The position numbers and the translations under genes were made by a program. 64,000 nt of DNA from Antedon mediterranea (taxonomy: Eukaryota > Echinodermata > Crinoidea > Comatulida > Antedonidae): contig NC_092676.1 in assembly GCF_964355755.1 (NCBI RefSeq), positions 1,968,288 to 2,032,287 of the forward strand, given 5' to 3'. Shown here one piece after another: positions 1-64,000 of the stretch. Position 1 is the stretch's first letter, and the number at the start of each line of letters is the position of its first letter. The notes beneath the pieces are model-generated. The model worked only from the letters and a program-made list of their open reading frames with translations. It did no database searches and was not told the DNA's origin.

Positions 1-295
1 AAGAAATGGGATGTTTTAAAGTTATAAGTTTAAGAATAAGAAAGTGAATAACTTTAATATTACTTTGATATGGCCAATTTAAATTTAGAATATTTTGACC
101 TTCATTTTTGTGTTTCAAGGGACAATACATCTTTAAAAATTGACTAAGCAGACAAAGCAAAAATAACACGTTTTTATTATATAAACACAATAGGCATAGA
201 ACATTAATTTTAAACCGCCCGGTGATATACTGAAATTTAAGTAATTAATTTGAAACGATAAAAGATGAGGAAATCTGTGAGAATGAGAAAAAGTC

Positions 296-366
296 GCCTC
301 TACCAAGATTCGAACACGGACCTTCTGCTTGAAATGCAGATGTCCTAACCATTAGACCACTGGGAC
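296..366 (-). pseudogene. tRNA-Glu(TTC)-like sequence, probably a degenerate tRNA or SINE head
   Basis: On the minus strand the block shows a box A (TGGTCTAATGGTTAGGACA), an anticodon arm TCTGC/GCAGA closing a loop with TTC at the anticodon position, and a box B-like GTGTTCGAATC. The acceptor stem (GTCCCAG against TAGAGGC) and the T stem (CCGTG against CTTGG) each carry mismatches, so a functional tRNA is doubtful. A tRNA-derived SINE head is the alternative. Confidence 0.5.
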
Positions 367-823
367 TTTCATGGTATAGTTCAAACCCGATTGGATAGCG
401 ACTCTTTAACATCCTTGGCGTGGTACGGCACTAGTCCCTTTATTGTACGCACACGCACATGTAGAAACTTTTTGCAGTTTCACTACATAGTATTTACATT
501 ACAGTGTTACACATTTTGATTTTGATTTAAAAATTAAACTAAAAAAACTTTGGAAATACACAGAGCACTTTACAATTATGCAGAAGATTAAAATTTAGTT
601 AAAGCTTTACTTGATTTTCTACATCGGAAGTTGATTCCATAAACCCTTACACAGTCACTGCAATAAGTGAAAAGCAAATTTAAAAAAAAGCTCAATCACA
701 TATTCACATGTGTACATAACAATAATATCTATGAAGCCAGTATGCCAGCTTAATGTTTGTATTTTTACATTACTGAGGTTAATTCTGCCTGTTCAACAAA
801 ATGAACAGGGAGATTGTGAGCAG
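367..823. other. Unassigned AT-rich sequence
   Basis: I see no open frame, repeat structure or recognised element here. It lies just downstream (minus-strand sense) of the first receptor copy and may include its 3' untranslated region. Confidence 0.4.
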
Positions 824-939
824 TTAAAAGAATGTCAAACCCATGTTTAGAATGTTTGCATCTGATTCCAGAACAAAATAATCTGGTGTTTCAGTAGTAT
901 TGATGTTATTGTTCTTCTCTGTTCTCATTTCTTGCATTT

Positions 940-1880
940 TGTAACCTCTTGTTTTCAAACACAGTTTCAGAGTTTGCATAGCAAGTTTTTCTGCTGTCTC
1001 TCTGTTCTCATTTCTTGCATTTTGTAACCTCTTGTTTTCAAACACAGTTTCAGAGTTGGCATAGCAAGTTTTTTCTGCTGTCTCTCTGTTCTCATTCCTT
1101 GCATTTTGTAACCTCTTGTTTTCAAACACAGTTTCAGAGTTGGCATAGCAAGTTTTTTCTGCTGTCTCTCTCTTCTCATTTCTTGCATTTTGTAACCTCT
1201 TGTTTTCAAACACAGTTTCAGAGTTGGCATAGCAAGTTTTTTCTGCTGTCTCTCTGTTCTCATTCCTTGCATTTTGTAACCTCTTGTTTTCAAACACAGT
1301 TTCAGAGTTGGCATAGCAAGTTTTTTCTGCTGTCTCTCTCTTCTCATTTCTTGCATTTTGTAACCTCTTGTTTTCAAACACAGTTTCAGAGTTGGCATAG
1401 CAAGTTTTTTCTGCTGTCTCTCTCTTCTCATTCCTTGCATTTTGTAACCTCTTGTTTTCAAACACAGTTTCAGAGTTGGCATAGCAAGTTTTTTCTGCTG
1501 TCTCTCTGTTCTCATCCCTTGCATTTTTAACCTCTTGTTTTCAAACACAGTTTCAGAGTTGGCATAGCAAGTTTTTCTGCTGTCTCTCTGTTCTCATTCC
1601 TTGCATTTTGTAACCTCTTGTTTTCAAACACAGTTTCAGAGTTGGCATAGCAAGTTTTTTCTGCTGTCTCTCTCTTCTCATTCCTTGCATTTTGTAACCT
1701 CTTGTTTTCAAACACAGTTTCAGAGTTGGCATAGCAAGTTTTTTCTGCTGTCTCTCTCTTCTCATTCCTTGCATTTTGTAACCTCTTGTTTTCAAACACA
1801 GTTTCAGAGTTGGCATAGTTCTCATTCCTTGCATTTTGTAACCTCTTGTTTTCAATCACAGTGTCAGAGTTAACATAGTC
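940..1880 (-). repeat. 84-bp tandem repeat array (tail of receptor copy 1)
   Basis: About twelve units recur every 84 bp, marked on the plus strand by TTTTCAAACACAGTTTCAGA followed by GCATAGCAAG. They differ by only a few bases, such as TCTCTG versus TCTCTC and TTCT versus CCTT. The unit near 1820 is shorter. This is the most homogeneous array in the window and the only one with the ETVFE/KTCYANS variant. Confidence 0.9.
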
Positions 1881-3172
1881 CAGTGGCGGATCTAGCGGGG
1901 GCGTATTTTTAAGGGTTTTTTTTTTTTTGAAAAAAATTAAATAGATTTTAAAAACACGTATCGTTTCGACGGTCATCTATCACCGATGGTTTGCACATTT
2001 TTATAGTGAAAATAGTACGTCGGAGCACATCGTCAGCTTGATCGCATTCCACCAAGCATGTATGTCGACATCCTTTGTGTACTATCAATCTCTAGCGTTA
2101 CCAACGATCATTAACAGTTATGTGTAAAAGGAGCAAGTTGATAAAAGCCACGTGGTGAGCTTGGTCGCGTTCCACTAAGCAGGTCGGCATCCTTTGTGAT
2201 CGTCACTCCCGTATTGTAGAGTAGTGGTACCTCCGACGATCAATCACAGTCAATGAATAGAGTTGATGAAGCCACATGGTCAGTGCTACTATACTACGCG
2301 CCCATTTATTAAGTACAATAAAAACAAAGGCTAGGACTGATAGTGCCTATGAAAATTATCCCGTTAGGCCTATATTTTATTAAAACGTATATTACTATTA
2401 AAATATTAACAATGCTGTAGCATTTCATGACCCTTGTTGTTTTATTTGCTTTTCCGTCGATGATTCTCATAAACAAATCGCGATGACAAAAGATGTGTTT
2501 TGTTTTTTTCAAATCACTAAATATAATGTAATCATGATCGAGCCGGACCGCTAATTTTAAAACGATCGTTTAAACCAGGCCGTTGAATATGCCGTGATTT
2601 TAATTGTAAAAAACATGATCGTCAGTCGATGGCTCGGAGTTTCGATAAATCTCGCGTCGCATGTGTTACGTGGTGGTGGAAAACATTCTCAGCAAGTTTG
2701 CTTCATTAATATGCATGAGACTCTGTGACGACCCGCTTCAACGTGACGTCATTTTACTAGCTGCATGCGAAGAAGTAGTCACCGCGATCGACCCGGCGCG
2801 CGTGTAAGAAAATAATACCGGCCTCTAGGCTAGGACAAGTTTATGCTTATATAAAAGCTGAAAAACATCGTCGCGTTGTAAAAATTTAGATGTAAAGTAC
2901 AGGCAAGTTGTTAGCTTGCTTTGGTACCCTAGGTAAGTATCAGCTTAGTTCCACATGTCGTAATTTGCGAGCTTTAGAGTGTTTGGTAATGACAAATATG
3001 AGATGTTTGTAAATCGTTTTAAACGACTTACAATGCGCTAGAACGCCAAAATTTCCAGGGGCCCTCGACCCCGACCGGGGGCCCTTGGCGGCCCCTGGCC
3101 CCCACCCAATGTTTGCTCGCTTCGCTCGCAAACCTACGCCACCCCTATTTTAATATCCTGGATCCGCCCCTG
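1881..3172. mobile_element. hAT-like non-autonomous DNA transposon inserted in receptor copy 1
   Basis: The left end reads CAGTGGCGGATCTAG and the reverse of the right end reads CAGGGGCGGATCCAG, a 15-bp imperfect terminal inverted repeat of the CAGGGGCGGATC type seen in hAT elements. TAGTC lies on both flanks (1876-1880 and 3173-3177), within a tail repeat whose uninterrupted form reads CATAGTCAGTCTG. hAT target duplications are normally 8 bp, so only part is visible. No transposase frame is present. The interior is richer in CG dinucleotides than its surroundings. Confidence 0.75.
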
Positions 3173-4421
3173 TAGTCAATCTGTTCTGGTGTCTCTCTGT
3201 TCTCATTTCTTGCATTTTGTAACCTCTTGTTTTCAATCACAGTGTCTGAGTAGGCATAGTCAGTCTGTTCTGTTATATTATTATCAATTGTGTAGTAAAC
3301 CTCTTCTGAAATTGTTTGTGGAACATCAGAAGTGTTGCACACGCTATTTTCGATGTTTCTTTGATAGTGCACAGGTACAGGTACAGGTGTGTTGTGATGT
3401 TTCCTCTTTTGTCGTTCATAACAACACACAACAAACACAAGTAAAACTATTAAGTATTAGTATGATGTTACTTGTTACCAGTGTTACAGTTATTTTATTG
3501 GGCTTCTGAGTTATATTTGTTACTGTTGGCATGTCATCAGTGGATGTTATGTCTGTTGGCATGTCATCTCTGATTATTAATTCTATCTCATCAGATCTGC
3601 TCTGAACATCAGTACTCACCAGACATTTAACAGTGTAGTTACCAGCTGGTAAATTACCAAAGCATTTTTCATTCATCATATTGTAATTATATTGAGACAT
3701 GCTCCCCTCTCCCCTCAAACTCCAATGATAAATTCTCTTGTTACCAGATCCACCTTCTGCATAGCACTTGAAGCAATTCTGGTTCACATCAACTTCAGGT
3801 GTTTCATACAACCTCTTAACTTCTACCTTTAATTGAGGGTGAACTAGCAATATCAATGTGTAGCACCAAGTTTTTACAGGATTTATACCAAATGAAAGGC
3901 AGTAGAAAAATATTCCTTCTCCAGAGTGAAAACCTTTCAAAGTCAGATTTATTGTAATGTCAGTATCTGCACTATGAAACTGTGTAATGTTGTGTTTTGC
4001 TTGGATCCAACCAATTGTGATGTCATATAGAAAATTGTATTTCCTGATCATATCACATGATATGTTTACTTCTTCACCTTCAATGACATTTTTTATATCG
4101 TCACAATAAGCTTTTACAAGGTCTGGTTGATTCATGCTCCGTGTAACAGCCAATGAAGGAACCAAATATTGTAATCTATTAGTATTATCATCTTGACATG
4201 TGTATATTCCTGTTTGTTTTTGACCAAACAAAATTAAAATTTGGCATTTGATTTTGTTGCCAAACAAATTAACCAGGTAATTTGATGGTATAATTGTCAC
4301 CGGTACCTTATAGTATGTTGAATATTCAAACTTCAAATTTTACCAAACGTGTTGTAGCTCCTCCATGTCTGAATGTTAACAAGCAGGTCACCACCAATAA
4401 AATAATGATTTTCAAAGTCAT

Positions 4422-5381
4422 CTTGCAGTTGTTAAAATGCAACCTCCAAAGTCTGTGGCTAGACTGAAGTATTGTTTGTATTTCGTGTGGTATGTATAGG
4501 TATTAAAATCCGGAAGAATATTTTTTTTTCCTGTTTTTCAGTATTTTTCTGCTGAAATTAAAACTAATTTATTATTATTATTTTTTTACAGGAAATATAA
4601 GTTTGTAATATCACAACAAGGAAGAATATATATATATTTAGTTACAGTTTTTGATTTTAAATTCAAAACTAATTTTGTGAAAATATAAAGAATGATGGCT
4701 CTAAAAAATAAAATACACTGGTAATAGTATACTGTATTTGTATAGTATTATAACCTGCAAATAGTTCATTAACATGATAAACACTATTTCAATACTCAAC
4801 TATATTTATTTATCCAGTGGATTGTTATCTGGCCACAACACAACAAAGGTTAGAGGAAGAAAAAACTGACTTAAAGAAAACCATAATAAATAATAATTTC
4901 AAATTATTGGTATTATTTAGATGATGAAACTGCGTATTGAGCTGGTTTTCCTTGAATCAAAATAATTGTGGTAATTTCTTCCTGATTATGTAATTGTAAC
5001 ATGATATTCCAGCGCAAAGAGCTCTATCTGAATTTGAGTAAAGTCAAAAGACCTAGAGGATAACCCAAAACCACATGGATAAAAATTATAGAAAATGATA
5101 GGAAAAAGAAATAAATAAGTCTATGCACACTTTGGCCAATAATCGCTCTGATTGGAGAAATCGGTATTGTCGCGAGACGTTCAGCGTTTGAGATGATGAT
5201 GAACATAAATACTACTTCTCCTTCAATGATTACCATTATTTTAAATCGTAGGCTTCTTATTGACACTCATGTTGTCAATTTTGCTAGCCTGGCATCATAA
5301 ACCGGTTCATTTATGTTGACCTGTTCTTTAGAATGCTCACTTCCAGATGAGTACGTGTTTCCTTTATAGTATAAATATGTA
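4422..5381. other. Intergenic spacer with family promoter-type box
   Basis: It contains CAACAAGGAAGAATATA near 4611-4628, the conserved box found upstream of other copies. The rest (4640-5380) is AT-rich with no supported gene. A short stretch around 5205-5250 weakly resembles the IIEGEEV segment of the ectodomain but is too short to call. Confidence 0.4.
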
Positions 5382-6911
5382 TTACAGTGCTGTCTCTCTG
5401 TTCTCATTTCTTGCATTTTGTAACCTCTTGTTGTCAGAGCTAACATAATATCCATTTTCAGCTTCTTCTGCTATATTATCATCAATTATAGTATAGTAAA
5501 CTTCTTCCTCTGTAATGGTTTGTGGTTTGTAAAAAATGTCATGCACACCACTTGTGTCAATGGTTCTTTGATAGCAGTGCACTACAGGTTCAGGTGTCTT
5601 TGTCTGCTGTTTCCTCTTCTGTCGTTCATAACAACACACAACAAACACAAGTAAAACTATAACTATCAGTATGATGTTACTTGTTACCAGTATTATGGTT
5701 ATTTTATTGGGCTTCTGAGTTATCTTTGTAGCTGTTTGGATGTCATCATTGGATGTTATATCTTGGTGGTGGTTGACTTTGTCTGTTGTCATGTCACCAT
5801 TGGATGTTATGTCTTGGTGGTGGTTGCCTTTGTCAGTTGGCATGTCATCATTGGGTGTTATGTCTTGGTGGTGTTTGCCTTGGAGTGTTGTCATTCTGTC
5901 TGTTGGCATGTCATCATTGGATGTCATGTCTTGGTGGTGTTTGCCTTGGAGTGTTGTCATTCTGTCTGTTGGCATGTCATCATTGGATGTCATGTCTTTG
6001 TGGCGTTTCCCCTGGAGTGTTGTCATTCTGTCTCTTGTCATGGCATCGTCAATTGTGAATTCTATTTCATCAGATCTGTTCTGAACAACATCAGTACTCA
6101 CCAGACACTTAACAGTGTAGTTACTAGCTGGTAGATTACCAAAGCATCTTTCATCAGTTTCATTGTAATATAGATTCTTGAATTCCTCTCCTTTCAAACT
6201 CCAATTATAAATTCTTTTGTCACCAGATCCACCTTCTGCATAGCACTTGAAGCAATTCTGGTTCACATCAATATCAGGTGTTTCATATAACCTTTTGACA
6301 TCTACTAATAATTGAGGGTGAACTAGCAATATCAATGTGTAGCACCTTATGCTCCTATTGGCTGAGTAATAATATGAAATACAGTGGATAAATATTCCCT
6401 CTCCAGAATAAAAACCTTTAAAAGTCAGATTTATTTCAATATCAGTATCTGCACTATGAAACTGTGTAATGTTGTGTTTTCCTTGGATCCAACCAATTGT
6501 TACTTCATATTGGTTGATGTTATATTTCCTGATATCACATGAAATGTTTACTTCTTCTCCTTCAATGATGTCTTTTATATCTTCACAATCAGCTCTTACA
6601 AAGTCTGGTTGAGCTCTTCTCCATTGTACATTATCCGATGAAGGAAGCAAATATTGTAAATTATCATCATCGTAACATGTGTATATTCCTTTTTGTGGTT
6701 GACCAAAGGAAATAAAAAGTGGGCATTTAATTGTGACGTCTCTTCCGTACAAATTATCCAAGTCCTGTAAACTTGATGGTGTAATTATCACAGGTAGCTC
6801 AGTGTATGATAGATAATAAAACTCTCTTTGAAATTGTACAAGATGTTTTGAAGCTCCATGTCTGAATATCAATAAACAAGTCACCAAAAGATTAAGCAAT
6901 TTTAAACTCAT
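5382..6911 (-). CDS. Receptor copy 2: Ig-like single-pass membrane protein with repeat-expanded stalk
   Basis: This is a single-exon ORF of 509 residues starting MSLKLLNLLVTCLLIF, a signal peptide ending near GAS. The ectodomain carries VTIKCPLFISF and YTCYDDD (module 1), NISC, WIQGKHNITQ and CISYYYS (module 2), and CFKCYAEGG, YNWSLKG and YTVKCLVS (module 3), with conserved NxS/T sequons. The stalk is unusually long. Five imperfect copies of a unit of about 22 residues containing MTTLQGKHHQD and SNDDMPTD (about 5740-6050) precede a TM near residues 405-430. Cytoplasmic features are EEVYYTI and one truncated tail unit (YYVSSD directly joined to NKRLQNARNEN). It is the near-identical partner of the gene at 31551-33548. 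Role as a cell-surface receptor is inferred from architecture only. Confidence 0.8.
   Translation of the reverse strand: MSLKLLNLLVTCLLIFRHGASKHLVQFQREFYYLSYTELPVIITPSSLQDLDNLYGRDVTIKCPLFISFGQPQKGIYTCYDDDNLQYLLPSSDNVQWRRAQPDFVRADCEDIKDIIEGEEVNISCDIRKYNINQYEVTIGWIQGKHNITQFHSADTDIEINLTFKGFYSGEGIFIHCISYYYSANRSIRCYTLILLVHPQLLVDVKRLYETPDIDVNQNCFKCYAEGGSGDKRIYNWSLKGEEFKNLYYNETDERCFGNLPASNYTVKCLVSTDVVQNRSDEIEFTIDDAMTRDRMTTLQGKRHKDMTSNDDMPTDRMTTLQGKHHQDMTSNDDMPTDRMTTLQGKHHQDITPNDDMPTDKGNHHQDITSNGDMTTDKVNHHQDITSNDDIQTATKITQKPNKITIILVTSNIILIVIVLLVFVVCCYERQKRKQQTKTPEPVVHCYQRTIDTSGVHDIFYKPQTITEEEVYYTIIDDNIAEEAENGYYVSSDNKRLQNARNENRETAL
5740..6050 (-). repeat. 66-bp stalk-coding minisatellite in receptor copy 2
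   Basis: About five imperfect in-frame units marked on the plus strand by TGGCATGTCATCATTGGATG followed by a CTTGGTGGTG-rich stretch. Its paralogue at 31551-33548 has a single unit at the same place, so this expansion or contraction happened after duplication. It lengthens the spacer between the last Ig-like module and the membrane. Confidence 0.8.
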
Positions 6912-8464
6912 CTTGAAAAACCTTTGTAATGATGCAGTTTGTGAAAATCCAACCTTTAAACCGTGATGCTATCAGAGTCTAAGTCTGGTTTGCAATGTCT
7001 TTTTACAGTATGGCAACATAGAAGAATATATTTACTTTATTTGAGTTTGTTTTTTTGCTACAATAACAAAACTAATTTTATGGCGAAACTTATAAAGATT
7101 TAACTTTAATATACGTAGTGGTTGACAAGTTATCTCATAATTGCTTCTGTTATATTATCAAGGAGTTGTGTTTTTGCTACAATAACAAAACTAATTTCAG
7201 TGAAATATTGATACTGATTGACAATAATATTTATTTAGCAAAATTGTTTATTTGTCTTCTGTACTGTAGCTAGTTTTAATCTCTTTCAACTAAATGCTCT
7301 TGTTTTAGCTTTCTAATCTCATCTCATTTTTTTTCAGTTTATTAAATTTTTTAAATAACAGTGGACTTAAATTTAAAAAGTTACCAGAAAACAATATGAA
7401 CTGAAGATTTAACCCAAGAAAGTTTTAAAAGAAAATATTATTTCTATTGAGATCCTCACAGTCTATCCAATTTTACTATCTGCAATCTCAATGTTGTGGA
7501 AGATCAAAGCATACAGATAGAAACGTTGAGGAACTCTTTTCGACTACATACGTCGTGTACCGCAAACTTTCAACGTATTGGTTTTCACCGTACAAACAGT
7601 ACAGTAGGGGCCTATGTTTATGTTATATTATTAGATGTACTGGATTAGAAACATTGTTGGTTTCGGTTTTGAAAATGTTAAACTTTACATTATCTTGACC
7701 TGTATGTAGATTAATAATAATATCATCTATCAAAAGCCCTATACTAATATAGTAAACAATGCAATCTATGTCTTTGAAGAGAAATATTATATTGTATATA
7801 AGCCTGACATTTGTTTATTAAACTATTCATGCAGACAAAAGAAGAAGGTTTCTATTAAAATATTATAGACGGACAATTAAGACATAATAAGTTATCTAAT
7901 GGAACAATAAGTGAATGTACAGTATACATAAGTTATTTACATAAATAGTCTCTTATTGTAAATTACACATAATAATATAATAATAATAAATACTTCATTT
8001 TAACACGGAAAAGCTTGTGTCACCATAAAGGTGTTCTTCTTCAAGGCCGTGATCAACTAACATTAATACAATACACATTTAAAAATAACAAATGAGAGAA
8101 CAAAATATATACAGTAAACAGAAACATTAATTACATTTATGCTAGGAGTACAAAATAAATTACACCAATAATTTTTTTTAAGTATTTAAATTTGTGGCAT
8201 TTTTCTTTACGGGAGCCCGGCACCTGATGATTGAAGAGTGATTTTTATCACCTTCATGTAATAAGTCTGCAGTTTGCAATAACATGTTGACATTTTAACC
8301 GAGTCATTTATTTATCTATATTGTATACAGTGTATTATAACCTTGGCTTTCTTCTAAATAAATTTAATTAAATATCATTTTCCATTGATATTTAATGTTA
8401 TTGATACATATTTTCAAATTATTAGGAATTCAGTGGGCCTACAAATTAATACAGTTTTTCAATA
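6912..8464. other. Intergenic spacer, first copy of a duplicated block
   Basis: No gene is supported. The sequence matches 33549-35392 closely along its length. It holds GAAGAATATA at 7021-7030 upstream of receptor copy 2, and about 70 bp near 7525-7600 that are absent from the other copy. Confidence 0.6.
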
Positions 8465-9745
8465 TTATTTATGACATCCTCTATCATCATTTCTTGCATT
8501 TTGTAATCTCTTCTTTTCAATCACAGTGTCAGAGCAAACATACAACTGTTCAGCTCGTTCTGCTGTCTGTCTGTTCTCATTTCTTGCATTTTGTAACTTC
8601 TTGTTTTCAATCACAGTGTCCGAGTTAACATACAACTGTTCAGCTTGTTCTGCTGTTCTGTCATCAACTGAACAGGGAACCTCATCTTCTGCATTTATTT
8701 GCAGAACATCAGATGTGTTTCTCGCACTAATTGTGTCAGCGCTTCTTTGAAAGTGCACAACTGGTGCTGGTGTGTTGGGATGTTTTCTCTTTTGTTGTTC
8801 ATAAAAACACACAACACACACAAGTACAGCTATCCATATGATGTTACTTGTTACCATTAGTATTGTTATTTTAGGCTTCTTGGTATTAGTATCTTGAATT
8901 GTGAATGCTCTCTCATTAGATCTGTTCTGAACATCAGTACTCACCAGACACTTCACAGTGTAGTCACCAGCTGGTAAATTACTAAAGCATCTTTCATCTG
9001 TCTCTAGCTGGTCATCATTCTCTGTCAATTCTTCCTTATTCAAACTCCAATTATACATTTTCTTGTCATCAGATCCACCTTCTGCATAGCACTTAAAGCA
9101 ATGCTGGTTCACATCAATTTGAGGTGTTTCAGAGTATAACCTTTTAACATCCACCTTTAATTGAAGGTGAACTGTCAATATCAATGTGTAGCAGTAAATA
9201 TTTCTATTGTTTAAAATACAGTAGAAAAATATCCCTTCTCCAGAATGAAAACCTTTTAAAGTCTGATTAATTGTAACAGTGTTAGTATCTGTAAGATGAA
9301 ACTGTGTAATGTTGTGCTTTCCTTGGATCCAACCAATTGTCACTTCATAATGGATGTTACGATTTCTGTTCATGTTACATGAAATATTTAATTCCTCTCC
9401 TTTAATGATGTCTTTCATGTTGTCACAGTAAAGTTTTACACGTTTTGGTTGAAGTGCAAACCATGTTACCTGTACATTGGACGTCGGAACCAAATACTGT
9501 AATCTATCCTTTTGACATGTGTATATTCCTGTTTGGTGACCAAAAGAAATAAAAAGTGGACATTTAACTGCAACATTTTTTCCAACTATTTTCCATTTAC
9601 TTGATGTCATTTTCACAGTTATTTTGGAGTTTGATGAGTAATTAAAACTTCTTTCAAATTTTACCAACTCTTTTGAAGCTCCATGTCTGAATATCAACAA
9701 CCAGGTCATAAGTACAATGATGATATTAAGGAATTTCAAAGCCAT
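8465..9745 (-). CDS. Receptor copy 3: Ig-like receptor with two tyrosine tail repeats
   Basis: Single-exon ORF. I choose the second ATG (9743-9745, MALKFLN) over an in-frame ATG four codons upstream because paralogues start MNLKFLN or MALKFLN there. It gives 426 residues: signal peptide 1-24; module 1 with C62 and C77; module 2 with C123, W139 and C176; module 3 with C219, W233 and C266; TM about 292-315 followed by YEQQKRKH. The juxtamembrane motif reads EVPCSVDD, so the tyrosine found in most paralogues is replaced by proline. Two tail units follow (YVNSD, YVCSD), ending NDDRGCHK. Its closest relative is the gene at 35393-36772, which has three units. Confidence 0.82.
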   Translation of the reverse strand: MALKFLNIIIVLMTWLLIFRHGASKELVKFERSFNYSSNSKITVKMTSSKWKIVGKNVAVKCPLFISFGHQTGIYTCQKDRLQYLVPTSNVQVTWFALQPKRVKLYCDNMKDIIKGEELNISCNMNRNRNIHYEVTIGWIQGKHNITQFHLTDTNTVTINQTLKGFHSGEGIFFYCILNNRNIYCYTLILTVHLQLKVDVKRLYSETPQIDVNQHCFKCYAEGGSDDKKMYNWSLNKEELTENDDQLETDERCFSNLPAGDYTVKCLVSTDVQNRSNERAFTIQDTNTKKPKITILMVTSNIIWIAVLVCVVCFYEQQKRKHPNTPAPVVHFQRSADTISARNTSDVLQINAEDEVPCSVDDRTAEQAEQLYVNSDTVIENKKLQNARNENRQTAERAEQLYVCSDTVIEKKRLQNARNDDRGCHK

Positions 9746-9840
9746 CTTTAAAACCACTCTGTCTTACTACACTTTATAAATAACCAACTCCAAGTCCAAA
9801 TGTGGTAAGAGACTGAATGTGTTTGTAATAGTTTACTATA

Positions 9841-9858
9841 CCAACAAGGAAGAATATA
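9841..9858 (-). promoter_or_regulatory. Conserved upstream box of receptor copy 3
   Basis: CCAACAAGGAAGAATATA lies about 100 bp upstream of the start codon. The same word stands at a similar distance from most other family starts. The GGAA core would suit an ETS-family factor, and a TATA-like stretch (GGTATAGTAAAC on the coding strand) sits next to it. Function is inferred from conservation alone. Confidence 0.45.
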
Positions 9859-10500
9859 CTTCAAGGGTTTGTTAAAGGTTTTTAACAGGAAGTCTTTAAA
9901 GGAAAGTTTATGCCAAGAAGATAGAATATGATTTTTGCTGCTAATATTCAAACTATAAATTTTGTGCAATGAAAAATTAACAAAAACAACTTGCTGATAG
10001 TACTGTACCTATAAAATTTGTGCATTTTGTGAAATGAAAAATTTACAGCTTTACAACAGCTTTACCTAATAATACTAGATGTGTCATCCCACAAACACAA
10101 AATAATCCGTCTTTTAGCAACCACCTACTTTAATTTGATTATCAATATGCCTACTGAGTGTTTGTGTTTTAATAATAGTACATTCGGTAATTTAAGGAAG
10201 TACGTTATTGGATATTATAAGCTCTCCCATTACAATATTTAAAACTAAATTATTTAGATTGAATGCTATACGGATATTTTAATGGGTTTTTTTTTCATTA
10301 TGTGAACTTGTTGGTTTCCTTCTTGTTATATGATCTTGATTTAATCATGTTGTTTGTAGATTTTACCAATTTAGAAAAAAAGCATTACAAGTTTTCTGAT
10401 ATTCTGGTGCTAAATTATATTTATTTTTACTTTTGAAGCAAACAGTAACATTGCTGTTTTTTACATCACAGCATTTTGTTGAATCACATTGTCAACTAGA
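9859..10500. other. Conserved 5' flank of the family unit
   Basis: No gene is supported. The stretch including GTTTATGCCAAGAAGATA and TTTAGCAACCACCTACTT recurs upstream of at least eight copies, which marks the tandem duplication unit. Confidence 0.6.
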
Positions 10501-11175
10501 AAGCCACTCCGAGAGTGCATACCTCCGCCTACTGTAAAATTCTCGTACATAAGATTTCTCCGGTTAAAAAAAATATATATATATTTGTGTGTGTCTTAAT
10601 GCTGTTTGTGATTTAGGCTAATTTCACTACAAGCATGTGTATGCGAGTTTGGTGTAGTGGTTATGTAACAAGCCTTTCAATTAACAATAGCTTCAGTTGA
10701 CTAACAATAGAACAGCAACGCGAAAATCAAACGAGTGAATTTGAAAAGAAAATAGGTTTTTTAAACTACTGGCATCAATAAACGTGCACATTAAATCAAA
10801 TTATGTTTTAAAATTACAAATCACAAATTATAACTCTTGCCTCTTGTACAAAAATGAAGTTTTTTGGACAAGTAGTTCTCGAGAAAATGCAATTTCAGTA
10901 TACTACTTGTTACTTTAAGACTGCTCGCCGGCTTTCGAAAAATTCTGTCCTACCTTTTAACACTAGCAGGTCTGAAAAGTATACTAAAAAGTGGTCCAGA
11001 ATTTGGACAATGGTCCCAAAATTTAATCGAATGGTCCTTGACCACATATCTATCTGTATATTCATTTTGGTAAAGATCTTGTAATTACTTTTTGAGTAAT
11101 CCTGCTAACAAATAAACAAACAAACAAACAAACACACGCTACCGATTACATATACCTCCTTGGTGGAGGTAAATT
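10501..11175. mobile_element. Non-autonomous mobile element of about 0.67 kb (type uncertain)
   Basis: The paralogous spacer at 15155 reads continuously where this copy has about 670 extra bases, so it is an insertion. The left end carries CATACCTCCGCC and the right end ACCTCCTTGGTGGAGGT, a palindromic hairpin, preceded by (CAAA)n. No coding frame is credible. Helitron-like and other non-autonomous classes are possible. Clear target duplication is not visible. Confidence 0.5.
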
Positions 11176-11888
11176 ACTCAAATTTATTATTGTCAAGTGT
11201 ACATAATACATCAAAACCATTTTATAAGCAAACAAAAAATTTAATAATTGAATCACCTTTATTAGACAAATCTGTGTGATGAAGTTTTTTACAGGAAGTC
11301 TTTAAAGGAAAGTTTATGCCAAGAAGATACAGTAGAATATGATTTTTGCTGTTAATATTCAAACTGTAAAATTTGTGCATTTTGTGAAATGAAAAGTTAA
11401 ACAAAAACAGCTTACTGGTATTTACTGTACCTACAGTTAATACTAGAAATGTGTAATCCCACCACCACAAACACAAAATAACCCTGTCGTTTAGCAACCA
11501 CCTACTTTAATTTGATTGTCAAGATGGTTCATAAATGTTTGTGTTATATTATTTATAGTACATTAAGTAATTTAAGGAAGTACATTATAGAGATATAGGT
11601 TTTGCATTATAATATTAAAAACTAAATTGTTCAGATTGAATCCTGTACGGAAGTTTGAAAAATTTTTTTGTTTGCATTATGTGAACTTGTTGGTTTCCTT
11701 CTTGTTATATGATCTTGATTTAATCATGTTGTTTGTAGATTTAAACAATTGAAAAAAACAAAATACAAGTTTTCGATATTCTGTTGCTAAATTATATTTA
11801 TTTGTACAAGACAATTTGCAGGCTTTATACATTTGAAGCATAAAGTAACATTTGTGTTTTTTTACATCACAGCATGGACATATAACAT
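11176..11888. other. Intergenic spacer of the duplicated unit
   Basis: Matches 15170-15867 and 45490-46100 closely. It contains the recurring GTTTATGCCAAGAAGATA block but no signal peptide or ectodomain beside it, so it is probably the 5' flank of a copy lost by deletion. Confidence 0.5.
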
Positions 11889-12012
11889 CTATGTTAATTT
11901 GTCGTTCATTGCATAGTAAACCTCATCTTCCGCATTTGTCTGTAGAACATCAGATGAATTCTCACCCACACTTGCACCACTGTTTCTTTGATAGTACACA
12001 GCAGGTTCCACT
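11889..12012 (-). other. Orphan juxtamembrane ORF segment, candidate alternative terminal exon (copy a)
   Basis: Open for about 40 codons on the minus strand, ending at TAG 11889-11891. It encodes EPAVYYQRN, SSDVLQTNAEDEVYY and NDKLT, clearly related to the cytoplasmic juxtamembrane part of the receptors. Its 5' edge is CTCATTCAG followed by AGTGG, a fair splice acceptor. It lies downstream of the short-tail gene and its orphan repeat array. It may be a spliced alternative 3' exon or a relic. Confidence 0.45.
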
Positions 12013-12066
12013 CTGAATGAGAACGTGTTTTATTCTATTGTATCTATTTTTCCTGTGGAATGTTAC

Positions 12067-13140
12067 CTATAATTTGGTAAAACATTGCCTTTTCTGCTGT
12101 CTCTCATTTCTTGCATTTTGTAACCTCTTGTTTTCAATCACAGTGTTTGAGCTAACATAGTCAGTCTGTTCTGGTGTTTCTCTGTCCTCATTTCTTGCAT
12201 TTTGTAATCTCTTCTTTTCAATCACAGTGTTTGAGCTAACATAGTCAGTCTTTTCTGCTGTCTCTCTGTTCTCATTTCTTGCATTTTGTAACCGCTTCTT
12301 TTCAATCACAGCATCAGAGCTAACATAGTCAGTCTGTTCTGCTGTCTCTCTGTTCTTGTTTATTGCATTTTGTAACCTCTTGTTTTGAATCACAGTGTTT
12401 GAGCTAACATAGTCAGTCTGTTCTGATGTCTCTCTGTTCTTTTTTATTGCATTTTGTAACCTCTTCTTTTCAATCACAGTGTTTGAGCTAACATAGTCAT
12501 TCTGTTCTGCTGTCTCTCTGTTCTCGTTTATTGCATTTTGTAACCTCTTGTTTTCAATCACAGTGTTTGGGCTAACATAGTCAGTCTGTTCTGCTGTCTC
12601 TCTGTTCTCATTTATTGCATTTTGTAATCTCTTCTTTTCAATCACAATGTCAGACCTAACATAGTCAGTCTGTTCTGATGTCTCTCTGTTCTCATTCCTT
12701 GCATTTTGTAACCTCTTGTTTTCAATCACAGTGTCAGAGCTAACATAGTCAGTCTGTTCTGGTGTCTCTCTGTTCTCATTTCTTGCATTTTGTAATCTCT
12801 TCTTTTCAATCACAGTGTCAGAGCTAACATAGTCAGTCTGTTCTGCTGTCTCTCTGTTCTCGTTTATTGCATTTTGTAACCGCTTCTTTTCAATCACAGC
12901 ATCAGAGCTAACATAGTCATTCTGTTCTGATGTCTCTCTGTTCTTTTTTATTGCATTTTGTAACCTCTTCTTTTCAATCACAGTGTTTGAGCTAACATAG
13001 TCAGTCTGTTCTGCTGTCTCTTTGTTCTCATTTCTTGCATTTTGTAATCTCTTCTTTTCAATCACAGTGTCAGAGCTAACATAGTCAGTCTGTTCTGCTG
13101 TCTCTCTGTTCTCGTTTATTGCATTTTGTAACTCTTGTTT
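12067..13140 (-). repeat. 84-bp tyrosine-repeat array downstream of short-tail receptor copy 4
   Basis: About 12-13 tail units (YVSSNTVIE, YVSSDAVIE and others) remain in one open frame of 332 codons (12067-13065), although the receptor at 13179 ends in a stop before them and a 1-nt loss near 13130 changes frame. Many units carry SNTVI, NEDRET or INKNRET variants, so this array is less homogenised than that of copy 1. It ends with NERQQKRQCFTKL. It is either a relic tail or sequence reached by splicing or readthrough. Confidence 0.8.
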
Positions 13141-13178
13141 TCAATCACAGTGTCAGAGTTAACATAGGAATGTTTGGT

Positions 13179-14297
13179 TTATTCTGCTGTATGATCGTCA
13201 ATTGAACAGTAAAGCTCATTTTTTTCAATGGTTTGCAAGACATTAGAAGTATCACCAACATTAATTGTGTCAATGTTACTTTGATAGTGCACAACAGGTA
13301 CAGGTGTGTTGTGATGTTTTCTCTTTTGTTGTTCATAATAACACACAAACACATTAAGTAAAACTATCAGTAGGCCTATTATAATACAGGTGCTTGTTAC
13401 AAATATTATGGTTATTTGATTAGTTTTCATGCTTTCTGTTGCATCTTCAATTGTGAATGCTATCTCATGAGATCTGTTCTGAACATCAGTACTCACCAGA
13501 CACATAACTGTGTAGTTACCAGCTGGTAAATTACCAAAGCATCTTTCATCTGTCTCTAGCTGGTCATCATTCCCTGTCAATTTTTCCTCATTCAAACTCC
13601 AATCATATATTTTCTTGTCACCAGATCCACCTTCTGCATAGCACTTAAAGCAATTCTGGTTCACATCAACTTCAGGTGTTTCAGAGTATAACCTTTTAAC
13701 ATCCACCTTTAATTGAAGGTGAACTGTCAATATCAATGTGTAGCAGTAAATATATCTATTGTTTAAAATACAATAGAAAAATATCCCTTCTCCAGAATGA
13801 AAACCTTTTAAAGTCTGATTAATTGTAACAGTGTTAGTATCTGTAAGATGAATCTGTGTAATGTTGTGCTTTCCTTGGATCCAACCAATTGTCACTTCAT
13901 AATGGATGTTAAGAAATCTGTTCATGTTACATGAAATATTTAATTCCTCTCCTTCAATGATGTCTTTCATGTTGTCACAATAAAGTTTTACACGTTTTGG
14001 TTGAAGTGCAAACCATATTACCTGTACATTGGACGTCGGAACCAAATACTGTAATCTATCCTTTTGACATGTGTATATTCCTGTTTGGTGACCAAAAGAA
14101 ATAAAAAGTGGACATTTAACTGCAACATTTTTTCCAACTATTTTCCATTTACTTGATGTCATTTTCACAGTTATTTTGGAGTTTGATGAGTAATTAAAAC
14201 TTCTTTCAAATTTTACCAACTCTTTTGAAGCTCCATGTCTGAATATCAACAACCAGGTCACAAGTACAATAATGATATTAAGGAATTTCAAATTCAT
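13179..14297 (-). CDS. Receptor copy 4: Ig-like receptor, short-tail form
   Basis: The start is set at 14295-14297 (MNLKFLNIIIVLVTW) because the 18 codons upstream have no counterpart as a leader in paralogues. The ORF has 372 residues. The ectodomain is almost the same as copy 3, with IGWIQGKHNIT, CFKCYAEGG and YTVMCLVS. The stalk is short (EDATESMKTNQ), followed by a TM (FVTSTCIIIGLLIVLLNVFVC) and CYYEQQKRKHHN. The cytoplasmic part ends NELYCSIDDHTAE then TAA. The YCSI motif is kept and the tyrosine repeats are excluded. The same TAA occurs in three other copies, so it is probably an inherited subfamily feature and not a fresh mutation. Confidence 0.8.
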   Translation of the reverse strand: MNLKFLNIIIVLVTWLLIFRHGASKELVKFERSFNYSSNSKITVKMTSSKWKIVGKNVAVKCPLFISFGHQTGIYTCQKDRLQYLVPTSNVQVIWFALQPKRVKLYCDNMKDIIEGEELNISCNMNRFLNIHYEVTIGWIQGKHNITQIHLTDTNTVTINQTLKGFHSGEGIFFYCILNNRYIYCYTLILTVHLQLKVDVKRLYSETPEVDVNQNCFKCYAEGGSGDKKIYDWSLNEEKLTGNDDQLETDERCFGNLPAGNYTVMCLVSTDVQNRSHEIAFTIEDATESMKTNQITIIFVTSTCIIIGLLIVLLNVFVCYYEQQKRKHHNTPVPVVHYQSNIDTINVGDTSNVLQTIEKNELYCSIDDHTAE

Positions 14298-15867
14298 CTT
14301 TAAAACTTCTCTGTCTTGATGCAGTTTATAAATAACCAACTCCAAGTCCAAATGTGGTAAGAGACTGAGTGTGTTTGTAATAGTTTACTATACCAACAAG
14401 GAAGAATATACTTCAAGGGTTTGTTAAAGGTTTTTAACAGGAAGTCTTTAAAGGGAAGTTTATGCCAAGAAGATAGAATATGATTTTTGCTGCTAATATT
14501 CAAACTATAAAATTTGTGCATTTTGTGAAATGAAAAATTTACAGCTTTACAACAGCTTTACTTAATAATACTAGATGTGTCATCCCACAAACACAAAATA
14601 ATCCGTCTTTTAGCAACCACCTACTTTAATTTGATTATCAATATGCCTACTGAGTGTTTGTGTTTTAATAATAGTACATTCGGTAATTTAAGGAAGTACG
14701 TTATTGGATATTATAAGCTCTGCCATTACAATATTTAAAACTAAATTGTTTAGATTGAACACAAAATAATCCGTCTTTTAGCAACCACCTACTTTAATTT
14801 GATTATCAATATGCCTACTGAATGTTTGTGTTTTATAGTACATTCGGTAATTTAAGGAAGTACGTTATTGGATATTATAAGCTCTCCCATTACAATATTT
14901 AAAACTAAATTGTTTAGATTGAATGCTATACGGATATTTTAACGTGTTTTTTTTTCATTATGTGAACTTGTTGGTTTCCTTCTTGTTATATGATCTTGAT
15001 TTAATCATGTTGTTTGTAGATTTTACCAATTTAGAAAAAAAGCAATACAAGTTTTCTGATATTGTGGTGCTAAATTATATTTATTTTTACATTTGAAGCA
15101 AACAGTAACATTGCTGTTTTTTACATTACAGCATTTTGTTGAATCACATTGTCAATTAGTCAAATTTATTATTGTCAAGTCTACATAATACTTCAAAACC
15201 ATTTTATAAGCAAACAAAAAATTTAATAATTGAATCAGCTTTATTAGACAAATCTGTGTGATGAAGTTTTTTACAGGAAGTCTTTAAAGGAAAGTTTATG
15301 CCAAGAAGATACAGTAGAATATGATTTTTGCTGTTAATATTCAAACTGTAAAATGTGTGCATTTTGTGAAATGAAAAGTTAAACAAAAACAGCTTACTGG
15401 TATTAACTGTACCTACAGTTAATACTAGAAATGCGTTATCCCATCACCACAAACACAAAATAACCCTGTCGTTTAGCAACCACCTACTTTAATTTGATTG
15501 TCAAGATGGTTCATAAATGTTTGTGTTATATTATTTATAGTACATTAAAGTAATTTAAGGAAGTACATTATAGAGATATTATTATAGGTTTCGCATTATA
15601 ATATTTAAAACTAAATTGTTTAGATTGAATCCTGTTCGGAAGTTTGAAAATATTTTTTTATTGCATTATGTGAAGTTATTGGTTTCCTTCTTGTTATATG
15701 ACCTTGATTTAATCATGTTGTTTGTAGATTGAAAAAAACAAAATACAAGTTTTCGATATTCTGTTGCTAAATTATATTTATTTGTACAAGACAATTTGCA
15801 GGCTTTATACATTTGAAGCATAAAGTAACATTTGTGTTTTTTACATCACAGCATGGACATATAACAT
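14298..15867. other. Intergenic spacer with a local duplication
   Basis: The promoter-type box is at 14393-14410. A segment of about 180 bp starting CACAAAATAATCCGTC occurs twice in a row (about 14590-14755 and 14760-14935). The rest matches the flank at 11176-11888. No gene is supported. Confidence 0.6.
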
Positions 15868-15991
15868 CTATGTTAATTTGTCGTTAATTGCATAGTAAAC
15901 CTCATCTTCCGCATTTGTCTGTAGAACATCAGATGAATTCTCACCCACATTGGCATCCCTGTTTCTTTGATAGTACACAGCAGGTTCCACT
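15868..15991 (-). other. Orphan juxtamembrane ORF segment, candidate alternative terminal exon (copy b)
   Basis: Open through EPAVYYQRN, ENSSDVLQTNAEDEVYYAIND and KLT to a TAG at 15868-15870, with the acceptor-like CTCATTCAG at its 5' edge. It differs from copy a at a few codons without breaking the frame. It lies beyond the repeat array of the deleted copy 5. Confidence 0.45.
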
Positions 15992-16074
15992 CTGAATGAG
16001 AACATGTTTCATTCTATTGTATCTATTTTTCCTGTGGAATATTACCTATAATTTGGTAAAACATTGCCTTTTCT

Positions 16075-17310
16075 GCTGTCTCTCATTTCTTGCATTTTGT
16101 AACCTCTTCTTTTCAATCACAGTGTCAGAGCTAACATAGTCAGTCTGTTCTGCTGTCTCTCATTTCTCGCATTTTGTAACCTCTTCTTTTCAATCACAGT
16201 GTCAGAGCTAACATAGTCAGTCTGTTCTGCTGTCTCTCATTTCTTGCATTTTGTAACCTCTTGTTTTCAATCACAGTGTCAGAGCTAACATAGTCAGTCT
16301 GTTCTGCTGTCTCTCTGTTCTCATTTCTTGCATTTTGTAACCTCTTCTTTTCAATCACAGCATCAGAGCTAACATAGTCAGTCTGTTCTGCTGTCTCTCT
16401 GTTCTCGTTTTTTGCATTTTATAACCTCTTGTTTTCAATCACAGTGTCAGAGCTAACATAGTCAGTCTGTTCTGCTGTCTCTCTGTTCTCATTTCTTGCA
16501 TTTTGTAACCTCTTGTTTTCCATCACAGTGTCTGAGCTAACATAGTCAGTCTGTTCTGCTGTCTCTCTGTTCTCATTTCTTGCATTTTGTAACCTCTTCT
16601 TTTCAATCACAGTGTCAGAGCTAACATAGTCAGTCTGTTCTGCTGTCTCTCTGTTGTCATTTCTTGCATTTTGTAACCTCTTCTTTTCAATCACAGTGTC
16701 AGAGCTAACATAGTCAGTCTGTTCTGGTGTCTCTCTGTTCTCATTTCTTGCATTTTGTAACCTCTTCTTTTCAATCACAGTGTCAGAGCTAACATAGTCA
16801 GTCTGTTCTGCTGTCTCTCTGTTCTCATTTCTTGCATTTTGTAACCTCTTCTTTTCAATCACAGTGTCAGAGCTAACATAGTCAGTCTGTTCTGCTGTCT
16901 CTCTGTTCTCATTTCTTGCATTTTGTAACCTCTTCTTTTCAATCACAGTGTCAGAGCTAACATAGTCAGTCTGTTCTGCTGTCTCTCTTTTCTCATTTCT
17001 TGCATTTTGTAACCTCTTCTTTTCAATCACAGTGTCAGAGCTAACATAGTCAGTCTGTTCTGCTGTCTCTCTGTTCTCATTTCTTGCATTTTGTAACCTC
17101 TTCTTTTCAATCACAGCATCAGAGCTAACATAGTCAGTCTGTTCTGCTGTCTCTCTGTTCTCGTTTTTTTTCATTTTGTAACCTCTTGTTTTCAATCACA
17201 GTGTCAGAACTAACATAGTCAGTCTGTTCTGCTGTCTCTCTGTTCTCATTTCTTGCATTTTGTAACCTCTTGTTTTCAATCACAGTGTCAGAGCTAACAT
17301 AGTCAGTCTG
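16075..17310 (-). repeat. 84-bp tyrosine-repeat array of deleted receptor copy 5
   Basis: About 15 units, mostly YVSSDTVIEKK, with a long open stretch at 16419-17195. Three units at the left end lack the CTGTT motif between TCTC and CTCATT and are 9 bp short, one has TTTTTGCATTTTAT, and one lost bases near 17165. This is the longest array in the window. Confidence 0.85.
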
Positions 17311-17767
17311 TTCTTTCTGCTTTCTGTTGCATCTTCAATTGTGAATGCTATCTCATCAGATCAGTACTCACCAGACACATAACTGTGTAGTTACCAGCTG
17401 GTAAATTACCAAAGCATCTTTCATCTGTCTCTAGCTGGTCATCATTCTCTGTCAATTTTTCCTCATTCAAACTCCAATTATATATTTTCTTGTCACCAGA
17501 TCCACCTTCTGCATAGCACTTAAAGCAATTCTGGTTCACATCAACTTCAGGTGTTTCAGAGTATAACCTTTTAACATCCACCTTTAATTGAAGGTGAACT
17601 GTCTATATCATGTTTACTTGATGATTTAATTATCACTGGTTGCTTTAGTGAATGATTGGTAATAAAACCTCCTTTCAAATTGTACTAACTCTCTTGAAGC
17701 TCCATGTCTAAATATCAACAACCAGGTCACAAGTACAAAGATGATATTAAGAAATTTCAAAGCCATC
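16075..17767 (-). pseudogene. Receptor copy 5: internally deleted pseudogene
   Basis: The signal peptide (MALKFLNIIFVLVTW, start near 17765) and about 20 mature residues run directly into the third Ig-like module (17348-17581). Modules 1 and 2 are missing. Within module 3, a 13-nt loss after VSTD shifts the frame to a stop, and after ATES the sequence passes straight into the tail repeats with the TM and juxtamembrane region missing. Two deletions and a frameshift make a membrane receptor impossible. Confidence 0.8.
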
Positions 17768-18572
17768 TTTAAACCTCTCTCTGCTGATACAAGTCCAGAT
17801 GTGGTCAGAGACTGATTGTGTTTGTAATAGCTTACAATACTAATAAGGAAGATACTTGGGGGATTTTTTTGTAAACAGTTTTTTACAGGAAGTATTTAAA
17901 GGAAAGTTTATGCCAAGAAGATAGAATATGATTTTGACTACTTACAGTATATTGAAACTATAAAATATTTGCATTTTGTAAAATGAAAAATAGCTTACTG
18001 GTACTATATACTGTACCTATTAATACTACAAATGCGTCATCCCACCACCACAAACACAAAATAACCCCTGTCTTTTAGCAACCACCTACTTTAATTTTAT
18101 TATCAATATGCCTACTGAGTGTTTGTGTTATTATTAGTACATTAAGTAATTTAAGGAAGTACATTATTAGATATTATAAGGTCTCCCATTACAATATTTA
18201 AAACTACATTTTTCAGATTGAATGCTGTGCAGAAGTTTTAACATTTTTTTGGTGCATTATGTGAACTTGTTGGTTTCCTTCTTGTTATATGATCTTGATT
18301 TAATTATGTTGTTTTTTGTTTTTTCTCTCTTCTGTGAGGTTCACTCACCTTTATTTCAAAACATAAATAAACAATTGTATTATGTTTGTATATTATCTTT
18401 TTAAACATATACTATTTTCATCATGTTGTTTGTAGATTTAAACAATTGAAAAAAAACAAAATACAAGTTTTCAATATTATTCTGTTGCTAAATTTTATTT
18501 ATTTGTGCAAGACTATATTTGAAGCATAAGTAACATTTAAGTTTTTTTACATCACAGCGTGGACATATAACA
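17768..18572. other. Intergenic spacer
   Basis: Family 5' flank (AAGGAAGATACTTGG, GTTTATGCCAAGAAGATA), with a short insertion near 18310-18420 (TTTCTCTCTTCTGTGAGG onward) that is absent from paralogous flanks. No gene is supported. Confidence 0.5.
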
Positions 18573-18711
18573 TTATGTATTTTCATCATGTTCTGCTGTG
18601 TCATTAATTGCATAGTAAACCTCCTCTTCCGCATTTGTCTGTAGAACATCACATGAATTCTCACCCACACTGACACCATTGTTTCTTTGATAGTACACAG
18701 CAGGTTCCCCT
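18573..18711 (-). other. Orphan juxtamembrane ORF segment (copy c)
   Basis: Open through EPAVYYQRNNGVSVGENSC, EEEVYYAIND and TAEHDENT to TAA at 18573-18575. This variant extends into TAEHDENT where copies a and b end in KLT. The acceptor-like CTCATTCAG precedes it. It lies about 140 bp downstream of the short-tail gene that ends at 18851, close enough to serve as an alternative last exon. Confidence 0.45.
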
Positions 18712-18749
18712 CTGAATGAGAACATATTTATTCTATCTATTTTTCCTGT

Positions 18750-18840
18750 GGAATGTTACAATCACAGTGTCAGAGCTAACATAGTCTCTCTGTTCTCATT
18801 TCTTTAATCCTCTTCTTTTCAATGACAGTGTCTAACATAG
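18750..18840 (-). pseudogene. Degenerate remnant of two tail repeats
   Basis: Two shortened pieces of the 84-bp unit (SDTVI-like and KRIKEMRT-like) directly follow the short-tail stop. They are out of frame and shortened. The same pair occurs downstream of the paralogue at 37748. Confidence 0.65.
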
Positions 18841-18850
18841 GTTAATTTAA

Positions 18851-20044
18851 TTATTCTGCTGTATGATCATCAATTGAACAGTAAATCTCATTCTTTTCAA
18901 TGGTTTGCGAAACATTCAAAGTGTCACCAACACTAATTGTGTCATTATTACTTTGAAAGTGCACAACAGGTACAGGTGTGTTGCGATAGTTTCTCTTCTG
19001 TTGTTCATAACAACACACAATAAACCCAAGTAAAACTATCAGTAGGCCTATGATAGTGCTTGTTACAAATACTATGGTTATTTGATTAGTGTTCTTGCAT
19101 TTTGTCGGCATGCCAAATTTGATATCTTGAAATGTTGTTATTCTTTCGTTTACATCTTTGATTGTGAATGCTAACTCATCAGATCTGTTCTGAACATCAG
19201 TACTCACCAGACACTTGACAGTGTAGTTACCAGCTGGTAAATTACTAAAGCATCTTTCATCAGGTTCATTGTAATTATATTGAGTCATGATCCCCTCTCC
19301 TCTTAGTCCCAAATTATAAATTGTTTTATTACCAGATCCACCTTCTGCATAGCACTTAAAGCAATTCCGGTTTACATCAACTTCAGGTGTTTCATATAAC
19401 CTTTGAACCTCTACCATTAATTGAGAGTGAACCATCAATATCAATGTGTAGCAGTAAATACTTCTATAGTTTAAAATACAGTAGAAAAATATCCCTTCTC
19501 CAGGTTGAAAACCTTTTAAAGTCTGATTAATTGTAACAGTGTTAGTATCTGTAAGATGAGACTGTGTGATGTGGTGCTTTCCTTGGATCCAAATTATTGT
19601 GACATTAGTTTTGAAGTAAGCTCTGAAGTAATGCCTGTATTCCCTAATCATGTCACATGACATGTTTACTTCCTCTCCTTCAATGATGTCTTTTATTTCA
19701 TCACAATAAAGTTTTACATGCTTTCGTTGACCCTTTCGTTGACCCTTTCTCTGTGTAACATTTGATGAAGGAACCAAATATTGTAAACTATCATCATCTT
19801 GACATGTGTATATTCCTGTTTGGTGACCAAAAGAAATGAAAAGTGAACATTTAACTGCAACATCTTTTCCACCCACATGAACTATGTTCTGTTTACTTGA
19901 CGATGTAATTCTCACAGTTATTTTGGAGTTTGATGAGTAATAAAATATTCTTTCAAATTTTACCCACTCTTTTGAAGCTCCATGTCTAAATATCAACAAG
20001 CAGGTCATCATTACAAAAATAATATTAAGGAATTTCAAAGCCAT
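18851..20044 (-). CDS. Receptor copy 6: Ig-like receptor, short-tail form
   Basis: The start is at 20042-20044 (MALKFLNIIFVMMTCLLIF); 15 upstream codons in frame are not leader-like. The ORF has 397 residues. Module 1 has VAVKCSLFISF and YTCQDDD. A loop after it contains the in-frame duplication GQRKGQRKGQRKH. Module 2 has MSCDM, IWIQGKHHIT and FFYCILN. Module 3 has CFKCYAEGG and YTVKCLVS, but the usual YNWSL reads YNLGL, so the core tryptophan is lost. The stalk has TTFQDIKFGMP. The TM is followed by CCYEQQKRN, and the tail ends NEIYCSIDDHTAE then TAA. Confidence 0.8.
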   Translation of the reverse strand: MALKFLNIIFVMMTCLLIFRHGASKEWVKFERIFYYSSNSKITVRITSSSKQNIVHVGGKDVAVKCSLFISFGHQTGIYTCQDDDSLQYLVPSSNVTQRKGQRKGQRKHVKLYCDEIKDIIEGEEVNMSCDMIREYRHYFRAYFKTNVTIIWIQGKHHITQSHLTDTNTVTINQTLKGFQPGEGIFFYCILNYRSIYCYTLILMVHSQLMVEVQRLYETPEVDVNRNCFKCYAEGGSGNKTIYNLGLRGEGIMTQYNYNEPDERCFSNLPAGNYTVKCLVSTDVQNRSDELAFTIKDVNERITTFQDIKFGMPTKCKNTNQITIVFVTSTIIGLLIVLLGFIVCCYEQQKRNYRNTPVPVVHFQSNNDTISVGDTLNVSQTIEKNEIYCSIDDHTAE

Positions 20045-20707
20045 CTTTAAAACCTCTCTGTCTTGATGCAGGTTATAAAAAAAAAACAACTCCTGAAGTC
20101 CAGACGACGTCAGAGACTGAGTGTGTGTGTGTATAGTACTAGTTTACGATATACCAACAAGGAAGAATATACTTGGGAGATTTTGTTTACAGGAAGTTAA
20201 AGGGAAGTTTATGCCAAGAACAGAGAATATAATTTTTTCTACTTATATTGAAACTATAAAATGTGTGCATTTTGTGAAATGAAAAACAGCTTACTGGTAC
20301 TGTACCTACAGTATTAATACTAGATGTGTCATCCCACCACAAACAAAAAAAAACCCAGTCTTTTAGCAACCACCTACTTAATTTGATTATCAATATGCCT
20401 ACTGAGTGTTTGTGTTTTAATAGTATAGTACATTAAAGTAATTTAAGGAAGTACATTATAGAGATATTATAGTTTCGCATTACAATATTTAAAACTAAAT
20501 TGTTTAGATTGAATTCTGTACGGAAGTTTTAACGGTTTTCTTTTATTGCATTATGTGAACTTGTTGGTTTCCTTCTTGTTACATGATCTTGATTTAATTA
20601 TGTTGTTGGTAGATTTTAACAATTTAAAAAAAAAAGCAAAATACAAATTTTCTGATATTCTGTTGCTAAATTATATTTATTTGTACATTTGAAGCATATA
20701 GTACAGT
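20045..20707. other. 5' flank of receptor copy 6
   Basis: The family box is at 20154-20171. A CRE-like TGACGTCG (minus strand) lies near 20106-20113, between the box and the start. The rest matches other flanks, and no gene is supported. Confidence 0.5.
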
Positions 20708-23544
20708 CACATATGTAAGAAAAACTAGCTCCAGCTCGGTATTTGTGCCAAAATAGATTTTATTGGCTAACTTTGTTATTCTTGAGTTGCTGAATTCAAA
20801 AAAGTTAAGTGCCATTTTTTTCGACCACTCCTTCAGCCGCCATTTTGTATTTCAAAATGGCCGACATTCCACACTGAACTTTGTCATCCATGGTATCATC
20901 GGAAAGGGAATATAATACTGATCATAGTTACATAGTTATTTAACAATAAAACAAGTCACGTGACCAAAAAGGTCAAAAGGTCAAAATTTTAATTTTCTCA
21001 AATACTTTACTGTTTGGTATCGTAGGATAGCTTTTTTTATTCTGAATACAGTTTTACTAATATCTATTCGATTTTCCTTTATTTATTGTCATAATTTTCC
21101 AATTATTAAATTGTTTTTAAATTTACAATAAAAAAGGTCTCCTTCGATCGTATTAAAATAAATACGGTTTTTCTTATTGGTTTTTATACCGTAATTCATT
21201 CAAATGTTGGTAACATTTATCTGGTTATAATAACAATTTCAGTGTGAAAATACTTTAGTATAAGTTAAGTTTAACTATCAAGATCCTCGATATGCCAGGT
21301 TTTCGCATTGCAAGTACAGTAAAAAACAACATCAAAACAACCATTGCTTTGCAGGTTGCGACGCAAACATGATCTTGGAGGTAAAGTAATTGATTTTAGT
21401 ACCTTTTATTTGAGCAAGTTCATACAACTACTACAGCAGAAACGTAACTTTGGAAAGTAATTTAGATTTGTCTTAATTCTGCTAGTTAATGCAGTTTTAT
21501 TATATCCAGTGCAATGGCGTCTATGTTGTTTTCAAACATGGTTTTCTGCCAATAGCATGATTGCATGTTGTAAGCCTAGGCCTATATATATAAAGTAAAT
21601 CGATAAAAAGTTGTTTCTTATTTAAATTAATTGATGTACACATTCTTATATTATATATATTGGATATTTGTGTGACCATAAAGGCAGGATAGAAAACAGC
21701 TCATCTATACTGTGTAAGTAGTCGAATAATCTTCTACCGTTCCAGATGATAACATAATTTATTGAATATACAATTAAATTGGTGGCATATGCTCATACAC
21801 ATAAGAATATAAATAATAATAATAATTCAAAACGCATCGATGACTGAAAAGCCAATTCCATCCCCTACCGGTGTGTGGTCACACTTGAAATGCAGTAAAA
21901 GTAACAAAATTAAAATACAAATTTATAAAAAGGAATTCAATAACTGAAATCGTTACATACGGTATATATTTATAAAGTGTCTGTAGTTAAAAGATTTCGT
22001 TTTTCTCAAACTAATTTGAATATTATTGCTGGAAAGCGGATTTTGTTTCCCTTATTTCCGATAAGTTCTTAAAGTTAAGTTACACCACAAACAAGTATAG
22101 TTTGATTAGTTATTCTATGTGACTTTTAATAATAACAACGTATAGTTAGGATTTATATTGCGATAATCACAAACCATACGTAAAAATCAAAGGGAACTTT
22201 TAGACGTTAAAAACACCGAATTCGTTTCTTTACAATATCAATTGGTAGTTTGTAAAGGTAGTAAAGGCAGCAGTAGGACATTGACTTTTCTATATTTCGT
22301 GTAAACTTTATTTGAGGAAAACTAATTGATCTTAATTTTTTTTTTTTTAAATTCTTAAGATTTTTTCACTGTATAATAATATCAAATGAAAACATTCTGT
22401 TTGCTGCTGCACTTCATCTGAGGTTCAAAGGGAAAGGCATGCCAATTAACATTGGCATTGTGCACAGATGGCTTTATATTGTGTGGTACCCGCTTTGACA
22501 AAAATACAAATGATTTTGAACGCTACGCAAATGATACCATGACCCGTAGCATTTTTTTCTTTTTACGAAAAACAGAAATGTAAACTACTAAAAATAAGAT
22601 AGATTCAGAATTTCAATCCAACGAAACAAAACAAAGATGTGACTTGACAACAGTTTATTTCACCTTTGTTCACGGACTATAGTTATTTTGATTTTAAATT
22701 AAATAACTCGGAAACTTGACATTGAAGTTAAGTGTAATCCAGTACCGTACGGTACTTATTTAGTATTAAGATAATATATAATATAATATGAAACATATAA
22801 ATGGACAATAACAAAGTAGAATGAAAATCAAACAAACATTTCAATGAACTGTAAAACCAATAAGAAAAACCGTATTTATCTTAATACAAAGGAGACTACT
22901 TTTTTCATTGTTAAAATGAGTATAGCAAAGCATTTAATGAATAGGCAAACTGCCTTAAAATGTGACATGTTTCGAGAAACTATTCTTGTCATCAGAAGAA
23001 CAGAAAACAACGACTAAAGTATACTTATATACCAATAGGACAGGCTGTATGTAAATAAGAAAGTAATTAGCATGATAAAACAACAAGGATCATTTAAAAA
23101 CAATTTATTTACATAATTGGAAAATTATGACAATAAACAAAGTAAAATAGAATAGATATTAGTAAAACTGTATTCAGAATAAAAAAATATATCCAACGAT
23201 ACCGAACAGTACAGTATTTTGGTGAAATTGCATTTTGACCTTTTGACCTTTATTGGTCACGTGATTTGTTTTATTTCGCAATTACTACGTAACTATGCAT
23301 TTATTGATATGGGTGTAATGGAATAAAATAATCAGTATTACATTCCCTTTCCAATGATACCATGGATGACCAACTTTAGTGTTGAACGTCGGCCATTTTG
23401 AAATACAAAATGGCGGCTGAAGGAGTGGTCGAAAAAAATTGCACCTAATTTTTTTGGATTCAGCATCTCAAGAATAACAAAGTTAGCTGAAAAAATCTAT
23501 TTTGGCACAAATATCGAGCTGGAAGACATAATAACCCGTACTAA
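20708..23544. mobile_element. Long-inverted-repeat non-autonomous element of about 2.8 kb
   Basis: Left arm (about 20720-21215) and right arm (about 22830-23526) are inverted copies. Examples are AGCTCGGTATTTGTGCC against GGCACAAATATCGAGCT, and GACCACTCCTTCAGCCGCC against GGCGGCTGAAGGAGTGGTC. TACAGT flanks both sides (20702-20707, 23545-23550), and the family flank reads through at CAGTAACATTGCTG, so the element interrupts that flank. The centre (about 21250-22780) has no ORF. A foldback-type DNA transposon is the best description. The outermost 20-odd bases of the arms do not match well. Confidence 0.7.
22912..23097. mobile_element. Short insertion nested in the right arm of the inverted-repeat element
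   Basis: The left arm reads continuously where the right arm has about 180 extra bases, flanked by TTAAAA and TTTAAAA. It starts AATGAGTATAGC and the reverse of its end starts AATGATCC, giving only a very short terminal similarity. It postdates the element that carries it. Confidence 0.6.
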
Positions 23545-24002
23545 TACAGTAACATTGCTGTTTTTTTACATTACAGCATGCAAATATAATAGTTTTTTTA
23601 GTTGAATAACATTGTCAATTAGTCAAATTTATTATTGTCAAGTGTACATTACTGTAAAACCATTTTTTAAGTAAAAAAACTAATTAAAGATTGAAACAGC
23701 TTTATTTTGAGTTAAGACAAGTAGTGTAAACAGATTTAAAATAAGTAGTTTTTAGAATAACGAAGACAGACAACAGTCAAGAAGAATTGAATAATATAAT
23801 AATCTATGATGATTTAATTATAAATTTATTTGGTATTTATATAGTCTTATTTCAATAGACTAGGGATATGTTTCAACATTACAAATACGTTAAAAATACA
23901 TCAAAGAATTTCTAATATTATAAAAACATCAATATCAAAATTTATGCAGTAACATAACTGTAACTACAATTAAAAATCACTTGAACTGATAATTAATATT
24001 AA
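23545..24002. other. Family spacer sequence
   Basis: Contains the block ACGAAGACAGACAACAGTC, which recurs near 26960 and (as CAAAGACAGACAA) near 48230. It represents the 3' flank of receptor copy 7. No gene is supported. Confidence 0.5.
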
Positions 24003-24823
24003 AGTCTAGAAAAACTATTGCACCTGGCTGATTGTTATTTTCTGTATATGACAATACATCTTCTACTAACCTAATATTCTCTCCTCCAAATCTCCCTTTG
24101 ACATAACCTTTCTGATCATATCCAATTATAGATCAAATTACAATTTGCATTCTATTGGAGAGAACATGAGCCATTACTACATCTACATTCATTAGTCTTA
24201 TAGGCCTCCAGTTTTCTAGTTTTTCTCTTTGTCCGCCTTAAAACAGTTGATTTATAATACCTAGTCTTTGTGAGCCGCCTAATCTTTTGCTAATATAGCA
24301 GTGATTCAAATCGTCACATAACATATCTTTAATATCAACCCAAAAATGTCTATAAAATTCAACACTCAAACCATCCGAACCTGGACTTTTGTTGAGTTTC
24401 ATTTTTTCTATAGCATTTGTAAGTTCTTCTACTGATATTAATCCTTCACATTTCACAGAGTTGTCATAAGAAAGTGTATTTATTTTAGTGTTTCTTACAT
24501 ACTTATTTATCCTACCCTGTGGAATTGTTTTACATGCATACAACTTTTCATAAAAGCTTACTTGTTCTTTTAATATTTCATCTTCATTTGATGTTTATTT
24601 TCCATTATTTTTTAATAGTTTTGTAATATGTTTCCTTTTTGGGTTTTTTTTTTCTAATCCTAGGAAAAATTTATAATTTTTTTCTCCTTTCTCAAACCAT
24701 TCAATCCTAGATCGAATTGTGGCGCCTTGCGCTTCTATTAGATATATATTTTCCAAGTCGTTTGATTTGCTTTTTAATGTGCTTTCTATCTTTATGTCAT
24801 ATGTATTGTCTAATTTAAATGTA
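24003..24823 (-). mobile_element. L1/Tx1-type LINE fragment (reverse transcriptase, dead)
   Basis: One reading frame, with at least three in-frame stops, gives IRSRIEWFEKGEKNYKFF (linker before RT), NKSPGSDGLSVEFYRHFW (start of RT), ENWRPIRLMNVD, VKGRFGGENIRL and IVFLDF. These are RT blocks of the L1/Tx1 type in correct order. The fragment lacks the endonuclease and ends abruptly after the LDF block, so it is cut at both ends. It joins receptor copy 7 within the first tail repeat. Confidence 0.85.
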
Positions 24824-26113
24824 AGTCTGTCTGTTCTCATTTCTTGCATTTTGTAACCTCTTCTTTTCAATCACAGTGTCAGAGCTGACATACAACTGCT
24901 CAGCTTGTTCTGCTGTTCTGTCATCAACTGAACAGTAAACCTCATTTTCTGCATTAATTTGCTGAACATCAGAAGTATCACCAACATTAATGGTATCATT
25001 ATTACTTTGATAGTGCACAACAGGTACAGGTGTGTTGTGATGTTGCTTCTTTTGTTGTTCATAATAACACACTACACATACCAGTAAAACTATCAATATA
25101 ATAATATTTGTTACCAGTATTATGGTTGTTGTATTAGGTTTCTGAGACTGTGTAGACATGTTGTCATTGGAGGTTTTGTCTTGATAGTTCCCTTGATATG
25201 TTGTCAGTCTGTGTGTTGGCAAGATGCCATCTTTGATTGTAAAAGCTATCTCATCAGATCTGTTCTGAACATCATTACTCACCAGACACTTAACAGTGTA
25301 GTCACCAGCTGGTAAATTAGTAAAGCATCTTTCATCAGTTTCATTGTAATACTGATACTGAGATTCCTCTCCATTCAAACTCCAATTATAAATTCTCTTG
25401 TCATCAGATCCACCTACTACATAGCACTTGAAGCAATTCTGGTTCACATCAACTTCAGGTGTTTCATATAACCTCTTAACCTCCACCATTAATTGAGGGT
25501 GAACCTGCAATATCAATGTGTAGCATCTAATAGTAATATGCATAGGATTTGTACGCTCTATTGAAACACAGTAGAAAAACATTCCCTGTCCAGAATGAAA
25601 ACCTTTTAAAGTCTGATTAACTCTAGTGTTGTCAGTATTTAGATTATGAAACTGTGTGATTTTGTGCTTTCCTTGGATCCATCCAATTGTGACATTGTAC
25701 TGGTTGGTTTCATATTTCTTGATCATGTCACATGAAATATTTACTTCTTGCCCTTCAATGATGTCTTTGATATCATCACAATAAAGTTTTACCAAGTTTG
25801 GTTTACGTTTACTCCATCTTACATCATCTGATGAGCGTTGCAAATACTGTAAATTATAATCATCTTGACATGCATATATTCCTTTTTGAGGCTCAAAAGA
25901 AATGAAAAGTGGACATTTTGTGGTGAATTCCTTTCCAATTAAACTAGTAACTGTGTCATTTTTACTTGATGGTGTAATCGTCACAAATGTCTTGAAGTCT
26001 GATTTGTAATAAAACATACTTTCAAATAGTACCAACTCTTTTGAAGTTCCATGTCTGAATATCAACAAGCAGGTCACCATTACAAAGATGATATTAAAGA
26101 ATTTCAAAGCCAT
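24815..26113 (-). CDS. Receptor copy 7: Ig-like receptor, tail truncated by a LINE
   Basis: Single-exon ORF of 432 residues starting MALKFFNIIFVMVTC. Module 1 carries FTTKCPLFISF and YACQDD. Module 2 has NISCDM, IGWIQGKHKIT and FFYCVS. Module 3 has CFKCYVVGGSD (VV replaces the usual AE), YNWSLNG and YTVKCLVS. The stalk has TTYQGNYQDKTSND. The TM is followed by YYEQQKKQHHN. The tail has NEVYCSVDD and one repeat (YVSSDTVIEKK to NENRQT), then reads two LINE-derived codons to a stop. The receptor could still be made with one repeat, although its own 3' end is lost. Confidence 0.8.
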   Translation of the reverse strand: MALKFFNIIFVMVTCLLIFRHGTSKELVLFESMFYYKSDFKTFVTITPSSKNDTVTSLIGKEFTTKCPLFISFEPQKGIYACQDDYNLQYLQRSSDDVRWSKRKPNLVKLYCDDIKDIIEGQEVNISCDMIKKYETNQYNVTIGWIQGKHKITQFHNLNTDNTRVNQTLKGFHSGQGMFFYCVSIERTNPMHITIRCYTLILQVHPQLMVEVKRLYETPEVDVNQNCFKCYVVGGSDDKRIYNWSLNGEESQYQYYNETDERCFTNLPAGDYTVKCLVSNDVQNRSDEIAFTIKDGILPTHRLTTYQGNYQDKTSNDNMSTQSQKPNTTTIILVTNIIILIVLLVCVVCYYEQQKKQHHNTPVPVVHYQSNNDTINVGDTSDVQQINAENEVYCSVDDRTAEQAEQLYVSSDTVIEKKRLQNARNENRQTYI

Positions 26114-28256
26114 CTTTAAAACCTCTGTCTTGATGCAGTTTATAAATAACCAACTTCTAAAGTCCAGACGTCGTCAGAGACGGAGTGTGTGTGTATTATA
26201 GTTTACGATATTCCAACAAGGAAGAATATACTTGGGGATATTTTGTAAAAGTTTTTTACAGGAAGTCTTTAAAAGAAAGTTTAAAGATAGAATATGATTT
26301 TTGCTACTTATATTGAAACTATAAAATTTGTACATTTTGTGCAATGAAAAATTGAACAAAAACAGCTTACTGGTACTGTACTGTACCTATTAATACTAGA
26401 AATGCGTCATCCCACCACCACAAACACAAATTAACCCCCGCTTTTAGCAACCACCTACTTTAATTTGATTATCAATATGCCTACTGAGTGTTTGGGTTTT
26501 AATAATGGTATATTAAGTAATTTAAGGAAGTACATTATAGAGATATTATAGGTTTCGCATTACAATATTTAAAACTAATTTGTTTAGATTGAATCCTGTA
26601 CGGAATTTTTAACGTTTGTATTGCATTATGTGAACTTATTGCTTTCCTTCTTGTTATATGATCTTGATTTAATGTTGTTTGTAGATTTTAACAATTTAGA
26701 AAAAAAAAGCAAAATACAAGTTTTCTGATATTCTGTTGCTAAATTATATTTATTTGTACATTTGAAGCAAAAAGTAACTTTGCTGTTCTTTACATCACAG
26801 CATGCAACTATAATAGTTTTGTTGTTGTTGAATCACATTGTCAATTAGTCAAATTTATTATTGTCAAGTGTACAAAACATTTATAAGATTGAATGAGCTT
26901 TATTAGACAAATCTGTGTGATAGATGGCATGTAAATAGATTTAAAAGAAGTAGTTTTTAGAATAACGAAGACAGACAACAGTCAAGAAGAATTGAATAAT
27001 ATAATAATCTATGATGATTTAATTCGAAATTAATTATTTCACTAGATATATATGGGATATGTTCCAACATTACAAATGCATTCAAAATATACCAAATTTA
27101 TTACTAATGTTATACAAACATCAAACTTTTGCTCTGTCTAAACTATCAAAATAGTTTTGCTCAAATATGGTAGTGATATACCAAAATATGGCAATGATAT
27201 ATGACATCATCCTGTCCATATATGGGCACATTTTTTGTGTAGTGTAGACAGAATTTTTGTGTTTGAATTCAATGAAAACTTATTTTACTCTATCTATTTT
27301 TCAAGTGAAATGTTACCTATATTTATAGTCTATTATTTGATACAAAATATCACAACAAAATTAGCCCCCTTCTTCGAGCAACTGTCTTACTTTAATTAGA
27401 AAACCAATAATGTTTTCTAAACCACAAGAGATATTTTGTATTTTATTGTTTTTGTTATATATTAGTACATTTACATTAATAAGGATAGTATAGATAGATA
27501 ACTATTTTTTCATTTAATTATATTTAAACCTAAACTAATGTAATTCTTTACGTTGATTGCTGTACAAAAGTGTAACAACCGTTCCATTGCACCACTACTG
27601 ATATACCATGTACTATAAGGTTGTTTTTATTTTTATTTTATTTTATTTATTTTATTCAATCAAAACCAACAGCGATAAATACCGCCACTAACAGGTTTGA
27701 AACATAAAACAATACAACATCAAAAACGGTTGTTGGTTTCTGTTGTGTTAGATGATTAATTTGTTTCTGTTGTACTTTACATTTGATTCACAAGCAATCA
27801 AAAAACAAGATCATTATTCTGTTTATTCAACAGCAAGTGTGCAGGCTTTTATTTGTTTAAAGAATAATATGGCTAAAGAAACTAACTGTTTGGTTTTTGT
27901 GTGAACAAATTGTAACCTTGCCATTCTTCTAAAAATACTTATTTTATTTATTTATTCAAATTTCTGTCAAATAAAGGTAAAAACAAACTGATCTACAATT
28001 ACAACTTTCTACAAGAAATTGTCCAACTGCAAACATTTCGACATTGACAGACATTTTTTTAATAAGATAAATAATTATTTACTTACTTACTTAAATTTAA
28101 ATTGAGAATTTAACCGGGAATTGTTCCAAATGCAAATAAATGTGGAACGCAAGACTTCTTACTTTTAACATTACCAGTTCAACCAATGTGTGTTCAAAGA
28201 TATAAGCAAATTTTGCTTTCAATTATTCTTTTGTATTATTGGGACTCCAGTACAAA
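26114..28256. other. Intergenic spacer between receptor copies 7 and 8
   Basis: The family box is at 26213-26230. The ACGAAGACAGACAACAGTC block is near 26954. At about 27618-27715 a (TTTTA)n-tailed stretch interrupts sequence that is continuous elsewhere, probably a 5'-truncated retroelement end. No gene is supported. Confidence 0.5.
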
Positions 28257-29747
28257 CTAATTTGGTGTTTCGTAATATTTATGCTCACCACTCTTTTTTC
28301 TTGCATTTTGTAACTTCTTGTTTTCCATCACAGTGTCAGAACTAACATAGTCAGTCTGTTCTGCTGTCTCTCCGTTCTCATTTCTTGCATTTTGTAACCT
28401 CTTGTTTTCAATCACAGTGTCAGAGCTAACATAATCAGTCTGTTCTGATGTCTCTCTGTTCTCTTTTCTTGCATTTTGTAACCTCTTCTTTTCAATCACA
28501 GTGTCTGAGCTAACATAGTCAGTCTGTTCTGCTGTCTGTCTGTTCTCATTTCTTGCATTTTGTAACCTCTTGTTTTCAATCACAGTGTCAGAGTTAACAT
28601 AGAACTGCTCAGCTTGTTCTGCTGTTTTGTCATCAACTGAACAGTAAACCTCGTCTCCTGCATTCATTTGCAGAACATCAGATGTATCATCGACACCAAT
28701 TATGTCATTGTTTCTTTGAAAGTGCACAACTGGTACAGGTGTGTTGTGATGTTTTCTCTTTTGTTGTTTATAATAACACACAACAAACACAAGTACAGCT
28801 ATCAATACGATGTTACTTGTTATCAGTATTATGGCTGAGGTTTTGTCTTGATAGTTCCCTTGATATGTTGTCATTCTGTCTGTTGGCAAGATGACATCTT
28901 TAATTGTGAATGTTAACTCATCAGATCTGTTCTGAACATCAGTACTCACCAGACACTTAACAGTGTAGTAACCAGCTGGTAAATTACTAAAGCATCTTTC
29001 ATCAGTTTTATTGTAATAATGATACTGAGATTCCTCTCCTCTCAAACTCCAGTTATAAATTGTTGTGTCGTGAGGTTTACCTTCTGCATAGCACTTGAAG
29101 CAATTCTGGTTCACATCGACTTCAGGTGTCTCATATAACCTTTTGACTTCTATCATTAATTTATGGTGAACAGTCAATGTCAATGTGTAGCAATTATTGA
29201 TATACCTAATTGAAGTACAGTAGACAAATATTCCCTCTCCAGAATGAAAACCTTCAAAAGTCTGAGTCACTGTAGTATTCTCAGTATCTGCATTATGATA
29301 CTGTGTAATGTGGCGCTTTCCTTGGATCCAACTTATTGTAACATTTGTTTTGATGTAATATTCGTTGATGATGTCACATGAAATGTTTACTTTTTCTCCT
29401 TCAATTATTGCTTTTATATTGTCACAATAAAGTTTTACATACCATGGTTGACTTATAAAACTTGTTACATTTGAAGAAGGAACCAAATAATATTGTAAAT
29501 CATCTTGACACATATGTATTCCATTTTTGGGATCAAAAGAAATGAATAGTTGGCAGTTGACATTTTTTCCAGTCAAATGAAAGGCTCTGTACTGTTTACT
29601 TGATGGTGTAATTGTCACTAGTTGCTTAGTGTATGATTTGTAATAAAACCTACTTTCAAATTGTACTAACTCCCTAGATGCTCCTCGTCTGAATATCAAT
29701 AACCATGTCACCATTACAAAGATGATATTAAGAAATTTCAAATTCAT
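28257..29747 (-). CDS. Receptor copy 8: Ig-like receptor with four tyrosine tail repeats
   Basis: Intact 496-residue single-exon ORF starting MNLKFLNIIFVMVTW. Module 1 is shortened (NVNCQLFISF, MCQDDL). Module 2 has NISCDI, ISWIQGKRHIT and FVYCTS. Module 3 has CFKCYAEGK, YNWSLRG and YTVKCLVS. A short stalk with TTYQGNYQDKTS leads to the TM and CYYKQQKRKHHN. The tail has DEVYCSVDD, then FYVNSD, DYVSSD, DYVSSD and DYVSSD units and the terminal KKSGEHKYYETPN, which is shared with copy 14 and looks like the ancestral C-terminus. The first repeat alone offers a YVN (YxN) site. Confidence 0.83.
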   Translation of the reverse strand: MNLKFLNIIFVMVTWLLIFRRGASRELVQFESRFYYKSYTKQLVTITPSSKQYRAFHLTGKNVNCQLFISFDPKNGIHMCQDDLQYYLVPSSNVTSFISQPWYVKLYCDNIKAIIEGEKVNISCDIINEYYIKTNVTISWIQGKRHITQYHNADTENTTVTQTFEGFHSGEGIFVYCTSIRYINNCYTLTLTVHHKLMIEVKRLYETPEVDVNQNCFKCYAEGKPHDTTIYNWSLRGEESQYHYYNKTDERCFSNLPAGYYTVKCLVSTDVQNRSDELTFTIKDVILPTDRMTTYQGNYQDKTSAIILITSNIVLIAVLVFVVCYYKQQKRKHHNTPVPVVHFQRNNDIIGVDDTSDVLQMNAGDEVYCSVDDKTAEQAEQFYVNSDTVIENKRLQNARNENRQTAEQTDYVSSDTVIEKKRLQNARKENRETSEQTDYVSSDTVIENKRLQNARNENGETAEQTDYVSSDTVMENKKLQNARKKSGEHKYYETPN

Positions 29748-29837
29748 CTTTAAAACCTCTTGATGCAGTTTATAATAACTAACTCCAAGTTCAGACGTCG
29801 TCAGAGACTGAGTGTGTTTGTAATAGTGTACAATATA

Positions 29838-29855
29838 CCAATAAGAAAGAATATA
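29838..29855 (-). promoter_or_regulatory. Conserved upstream box of receptor copy 8, diverged
   Basis: Reads CCAATAAGAAAGAATATA. The GGAA core found in the other copies has changed to GAAA, so an ETS-type site would be lost here, about 90 bp upstream of the start. Confidence 0.35.
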
Positions 29856-30535
29856 CTTGGGGGATTTTTGTGTAAAAGCAAGAAGTGTTTAAAGGGAAGT
29901 TTATACCAAGAAGATAGCATATGATTTTGGCTACTTACAATTACAGTATATTGAAACTAAAACATTTGTGCATTTTGTGAAATGAAAAAAAGAAAACAGC
30001 TTTATCTATTAATACTAGAAATGTGTCGTCCCATCACCAGAAACACAAAATAACTCCTGTCTTTTAGCAACCGCTTACTTTAATTTGATTATCAATATGC
30101 CTACTGATTGTTTGTGTTTTAATAATAGTACACATTAAGTAATTTAAGGAAGTACATTATAGAGATATTATAGGTTTCACATTACAATATTTAAAACTAA
30201 ATTGTTAAGATTAAATGCTGTACGAAAGTTTTAACATTTTTTTTTCCATAGTTGAAGGCTACTGCTCCACTGGCTATATAGCTGTTGCATTTTTTTTCTC
30301 TCTTTTGTTCAAACATTTTTTATTGCATTATGTGAACTTGTTGCTTTTCTTCTTGTTATACAGTATGATCTTGATTTAATCATGTTGTTTGTAGATTTAA
30401 ACAATTGACAAAAAAATAAAATACAAGTTTTCAATATTCTTTTGCTAAATTTTATTTATTTGTACAGACAATTTGCAGGCCTTTTATACATTTGAAGCAT
30501 AAAGTAACATTGCTGTTTTTTTACATCAGAGCATG
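29856..30535. other. Family 5' flank sequence
   Basis: Shares TTTAGCAACCGCTTACTTTA and AATTTAAGGAAGTACATTATAG with other flanks. About 75 bp near 30240-30320 (GTTGAAGGCTACTGCTCC) are absent from the others. No gene is supported. Confidence 0.5.
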
Positions 30536-30870
30536 TATACATACATCTATACATTTTCATCACGTTCTGCTCTATTTGCATAGTAAGCCTCCTCTATCAC
30601 ATTTGTCTGTAGAACATCAGATGAATTCTCACCCACACTTGCACCACTGTTTCTTTGCTAGTACACAGCAGGTTGTGGTGTTGTCACGTTTATTCTTACA
30701 TTACAGCTCCACTACCCAATTTGATGCTACAATTGTTAAAGACAGTGGAAGGTATTTTGAATTGTACAAGATGTCTTGAAGCTCCTCTATGTCTGAATAT
30801 CAACAAGCAGATCACAAATAGATTAAAGGATTTCATCATTAAACCTCTCTCATTGATGCGGTTTGGTTAA
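30536..30870 (-). pseudogene. Receptor copy 9: relic with signal peptide joined to juxtamembrane region
   Basis: At the right end a signal peptide-like MKSFNLFVICLLIF and RHLVQFK are recognisable. At the left end is the PAVYxQRNSGASVGENSSD segment, with TAG replacing its second tyrosine. The whole ectodomain and TM are missing. The plus-strand ORFs over this stretch are accidental. Confidence 0.65.
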
Positions 30871-31550
30871 ATCTAACTATCAGTCCTAATGCGGCCTGAA
30901 ACTGTTATTTGTATTTATAAACTAATTTTATTTACATTTTATACAGAAAGTCTAGGTTTGTAATATCACAAGGAAGAATATATATTTAGTATTGCTAATA
31001 TACTTGAAAACAATAATGACTGTTTTCTATAAAGATTAAAAGCACAAAAACATCTTCTGTATTTGTTATTTTATTATAATTTTACATATTTTTGGTTTTT
31101 AGAATTGTTTTACTGTAACTTCCACAATCCTCCAATCAAATGATCCAATCTAAAATAATGATAATTTAATTCGAAATATAATTTTGTTGTTGCTATTATA
31201 GTCTTATTTCACTATAGGGATATGTTCCAATATTTAACAAATACACCACCAAAGCATTACTAATGTTATATGGTATTATAAAAACACCAAACAATATCAA
31301 ATTTATGCAGTACAGTACATAAAACACATTTTTATAATTAAAAATCACAAATTAATTTTCCCTGTGGTTTAGAAAGAGTTTGGAATTATGGCTATAATTG
31401 TATATATTACATTTTTTTTTCCAAATTGGTATTATTAATATTTAAATAATATTTATTAAAGATAAACAGTCTTCCCCTCTGATTGAGAACTTACTATATT
31501 TTATTTTATCTATTTTCCAATGAAATGTTACATACTGCCTATTATTTGAT
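30871..31550. other. Intergenic spacer
   Basis: Carries CACAAGGAAGAATATA near 30968-30983 upstream of relic copy 9. Its 3' part matches 52200-52640. No gene is supported. Confidence 0.5.
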
Positions 31551-33548
31551 TCAATCAGTGTCAGAGTTACCATAGTCAGTCTGTTCTGATGTCTCTCTGT
31601 TCTCATTGCTTGCATTTTGTAATCTCTTCTTTTCAATCACAGTGTCAGAGTTACCATAGTCAGTCTGTTCTGATGTCTCTCTGTTCTCATTTCTTGCATT
31701 TTGTAACCTCTTGTTTTCCATCACAGTGTCTGAGCTAACATAGTCAGTCTGTTCTGCTGTCTCTCTGTCCTCATTTCTTGCATTTTGTAACCTCTTCTTT
31801 TCAATTACAGTGTCTGAGCTAACATAATAGTCAGTCTGTTCTGCTGTCTCTCTGTTCTCATTTCTTGCATTTTGTAACCTCTTGTTTTCCATCACAGTGT
31901 CTGAGCTAACATAGTCAGTCTGTTCTGCTGTCTCTCTGTTCTCATTTCTTGCATTTTGTACCCTCTTCTTTTCAATCACAGTGTCAGAGCTAACATAGTC
32001 AGTCTGTTCTGATGTGTCTCTGTTCTCAATTCTTGCATTTTGTAACACCTTCTTTTCAATCACAGTGTCCGAGGTAACATAGTCAGTCTGTTCTGGTGTC
32101 TCTATGTCCTCATTTCTTGCATTTTGTAATCTCTTGTTTTCAATCACAGTGTCTGAGTTACCATAGTCAGTCTGTTCTGTTGTCTCTCTGTTCTCATTTC
32201 TTGCATTTTGTAGCCTCTTCTTTTCAATCAAAGTGTCAGAGCTAATATAGTCAGTCTGTTCTGCTGTCTCTCTGTTCTCATTTCTTGTGTTTTGTACAGT
32301 CTTTTCTTCAATCACAGTGTCAGAGCTAACATAAAATGCATTTTCAGCTTCTTCTGCTATATTATCATCAATCGTAAAGTAAATTTCTTCCTCTGCAATG
32401 GTTTGTGGTGTGTAAGAAATGTCATGCACACTAATTGTGTCATTGTTTCTTTGGTAGTTTACAACAGGTACAGGTGTGTTGTGATGTTTCTTATTCTGTT
32501 GTTCATAACAACACACAACACAAACTAGTAAAACTATTAGTATGGTGTTACTTGTTACCAGTATTATGGTTATTTTATTGGGCTTCTGATTTGTATTTGT
32601 AGCTATTGGCATGTTATCATTGGAGGTTATGTATTGGTTGTTGCCTTGGAGTGTTGTCATTCTCTCTGTTGCCATGACATCTTGAATTGTGAATGCTATC
32701 TCATCAGATCTGTTTTGAACATCAGTACTCACCAGACACTTAACAGTGTAGTTACCAGCTGGTAAATTACTAAAGCATCTTTCATCAGTTTCATTGTAAT
32801 ATTGATTCTTGAATTCCTCTCCTAGGCCTTTCAAACTCCAATTATAAATTGTTTGGTCACCAGATCCACCTTCTGCATAGCACTTGAAGCAATTCTTGTT
32901 CACATCAACTTCAGGTGTTGTATATAACCTCTTAACCTCTACCTTTAATTTAGGGTGAACCAGCAATATCAATGTGTAGCACCTTATGCTCCTATTGGGT
33001 GAGTAATAATATAAAATACAGTGGACAAATATTCCTTCTCCAGAATAAAAACCTTTAAAAGTCAGATTTATTGTAATGTCTGAATCTTCACTATGAAACT
33101 GTGTAATGTTGTGTTTTCCTTGGATCCAACCAATTGTTACTTCATATTGGTTAATGTTATATTTTCTGATGTCACATGAAATGTTTACTTCTTCTCCTTC
33201 AATGATGTCTTTTATATCTTCACAATCAGCTCTTACAAAGTCTGGTTGAGCTCTTCTCCATTGTATATCATCCGATGAAGGAAGCAAATATTGTAAATTA
33301 TCATCATCGTAACATGTGTATATTCCTTTTTGTTGTTGACCAAAGGAAATAAGAAGTGGGCATTTAATTGTGACGTCTCTTCCGTACAAATTATCCAAGT
33401 CCTGTAAACTTGATGGTGTAATTATCACAGGTAGCTCAGTGTATGATAGATAATAAAACTCTCTTTGAAATTGTACAAGATATCTTGAAGCTCCATGTCT
33501 GAATATCAATAAACAAGTCACCAAAAGATTAAGCAATTTTAAATTCAT
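31551..33548 (-). CDS. Receptor copy 10: Ig-like receptor with about nine tyrosine tail repeats
   Basis: At 665 residues this is the longest intact member of the array. It starts MNLKLLNLLVTCLLIF, and the ectodomain is near-identical to copy 2 (VTIKCPLLISF, YTCYDDD, NISCDI, IGWIQGKHNIT, CFKCYAEGG). An extra LG occurs in NWSLKGLGEEF. The stalk has one MTTLQGNNQYITSND unit where copy 2 has five. The TM is followed by CCYEQQNKKHHN. The tail has EEIYFTIDD, then units FYVSSD, DYISSD, DYGNSD, DYVTSD, DYVSSD (twice or more), DYYVSSD and DYGNSD, and it ends mid-unit at DYGNSDTD. Three units carry YGN (YxN type). Confidence 0.83.
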   Translation of the reverse strand: MNLKLLNLLVTCLLIFRHGASRYLVQFQREFYYLSYTELPVIITPSSLQDLDNLYGRDVTIKCPLLISFGQQQKGIYTCYDDDNLQYLLPSSDDIQWRRAQPDFVRADCEDIKDIIEGEEVNISCDIRKYNINQYEVTIGWIQGKHNITQFHSEDSDITINLTFKGFYSGEGIFVHCILYYYSPNRSIRCYTLILLVHPKLKVEVKRLYTTPEVDVNKNCFKCYAEGGSGDQTIYNWSLKGLGEEFKNQYYNETDERCFSNLPAGNYTVKCLVSTDVQNRSDEIAFTIQDVMATERMTTLQGNNQYITSNDNMPIATNTNQKPNKITIILVTSNTILIVLLVCVVCCYEQQNKKHHNTPVPVVNYQRNNDTISVHDISYTPQTIAEEEIYFTIDDNIAEEAENAFYVSSDTVIEEKTVQNTRNENRETAEQTDYISSDTLIEKKRLQNARNENRETTEQTDYGNSDTVIENKRLQNARNEDIETPEQTDYVTSDTVIEKKVLQNARIENRDTSEQTDYVSSDTVIEKKRVQNARNENRETAEQTDYVSSDTVMENKRLQNARNENRETAEQTDYYVSSDTVIEKKRLQNARNEDRETAEQTDYVSSDTVMENKRLQNARNENRETSEQTDYGNSDTVIEKKRLQNASNENRETSEQTDYGNSDTD
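31556..32335 (-). repeat. 84-bp tyrosine-repeat array of receptor copy 10
   Basis: About nine full units and one partial, all in frame. One unit has an in-frame 3-bp insertion giving DYYVSSD. Unit order shows alternating MENK and EKK types, which suggests duplication of unit pairs. Confidence 0.85.
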
Positions 33549-35392
33549 CTTGAAAAACCTTTGTAATGATGCAATTTGTGAAAATCCAACCTTTAAATTC
33601 CGATGCGGTCAGAGACGAAGTTGTGTTTGCAACGTCTTTTTACAGTACAGAAACATAGAAAATATATTTACTTTATTTGAGTTTGTTTTTTTGCTACAAT
33701 AACAAAACTAATTTTATGGCGAAACTTATAAAGATTTAACTTTAATATACGTAGTGTTTGACAAGTTATCTCATAATTGCTTCTGTTATATTATCAAGGA
33801 GTTGTGTTTTTGCTACAATAACAAAACTAATTTCAGTGAAATATTGATACTGATTGACAATAATATTTAGCATAATTGTTTATTTGTCTTCTGTACTGTA
33901 GCTAGTTTTAATCTCTTTCAACTAAATGCTCTTGTTTTAGCTTTCTAATCGCATCTCATTTTATTTCAGTTTATTGAATTTTTAAAATAACAGTGGACTT
34001 AAATTTAAAAAGTTACCAGAAAACAATATGAAGATTTAACCCAAGAAAGTTTTAAAAGAAAATATTATTTCTATTGAGGTCCTCACAGTCTATCCAATTT
34101 TACTACCTGCAATCTCAATGTTGTGGAAGATCAAAGCATACAGATAAACAGTACAATAGTGGCCTATGTTTATGTTATATTATTAGAAGTACTGGATTAG
34201 AAACAATGTTGGTTTCGGTTTTGAAAATGTTAAACTTTACATTATCTTGACCTGTATGTAGATTAATAATAATATCATCCATCAAAAGCCCTATACTAAT
34301 ATAGTAAACAATGCAATCTATGTCTTTGAAGAGAAATATTATATTGTATATAAGCCTGACATTTGTTCATTTACCAAGGAACAAACTATTCATGCAGACA
34401 AAAGAAGAAGGTTTATATTAAAATATCATAGACGGACAATAGATACATAATAGACTAAACTTATGTTTCTCTACTCATCGATTAACTCCCTAAACCCACC
34501 TCAATTTACAAATTTATTCCAACCAAACGCATCTTTTCACAATTATAGAACTCGAACTGTACAGGATATGCATATCCCTCTTCATAAAAAAACATCATTT
34601 CAATATAACATAAGATTTAGTGGACCTAAACTATGGAATAAACTACCTTCAAATATTAAAGTTGCTGTATCTAAGAAAAGCTTTTCATTTAAACTTAAAA
34701 GATATATCACATCCAAGTATTAATTTTTATTATATTACATTTTATGATAATAATTTTAATCATATTACCTTTCTTTACACCATTTTGTAGACTGTTTTAT
34801 TTTTAAGAAAATAAATGTTACTTTGAATCGAATATGTATGTATACTGTACATTCAGTTATTGTTATTTACATATTTATTCTCTTATTGTAAATTACACAT
34901 ACTAATATAATAATAATAAATACTTTATTTTAACACGGAAAAGCTTGTGTCACTATAAAGGTGTTCTTCTACAAGGCCGCGATCAACTAACAGTAATACA
35001 TTACAAATTTAAAAATAACAAATGAGAGAACAAAATATATACAGTAAACAGAAACATTAATTACATTTATGCTAGGAGTACAAAATAAATTACACCAATA
35101 ATTTTTTTAAAGTATTTAAATTTGTGGCATTTTTCTTTACGGGAGCCCGGTACCTGATGATTGAAGAGTGATTTTTATCACCTTCATGTAAAGTCTGCAG
35201 TTTGCAATAACATGTTGACATTTTAACCGAGTCATTTATTTATCTATATTGTATACAGTGTATTATAACCTTGCCTTTTTTCTAAATAAATTTAATTAAA
35301 TATCATTTTCCATTGATATTTAATGTTATTGATACATATTTTCAAATTATTAGGAATTCAGTGGGCCTACAAATTAATACAGTTTTTCAATA
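33549..35392. other. Intergenic spacer, second copy of the duplicated block
   Basis: Matches 6912-8464 except for a LINE insertion at about 34452-34833 and the loss of about 70 bp near 34143. No host gene is supported. Confidence 0.6.
34452..34833 (+). mobile_element. 5'-truncated CR1/jockey-type LINE 3' end
   Basis: The plus-strand frame 34463-34723 encodes NYRTRTVQDMHIPLHKKT and FSGPKLWNKLPSNIK, the conserved C-terminal block after RT in CR1/jockey-like LINEs, then a 3' tail of about 110 bp ending in GAATCGAATATG. It is absent from the paralogous site near 7890, so it inserted after the block duplicated. Confidence 0.8.
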
Positions 35393-36772
35393 TTATTTAT
35401 GACATCCTCTATCATCATTTCTTGCATTTTGTAATCTCTTCTTTTCAATCACAGTGTCAGAGCTAACATACAACTGTTCAGCTCGTTCTGCTGTCTCTCT
35501 GTTATCAATTCTTGCATTTTGTAACCTCTTCTTTTCAATCACAGTGTCAGAGCTAACATAGAACTGTTCAGCTTGTTCTGCTGTCTGTCTGTTCTCATTT
35601 CTTGCATTTTGTAACTTCTTGTTTTCAATCACAATGTCCGAGTTAACATACAACTGTTCAGCTTGTTCTGCTGTTTTGTCATCAACTGAACAGGGAACCT
35701 CGTCTTCTTCATTTATTTGCAGAACATCAGATGTGTTTCCCGCACTAATTGTGTCAGCGCTTCTTTGAAAGTGCACAACTGGTGCTGGTGTGTTGTGATG
35801 TTTTCTCTTTTGTTGTTCATAAAAACACACAACACACACAAGTACAGCTATCCATATGATGTTACTTGTTACCAGTAGTATTTTTATTTTAGGCTTCTTG
35901 GTATTAGTATCTTGAATTGTGAATGCTATCTCATTAGATCTGTTCTGAACATCAGTACTCACCAGACACTTCACAGTGTAGTCACCAGCTGGTAAATTAC
36001 TAAAGCATCTTTCATCTGTCTCTAGCTGGTCATCATTCTCTGTCAATTCTTCCTTATTCAAACTCCAATTATACATTTTCTTGTCATCAGATCCACCTTC
36101 TGCATAGCACTTAAAGCAATGCTGGTTCACATCAATTTGAGGTGTTTCAGAGTATAACCTTTTAACATCCACCTTTAATTGAAGGTGAACTGTCAATATC
36201 AATGTGTAGCAGTAAATATTTCTATTTTTTAAAATGCAGTAGAAAAATACCCCTTCTCCAGAATGAAAACCTTTTAAAGTCTGATTAATTGTAACAGTGT
36301 CAGTATTTGTATGAAGAGTCTGTGTAATGTTGTGCTTTCTTTGGATCCAACCAATTGTCACTTTATAATTGATGTTACGATTTCTGTTCATGTTACATGA
36401 AATATTTAATTCCTCTCCTTTAATGATGTCTTTCATATTGTCACAGTAAAGTTTTACAAGTTTTGGTTGAACTGCAAACCATACCTGTACATTGGACGTC
36501 GGATTCAAATATTGTAATCTATCCTTTTGACATGTGTATATTCCTGTTTTGTTACCAAAAGAAATAAAAAGTGAACATTTAACTGCAACATCTTTTCCAC
36601 CCACATGAACTATGTTCTGTTTACTTGACGATATAATTCTCACATTTATTTTGGAGTTTGATGAGTAATAAAATCTTCTTTCAAATTTCACCAACTTTTT
36701 TGACGCTCCATGTCTGAATATCAACAACCAGGTCACAAGTACAATAATGATATTAAGGAATTTCAAATTCAT
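35393..36772 (-). CDS. Receptor copy 11: Ig-like receptor with three tyrosine tail repeats
   Basis: 459 residues, starting MNLKFLNIIIVLVTW at 36772. Module 1 (SSSKQNIVHVGGKDVAV and KCSLFISF) is of the copy 6 type, whereas the rest (CQKDRLQY, IGWIQRKHNIT, CFKCYAEGGSDDKKM, YNWSLNKEEL) follows copy 3, so the gene is a mosaic. The TM is followed by CFYEQQKRKHHN. EVPCSVDD has lost the juxtamembrane tyrosine as in copy 3. Tail units are LYVNSD, FYVSSD and LYVSSD, each preceded by AEQAEQ or AERAEQ, and the end is NDDRGCHK. Confidence 0.82.
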   Translation of the reverse strand: MNLKFLNIIIVLVTWLLIFRHGASKKLVKFERRFYYSSNSKINVRIISSSKQNIVHVGGKDVAVKCSLFISFGNKTGIYTCQKDRLQYLNPTSNVQVWFAVQPKLVKLYCDNMKDIIKGEELNISCNMNRNRNINYKVTIGWIQRKHNITQTLHTNTDTVTINQTLKGFHSGEGVFFYCILKNRNIYCYTLILTVHLQLKVDVKRLYSETPQIDVNQHCFKCYAEGGSDDKKMYNWSLNKEELTENDDQLETDERCFSNLPAGDYTVKCLVSTDVQNRSNEIAFTIQDTNTKKPKIKILLVTSNIIWIAVLVCVVCFYEQQKRKHHNTPAPVVHFQRSADTISAGNTSDVLQINEEDEVPCSVDDKTAEQAEQLYVNSDIVIENKKLQNARNENRQTAEQAEQFYVSSDTVIEKKRLQNARIDNRETAERAEQLYVSSDTVIEKKRLQNARNDDRGCHK

Positions 36773-36863
36773 CTTTAGAACTTCTCTGTCTTGATGCAGT
36801 TTATAATAACCAACTCCAAGTCCAAATGTGGTAAGAGACTGAATGTGTTTGTAATAGTGTATA

Positions 36864-36881
36864 CCAACAAGGAAGAATATA
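36864..36881 (-). promoter_or_regulatory. Conserved upstream box of receptor copy 11
   Basis: CCAACAAGGAAGAATATA about 90 bp upstream of the start codon, identical to the box of copy 3. Confidence 0.45.
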
Positions 36882-37469
36882 CTTCAAGGGTTTGTTAAAG
36901 GTTTTTAACAGGAAGTCTTTAAAGGAAAGTTTATGCCAAGAAGATAGAATATGATTTTTGCTACTATAAAATTTGTGCATTTTGTGAAATGAAAAATTTA
37001 CAGCTTTACAACAGCTTTACCTAATAATACTAGATGTGTCATCCCACAAACACAAAATAATCCGTCTTTTAGCAACCACCTACTTTAATTTGATTATCAA
37101 TATGCCTACTGATTGTTTGTGTTTTAATAATAGTACATTCGGTAATTTAAGGAAGTACGTTATTGGATATTATAAGCTCTCCCATTACAATATTTAAAAC
37201 TAAATTGTTTAGATTGAATGCTATACGGATATTTTAACGTGTTTTTTTTTCATTATGTGAACTTGTTGGTTTCCTTCTTGTTATATGATCTTGATTTAAT
37301 CATGTTGTTTGTAGATTTAAACAATTGAAAAAAAAAAACAAAATACAAGTTTTCAATATTATTCTGTTGCTAAATTTTATTTATTTGTACAAGACTATTT
37401 GCAAGCTTTTTACATTTGAAGCATAAGTAACATTTAAGTTTTTTTACATCACAGCATGGACATATAACA

Positions 37470-37608
37470 TTATGTATTTTCATCATGTTCTGCTGTGTCA
37501 TTAATTTCATAGTAAACCTCCTCTTCCGCATTTGTCTGTAGAACATCACATGAATTCTCACCCACATTGGCACCACTGTTTCTTTGATAGTACACAGCAG
37601 GTTCCCCT
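37470..37608 (-). other. Orphan juxtamembrane ORF segment (copy d)
   Basis: Open through EPAVYYQRNSGANVGENSC, EEEVYYEIND and TAEHDENT to TAA. It lies about 140 bp downstream of the short-tail gene ending at 37748, the same spacing as copy c, with an acceptor-like CTCATTCAG at its 5' edge. Confidence 0.45.
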
Positions 37609-37747
37609 CTGAATGAGAACGTATTTATTCTATCTATTTTTCCTGTGGAATGTTACAATCACAGTGTCAGAGCTAACATAGTCTCTCTGTTCTCATTTCT
37701 TTAATCCTCTTCTTTTCAATGACAGTGTCTAACATAGGTTAATTTAA

Positions 37748-38902
37748 TTATTCTGCTGTATGATCATCAATTGAACAGTAAATCTCATTCTTTTCAATGG
37801 TTTGCGAAACATTCAAAGTGTCACCAACACTAATTGTGTCATTATTACTTTGAAAGTGCACAACAGGTACAGGTGTGTTGCGATAGTTTCTCTTCTGTTG
37901 TTCATAACAACACACAACAAACACAAGTAAAACTATCAGTAGGCCTATGATAGTGCTTGTTACAAATATTATGGTTATTTGATTAGTGTTCTTGCATTTT
38001 GTCGGCATGCCAAATTTGATATCTTGAAATGTTGTTATTCTTTCGGTTACATCTTTGATTGTGAATGCTAACTCATCAGATCTGTTCTGAACATCAGTAC
38101 TCACCAGACACTTGACAGTGTAGTTACCAGCTTTTAAATTACTAAAGCATCTTTCATCACGTTCATTGTAATTATATTGAGTCATGATCCCCTCTCCTCT
38201 TAGTCCCCAATTATAAATTGTTTTAATACCAGATCCAACTTCTGCATAGCACTTAAAGCAATTCCGGTTCACATCAACTTTAGGTGTTTCATATAACCTT
38301 TGAACCTCTACCATTAATTGAGAGTGAACCATCAATATCAATGTGTAGCAGTAAATACTTATATTGTTTAAAATACAGTAGAAAAATATCCCTTCTCCAG
38401 AATGAAAACCTTTTAAAGTCTGATTAATTGCAACAGTGTCAGTATCTGTACGAAGAGTCCGTGTAATGTTGTATTTTCCTTGGATCCAACCAATTATCAC
38501 TTTATATCGGATGGTATAATTTCTGTTCATTTTACATGAAATATTTAATTCCTCTCCTTTAATGATGTCTTTCATATTGTCACAATAAAGTTTTACACGT
38601 TTTGGTTGAACTGCAAACCATGTTACCTGTACATTGGACGTCGGAACCAAATACTGTAATCTATCCTTTTGACATGTGTATATTCCTGTTTGGTGACCAA
38701 AAGAAATTAGAAGTGGACATTTAACTGCAACATTTTTTCCAACTATTTTCCGTTTACTTGATGTCATTTTCACAGTTATTTTGGAGTTTGATGAGTAATT
38801 AAAACTTCTTTCAAATTTTACCAACTCTTTTGAAGCTCCATGTCTGAATATCAACAACCAGGTCACAAGTACAAAGATGATATTAAGGAATTTCAAATTC
38901 AT
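37748..38902 (-). CDS. Receptor copy 12: Ig-like receptor, short-tail mosaic
   Basis: 384 residues starting MNLKFLNIIFVLVTW. Modules 1 and 2 are of the copy 3/4 type (VGKNVAVKCPLLISF, CQKDRLQY, IGWIQGKYNIT). From about HSQLMVEVQRLYETP onward it follows copy 6 (CFKCYAEVGSGIKTI, YNWGLRGEG, TTFQDIKFGMP). The switch falls near residue 195-205, between modules 2 and 3. The TM (FVTSTIIGLLIVLLVFVVCC) is followed by YEQQKRN, and the tail ends NEIYCSIDDHTAE then TAA. Degenerate tail fragments follow at about 37650-37740. Confidence 0.82.
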   Translation of the reverse strand: MNLKFLNIIFVLVTWLLIFRHGASKELVKFERSFNYSSNSKITVKMTSSKRKIVGKNVAVKCPLLISFGHQTGIYTCQKDRLQYLVPTSNVQVTWFAVQPKRVKLYCDNMKDIIKGEELNISCKMNRNYTIRYKVIIGWIQGKYNITRTLRTDTDTVAINQTLKGFHSGEGIFFYCILNNISIYCYTLILMVHSQLMVEVQRLYETPKVDVNRNCFKCYAEVGSGIKTIYNWGLRGEGIMTQYNYNERDERCFSNLKAGNYTVKCLVSTDVQNRSDELAFTIKDVTERITTFQDIKFGMPTKCKNTNQITIIFVTSTIIGLLIVLLVFVVCCYEQQKRNYRNTPVPVVHFQSNNDTISVGDTLNVSQTIEKNEIYCSIDDHTAE

Positions 38903-38996
38903 CTTTAGAACTTCTCTGTCTTGATGCAGTTTATAATAACCAACTCCAAGTCCAAATGTGGTAAGAGACTGAATGTGTTTGTAATAGTTTACTATA

Positions 38997-39014
38997 CCAA
39001 CAAGGAAGAATATA
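38997..39014 (-). promoter_or_regulatory. Conserved upstream box of receptor copy 12
   Basis: CCAACAAGGAAGAATATA about 95 bp upstream of the start, next to TATAGTAAAC on the coding strand. Confidence 0.45.
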
Positions 39015-39778
39015 CTTCAAGGGTTTGTTAAAGGTTTTTTACAGGAAGTCTTTAAAGGGAAGTTTATGCCAAGAAGATAGAATATGATTTTTGCTGCTAA
39101 TATTCAAACTATAAAATTTGTGCATTTTGTGAAATAAAAAATTAAACAAAAACAGCTTACTGATAACTGTACCTACAGTTAATACTAGAAATGCGTCATC
39201 CCATCACCACAAACACAAAATAACCCAGTCTTTCAGCAACCGCCTACTTTAATGTGATTATCAATATGCATAACTGATTGTTTGTGTTTTAATAATAGTA
39301 CATTAAGTACATTATAGAGATATTATAGGTTTCGCATTACAATATTTAAAACTAAATTGTTCAGATTGAATCCTGTACGGAAGTTTTAACATTTTTTATT
39401 GCATTATGTGAACTTGTTGCTTTTCTTCTTCTTATACAGTATGATCTTGATTTGTAAATTTAAACAATTGAGAAAAGTTTTCAATTTTCTTTTGCTAAAT
39501 GTTATTTGCAAGCTTTTTATACATTTGAAGCATAACGTAACATTTATGTTTTTTACTAATACCTACTTTAATTTGAAGACAAATAATATTTTCCAACTAC
39601 AAGATACAGTACATCATTATTGTTTTTGTTATATTATTAGTACATTAGGTACTGTATGTCTTGCTTGGTATATAAGGGTGTTGGTTTCTGTGTTTGTTAG
39701 ATTATATTGATTTGATCATGTTGTAGATTCAATTCGCAAACAATCAAACAAACTAATCTGGCGTTTCATAATATATGC
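39015..39778. other. Intergenic spacer
   Basis: The first part is family 5' flank. The part from about 39640 (CTTGGTATATAAGGGTGTTG) to 39778 closely matches 56690-56807, so the 3' flanks of copies 13 and 16 share a recent origin. No gene is supported. Confidence 0.55.
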
Positions 39779-39789
39779 TCACCACCCAC

Positions 39790-40860
39790 TCTTTTTTCTT
39801 GCATTTTGTAACCTCTTGTTTTCAATCACAGTGTCAGAGCTAACATAGTCAGTCTGTTCTGCTGTCTCTCTGTTCTGATTTCTTGCATTTTGTAACCTCT
39901 TGTTTTCCTTCACAGTGTCAGAGCTAACATAGTCAGTCTGTTCTGCTGTCTCTCTGTTCTCATTTCTTGCATTTTGTAACCTCTTGTTTTCAATCACAGT
40001 GTCTGAGCTAACATAGTCAGTCTGTTCTGCTGTCTCTCTGTTCTCATTTCTTGCATTTTGTAACCTCTTGTTTTCAATCACAGTGTCAGAGCTAACATAG
40101 TCAGTCTGTTCTGATGTCTCTCTGTTCTCATTTCTTGCATTTTGTAACCTCTTGTTTTCAATCACAGTGTCAGAGCTAACATAGTCAGTCTGTTCTGCTG
40201 TCTCTCTGTTCTCATTTCTTGCATTTTGTAACCTCTTGTTTTCAATCACAGTGTCAGAGCTAACATAGTCAGTCTGTTCTGATGTCTCTCTGTTCTCATT
40301 TCTTGCATTTTGTAACCTCTTCTTTCCAATCACAGTGTCAGAGCTAACATAGTCAGTCTGTTCTGCTGTCTCTTTTTTCTCATTTCTTGCATCTTGTAAC
40401 CTCTTCTTTTCAATGACAGTGTCTGAGCTAACATAGTCAGTCTGTTCTGCTTTCTCTCTGTTCTCATTTCTTGCATTTTGTAATCTCTTCTTTTCAATTA
40501 CAGTGTCTGAGCTAACATTATAGTCAGTCTCTTCTGCTGTCTCTCTGTCCTCATTTCTTGCATTTTGTAATCTCTTCTTTTCAATCACAGTGTCTGAGCT
40601 AACATAGTCAGTCTGTTCTGCTTTCTCTCTGTTCTCATTTCTTGCATTTTTTAACCTCTTGTTTTCAATCACAGTGTCAGAGCTAACATAGTCAGTCTGT
40701 TCTGCTGTCTCTTTGTTCTCATTTCTTGCATCTTGTAACCTCTTCTTTTCAATGACAGTGTCTGAGCTAACATAGTCAGTCTGTTCTGCTTTCTCTCTGT
40801 TCTCATTTCTTGCATTTTGTAACCTTTTCTTTTCAATCACAGTGTCAGAGCTAACATACA
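39790..40860 (-). repeat. 84-bp tyrosine-repeat array of receptor copy 13
   Basis: Thirteen in-frame units. The pattern REKAEQ, then QDARNE(N/K)KETAEQ, then ENK/GKK recurs, indicating duplication of a multi-unit block. One unit has DYNVSSD (3-bp insertion). The array is intact although the gene is broken, so the damage is recent or the array is homogenised by other means. Confidence 0.88.
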
Positions 40861-43019
40861 ACTGTTCAGCCTGTTCTGCTGTTCTGTCATCAACTGAACA
40901 GTGAACCTGATCGTCTTCTGCATTCATTTGCAGAACATCAGATGTGTCTCCCGCACTCATTGTGTCAATGTTTCTTTGAAAGTGCACAACTGGTGCTGAT
41001 GTGTTCTGATGTTTTCTCTTTTGTTGTTCATAAAAACACACAACACACACAAGTACAGCTATCAGTATAATGTTACTTGTTACTATTAGTATTGTTATTT
41101 TAGGCTTCTTGGTATTAGTATCTTGAATTGTGAATGCTGACTCATCAGATCTGTTCTGAACATCAGTACTAACCAGACACTTAACAGTGTAGTCACCAGC
41201 TGGTAAATTACTAAAGCATCTTTCATCAGTTTCATTGTAATACTGGTATTCCTCTCCTCTCAAACTCCAATCATAAATTCTCTTGTCACCAGATCCACCT
41301 TCTGCATAGCACTTGAAGCAATTTTGGTTCACATCAACTTCAGGTGTTTCATATAACCTTTTTACTTCTACCTTTAATTTGGGATGAACAGTTAATATCA
41401 ATGTGTAGCAAGTAATCCTATAATTGGTATTGGTAAATTTAATTGAAGTACAGTAGACAAATATTCCCTCTCCAGAATGAAAACCTTCAAAAGTCTGATT
41501 AACTGTAGTATTCTTAGTTTCTGCATTATGAAACTGTGTAATGTTGTGTTTTCCTTGGATCCAACTTATTGTGACATTAGTTATGATGTTATATCTCTTG
41601 ATGATGTCACATGACATATTTACTTCCTCTCCTTCAATCATATCTTTCATTTCATCACAATAAAGTTTTACATACTTTGGTTGACTTCTTCTCCATGTTA
41701 CATTTGATGAAGGAACTAAATATTGTAAACTATCATCATCTTGACATGTGTGTATTCCTTTTTTGTGATCAAAAGAAATGAAAAGTTGGCAGTTGACATT
41801 TTTTCCAGTCAAATAAAAGGCTCTTTACTGTTTACTTGATGGTGTAATTGTCACAGGTTGCTTAGTGTAAGATTTCATTAGGCGCAGGAGCCCCGGATAG
41901 CGTTACGTTTGAAAACCCCAAAAAGTGAGGTTTTCAACCATTAGCGGCATGACTGATGTGAGTGATTAATGTGTTTTACGGACGGTTTCAAGGACTATCC
42001 TACCAGTGGGCTGTTCACTGGTCAAATGATTGACACTTTGTATCACCGTTTGTAACTGGAGCTGTGACGACCTTTGTAACTGGAGCTGTGACGACCTTGC
42101 AAGAATACTAGGCCAGAATTTTTAATTGAAAAGTGCCTTGGTATTAACAATAACATGGAGATGGAAACAAATTTGTCTATCTTTCTTTCTAAAATAAATG
42201 GTCACTATAGTTTCAAACTAGGCTTAGTCCACCACATTAGTAATTACGAATCGAAACCTAAATTAAAATTGTTGGTATTCTTTGGCCGTTGTTTGATTAA
42301 TTACATCTTCATGCCATGTTTTTTTTTTTCTCTAATGATTTGGCGATACGCTCCTATATTAATTAGGCCTACTAGCAGAGGGTTCGATGAGTTTTGAAAA
42401 GTTATGGAAATGTGGTCTAACATATAGCAATTCAGTTTTTTAAGGCCCTTCTTCCTTGTCCGAGCCTTTGGAAATATTAAAAAGTTATATTAATATAATA
42501 TATTCTGTGTTTTCATGTTTTGAGAAATTGTATATCATTTCAGATGTTTCGCGCTGCGCTTTTATTTGTTTCGCGCTTCGTCTAGTTCGAGCTTCCTCCG
42601 TACATACCGATAATTAATATGATTTTTCATTTCATTTTTTGTACATCATTAACAAATAGCATACAGAACCCCATACAGAACATACCCTTCTCTGAGAAAA
42701 CACTTGTGGGCGATTCCCCGAATACGACATGATGGAATAGCTTTGGAGACTTTGACTTTGGAGTAGGCCTAAATCGAAACGTCAAGCAACTCAACAGTTC
42801 TTTTCAGAACTAATATAGGCCTACGTGGTGTACCGCAAATTTATTTCAACAAATATGTAACTTGTTTAGCACGTTTAAAATGGATAGCAAACCATATTTT
42901 TAAAAAAAACCTGAATTATTTCAAACAGACAGCACATTAGTTCAAACAGATAGCACAATAGATAGCTCAATCAAATGGATGATATAACTGTACTGTGCAT
43001 TCTATACGGATTATCGGGT

Positions 43020-44220
43020 AGCACGTTCTTTCAAATGGATAGCACATTTTTTCAAATGGATACTGTAGCACATTCTTTCAAATGGATAGCACATTATTTC
43101 AAATGGATAGCACATTAGGTAGCACAATCAAATGGATATAGTACTGTACATTATTCTATGATTATCGGGTAGCACATTCTTTCAAATGGATAGCACATTA
43201 GGCCTATTTCAAATGGATAGCACATTCTTTCAAATGGATAGCACATTATTTCAAATGGATAGCACATTATTTCAAATGGATAGCACATTATTTCAAATGG
43301 ATAGCACATTGGGTAGCACAATCAAATAGATATAGTACTGTACATTATTCTATAAGGATTATCGGGTAGCACATTATTTCAAATGGATAGCACATTATGT
43401 AGCACAATCAAATGGATATAGTACTGTACATTATTCTATACGGATTATCGGGTAGCACAGTCTTTCAAATGGATAGCACATTAGGTAGCACAGTCAAATG
43501 GATATAGTACTGTACATTATTCTATACGGATTATCGGGTAGCACATTCTTTCAAATGGATAGAAAATTATTTCAAATGGATAGCACATTCTTTCAAATGG
43601 ATAGCACATTATTTCAAATGGATAGCACATTATTTCAAATGGATAGCACATTAGGTAGCACAATCAAATGGATGTAATTGTACTGTACATTATTCTATAC
43701 GGATTATCGGGTAGCACATTCTTTCAAATAGCACATTATTTCAAATGGATAGCACATTATTTCAAATGGATAGCACATTGGGTAGCACAATCAAATGGAT
43801 ATAGTACTGTACATTATTCTATAAGGATTATCGGGTAGCACATTATTTCAAATGGATAGCACATTAGGTAGCACAATCAAATGGATATAATTGTACTGTA
43901 CATTATTCTATAGCCTACGGATTATCGGGTAGCACATTCTTTCAAATGGATAGCACATTCTTTCAAATGGATAGCACATTGGGTAGCACAATTAAATGGA
44001 TCATAGTACTGTACTGTACATTATTCTATACGGATTATCGGGTAGCACATTCTTTCAAATGGATAGCACATTATTTCAAATGGATAGCACATTAGGTAGC
44101 ACAATCAAATGGATATAATTGTACTGTACATTATTCTATACGGATTATCGGGTAGCACATTCTTTCAAATGGATAGCAAATTATTTCAAATGGATAGCAT
44201 GGATTTGGGTAGCACAATCA
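43020..44220. repeat. Minisatellite with higher-order structure
   Basis: The basic unit is about 20 bp (TTTCAAATGGATAGCACATT). It is organised in super-units that add a GGTAGCACAATCAAATGG stretch, a GTACTGTACATTATTCTA stretch and GGATTATCGGGTAGCACATT. The super-unit recurs roughly eight times with different numbers of the 20-bp unit. Confidence 0.9.
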
Positions 44221-44278
44221 AATTGAGCACATTGGGTAACGCATTGCATCAAATGGGAGCCTACTGTACAGTTATTCT

Positions 44279-44460
44279 ATTGAATTGAATTGAAATATAT
44301 ATTTATACTGGGTAACCTCTTCAGTCAAAGACTGGTCTCCCAGGGGGCTCAGTTGGTGATCAGTGGCTGTGATGTACTAATACACCGGGGTAACCCCCCA
44401 CTCGTCTCGAAAGATGTACTAGGTTCTTTAAAGTACACACGAGCTAGATGTGTATTCTAT
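44279..44460 (-). mobile_element. Nested LINE 3' end with AATTG-type tail
   Basis: ATTGAATTGAATTGAA at the left end followed by ACTGGTCTCCCAGGGGGCTC. Read on the minus strand this is a 3' untranslated end with an AATTC-type microsatellite, as in CR1/L2-like LINEs. Similar tails occur near 46755, 55565 and 61930. Confidence 0.5.
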
Positions 44461-45382
44461 TAACGGGTGTAGCACATTAAAATTGAGAGGATAAGATGGA
44501 CATCATAATTTATTATTAAGGGGAAAAACAGCAAATCCTTACTGAGGGGACACTCCTATAAAGCGGACATTAAGGGGACGGGGAACATTTAAGCTCAGTG
44601 CCAATGTTCACTCAATATATTTTCCATCACAAAATAACAAAAAAGACGAAATATTTATATCCATTTATCGTTATTAAATAAAAATGGATATCATGATAAT
44701 TATGATACTTTGTTTGTCTTGAAAGTTTTCATTGGTGAAACGTTGCCTGCTACATTTTGAATTTCCGAGTCCAGATCAGTATTGGTATTGGTTTTCCGTG
44801 ATCTATTCTAACTAATGAAACAATTTTTAGAAAATGATATATCTGATAGATATCATCTAAGTGATGTTTTACATATAAGTTATAACGTTTAACTTTTCAT
44901 TCTCCATACATTCAATTCTTTTAATATAGTTCTTGTATAACACCATATCAAGTAGTAGTAGAAATTGTTGAATTGAAGGGTTTTCTTATTATTCAGTCAA
45001 TTCAGTGTTTCTATACAGAAAAGAGTAGTCAGTGGCCTTAACATCAATTAATTGTATAATTTGCACCCAAGGTCGAATAGCAAGAAACTCAGGTCCAGTT
45101 ACATTGGTGTTCATTGGTCAATAGGAAATGAACAGCACACTTATGGGTGGTGACAAAGTTTAGTTATTGATAAGTTGTCCTTGGGAAAAACACATTAGTT
45201 GGGTTGACCATGGGCTGACAGAGTTAACGACTTCGTAACGCTATCCGGGGCTCCTGCGCCTAATGGTAATAAAACCTACTTTCAAATTGTACCAACTGTC
45301 GTGATGCTACTCCATGTCTGAATATCAACATCCAGGTCACCATTGGGCCTACAAAGATGATATTAAGGAATTTCAAAGCCAT

Positions 45383-46101
45383 CTTTAACCTATTGATACA
45401 GTTTATAAATAACCAACTAAATAACCAGACGTCGTCAGAGACTGAGTTTGTAATAGTGTACAATACTAAGAAGGAAGAATATACTTAGGGAATTTTACAG
45501 GAAGTCTTTAAAGGAAAGTTTATGTCAAGAAGATACAGTAGAATATGATTTTTGCTGTTAATATTCAAACTGTAAAATGTGTGCATTTTGTGAAATGAAA
45601 AGTTAAACAAAAACAGCTTACTGGTATTAACTGTACCTACAGTTAATACTAGAAATGTGTAATCCCACCACCAGAAATACAAAATAACCCTGTCGTTTAG
45701 CAACCACCTACTTTAACTTGATTGTCAAGATGGTTCATAAAATGTTTGTGTTATATTATTTATAGTACATTAAGTACAGTAATTTAAGGAAGTACATTAT
45801 AGAGATATTATAGGTTTCTCATTACAATATTTAAAACTAAATTGTTTAGATTGAATCCTGTACGGAAGTTTAAAATTTTTTTTTTTTTGCATTATGTGAA
45901 CTTGTTGCTTTCCTTCTTGTTATATAATCTTGATTTAATCATGTTGTTTGTATATTTAAACAATTGAAAAAAAAAAATACAGGTTTTCAATATTCTGTTG
46001 CTAAATTATATTTATTTGTACAAGACAATTTGCAGGCTTTATACATTTGAAGCATAAAGTAACATTTGTGTTTTTTACATCACAGCATGGACATATAACA
46101 T
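45383..46101. other. 5' flank of receptor copy 13
   Basis: Contains AGAAGGAAGAATATA near 45469-45483 and then the common flank matching 11260-11888. No gene is supported. Confidence 0.5.
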
Positions 46102-46490
46102 CTATGTTAATTTGTCGTTAATTGCATAGTAAACCTCCTCTTCTGCATTTGTCTGTAGAACATCAGATGAATTCTCACCCACACTTGCATCCCTGTTTCT
46201 TTGATAGTACACAGCAGGTTGTGATGTGTGTTTGTGCAATCATCAGTATAATATTACTTGTTAGTATTATTTGTTACTTAATTAGTATCCATGGTTGGCG
46301 TGGTATAATTGATATCTTGAGTTGTTGTCTTCATTCTTTCTGTTTTGCATTGTACCGTACCTTCAATTGTGCCTTGGAGTGTTGTCATCCTCTTTGTTGG
46401 CATGATGACATCTTTAATTTTGAATGCTGTCTCGTCATGAGGTGGTTTCTCGAAAGATTGTAAAATCAAAAACGGTACTGGGTATCACCA
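46102..46490 (-). pseudogene. Receptor relic: juxtamembrane segment, TM and stalk remnants
   Basis: 46102-46230 is open (AVYYQRNRDASVGENSSD, EEEVYYAIND, KLT) and here runs on from KHTSQP, matching the KHHNTPVPV region of intact genes. Upstream are a degenerate TM (about 46240-46290) and a stalk remnant with RMTTLQG. In this copy the orphan juxtamembrane segment is still joined to receptor sequence, which shows where the other orphan copies came from. Confidence 0.6.
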
Positions 46491-46499
46491 ACTAGCATA

Positions 46500-47723
46500 G
46501 CTAACATAAAAATGTTCATTTTATTCATCATTCATCTGTGTGATTAACAATTGAACAGTAAATCTCATTCTTTTCAACAGTTTGCGAAACATTCAAAGTG
46601 TCACCAACACTGATTGTGTCATTGAATCATCTTTTTATACATTATGATTTACTGTATTCTATCTCTAAAAAAAAATAAAAAAATAATTATTTATAAAACA
46701 TCAGAAATTATAATGTTTTTTACTCAAATATGAATGAAAGAAATAAATGTTTATTTGAATTGAATTGAATTGTTTCTTTGATAATGCACAACTGGTACAG
46801 GTGTGTTGTGATGTTTCTACTTCTGTTGTTCATAATAACACACAACAAACTTGAGTAAAACTATCAGTATGATGTTACTTGTTACTAGTATTATGATTAT
46901 TTTATTAGTTTTTATGTTCACCATTCTGTCTGTTTGCATTGTAAACCCTATCTCATCCGATCTGTTCTGAACATCAGTACTCACCAGACACTTAACAGTG
47001 TAGATTGAAGCAATTCTGGTTCACATCAACTTTAGGTGTATCATACAACCTTTGAACCTCTACCTTTATTTGAGGCTGAACTGTTAACATCAATGTGTAG
47101 CACCAAGTGTCTAAACAATTGTTAATTTCAATTGATAAACAGTAGAAAAATATACCTTCTCCGGAATAAAAACCTTTAATAGTTTGAGTATAGCTAATAT
47201 TTCTTTCAGTATTTGAACTGTGGAACTCTGTAATGTTGTACACTCCTTGGATCCAACCACTTGTGACATTATATTTGATAAGATTCTTTCTGATAATACA
47301 TGTAATGTTTACTTCATCTCCTTCAATGATGTTTTTCAAACTTCCACAAAAGACTTTTTCATCATATTTTTCTGATTTAACTTCAGATGAAAGAAAAACA
47401 TATTGTAAATGGTCATCATCTTCACATGTATAGATTCCTTGTTTTTGTTTATCAAAAGATATAAATAATGGACATTTTATAATGAATTGTTGTGTCAAGT
47501 AATTGTTGAACATACGCTGTCCGTTCTCGCCTTTGTTAAAGTATTTACCACCCACATTAATCTGGAACTCCTTACTTGATGTTATGATTGTCACAGGTTG
47601 TTTAGAATCTGATGAGTAAAAGAAATATTAATGAGATCCATCAGGTGATTTTTAAGTTCCGTGTCTGAACATTAGCAAGCAGGTCACTATTCCAACGATG
47701 ATGTTAAGGAATTTCAAAGTCAT
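46500..47723 (-). pseudogene. Receptor copy 14a: pseudogene with deleted third module
   Basis: The leader starts at 47721-47723 (MTLKFLNIIVGIVTCLL) but meets stops soon after MFRHGT. Modules 1 and 2 are open (46992-47594: FIIKCPLFISF, YTCEDDD, NITCII, SGWIQGVYNIT, FFYCLS). Most of module 3 is missing: NQNCF is followed directly by the end of the VKCLVS segment. A TAG interrupts the basic QQK-KHH region, and a retroelement tail sits in the juxtamembrane segment (about 46622-46775). The ectodomain is the most divergent in the array (extra NKGENGQRMFNNY insertion). Confidence 0.75.
46622..46775 (+). mobile_element. 5'-truncated retroelement tail in receptor pseudogene 14a
   Basis: About 150 bp interrupt the juxtamembrane coding sequence between GTGTCATTG and TTTCTTTGATA. 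It ends in TTTGAATTGAATTGAATTG. ATTG at both edges may be the target duplication. Confidence 0.55.
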
Positions 47724-49241
47724 CTTTTAAAAAAAGAAATGTATTGACCCGTGTGGAAATCCCAGAGAAACAGTGTCATTTGCTTTTACTTTGCGTTTGA
47801 TTAAAGTACAGAAAGTGTAGGTTTATATTTAATATGGCAATAAGAAAGTACAAATATTATACTGTACTTAGTTTTGTTTTGATTTTTGTTGTTTGCACAT
47901 TTTGGTATTTTACTCAAACATGAGAAAAGAATGTATGCCTTGCTTGTAACAATTACTGTAAATAGAACAATTACAAAAACACAAAACATTTATTTCTTTT
48001 CTTATTTAGATGATTTTATTTATAAATAAATCGTCATGCAAATATAATTTTTTTTCCCAGAATAACATTGTCAATTAGTCAAATTTATTTTTTCCAATTA
48101 AAACTATTTTCTAGGCTAACAAAAAAAAATGAATGAAATTTATTTTGAGATAAGTCATAGTGAAGAAGAAAAATCTGTGTGGTATAGATGCAATACAGTA
48201 CAAGTAGATTAGATATAGATTTTGGAACAACAAAGACAGACAATATGAACATAAACAGTCAAGAAGATTTTAATAATATATTAATCTATGATGATTTAAT
48301 TCGAAATGTGTATATCTTATTTCTCTAGGAATATGTTTCAACATTAAATAGGTTCAAAATAGCCAAATCATTACTAATTATAAAAACATCAAACTTACAG
48401 TACAATATCACATTTGTTCAGTGACATAACTACAATTAAAAATCACATGAACTGATCATAAATAATATCTTTATTCTGTGAAAAATTTGCAGACTTATAG
48501 ACTACAGTATATTCTTCATCTACAGTAATAACTATTTAAAAATTAATTATTAATTTACAGCACTGGGCTGTTCAGAGTTTCATGGCTGTAAAATATATAC
48601 ATGTATATTAATATATATTTTTGTATTTGAATTCAATGAGAACTTATTTTACTCTATCTATTTTTCCAGTAAAATGTTACCTATATTTAACATAATACAT
48701 GATGCAAAATGTGCTGTCAAAAGTAGCCCCCCCCCCCCCCACCTCTCCAAGCAACTGTCTTACTTTAATAAGACCAATAATATTTTTTATTTAATTGTGT
48801 TTTATTTGTACATTAAGGAAGTATCAACCACTTTCCTTTTAATTATATTTAAACCTAAACTAATGTTTTACATTTATTGCTGTACGAAAGTCTAACTACT
48901 GTAACAACATTTCATTGCACCACTACCGGTATGGAAGGTGACAAATCTAAATTAACAATTTCATCAGGAAATTTGTTCCAAATGCAAATAAACTCATTAA
49001 AAAGATTCATTCGGTTGGTATTCCAAATAAAATATAATAGTTAATTATATCTCAACCGTAATAGTAATAGTAAATAACGATTATTTTATTTACCTGACGT
49101 TTCGCCAACTATCAAATAAACTAAACAAAATAAAGACTTCTTACTTTAAACATTACCAGTTGAACCAATGTGTGTTCAAAGATATTTATAGCTAATTTTG
49201 GTTTCAATTTTTCTTTTGTATTATTGGGACTCCAGTACAAA
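47724..49241. other. Intergenic spacer
   Basis: No gene is supported. It carries a spacer block near 48226-48300 shared with 23757 and 26954, a run of 13 or more C near 48727-48741, and about 135 extra bases near 48988-49123 (with GACGTTTCGCC) relative to 28120. Confidence 0.5.
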
Positions 49242-50882
49242 CTAATTTGGTGTTTCGTAATATTTATGCTCACCACTCTTTTTTCTTGCATTTTGTAACC
49301 TCTTGTTTTCCATCACAGTGTCTGAGCTAACATAGTCAGTCTGTTCTGCTGTCTCTCTGTCCTCATTTCTTGCATTTTGTAACCTCTTGTTTTCCATCAC
49401 AGCGTCAGAGCTAACATAGTCAGTCTGTTCTGGTGTCTCTCTGTCCTCATTTCTTGCATTTTGTAATCTCTTCTTTTCAATTACAGTGTCTGAGCTAACA
49501 TAGTCAGTCTGTTCTGCTGTCTCTCTGTTCTCATTTCTTGCGTTTTGTAGCCTCTTCTTTTCAATCACAGCATCAGAGCTAACATAGTCTGTCTGTTCTG
49601 ATGTCTCTCTGTTCTCATTTCTTGCATTTTGTAACCTCTTGTTTTCAATCACAGTGTCAGAGTTAACATACAACTTTTCAGCTTGTTCTGCTGTTTTGTC
49701 ATCAACTGAACAGTAAACCTCATTTTCTGCATTAATTTGCTGAACATCAGAAGTAATACCAACACCAATTGTGTCAATGTTTCTTTGAAAGTGCACAACT
49801 GGTACAGGTGTCTTTTGCTGTTTCCTCTTTTGGTATTCATAACAGCACACTACACACACAAGTAAAACTATCAATATAATAATATTTGTTACCAATATTA
49901 TGGTTGTTGTATTAGGTCTCCGAGACTGTGTAGGCATGTCGTCATTGGAGGTTTTGTCTTGATAGTTGGCTTGATATGTTGTCAGTCTGTCTGTTGAAAA
50001 GATGCTATCTTTGAGTGTAAATGCTATCTCATCAGATTTGTTCTGAACATCAGTACTCACCAGACACTTAACAGTGTAGTTACCAGCTGGTAAATTACTA
50101 AAGCATCTTTCATCAGTTTCATTGTAATACTGATACTGGAAGTCCTCTCCTTTCAGCATCCAATTATAAATTGTTTTGTCACCAGATCCACCTTCTGCAT
50201 AGCACTTGAAGCAATTCTGGTTCACATCAACTTCAGGTTTTTCATATAATCTTTTAACTTTTATTTTCAATTGAGTGTGAACTGTTAATATCAATGTGTG
50301 GCAGTAGATACTCACATAATGGGTATACTTGAATGACATGCATACAAAAAATAATCCTTCTCCAGAATGAAAACCTTTAAAAGTCTGATTAAATGTAGTG
50401 TTCTTGGTATCTGTTTGATGAAACTGTGTAATGTTATGCTTTCCTTGGATCCAACCAATAGTGACATCATTTTGGATGTAGCCATATTTCTTGATCATGT
50501 TGCATGAAATGTTTACTTCCTCTCCTTCAATGGCGTCTTTCATATCTTCACAATAAAGTGTTATGTATGATTGAGATAGGTCCCATGTTCTATGTACCCT
50601 CAATGAACGTCGCAAATATTGTAAATTATAATCATCTTGACATGTGTATATTCCTGTTTGGTTACCAAAAGAAATGAAAAGTGGACATTTAATTCTGAAA
50701 TCCTTTCCACTTATACGAAATACATCATATTTACTTGATGATTTGATTGTCACAGGTTGCTTAGTGTATGATTGGTAATAAAACCTTCTGTCAAATTGTA
50801 CAAACTCTCTTGAAGCTCCATGTCTAATTATCAACAACTAGGTCACAAGTACAAAGATGATATTAAGGAATTTCAAAGCCAT
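49242..50882 (-). pseudogene. Receptor copy 14: five-repeat receptor with a nonsense codon in the signal peptide
   Basis: The start codon is at 50880-50882 (MALKFLNIIFVLVT). The conserved tryptophan codon then reads TAG (50838-50840), and everything after it is open for 531 codons: FRIKCPLFISF, YTCQDD, NISCNM, IGWIQGKHNIT, CFKCYAEGG, YNWMLKG, YTVKCLVS, stalk, TM, CCYEYQKRKQQ, NEVYCSVDD, five tail units and the C-terminus KKSGEHKYYETPN shared with copy 8. A single substitution separates it from an intact gene, so this could be a null allele of a polymorphic gene. An alternative start downstream would lack most of the leader. Confidence 0.75.
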
Positions 50883-51600
50883 CTTTAAAACCTCTCTGTC
50901 TTGATGCAGTTTATAAAATCTAACCCCTAAAGTCCAGACATCGTCAGAGACTGAGTAATTTTACTAATAGTTTACGATATACCAACAAGGAAAAATATAC
51001 TTGGGGGATTTTGTTGTAAAGGTTTTTAACAGGAAGTCTTTAAAGGGAAGTTTATGCCAAGAAGATAGAATATGATTTTGGCTGCTTACAATTACAGTAT
51101 ATTGAAACTATAACATTTGTGCATTTTGTGAAATGGGGGGAAAAAAAACCAGCTTATAGTACTTACTGTACCTATTAATACTAGAAATGTGTCATCCCAT
51201 CACCACAAACACAAAATAACCTGTCTTTTAGCAACCATCTACTTTAATTTGATTATCAATATGCCTGCTGATTGTTTGTGTTTTAATAATAGTACATTAG
51301 GTAATTTAAGGAAGTACATTATTAGATGTTGTAGGTTTCCCATTACAATATTTAAAACTAATTTTAGATTGAATCCTGTACGGAAGTTTTAACATTTTTT
51401 TTATTGCATTACGTGAACTTGTTGGTTTCCTTCTTGTTATATGATATTGATTTAATCATGTTGTAGATTTAAACAAATTACAATTTTTCAATATTCTGTT
51501 GCTAAATTTTATTTATTTGATAATTTGCAGGCTTTTTATACATTTGAAGAATACAGTAACATTTCTGTTTTTTACATCACAGTATATACCGTATATTACA
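50883..51600. other. 5' flank of receptor copy 14
   Basis: The family box variant CCAACAAGGAAAAATATA is at 50982-50999, then the common flank. No gene is supported. Confidence 0.5.
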
Positions 51601-52095
51601 TCTATGCATTTTCATCATGTTCTGCTGTGTCATTAATTGTAAACCTCCTCTTCCGCATTTGCCTGTAGAACATCAGATGAATTCTCAACCACACTTGCAC
51701 CACTGTTTCTTTGATAGTACACAGCAGGTTGTGGTGTTGTCATGTTTCTTTTTACATTACAGTTCCACTACCCAATTTGATGCTACAATTGTTAAAGACA
51801 GTGGAAGGTATTTTGAGTCACATTTAAACTCGCTATCTTCTTCTTCTTCTTCTTCTTCTTCGTATTAGGAGCCAACTTCATATGTGAAGACACTGCTCCT
51901 TCAACTCTGTTTTGCTAGCTCTACTGTATTTGGTTGTGTATTATTCTATTTAGTTATTCTTTTATTATTATTATTTTTTTTTTTTTTTTTTTTTTTTTGG
52001 GGAAATTGTACAAGATGTCTTTAAGCTCCTACATGTCTGAATATCAACAAACACAGATCACCAACAGATTAAAGGATTTCAAAGTCATCTTTAAA
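51601..52095 (-). pseudogene. Receptor relic: signal peptide joined to juxtamembrane segment
   Basis: The right end retains a leader-like piece with LLIFRH-type sequence (52020-52095). The left end has PAVYYQRNSGASVVENSSD and EEEVYN ending at TAA. Ectodomain and TM are absent. It is the sister of the relic at 30536-30870, with an extra insertion of about 190 bp (51815-52003) containing (TTC)n and a T-run. Confidence 0.6.
51838..52000. repeat. (TTC)n microsatellite and long T tract
   Basis: Eight TTC units at about 51838-51862 and about 30 T near 51968-51999, both inside an insertion relative to the sister relic. Read on the minus strand, the T-run is a poly(A)-like stretch. Confidence 0.8.
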
Positions 52096-52800
52096 CCATT
52101 GATGCGGTTTGGTTAAATCTAACTATCAGTCCTAATGCGGCCTGAAACTGTTATTTGCATTTATAAACTAATTTATTTACATTTTATACAGGAAGTCTAG
52201 GTTTGTAATCACAACAAGGAAGAATATCTAGTATGCTTAATTACTGAAACTAAGTTTGTAAAAATAACAATGATAATTGTTTTCTATAAAGATTAAGAAC
52301 ACAAAAATATTTTCTGTATTTGTTATTTTTTTATAATTTTATATATTTTAGGTTTTTAAATTGTTTGACTGTAACTTCCACAATCCTCCAATAAAATGAT
52401 CCAATCTAAAATAAGGATGATTTAATTCAAATTTACGCAGTACATAAAACACATTTTACAATTACAAATTATTTTCCAGTATATCCCCTGCGGTTTAGAA
52501 AGAGTTTGGAGTTATAGCTATACATATATATAATTTTTACTTTTTGTTTTCTAATTGGTGTTTCTAATTAATAATGAAACTTGCCCTCTGAATAAGAACT
52601 TACTGTATTTTATTCTATTTTTCCTGTGAAATGTCACCTATTAGCCTATTATTTGGTAAAATATAGCCTGTTCTGCTGTGTCTCAATTCTTGCATTTTGT
52701 AACCTCTTCTTTTCAATTACAGTGTCAGAGTTAACATAGTCAGTCTGTTCTCATTTCTTGCATCTTGTTTTCAATGACAGTGTCTACTGTATGCTAACAT
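52096..52800. other. Spacer with one degenerate tail repeat
   Basis: Family flank with CAACAAGGAAGAATATC near 52216. At about 52680-52800 there are one recognisable tail unit (NSDTVIEKKRLQNARIE) and a shortened second one, out of frame with the short-tail copy that follows. Confidence 0.5.
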
Positions 52801-52813
52801 AGGGATGTTTGGT

Positions 52814-54596
52814 TTATTCTGCATGATTATCAATTGAACAGTAAAGCTCATTTTTTTCAATGGTTTGCAAAACATTAGAATTGTCACCAACATTAATTGT
52901 ATCAATGCCTCTTTGATAATGCATAGCTGGTACAGCTGTGTTGCGATGTTTCCTCTTTTGTTGTTCATAACAACACACAACAAACACAAGTAAAACTATC
53001 AGTAGGCCTATGATAGTACTTGTTACAAATGTTATGGTCATTTGATTAGTTTTCTTGCTTTTTGTCGGCATGCCAAATTTGATATCTTGAAATGTTGTTA
53101 GTCTTTCTGTTACCATAACATCTTTAATTCTATCTCATCAGATCTGTTCTGAACATCAGTACTCACCAGACACTTAAAGACCCCTTCCCTGCAATTTTGG
53201 ACGTTTTTTGGAAAATAATACATATATATCACTTTAAAAACATTAAACCATGTCATTCCTTGTCTTAAATGTACGTTTTATGGTAAATTATGATAAAAAG
53301 TGAGAAACAATGCACTACCTAAGTAGCTCGCGGCGATCGACCTCTCGTGGACGGTCTTAGGCCTAGCCTAGCTAGGCTTAGTTTTGTAGGCCTAGCTGGT
53401 AAACATCGGTAACGTACGAACATCGTACGCGAGCTATATACCTAGCCTGACGTTGTATAGTTGCTGCATTAATTGTCTTTCTATTTTTGCCAGACTCCGT
53501 TACAAATTGGGGAAAACCCGGTATTTTCGCTGAAAAGTTAGGAGTCTTCCATTTGTTTTGGCCTCACGATCGATCGAAAAGTGGGCGAATTATAGGTGAA
53601 AAACAAAAATATCAATCCGCGCGCAATGCATTCTGGGATTTTTAGCGGGCCGCTATAATTATTAGAATCGGATTATTTTTCACATTTTTAACCGTTTAAA
53701 GACGAAAAAAGTTATCGCAATAGGACCATATAGTATTATTTTTACATTAAATATAGTTTGTGATCTTAAATTAGATCTAAAAAACGTAGGGAATGGGGCT
53801 TTAACAGTGTAGTTACCAGCTGGTAAATTACTAAAGCATCTTTCATCAGTTTCATTGTAATGTAATACTGATACTAAGATTCCTCTCCTTTCAAACTCCA
53901 ATTATAAATGGTTCTGTCACCGGATCCACCTTCTACATAGCACTTGAAGCAATTCTGGTTCACATCAACTTTAGGTGTATCATATAACCTTTTAACCTCT
54001 ACCTTTAATTTAGGGTGAACCAGCAATATCAATGTGTAGCACCTTATGCTCCTATTAGTTAAGTAATAATATGAAATACAGTAGATAAATATTCCTTCGC
54101 CAGAATTAAAACCTTTAAAAGTCAAATGTAATATCAGTATCTGCACTATGATACTGTGTAATGTTGTGTTTTCGTTGGATCCAACTAATTGTGATGTCAT
54201 ATGGTTGATGTTATATTTTCTGATGTCACATGAAATGTTTACTTCTTCTCCTTCAATGATGTCTTTTATATCTTCACAATCAGCTCTTACAAAGTCTGGT
54301 TGAGCTCTTCTCCATTGTACATCATCCGATGAAGGAAGCAAATATTGTAAATTATCATCATCGTAACATGTGTATATTCCTTTTTGTGGTTGACCAAAGG
54401 AAATAAGAAGTGGGCATTTAATTGTGACGTCTCTTCCATACAAATTATCAAAATCTTGATAACTTGATAGTGTAATTATCACAGGAAGATTAGTGTATGA
54501 TAGATAATAAAACTCTCCTTGAAATTGTTGTGAAGCTCTATATCTTGATATCATCAATAGACATGTCACCATGGTTTAGCAATTTTAAACTCATCT
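52814..54596 (-). pseudogene. Receptor copy 15: short-tail pseudogene split by a piggyBac-like MITE
   Basis: The 5' part (53874-54572) is of the copy 2/10 type (VTIKCPLLISF, YTCYDDD, NISCDI, CFKCYVEGG). The 3' part (52814-53116) is of the short-tail type (TTFQDIKFGMP, TM, CCYEQQKRKH, NELYCSIDNHAE, TAA). Breaks include a deletion and frame change in the leader after MSLKLLN, a frameshift in module 2 near WVQ, a TAG plus a 5-nt duplication after GEES, and the 623-bp element inside VKCLVS. It is another mosaic of two subfamilies. Confidence 0.78.
53178..53800. mobile_element. piggyBac-like MITE with TTAA target duplication
   Basis: TTAA at 53174-53177 and 53801-53804 flanks a 623-bp element with imperfect terminal inverted repeats AGACCCCTTCCCTGC and AGCCCCATTCCCTAC. 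Uninterrupted paralogues read CACTTAACAGTG at this point, so one TTAA was duplicated on insertion, as piggyBac-type transposases do. No transposase ORF is present. The interior is GC-richer and contains TAGGCCTAGC-type words. Confidence 0.88.
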
Positions 54597-55026
54597 TTAA
54601 AATCCTCTGTATTGATGCAGTTTATGAAAATCCAACCTTTAAATCGTGATGCTGTCAGAGACTAAGTTGTGTTTGCAATGTCTTTTTACAGTATGGCAAC
54701 ATAGAAGAATATATTTACTTTATTGGAGTTGTTTTTTTGCTGCAATAACGAAACTAATTTTATGGCAAAAATCATCGTTAAACCTCTCTCATTGATGCGG
54801 TTTGGTTAAATCTAACAATCAAAGTCCTAATGCGGCCTGAAACTGTTATTTGAATTTATAAACTAATTTTATTTACATTTTATACAGAAAGTCTAGGTTG
54901 TAATCACAACAAGGAAGAATATCTAGTATGCTTAATTACTGAAACTAATTTTTACAAAAATAACAATGATAATTGTTTTCTGTAAAGATTAAGAACACAA
55001 AAATATCTTGTGTATTTGTTATTTTA
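54597..55026. other. 5' flank of receptor copy 15, composite
   Basis: The left half matches the flank of copy 10 (near 33590-33720). At about 54770 it changes to the flank type of relics 30.9 and 52.1 kb (TTGATGCGGTTTGGTTAAATC). CAACAAGGAAGAATATC is near 54908. The junction marks a recombination or deletion. Confidence 0.55.
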
Positions 55027-55388
55027 TCTATATTATCTATATTATAAGTGAGAGAGTTTGTACGTCTGTCTGTTTGTTTGTTTGTTTGTTCGTTATACAA
55101 ATTTTTGTTACTGCACGTAATCTTACATATGGGGTATCAAAATGACCGCAATTGTACCGGGAATGTTTTAAGCTGTATTTGAACATCATCCGCCACCTAG
55201 GATCGAAGCTTAGGTTGAATTGAATTTATCCATCACTGGGAAGAATTTGTTTTTAAGAAAGAGTATGGGGTGTTATTGAAGAGGGGTGGAGGTTGGTGAG
55301 TATAGACAGATACTGGCGTCGGGTGTTAAGTACTGAGAAGGCTGTAAACTAATTTTGAAACACGCCCTGGGGCGGGTATAATTACTAA
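55027..55388 (+). mobile_element. Helitron-like non-autonomous element
   Basis: Begins TCTATATTATC after an A, contains GTCTGTCTGTTTGTTTG, and ends with a hairpin (CGCCC 55363-55367, GGGCG 55370-55374) about ten bases before CTAA followed by T. The paralogous spacer near 31060 and 52320 lacks it, and no target duplication is visible, as expected for a Helitron. The terminal CTAA in place of CTAG is a small deviation. Confidence 0.6.
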
Positions 55389-55560
55389 TTTTATATATTT
55401 TTGATTTATAAAATTGTTTTAACTTGTTGTATAATGACACTGCACTAATAAGAAAGAGTGCTATAGTACATTTCTTTGGTATCATGTGATCCACAATCTT
55501 CCAATCAAATGCCAAGAATCTAAAATAATCTATGATAATTTAATTAGAATAGAAATATGC

Positions 55561-56336
55561 TAATTCAATTCAATTTCTTTTTATTTCGGAAATATCATCC
55601 ATATTAATAAACGTATAAATAGAAAAAAAGAGAAATAAAAAATCGTAAACTTTAAACTTAAGTATATAGACTGCTTCTCCATCTACAATACATTTTGGAG
55701 TTATGGAGCATATTTTTGCAAACACAAGCAACAAGGATGTTACCACTATTCAACATACGTTGCATAAAACCATAGGTAGATTTTCGCATGTACTCATTAA
55801 AGGAAGGGACACCATGTTCAATAAACATTGCACTGGCACTGCTACTTCTAGAGACATTAAGTATACGGCGCAGAGCATTATTGTAACATACATTAAGAGA
55901 TCTAATATTCTTCATACGATAGTTACACCAAAGGGCTGCACAATACATATTAATACAGTAAGATCTAAAGAGACAACATTTAACATTGGTAGAGCATTTC
56001 ATAAATTTGCGATTGAGTGAGTTGCTTCTAATACATAAAGATCTGTACTGACTTTGAATGTCAGCCTCATCACTGCAATCACACATAAGAATATGACAAA
56101 CCTTTCTCAACATAAGCAAGTTTTTTACCAAAAAGTTTAGTAATAGAATTACCTTCAAGTTTGCATGTACGAGGACAGAAACACATACAAAAAGATTTCT
56201 TATCATTAAATAAAACATCATTCTCTTGCGAAAACTCTTCACAAACATGTACCAATTGATGGAGACCAGACAATCATCCGCATAACTAAGATGATTCAAG
56301 ATAATGTTTCTACATTGGCAACCCTGGCACAAACCA
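55561..56336 (-). mobile_element. CR1/jockey-type LINE fragment (RT end and 3' tail, dead)
   Basis: The minus strand shows LSYADDCLV (RT catalytic YxDD box), then a frame with CAALWCNYRMKNIRSL, ALRRILNVSRSSSA and GVPSFNEYMRK, the post-RT region of such LINEs. It ends in a 3' tail with AATTG-type repeats at 55561-55575. Frame breaks occur near the YADD box, and the 5' part is missing. It sits in family spacer sequence. Confidence 0.8.
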
Positions 56337-56807
56337 CTTATTACTAATATAAAAACATCAAACAATATCAGATTTATGCAGAACATAAAACACATTCATT
56401 ACAAATTACATGAATTACCTACATTCTGTGAAAAAGTTAGCACGCATACAGTATTCTTCATGTTAACCATTTCAGATTTATTTATTTTCCAGTATATCAC
56501 TTGCTGTTTCCTATATGGCTATACATTTATATATTATTACATATTTTTGTTTTCTAATTGGTGTTATTAATAATTCTCTCTGAATGAGAACTTACTGATA
56601 TTTTATTCATATCTATTTTTCCTCTGGAATGTTACCTATTAGCCTATTATTTTGGTTATTTAATTCTGTACAAATGTCTAATCCTTTACATTGCTTGGTA
56701 TATAAGGGTGTTGGTTTCTGTTGTGTTAGATGATATTGATTTGATCATGTTGTAGATTCAATTCGCAAGCAAACAAACAAACCAATCTGGCGTTTCATAA
56801 TATATGC
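56337..56807. other. Intergenic spacer, 3' flank of receptor copy 16
   Basis: From about 56690 (CTTGGTATATAAGGGTGTTG) it matches the 3' flank of copy 13. No gene is supported. Confidence 0.5.
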
Positions 56808-57971
56808 TCACCACCCACTCTTTTTTCTTGCATTTTGTAACCTCTTCTTTTCAATCACAGTGTCCGAACTAACATACAACTTTTCTGCTGTTCTGTCATC
56901 AACTGAACAGTGAACCTCATCTTCTGCATTCATTTGCAGAACATCATTTGTGTCTCCCACACTAATTGTGTCAATGTTTCTTTGAAAGTGCACAGCTGGT
57001 GTGTTGGGATGTTTCCTTTTTTGTTGTTCATAATAACACACAACACACACAAGTACAGCTATCCATATGATGTTACTTGTTACCATTAGTATTATTATTT
57101 TAGACTTCTTGTTTTTAGTATCTTGAATTGTGAATGTTATCTCATCAGATCTGTTCTGAACATCAGTACTCACCAGACACTTCACAGTGTAGTCACCAGC
57201 TGGTAAATTACCAAAGCATCTTTCATCAGTTTCATTGTAATTCTTGAATTCCTCACCATTCAAACTCCAATTAATTGTTTTATCAACAGATCTACCTTCT
57301 GCATAACATTTGAAGCAATTCTGGTTAACATCACCTTCAGGTGTTTCATACAACATCTTTACCTCTACAATTAATTGAGGGTAAACTGGCAATATCAATG
57401 TGTAACAATAAATATCTTTATCGGTATCCATTATTAAAATACAGTGAAAAAATATGCCTTCTCCAGAATGAAAACCTTTTAATAAAGTCTGATAAATTGC
57501 AATGTCAGTATCTAGATGATGAAACTGTGTAATGTTGTGTTGTCCTTGGATCCAACCAATTGTCACTTCATATTGGATTTTGTCATTTTTCCTTATGTCA
57601 CATGACATGTGTACTCCCTCTCCTTCAATGATGTCTTTCTTAATATTGTCACAGTAAAGGTTTACATGCGATGGTTGATATCTGCTCTGTATAACATCTG
57701 ATGAAGGTACCACATAGTGTGAATTATCATCATCTTGACATGTGTATATTCCATGTTGGTTACCAAAAGAAATGAAAAGTGGACATTTCATTTTGAAATC
57801 TTTTCCCCCCACACTATATGTGTAATTTTTACTTGATTGTGTCATTATCACAGATTGTCGTGTTTGCAGGTAGTAAAACCTGCTGTCAAATTGTACCAAC
57901 TCTTTTGATGCTCCATGTTTGAGTAACAACAACCAGGTCACAATTATAAACGTGATATTAAGAAGTTGCAT
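56808..57971 (-). CDS. Receptor copy 16: Ig-like receptor with one tyrosine tail repeat
   Basis: The start is placed at 57969-57971 (MQLLNITFIIVTWLLLLKHG), since the ten upstream codons are not leader-like. It has 387 residues. Module 1 has FKMKCPLFISF and YTCQDDD. Module 2 has MSCDI, IGWIQGQHNIT and FFHCIL. Module 3 has CFKCYAEGRS, INWSLNG and YTVKCLVS. The TM (IIWIAVLVCVVC) is followed by YYEQQKRKHPN. The tail has DEVHCSVDD, where histidine replaces the juxtamembrane tyrosine, and a single unit KLYVSSDTVIEKKRL ending KKSGW. It is the most 5' member of the array and has the shortest repeat-bearing tail. Confidence 0.82.
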   Translation of the reverse strand: MQLLNITFIIVTWLLLLKHGASKELVQFDSRFYYLQTRQSVIMTQSSKNYTYSVGGKDFKMKCPLFISFGNQHGIYTCQDDDNSHYVVPSSDVIQSRYQPSHVNLYCDNIKKDIIEGEGVHMSCDIRKNDKIQYEVTIGWIQGQHNITQFHHLDTDIAIYQTLLKGFHSGEGIFFHCILIMDTDKDIYCYTLILPVYPQLIVEVKMLYETPEGDVNQNCFKCYAEGRSVDKTINWSLNGEEFKNYNETDERCFGNLPAGDYTVKCLVSTDVQNRSDEITFTIQDTKNKKSKIIILMVTSNIIWIAVLVCVVCYYEQQKRKHPNTPAVHFQRNIDTISVGDTNDVLQMNAEDEVHCSVDDRTAEKLYVSSDTVIEKKRLQNARKKSGW

Positions 57972-58493
57972 CTTTAAAATTTCTGTCTTGATGTGGTTCA
58001 TAAATACATTTAGTTCAAAGACTGATTGTGTTCTTAATAGTGGTATAATATACCAACAAGGAAGATATATAAAGCAGTAACCCTAACCCTTTTTATACAG
58101 GAAGTCCTAAAGGACATTTTATGTCCAGAAGGCAAAATATAATATTTCTATTATTTTTTTTTGCTAATAAAACTGTTGTTACTCAAAACCTATCCAGTGG
58201 AATGGTACTGTATGTCCCAGTACTAGAAATGTGTCATCTCACTACCACAAACTTAAAAACAACTTGAATTTTTTTGCAACCTGCCTACTTTAATTTGATT
58301 CTCAATATTGCTTGCCAACCACGTCAAGAGTTTTCATAATTGTTTGTGTGACACACGATAATGAACGGCACGTCAGACATTTGTGTATCAATGGATCTTT
58401 TATTCACATAGACTCTGGAAAAACCCTATAGCATAAAAGAAAAACATATTAAATTCGAGGTCAAGCAAAGCTGTATGAAACATGGCAAAATGC
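57972..58493. other. 5' flank of receptor copy 16
   Basis: CCAACAAGGAAGATATA at 58053-58069 is the family box with a 1-bp loss. The flank becomes unrelated to the family after about 58350, which marks the right end of the array. Confidence 0.5.
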
Positions 58494-58523
58494 TTAAAGA
58501 CCCCTTCCCTGCAAAATGCTTAA
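58494..58523. mobile_element. 15-bp solo end of the piggyBac-like MITE
   Basis: AAAATGCTTAA (58487-58497) and AAAATGCTTAA (58513-58523) flank AGACCCCTTCCCTGC, the exact first 15 bases of the MITE at 53178. It looks like an element reduced almost to one terminal repeat. Confidence 0.6.
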
Positions 58524-59000
58524 TCTTTATCAGCTTTAACACATCAATTTATTATACTACAGTAAGGGATTTATCCTAGTTTTTATATCTTCTACTTGCC
58601 TATATATGATCATGATATGAATCAACCGTACACGCACGCCAATAACAATAATTCTAAAGTAACGCTAAATATAATATATGTCAAAGATAGTGTAATAATA
58701 TAGATTAAAACAGTGAGAAGTTAATGCTTTAGCATAGTATTATAAAAATACTACAACACTACTATTACCAATGCTAACATAAGCTATCAATATAAGTATA
58801 CTAATCCCAATACATACTCAATCCCTGGCCTTATAATACTGTTACAGTATTGATTGATAGGCCGAGATAAAACAGGCCTCTGTTGCCATGGAAACATCTG
58901 GTTTCCCAATGCTGCTTATAGAGTTGACATTCCAAAGAAGTTACCGCTACTAAAAACAATGTGACCCTACTTAACCTAGGTAGCCTACTGTACCTTAGTA

Positions 59001-59429
59001 TGGCACGCCAAGACGGACAAAACCATTTCAAATGCCAATCCCTAGCTGTTGAGTTTACAATCCCTACTAGTCGAGATCGACTAGACACATACCTATCGGT
59101 CGAGTTTACCACACAGCACTAGTAGTTAATGACAAACTATACACATCACTAATGGTCGAGCTTTACACATCGCGCTACCGGTCGAGTTTTAAACACACAT
59201 CGCTACCGGTCGAGTTGTTTTTATACACACATCGCTAGTTGTTGAGAATTATTTTAGTAGACATGCGCAGTAAGGGTTTGTAGAACGCCACCAATTGGTC
59301 AAATATTTCACATAAATAACGATCCGTCATTTTGCTGCGAACACCAAAAATGATCCTACTCTGGTTTTTGTCTGGGCGCAACAAGTATATTTAACTTTTC
59401 TGAACGGTTTTGTCCGTCCTGGCGTGCCA
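59001..59429. mobile_element. MULE-like MITE with 10-bp target duplication
   Basis: TACCTTAGTA occurs at 58991-59000 and 59430-59439. Between them lie inverted termini starting TGGCACGCCA, about 24 bp with one mismatch (GCCAAGACGG against GCCAGGACGG). A 9-11 bp target duplication is typical of Mutator-like elements. The interior holds about five irregular units built around CTACCGGTCGAGTTT. There is no ORF of note. Confidence 0.85.
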
Positions 59430-59439
59430 TACCTTAGTA

Positions 59440-60586
59440 TGAGCATGGAGGTATACCTCCATGGTAAAGTTGGCATGAGAGCCTTGTCACCCTATCTAAA
59501 TCTAATACAGTAAAATGTTCTAATAATAATTACTTAATGATTAATCAACACATATAATATCCAATGGTCATATACAAATTACTAATGATTTATCGACTCG
59601 ATTGTATCTCAATACAAAAGCTCATCAATTACTGTAGATGGGTTTCGGAGAAATACGGAATTTACATCCGACCCATCATTCTTGACTAGGGACTAACTAT
59701 GCGCACAATATCCCTTACTTCAACAACTTAACTTAAATAAAGTTTAACAAGTTGTGACATTTACATACGAAACTTGATGATACTATAAACATAAAATCAT
59801 AGCAATATACATACGACCATTGGTCGCTATACCATAGCTTAACTTTAATTAATACATATAGTAACTTATAATAATGAAACATATTGACTCACCCCAGCTG
59901 GAATTCAGTTGGTTTTGATCAAAAAAAGGAAAAGTTTAAAATGTATTCTACAGAAGCTGAGGACTGACTGGTAATGAGGTACAAGTACGCCCATCTACAT
60001 TCCTAGAGGACATTGGGTTATCCCATTTCCTGCAAAGGGTTATCACTGTGACAGGATCCCCCTGTCACATTTGTTATATATATTATTAGTAATTTAAGGA
60101 AGTAGTTATATGGATGTTATAGGCTTCATATTTACAATATTTAAAGCTAAATTTTACGGATGTTTTTATTGCACCGTTATACTTATTGGTTTCCTTACTT
60201 GTTGTACATCATGGACCTATAAATTAATCTTGATTTGATCATGTTCTAGATTCTAGCAATTAAAAAATAATCTATCCACAATGTTAGTCACCATAGTTAT
60301 TTCTTGTACATTCTTTTGCAAAGTTAAATATAGAAAGACATTTTATATAACATTTTGAACATAGAAGTATAATTTTATACCACCATAAGCTACAGTATAA
60401 ATATATTTTTATATAACATTTTTTATTTATGTTTAAAAAGATAAAAACACAAATAAAACAACCTATTTTGTTTCTATCTAGAAATGATTTATACTGGTAA
60501 ATAGTTAATAATGTTTCCCCCTTATTGACCCAAAGGTCATTTGTTGAGACTTTCATTGTTATTATTATTTATATTTTCCTATCAAG
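59440..60586. other. Sequence upstream of the first visible dynein exon
   Basis: No exon is recognised. It presumably includes dynein intron or 5' region. About 60090-60270 resembles family spacer (AATTTAAGGAAGTA, TTGATTTGATCATG), a small outlying piece of the receptor array. Confidence 0.4.
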
Positions 60587-60649
60587 CTTGCCGAGGCTAC
60601 AAGACTAGAAGTGAGTCAGATTGAAGATTTCTTACTGGGAGATGAGAAA
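60587..60649 (+). CDS. Dynein heavy chain exon (21 codons)
   Basis: Begins after CTATCAAG, encodes [19 protein letters not shown] plus two more residues, and ends before GTAAGT. Phase 0 at both ends. Confidence 0.75.
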
Positions 60650-63600
60650 GTAAGTAAAATGATTTTTAATATATTTTGTATATACACTAGTACATACTGA
60701 ACTTTACCGAAAAACTCTGTTATGATCAAAGTTGTCTTTTTGAACATTTGTTCTTTTATATCTTGATAAAGAAGAATGATCAATTATTTCTCATTTTACT
60801 TATGTAAATAATTTTTTTAAACATTTAGTTTGACTTGATTGCTGATTTCTTTGCTGTTGATGGTTCACGTAAACTTATGTTTTTCCACCAAGAGGCTGGC
60901 GGTAGGGAGACGCTGTACTCTCGTTCAGGTAAGAAGTAGTTTAATATTTAATCATGGTTAAGGGAGGAAACATGGCAGTGATTCTGTTAAAGGAAGCTAC
61001 AGTGTCACGCTTTCATTACGCCTAGTAAATATAGCATGGTCTACCAAACATCATAAAGACAAATTTACACAGACGAGCAGTAAAGGTAAGCGGAAAACCT
61101 CGTAGATTGTCCCACGAGGTTCTGTGTCTATCCTGAATGAAAATCACCCATCCACTCTGCGTTGTGTGTAAATGGTTATAAGGAATAACATAGATTCTAT
61201 ATTTTTATTACTGTTACAGCTCGTCTGTGTAATTTGGCCTTAATAAACTAATTTACAGATATTAGAAATGCTAATAATAATAATAGTATTATAGTATATT
61301 AGTAGTATATAGGATTGGATGTTCTAATAAATGCAAATAAAGAAACTAAATCTTATACTATAGTTAAGAAACAGACAGACAAGATTTTTGATTCATTGAT
61401 TTTTCTACACTGCAAAATTAAAAACAATTGAATTATTTTTTCTCTTACTTGGGCATCTTGAACTTGAATTTAAGTTAAGTATTTATCAATTTCAACGTTA
61501 TTTACAGGAGATACAGCTAGTGTGGGAACTATTCCGCATCAGAAGCGTGTGTTCATCACTACAGGTACCGCGGAAGGAGTCAATGGGCTCTGTTACTTCT
61601 TCCTACGTCCCACCAGCAAGCCCATCACTGTGGCTAACATTGCTCAAGAGGTCACATTTACGTTTGTTGATTGTAATGGTGGGAAGCTTCTAGATGGATT
61701 CAGTATGCTGTTCTCAAAAGTTCTTGTTCCTTGCCTGAAGAGTCAAGAGGTAACATGCAATCATCTCAATAATTCTAATCAAATTTTCTTTGCAAGCTTC
61801 TTAAGATAAAACTTAGCTAAGAGGTAATTAATACTAGATTTTTCAGTAGAACCCCTTCTTTCGGACATCCCTATTTGGGGGACATCTCTATTAAGTATAA
61901 AGGGGACATGTTCCCATGAGGAGGGACAATAAAAATTCAATTCAATTCAACTTTATTTCAGACAAACTGTCCATATGAAACATATAAATACAATAAAAAA
62001 TACTACAAAGCATAAAGTTTATGTTTCAAAACTGCAGCCAATCCTGTTCACTAGAGAGCATTATTATGGCAACATTCCCATTTAAAATGACACTTTGTTC
62101 GGACTGAAAGGTATTCCCTAATTAGGGTTTCTACTATATTAAATACTGAAATGATTTCATATTCTTTTGGCTGTTTAGAGTTGGGGCGAATTGACCAACA
62201 ATAACCAGATGTCAGAATTCCTTGAGCAGTTAGAGCGATTTGTTGGCATGCTGTCTGGTGCCAAGGCTAACATGGATGGCCATATCCAGCTGGCTGAGCA
62301 TGAGTATCTGGAGTCAATGTTAGATACATTGAAGACACCTGCTGACTTCCAAGTAGCTGGTAAGTGATCATGATGTTAAAGATAAGATTAATGATTACAA
62401 TGATGAGGATGATTTTTAAGTTGATGATAGTGATGCTGGTGATGATGATGACCACAATGATGTTAATGAGAGGGGGGGATGGTGATGCCAATGCTAAAGT
62501 AATGTTCAATATGGCAATGATAAAGTTGATTATTTAGCTAGACAAGAGAGAACCTGAATTGGAGGCACATGCCTTGGCCTATAGGAGAGAAGCATGTAGT
62601 TAAAAGGGTAACATCACATGAATAACACGACATGAACAATGTTCGATGGAATGTCACTATACAAATGGGCATTATCAGTATCATCATAACTATGATAATG
62701 ATCTGATTTAAAACCATTTCTTATTACCATGATTAATTATTTCCAAATTTTATGTAGAATTTTAATTAGTATATAATGACTTTGTGATATAAGTTAATGC
62801 CCAGTTGTTTTGAATTGTTCAGCATCAGTTCCCGACACGGTAGACAAACTGGAAGCGCTGATCCAACTATGGGCAAGGCAGATAGAGCAAGTTCTAACTG
62901 AGAGTGAACAGATGCGAAAAGAGGCCGATGATATCGGGCCGACTGCTGAACTAGACCACTGGAAACAAAGAATGGCCAAGTTTAATAGTCTGCTTGAGCA
63001 GATTAAGAGCCCTCGTTGTAAGTCAGTTGTCGGGGTGCTTCACTTGGCTAAGTCTAAAGCGTTGAAGCAATGGAAAGAACTTGACAGTAGGATCACCGAT
63101 GCAGCGAACGAAGCCAAGGATAACGTCAAATATCTTTACACTTTGGATAAATTCTTTGGGCCTCTAGTGAAGTGTGATCCAGTAAGTTGTGGAATTTTTA
63201 CTTTTCAAAATTTTAATTTGACTTTTCATGATTAGGTAAATATGTAGCAAAAATTCTATATATTAAGATTGAGGAAAAGTGGAAAAATAAAAATATTAAT
63301 TTTCCTATTAAATATACACTTATCTATAACATTTGTTTACTTATATTCAGGAAATCTTGATACTTGATCTACAAGTACAAGATGCTATTGTTCTTGTAGA
63401 TCAAGTATCAAGTATCTTGCTCTCTTGAAAATAGAAAAAAAAATCTCAACTTCCAAAGACTTGTAATAAGACTTTGTTAATTAATGTAGAGCATCTTGTG
63501 TATATTTTTGTCTTGTGAACAGGATTGCTAACTTTAAGAAAGATAGTGGATGAATTCGCTTATGGTTATCCTTGGCAATTTGCCTAAATATATAAACAAC

Positions 63601-63807
63601 ACATTTATTTTGCCTTATTTTGTAGAAAACCATGGTGGAACACATTCCAAGCCTGATGAATGCCATCAGAATGATCCACAGTATCTCCAGATATTACAAC
63701 ACCTCAGAGAGGATGACCTCTCTTTTTGTAAAGGTCACCAACCAGATGATCAACACCTGCAAAGGGTATATCAATCAAGGAGTCTCCAAAATTTGGGAAC
63801 ACGAGAG
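60587..63807 (+). CDS. Axonemal dynein heavy chain (DNAH5/8-like), N-terminal tail exons, partial
   Basis: Six consecutive plus-strand exons splice in phase: 60587-60649, 60829-60928, 61508-61749, 62179-62359, 62823-63181 and 63626-63807. Each has a GT donor and AG acceptor. The product covers part of the N-terminal tail (DHC_N1-type region), which binds intermediate chains and neighbouring heavy chains of the ciliary outer arm. Recognisable blocks are [14 protein letters not shown], the [15 protein letters not shown] and [13 protein letters not shown] helices, and [20 protein letters not shown]. The last resembles outer-arm gamma-type (DNAH5/8) chains as I remember them; another axonemal paralogue is possible. 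Motor domains lie beyond 64 kb, and the true start is upstream and unseen. Confidence 0.85.
60829..60928 (+). CDS. Dynein heavy chain exon
   Basis: Acceptor ACATTTAG, donor TCAG/GTAAG. Encodes [19 protein letters not shown] and [14 protein letters not shown], ending in phase 1. Confidence 0.82.
61508..61749 (+). CDS. Dynein heavy chain exon
   Basis: Acceptor TTTACAG, donor GAG/GTAACA. Encodes [20 protein letters not shown] and the [10 protein letters not shown] end, returning the frame to phase 0. Confidence 0.88.
61925..62110 (-). mobile_element. LINE 3' end in a dynein intron
   Basis: Starts AATTCAATTCAATTCAACTT and continues with ACTTTATTTCAGACAAACTG. On the minus strand this is a 3' tail with an AATTG-type repeat, as at 44279 and 55561. 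No coding remnant is seen. Confidence 0.5.
62179..62359 (+). CDS. Dynein heavy chain exon
   Basis: Acceptor CTGTTTAG, donor GCTG/GTAAGT. Encodes [20 protein letters not shown] and ends in phase 1. Confidence 0.88.
62360..62520. repeat. Degenerate (GAT)n-rich intron segment
   Basis: Frequent GATGAT and AATGATG words without a clean unit, inside a dynein intron. The reverse-strand ORF over it is a low-complexity artefact. Confidence 0.6.
62823..63181 (+). CDS. Dynein heavy chain exon (largest in the window)
   Basis: Acceptor TTGTTCAG, donor CCA/GTAAGT. Encodes [20 protein letters not shown] through [16 protein letters not shown] and restores phase 0. Confidence 0.9.
63357..63411. repeat. Perfect 19-bp inverted repeat in a dynein intron
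   Basis: TTGATACTTGATCTACAAG (63357-63375) and its exact reverse complement (63393-63411) are separated by 17 bases, giving a strong hairpin about 215 bp upstream of the next exon. Confidence 0.85.
63626..63807 (+). CDS. Dynein heavy chain exon
   Basis: Acceptor TTTTGTAG, donor GAGAG/GTGAGT. Encodes [20 protein letters not shown] and [16 protein letters not shown], ending in phase 2, so the gene continues to the right. Confidence 0.9.
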
Positions 63808-64000
63808 GTGAGTTATCTAACTAAATCAATCAATTTGAAGCATGACGTTTATGTAATCAGAAATCCTTGGGGGTTAACATGCTTACTTACCTATACCACG
63901 ATTCTGAGTTAGGTCATTGGCCAAAACTACACAATTTTGTACGACCGGACAGTTAACACTATAATTCACATTCTAATTATCATTCTATACTTTAATTACA

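Follow-up and report, generated by a model that had tools for sequence, protein, structure and literature searches.

A probable coding 84-bp minisatellite of variable unit number in the tails of a type I receptor-like family of the crinoid Antedon mediterranea

On the minus strand of the 64-kb window of Antedon mediterranea analysed here (the whole stretch C7:1968288-2032287 of chromosome C7), one receptor-like gene is present in about 16 copies, of which several are broken. Where the frame is open, that is, uninterrupted, a single exon encodes a signal-peptide-like start, the ectodomain, a transmembrane segment and a juxtamembrane tail, followed by one to 12 units of an 84-bp tandem repeat (Table 1). 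The open single-exon frames with in-frame units hold 1, 1, 2, 3, 4 and 9 of them in the window and 1, 4 and 12 in its flanks. A subtype with the tail sequence CSID(D/N)H, to which gene copy g13 belongs, has a short-tail form that ends in TAA just before the units. We read these features jointly as a coding minisatellite in the tails of type I proteins, with unequal exchange between units, a short-tail subtype and a number of docking sites changed by amplification, and place slightly better than even confidence in this reading as a whole. Docking is its weakest link as regards the 28-residue unit, because the tyrosine of the unit is mostly found in YVSS and selection on it is not detectable. 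The earlier note had placed the units in receptor cytoplasmic tails with the array at 12067-13140 as its example; the placement stands for the open type I frames, which run into the units, and fails for that array. The repeat system is more interesting genome-wide than at 12067-13140.

Table 1. Receptor gene copies and repeat arrays in the window (window positions) and in its flanks (positions on C7)
Feature	Positions	Strand	Remarks
g1, open receptor frame, 387 aa	56808..57971	-	1 unit
g2, disrupted receptor copy	52655..54572	-	TAA at the short-tail position; one unit
g3, with TAG in the signal peptide (50840)	49242..50882	-	5 in-frame units
g4, disrupted receptor copy	46105..47723	-	no unit found
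g5, transposon-split, in-frame stop	39779..45382	-	13 in-frame units (39795-40858)
g6, short-tail receptor ORF	37748..38902	-	mosaic: g13/g14-like 5' part, g11-like 3' part
g7, open receptor frame, 459 aa	35393..36772	-	3 units; 90-bp spacing
g8, open receptor frame, 665 aa	31551..33548	-	9 in-frame units; array 31556-32333
g9, open receptor frame, 496 aa	28257..29747	-	4 units
g10, open receptor frame, 432 aa	24815..26113	-	1 unit
g11, short-tail receptor ORF	18851..20044	-	stop ahead of decayed unit-like sequence
g12, array behind a receptor remnant	16076..17766	-	about 15 units; some spacings 85 and 77 bp
g13, receptor ORF, 372 aa	13179..14297 (ORF to 14384)	-	short tail ending CSIDDHTAE; TAA 13181-13179
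13-unit 84-bp array behind the g13 stop	12097..13167	-	1-bp deletion in first unit, 7-bp deletion in last
g14, open receptor frame, 426 aa	8465..9745	-	2 units; 90-bp spacing
g15, open receptor frame, 509 aa	5382..6911	-	one partial unit; sister of g8
g16/g17, array with frameshifts	916..4333	-	unit at 3258, 1.3-kb insert 3172-1881, then 12 units; mostly YANS variant
Flank stop-to-stop frame, 760 codons	C7:1747629-1749908		12 units (first with His for Tyr)
Flank stop-to-stop frame	C7:1965413-1967077		4 units
Flank stop-to-stop frame	C7:2056359-2057630		1 unit

By hydropathy and sequence, the 10 open frames of the window are of the type I transmembrane class: each has a signal-peptide-like start, one transmembrane segment (mean Kyte-Doolittle 2.5-3.2) and basic residues on its inner side, and in g6 and g11 the ectodomain contains a further, weaker hydrophobic stretch. 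The middle domain of the ectodomain contains an invariant C, W and C, in that order; modelled alone, it is predicted to form a seven-strand beta-sandwich (pLDDT 79), and among known folds it best matches a variety of beta-sandwich proteins. Pfam Ig models match family members only below their cut-offs, where cut-offs are given, and Y_Y_Y, a Pfam family distinct from Ig, matches nine of 11 members (best E 3.1e-07), rising above its cut-off in the member L023 (36 vs 26.6 bits). No sushi domain was found among the Pfam matches listed for sets of 4, 11 and 6 family proteins, in a search that misses Ig-like domains too, and PDB sequence searches gave no meaningful match. The fold matches of the full-length g9 model carry no weight because the model is poor (pLDDT 39). 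Outside the repeat the protein is constrained: among 12 copies, mean dN/mean dS was 0.73, 0.65 and 0.40 in the three parts of the ectodomain, 0.54 in the transmembrane segment with the juxtamembrane tail, and 0.34 in the signal peptide.

The 84-bp unit has the consensus translation YVSSDTVIEKKRLQNARNENRETAEQTD, of 28 residues. Tandem Repeats Finder reports 12.8 copies at 12097-13167, with 91% matches and a score of 1713, and the window as a whole contains 82 units or unit-like pieces (partial pieces counted) on the minus strand and none on the plus strand. A repeat of this length with variable copy number, as the earlier note had described it, is thus real, and the numbers that it listed by eye (1, 2, 3, 4, 5, about 9, 13 and about 15) are all present. 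Tyrosine occupies position 1 in 78 of the 79 window units used and in 36 of the 37 units of open receptor frames, and some other residues of the unit are just as constant. This tyrosine stands mostly in YVSS, which does not fit YxxPhi; YxN, the Grb2-type motif, occurs in eight of the 37 open-frame units. An open frame through the repeat is in itself weak evidence of coding, because the period is a multiple of three, and it was rejected as proof: across the left-most array three ORFs are open in different frames, one of them on the opposite strand. A second coding minisatellite (51/66 bp) lies at 5740-6047, in the ectodomain stalk of g15.

The units might instead be a spacer or helical scaffold, or carry Ser/Thr sites, the tyrosine being incidental. 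They are highly charged (fraction 0.39) and the Uversky line places them among disordered sequences, and the low-confidence g9 model places short helices along the repeat region, as such a role would allow. The near-constant tyrosine at position 1 speaks against it, although the other residues that are equally constant weaken the point, and so do the tyrosine motifs of distant tails described below; we consider this explanation improbable.

The array at 12067-13140 is not a receptor tail. The g13 stop codon lies upstream of it, so that the g13 frame never enters the array, and the 1-bp deletion in the first unit puts the remaining units in another frame. The tail pattern was found in 26 places in the window and flanks, of which two were of another kind and were dropped. 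The CSID(D/N)H subtype makes up 12 of the 24 tails compared, with TAA at the codon of the g13 stop in 11 and CAA in one; the other 12 tails read on past this position. Because 11 of the 12 subtype tails stop at the same codon, the g13 stop is not a private accident, and on this comparison g13 is a short-tail member of the family. Its ectodomain is nearest to that of g14, and its tail is nearest, by a small margin, to those of g6 and g11.

One partial gene model of g13, the Antedon mediterranea protein P0001 (249 aa), matches g13 at 99.6% over residues 1-223; its final 27 residues come from C7:1962219, 19.5 kb further along this chromosome. It exits g13 at a CTG/GTGAGT donor, joining the exon 19.5 kb downstream and omitting the transmembrane segment. 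The splice-donor-like CTG/GTGAGTAC occurs in 14 places on the minus strand, including 13499, 57176, 50063 and 35965, in the third part of the ectodomain. Conceivably it is the short-tail form that works as the receptor, most of the arrays being relics that are not translated, with alternative splicing at this donor making a form that lacks the transmembrane segment. The shared stop in 11 of 12 tails of one subtype, the exact departure of P0001 at the donor and the position of the donor in one of the only two stretches of at least 12 bases that show no variation among 11 paralogues would all suit such an arrangement, to which we nevertheless give little credence: frames with 3, 4, 9 and 12 units are open, and the long intron of P0001, which extends across several family copies, may be artefactual. 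Splicing around the stops of g13, of g3 and of the disrupted copies may occur.

Each of the window's four longest arrays either belongs to a broken gene or follows a stop. That long arrays are found only in broken genes was considered and rejected, given a Mann-Whitney P of 0.09 in the window and the open 12-unit frame in the flank. The receptor remnant of g12 lacks most of the ectodomain and the transmembrane segment, and g16/g17 is probably one disrupted gene whose single array was split by the 1.3-kb insert. The insert in the g5 ectodomain, at 45260-41881, is a DNA transposon with perfect 27-bp terminal inverted repeats, flanked by TTA and TAA, and contains a large 21/86/113-bp minisatellite; the insert that splits the g16/g17 array (3172-1881) has similar inverted ends, CAGGGGCGGATCCAG / CTAGATCCGCCACTG, and we take it to be hAT-like. 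Seven second segments resembling the juxtamembrane tail (PAVYYQRN...EEVYYAIND) lie on the minus strand downstream of family genes, at 51731, 46221, 37604, 30675, 18707, 15990 and 12011.

Sister genes differ in their number of units. In a tree of 12 copies, three pairs with bootstrap support of 100 each have 13 vs 4 units (g5/g9), 9 vs a partial unit (g8/g15) and 5 vs 1 (g3/g10), and a fourth (g7/g14, support 94/95) has 3 vs 2; g6 and g11 are also paired, with no units in either. The number is therefore unequal in all four repeat-bearing sister pairs, a comparison between paralogues of one assembly. Genes of unequal number nevertheless have array ends in common: NARKKSGW in g1/g5, KKSGEHKYYETPN in g3/g9 and NDDRGCHK in g7/g14. 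Of the 79 units, a fraction of 0.44 have their nearest neighbour within their own array, vs 0.12 after shuffling; none of 500 shuffles reached the observed value. Because sisters differ in number and share array ends, and because units of one array are more alike, unequal exchange inside the arrays that leaves their ends intact would explain the differences in unit number. The mosaic g6 is a case of exchange between genes as well. The change of repeat number by unequal exchange, which had been proposed for this DNA, is thus upheld as far as close paralogues differ accordingly.

Selection on the unit was assessed from distinct variants in codons 1-17 of the units, so that inherited changes were not multiply counted. 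Among the 79 units there were 15 synonymous, 39 nonsynonymous and one stop variant, vs 13.2, 39.4 and 2.4 expected (synonymous P 0.33), and among the 37 open-frame units 13, 28 and none, vs 9.8, 29.3 and 1.8 (P = 0.17). No selection was detected on the tyrosine codon of the 37 open-frame units (one variant vs 2.4 expected, P = 0.31), which is indistinguishable from its neighbours because changes are so few. Counts weighted by occurrence look more like purifying selection and are inflated by shared descent.

These results make a neutral coding minisatellite a serious rival. It would consist of a tail segment under low constraint, subject to unequal exchange, in which neither unit number nor the tyrosine has a role in dosage. 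Besides the undetectable selection, the long arrays in broken genes, the second coding repeat in the g15 stalk and a tyrosine-free tail repeat elsewhere in the family (below) agree with it. In the open arrays of the window, the changes in spacing are multiples of three (87, 90), whereas those of g12 and g17 mostly are not (85, 77, 83), which is less expected under neutrality and comes from few independent events; the amplification of unrelated tyrosine-bearing units in several gene clusters is a further point against it. On balance we regard neutrality as possible but rather doubtful. Even if the repeat is neutral, a family is now described that was nearly absent from the protein collection searched, in which one partial model represented it.

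The genome searched consists of 354 Mb in 18 contigs of one assembly. With the protein of one member as query (E ≤0.001), the receptor family gave at least 131 matches, on C1, C2, C3, C7 and C10, a lower bound, with 112 of 176 candidates scored, in which one gene often accounts for several matches. The pattern of the 28-residue unit has at least 86 exact matches, counted with zero mismatches, so that the number is a lower bound and diverged units elsewhere would escape it; 84 lie at 1.73-2.07 Mb of C7 (1.728-2.065), and the other two, on C1, are chance-like. Because 84 of the 86 exact matches are confined to this part of C7, the 28-residue array appears, within the limits of an exact-pattern search, to be a local invention. 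Two members on C1 (L024 and L034, 3.75-3.77 Mb) have a single unit-like stretch, ENDYVMSGTVVEKMR, after EEDVYYTIDD, a possible single-copy, unamplified ancestor of the unit. Among 5.8 billion protein sequences, a search with g9 returned no relatives and searches with two family alignments returned P0001 as the sole relative, in each case among proteins of 0.55-1.75 times the query length that share exact words. Outside the family, the window contains a piece of a dynein heavy chain gene at 62798-63232 (Pfam DHC_N1, E 4.8e-38), a tRNA-Glu (TTC) near its left edge (295-366, minus strand) and 12 occurrences over its whole length of the palindrome TAGGCCTA, vs about 0.6 expected from base composition.

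Nineteen distant loci were analysed, chosen mostly for long open frames; the end of the stretch taken cuts the tail in none of them, and the N-terminus is cut in four. Self-comparison of the tails, with a threshold that we set ourselves, found a coding tail repeat in six of the 19, a share that the choice of loci overstates; the loci include close paralogues (L024/L034), and the amplifications may not be independent of one another. The tail of L020 has 6.7 copies of 43 residues (92% matches) with DEYVNV, and that of L029 has 4.3 copies of 52 residues with IMYNAI and NEYSIEL. EDIYYSI is found in the 47-residue repeat of L032 and in the older copies of the 46-residue repeat of L019, the best-conserved copies of which have Phe for Tyr. 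The repeat of L021 is diverged, and no tandem repeat was found in L026, the neighbour of L020. L027 (C1:32502101-32504500) has a long acidic DGNREDGN tail repeat with a 15-bp period and units that lack tyrosine.

An ITAM is a pair of YxxL/I with a spacing of 6-12, and an ITIM is I/V/L/S-x-Y-x-x-I/V/L. The open tails of the window conform to neither, with the ITIM pattern in one of 10 (g15) and at most two YxxPhi per tail, and g1, g7 and g14 have His or Pro in place of the juxtamembrane YxxPhi tyrosine; the ITIM pattern occurs in seven of the 19 distant tails. Acidic YxxPhi was scored as Y-x-x-I/L/V with an acidic residue within the four preceding positions. The distant tails, which are related and hence not independent, contain 46 such motifs vs 14.6 after shuffling (0/1000), and the 17 left without L020 and L029, related likewise, contain 36 vs 11.0 (0/1000). 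In the 10 open tails of the window the enrichment is not significant (8 vs 4.6; 79/1000 shuffles). Enrichment of YxN was rejected, since the distant tails have 18 vs 14.4, a count that 185 of 1000 shuffles reach. hemITAM and core motifs of the Botryllus/Hydractinia type thus characterize the family only at the level of its distant tails. Because acidic YxxPhi is enriched there, the family overall resembles one with hemITAM-type tyrosine signalling, to which the repeat of the window would add tyrosines of a different context. The transmembrane segment and tail of L022 (C1:32196939-32198813) have a weak Pfam match to SCIMP (E 8e-05, 23.5 bits, cut-off 27), which we take to be a tyrosine-bearing adaptor.

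Under the reading of a coding minisatellite that changes docking-site number, the family proteins would be recognition receptors and their tails would signal through acidic YxxPhi tyrosines of hemITAM/ITAM-like kind. Amplification of tyrosine-bearing units, unrelated ones in different gene clusters, would change the number of docking sites, and this number would in turn set the avidity of SH2-type partners. Tuning of valency by unit number is plausible on these sequences, and tail length could set signal strength. More tentatively, and with less belief than doubt, we suggest that the crinoid family recurrently sets valency by amplifying unrelated tyrosine modules (28, 43, 46-47 and 52 residues) in separate clusters, with TAA giving short-tail partners, as an evolvable gain control in invertebrate recognition. 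If this is true, the number of docking sites of a receptor is a genetically variable quantity, legible in the DNA and altered by simple repeat turnover, and how valency relates to the recognition threshold becomes a question testable through natural length variants.

We know of no described crinoid receptor family of the large tyrosine-tailed kind; if the reading is true, crinoids join the animals that have such families. The open-access literature, searched under a few terms, yielded no receptor family whose tyrosine tails are tandemly amplified. Vertebrate paired receptors of the KIR type combine members with an ITIM tail and members with an adaptor-pairing tail. As in the crinoid family, long- and short-tail forms stand side by side and exchange occurs between genes; the crinoid tails differ in that a stop before a variable repeat array makes the difference.

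Also close to the crinoid family are the FcoR receptors of the Botryllus fuhc locus, whose tails carry ITIM, hemITAM and core Y-x-x-I/L/V motifs, the Hydractinia motifs being cited in the part of that source used here (PMC12065747). Like the crinoid family, the Botryllus FcoR and Hydractinia Alr candidates are clustered, diverse single-pass receptors with tyrosine motifs in the tail, in the same part of the source (PMC12065747). FcoR is described there with a V-type Ig domain, a sushi domain and two C2 Ig domains (PMC12065747); among the Pfam matches listed for the crinoid family no sushi domain was detected. The crinoid genes have a one-exon ORF and tandemly amplified tail units, and the latter are not mentioned for FcoR in the portion of the source drawn upon (PMC12065747).

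Tyrosine-bearing tandem units of variable number are also found in bacterial effectors. Chlamydia TARP has tyrosine-rich tandem repeats of about 50 aa, the number of which differs among strains according to the excerpt used (PMC2279300); it is a secreted bacterial effector, a context different from that of the crinoid receptors. In Helicobacter CagA, SHP2 binding rises with the copy number of EPIYA-C, as stated in the part of the source consulted (PMC5408210). The likeness is that CagA, in the same part, also has tyrosine-bearing tandem units in a disordered tail, with a number changed by recombination (PMC5408210). CagA differs in being an injected bacterial protein whose binding has been measured, whereas the crinoid units are known from their sequence.
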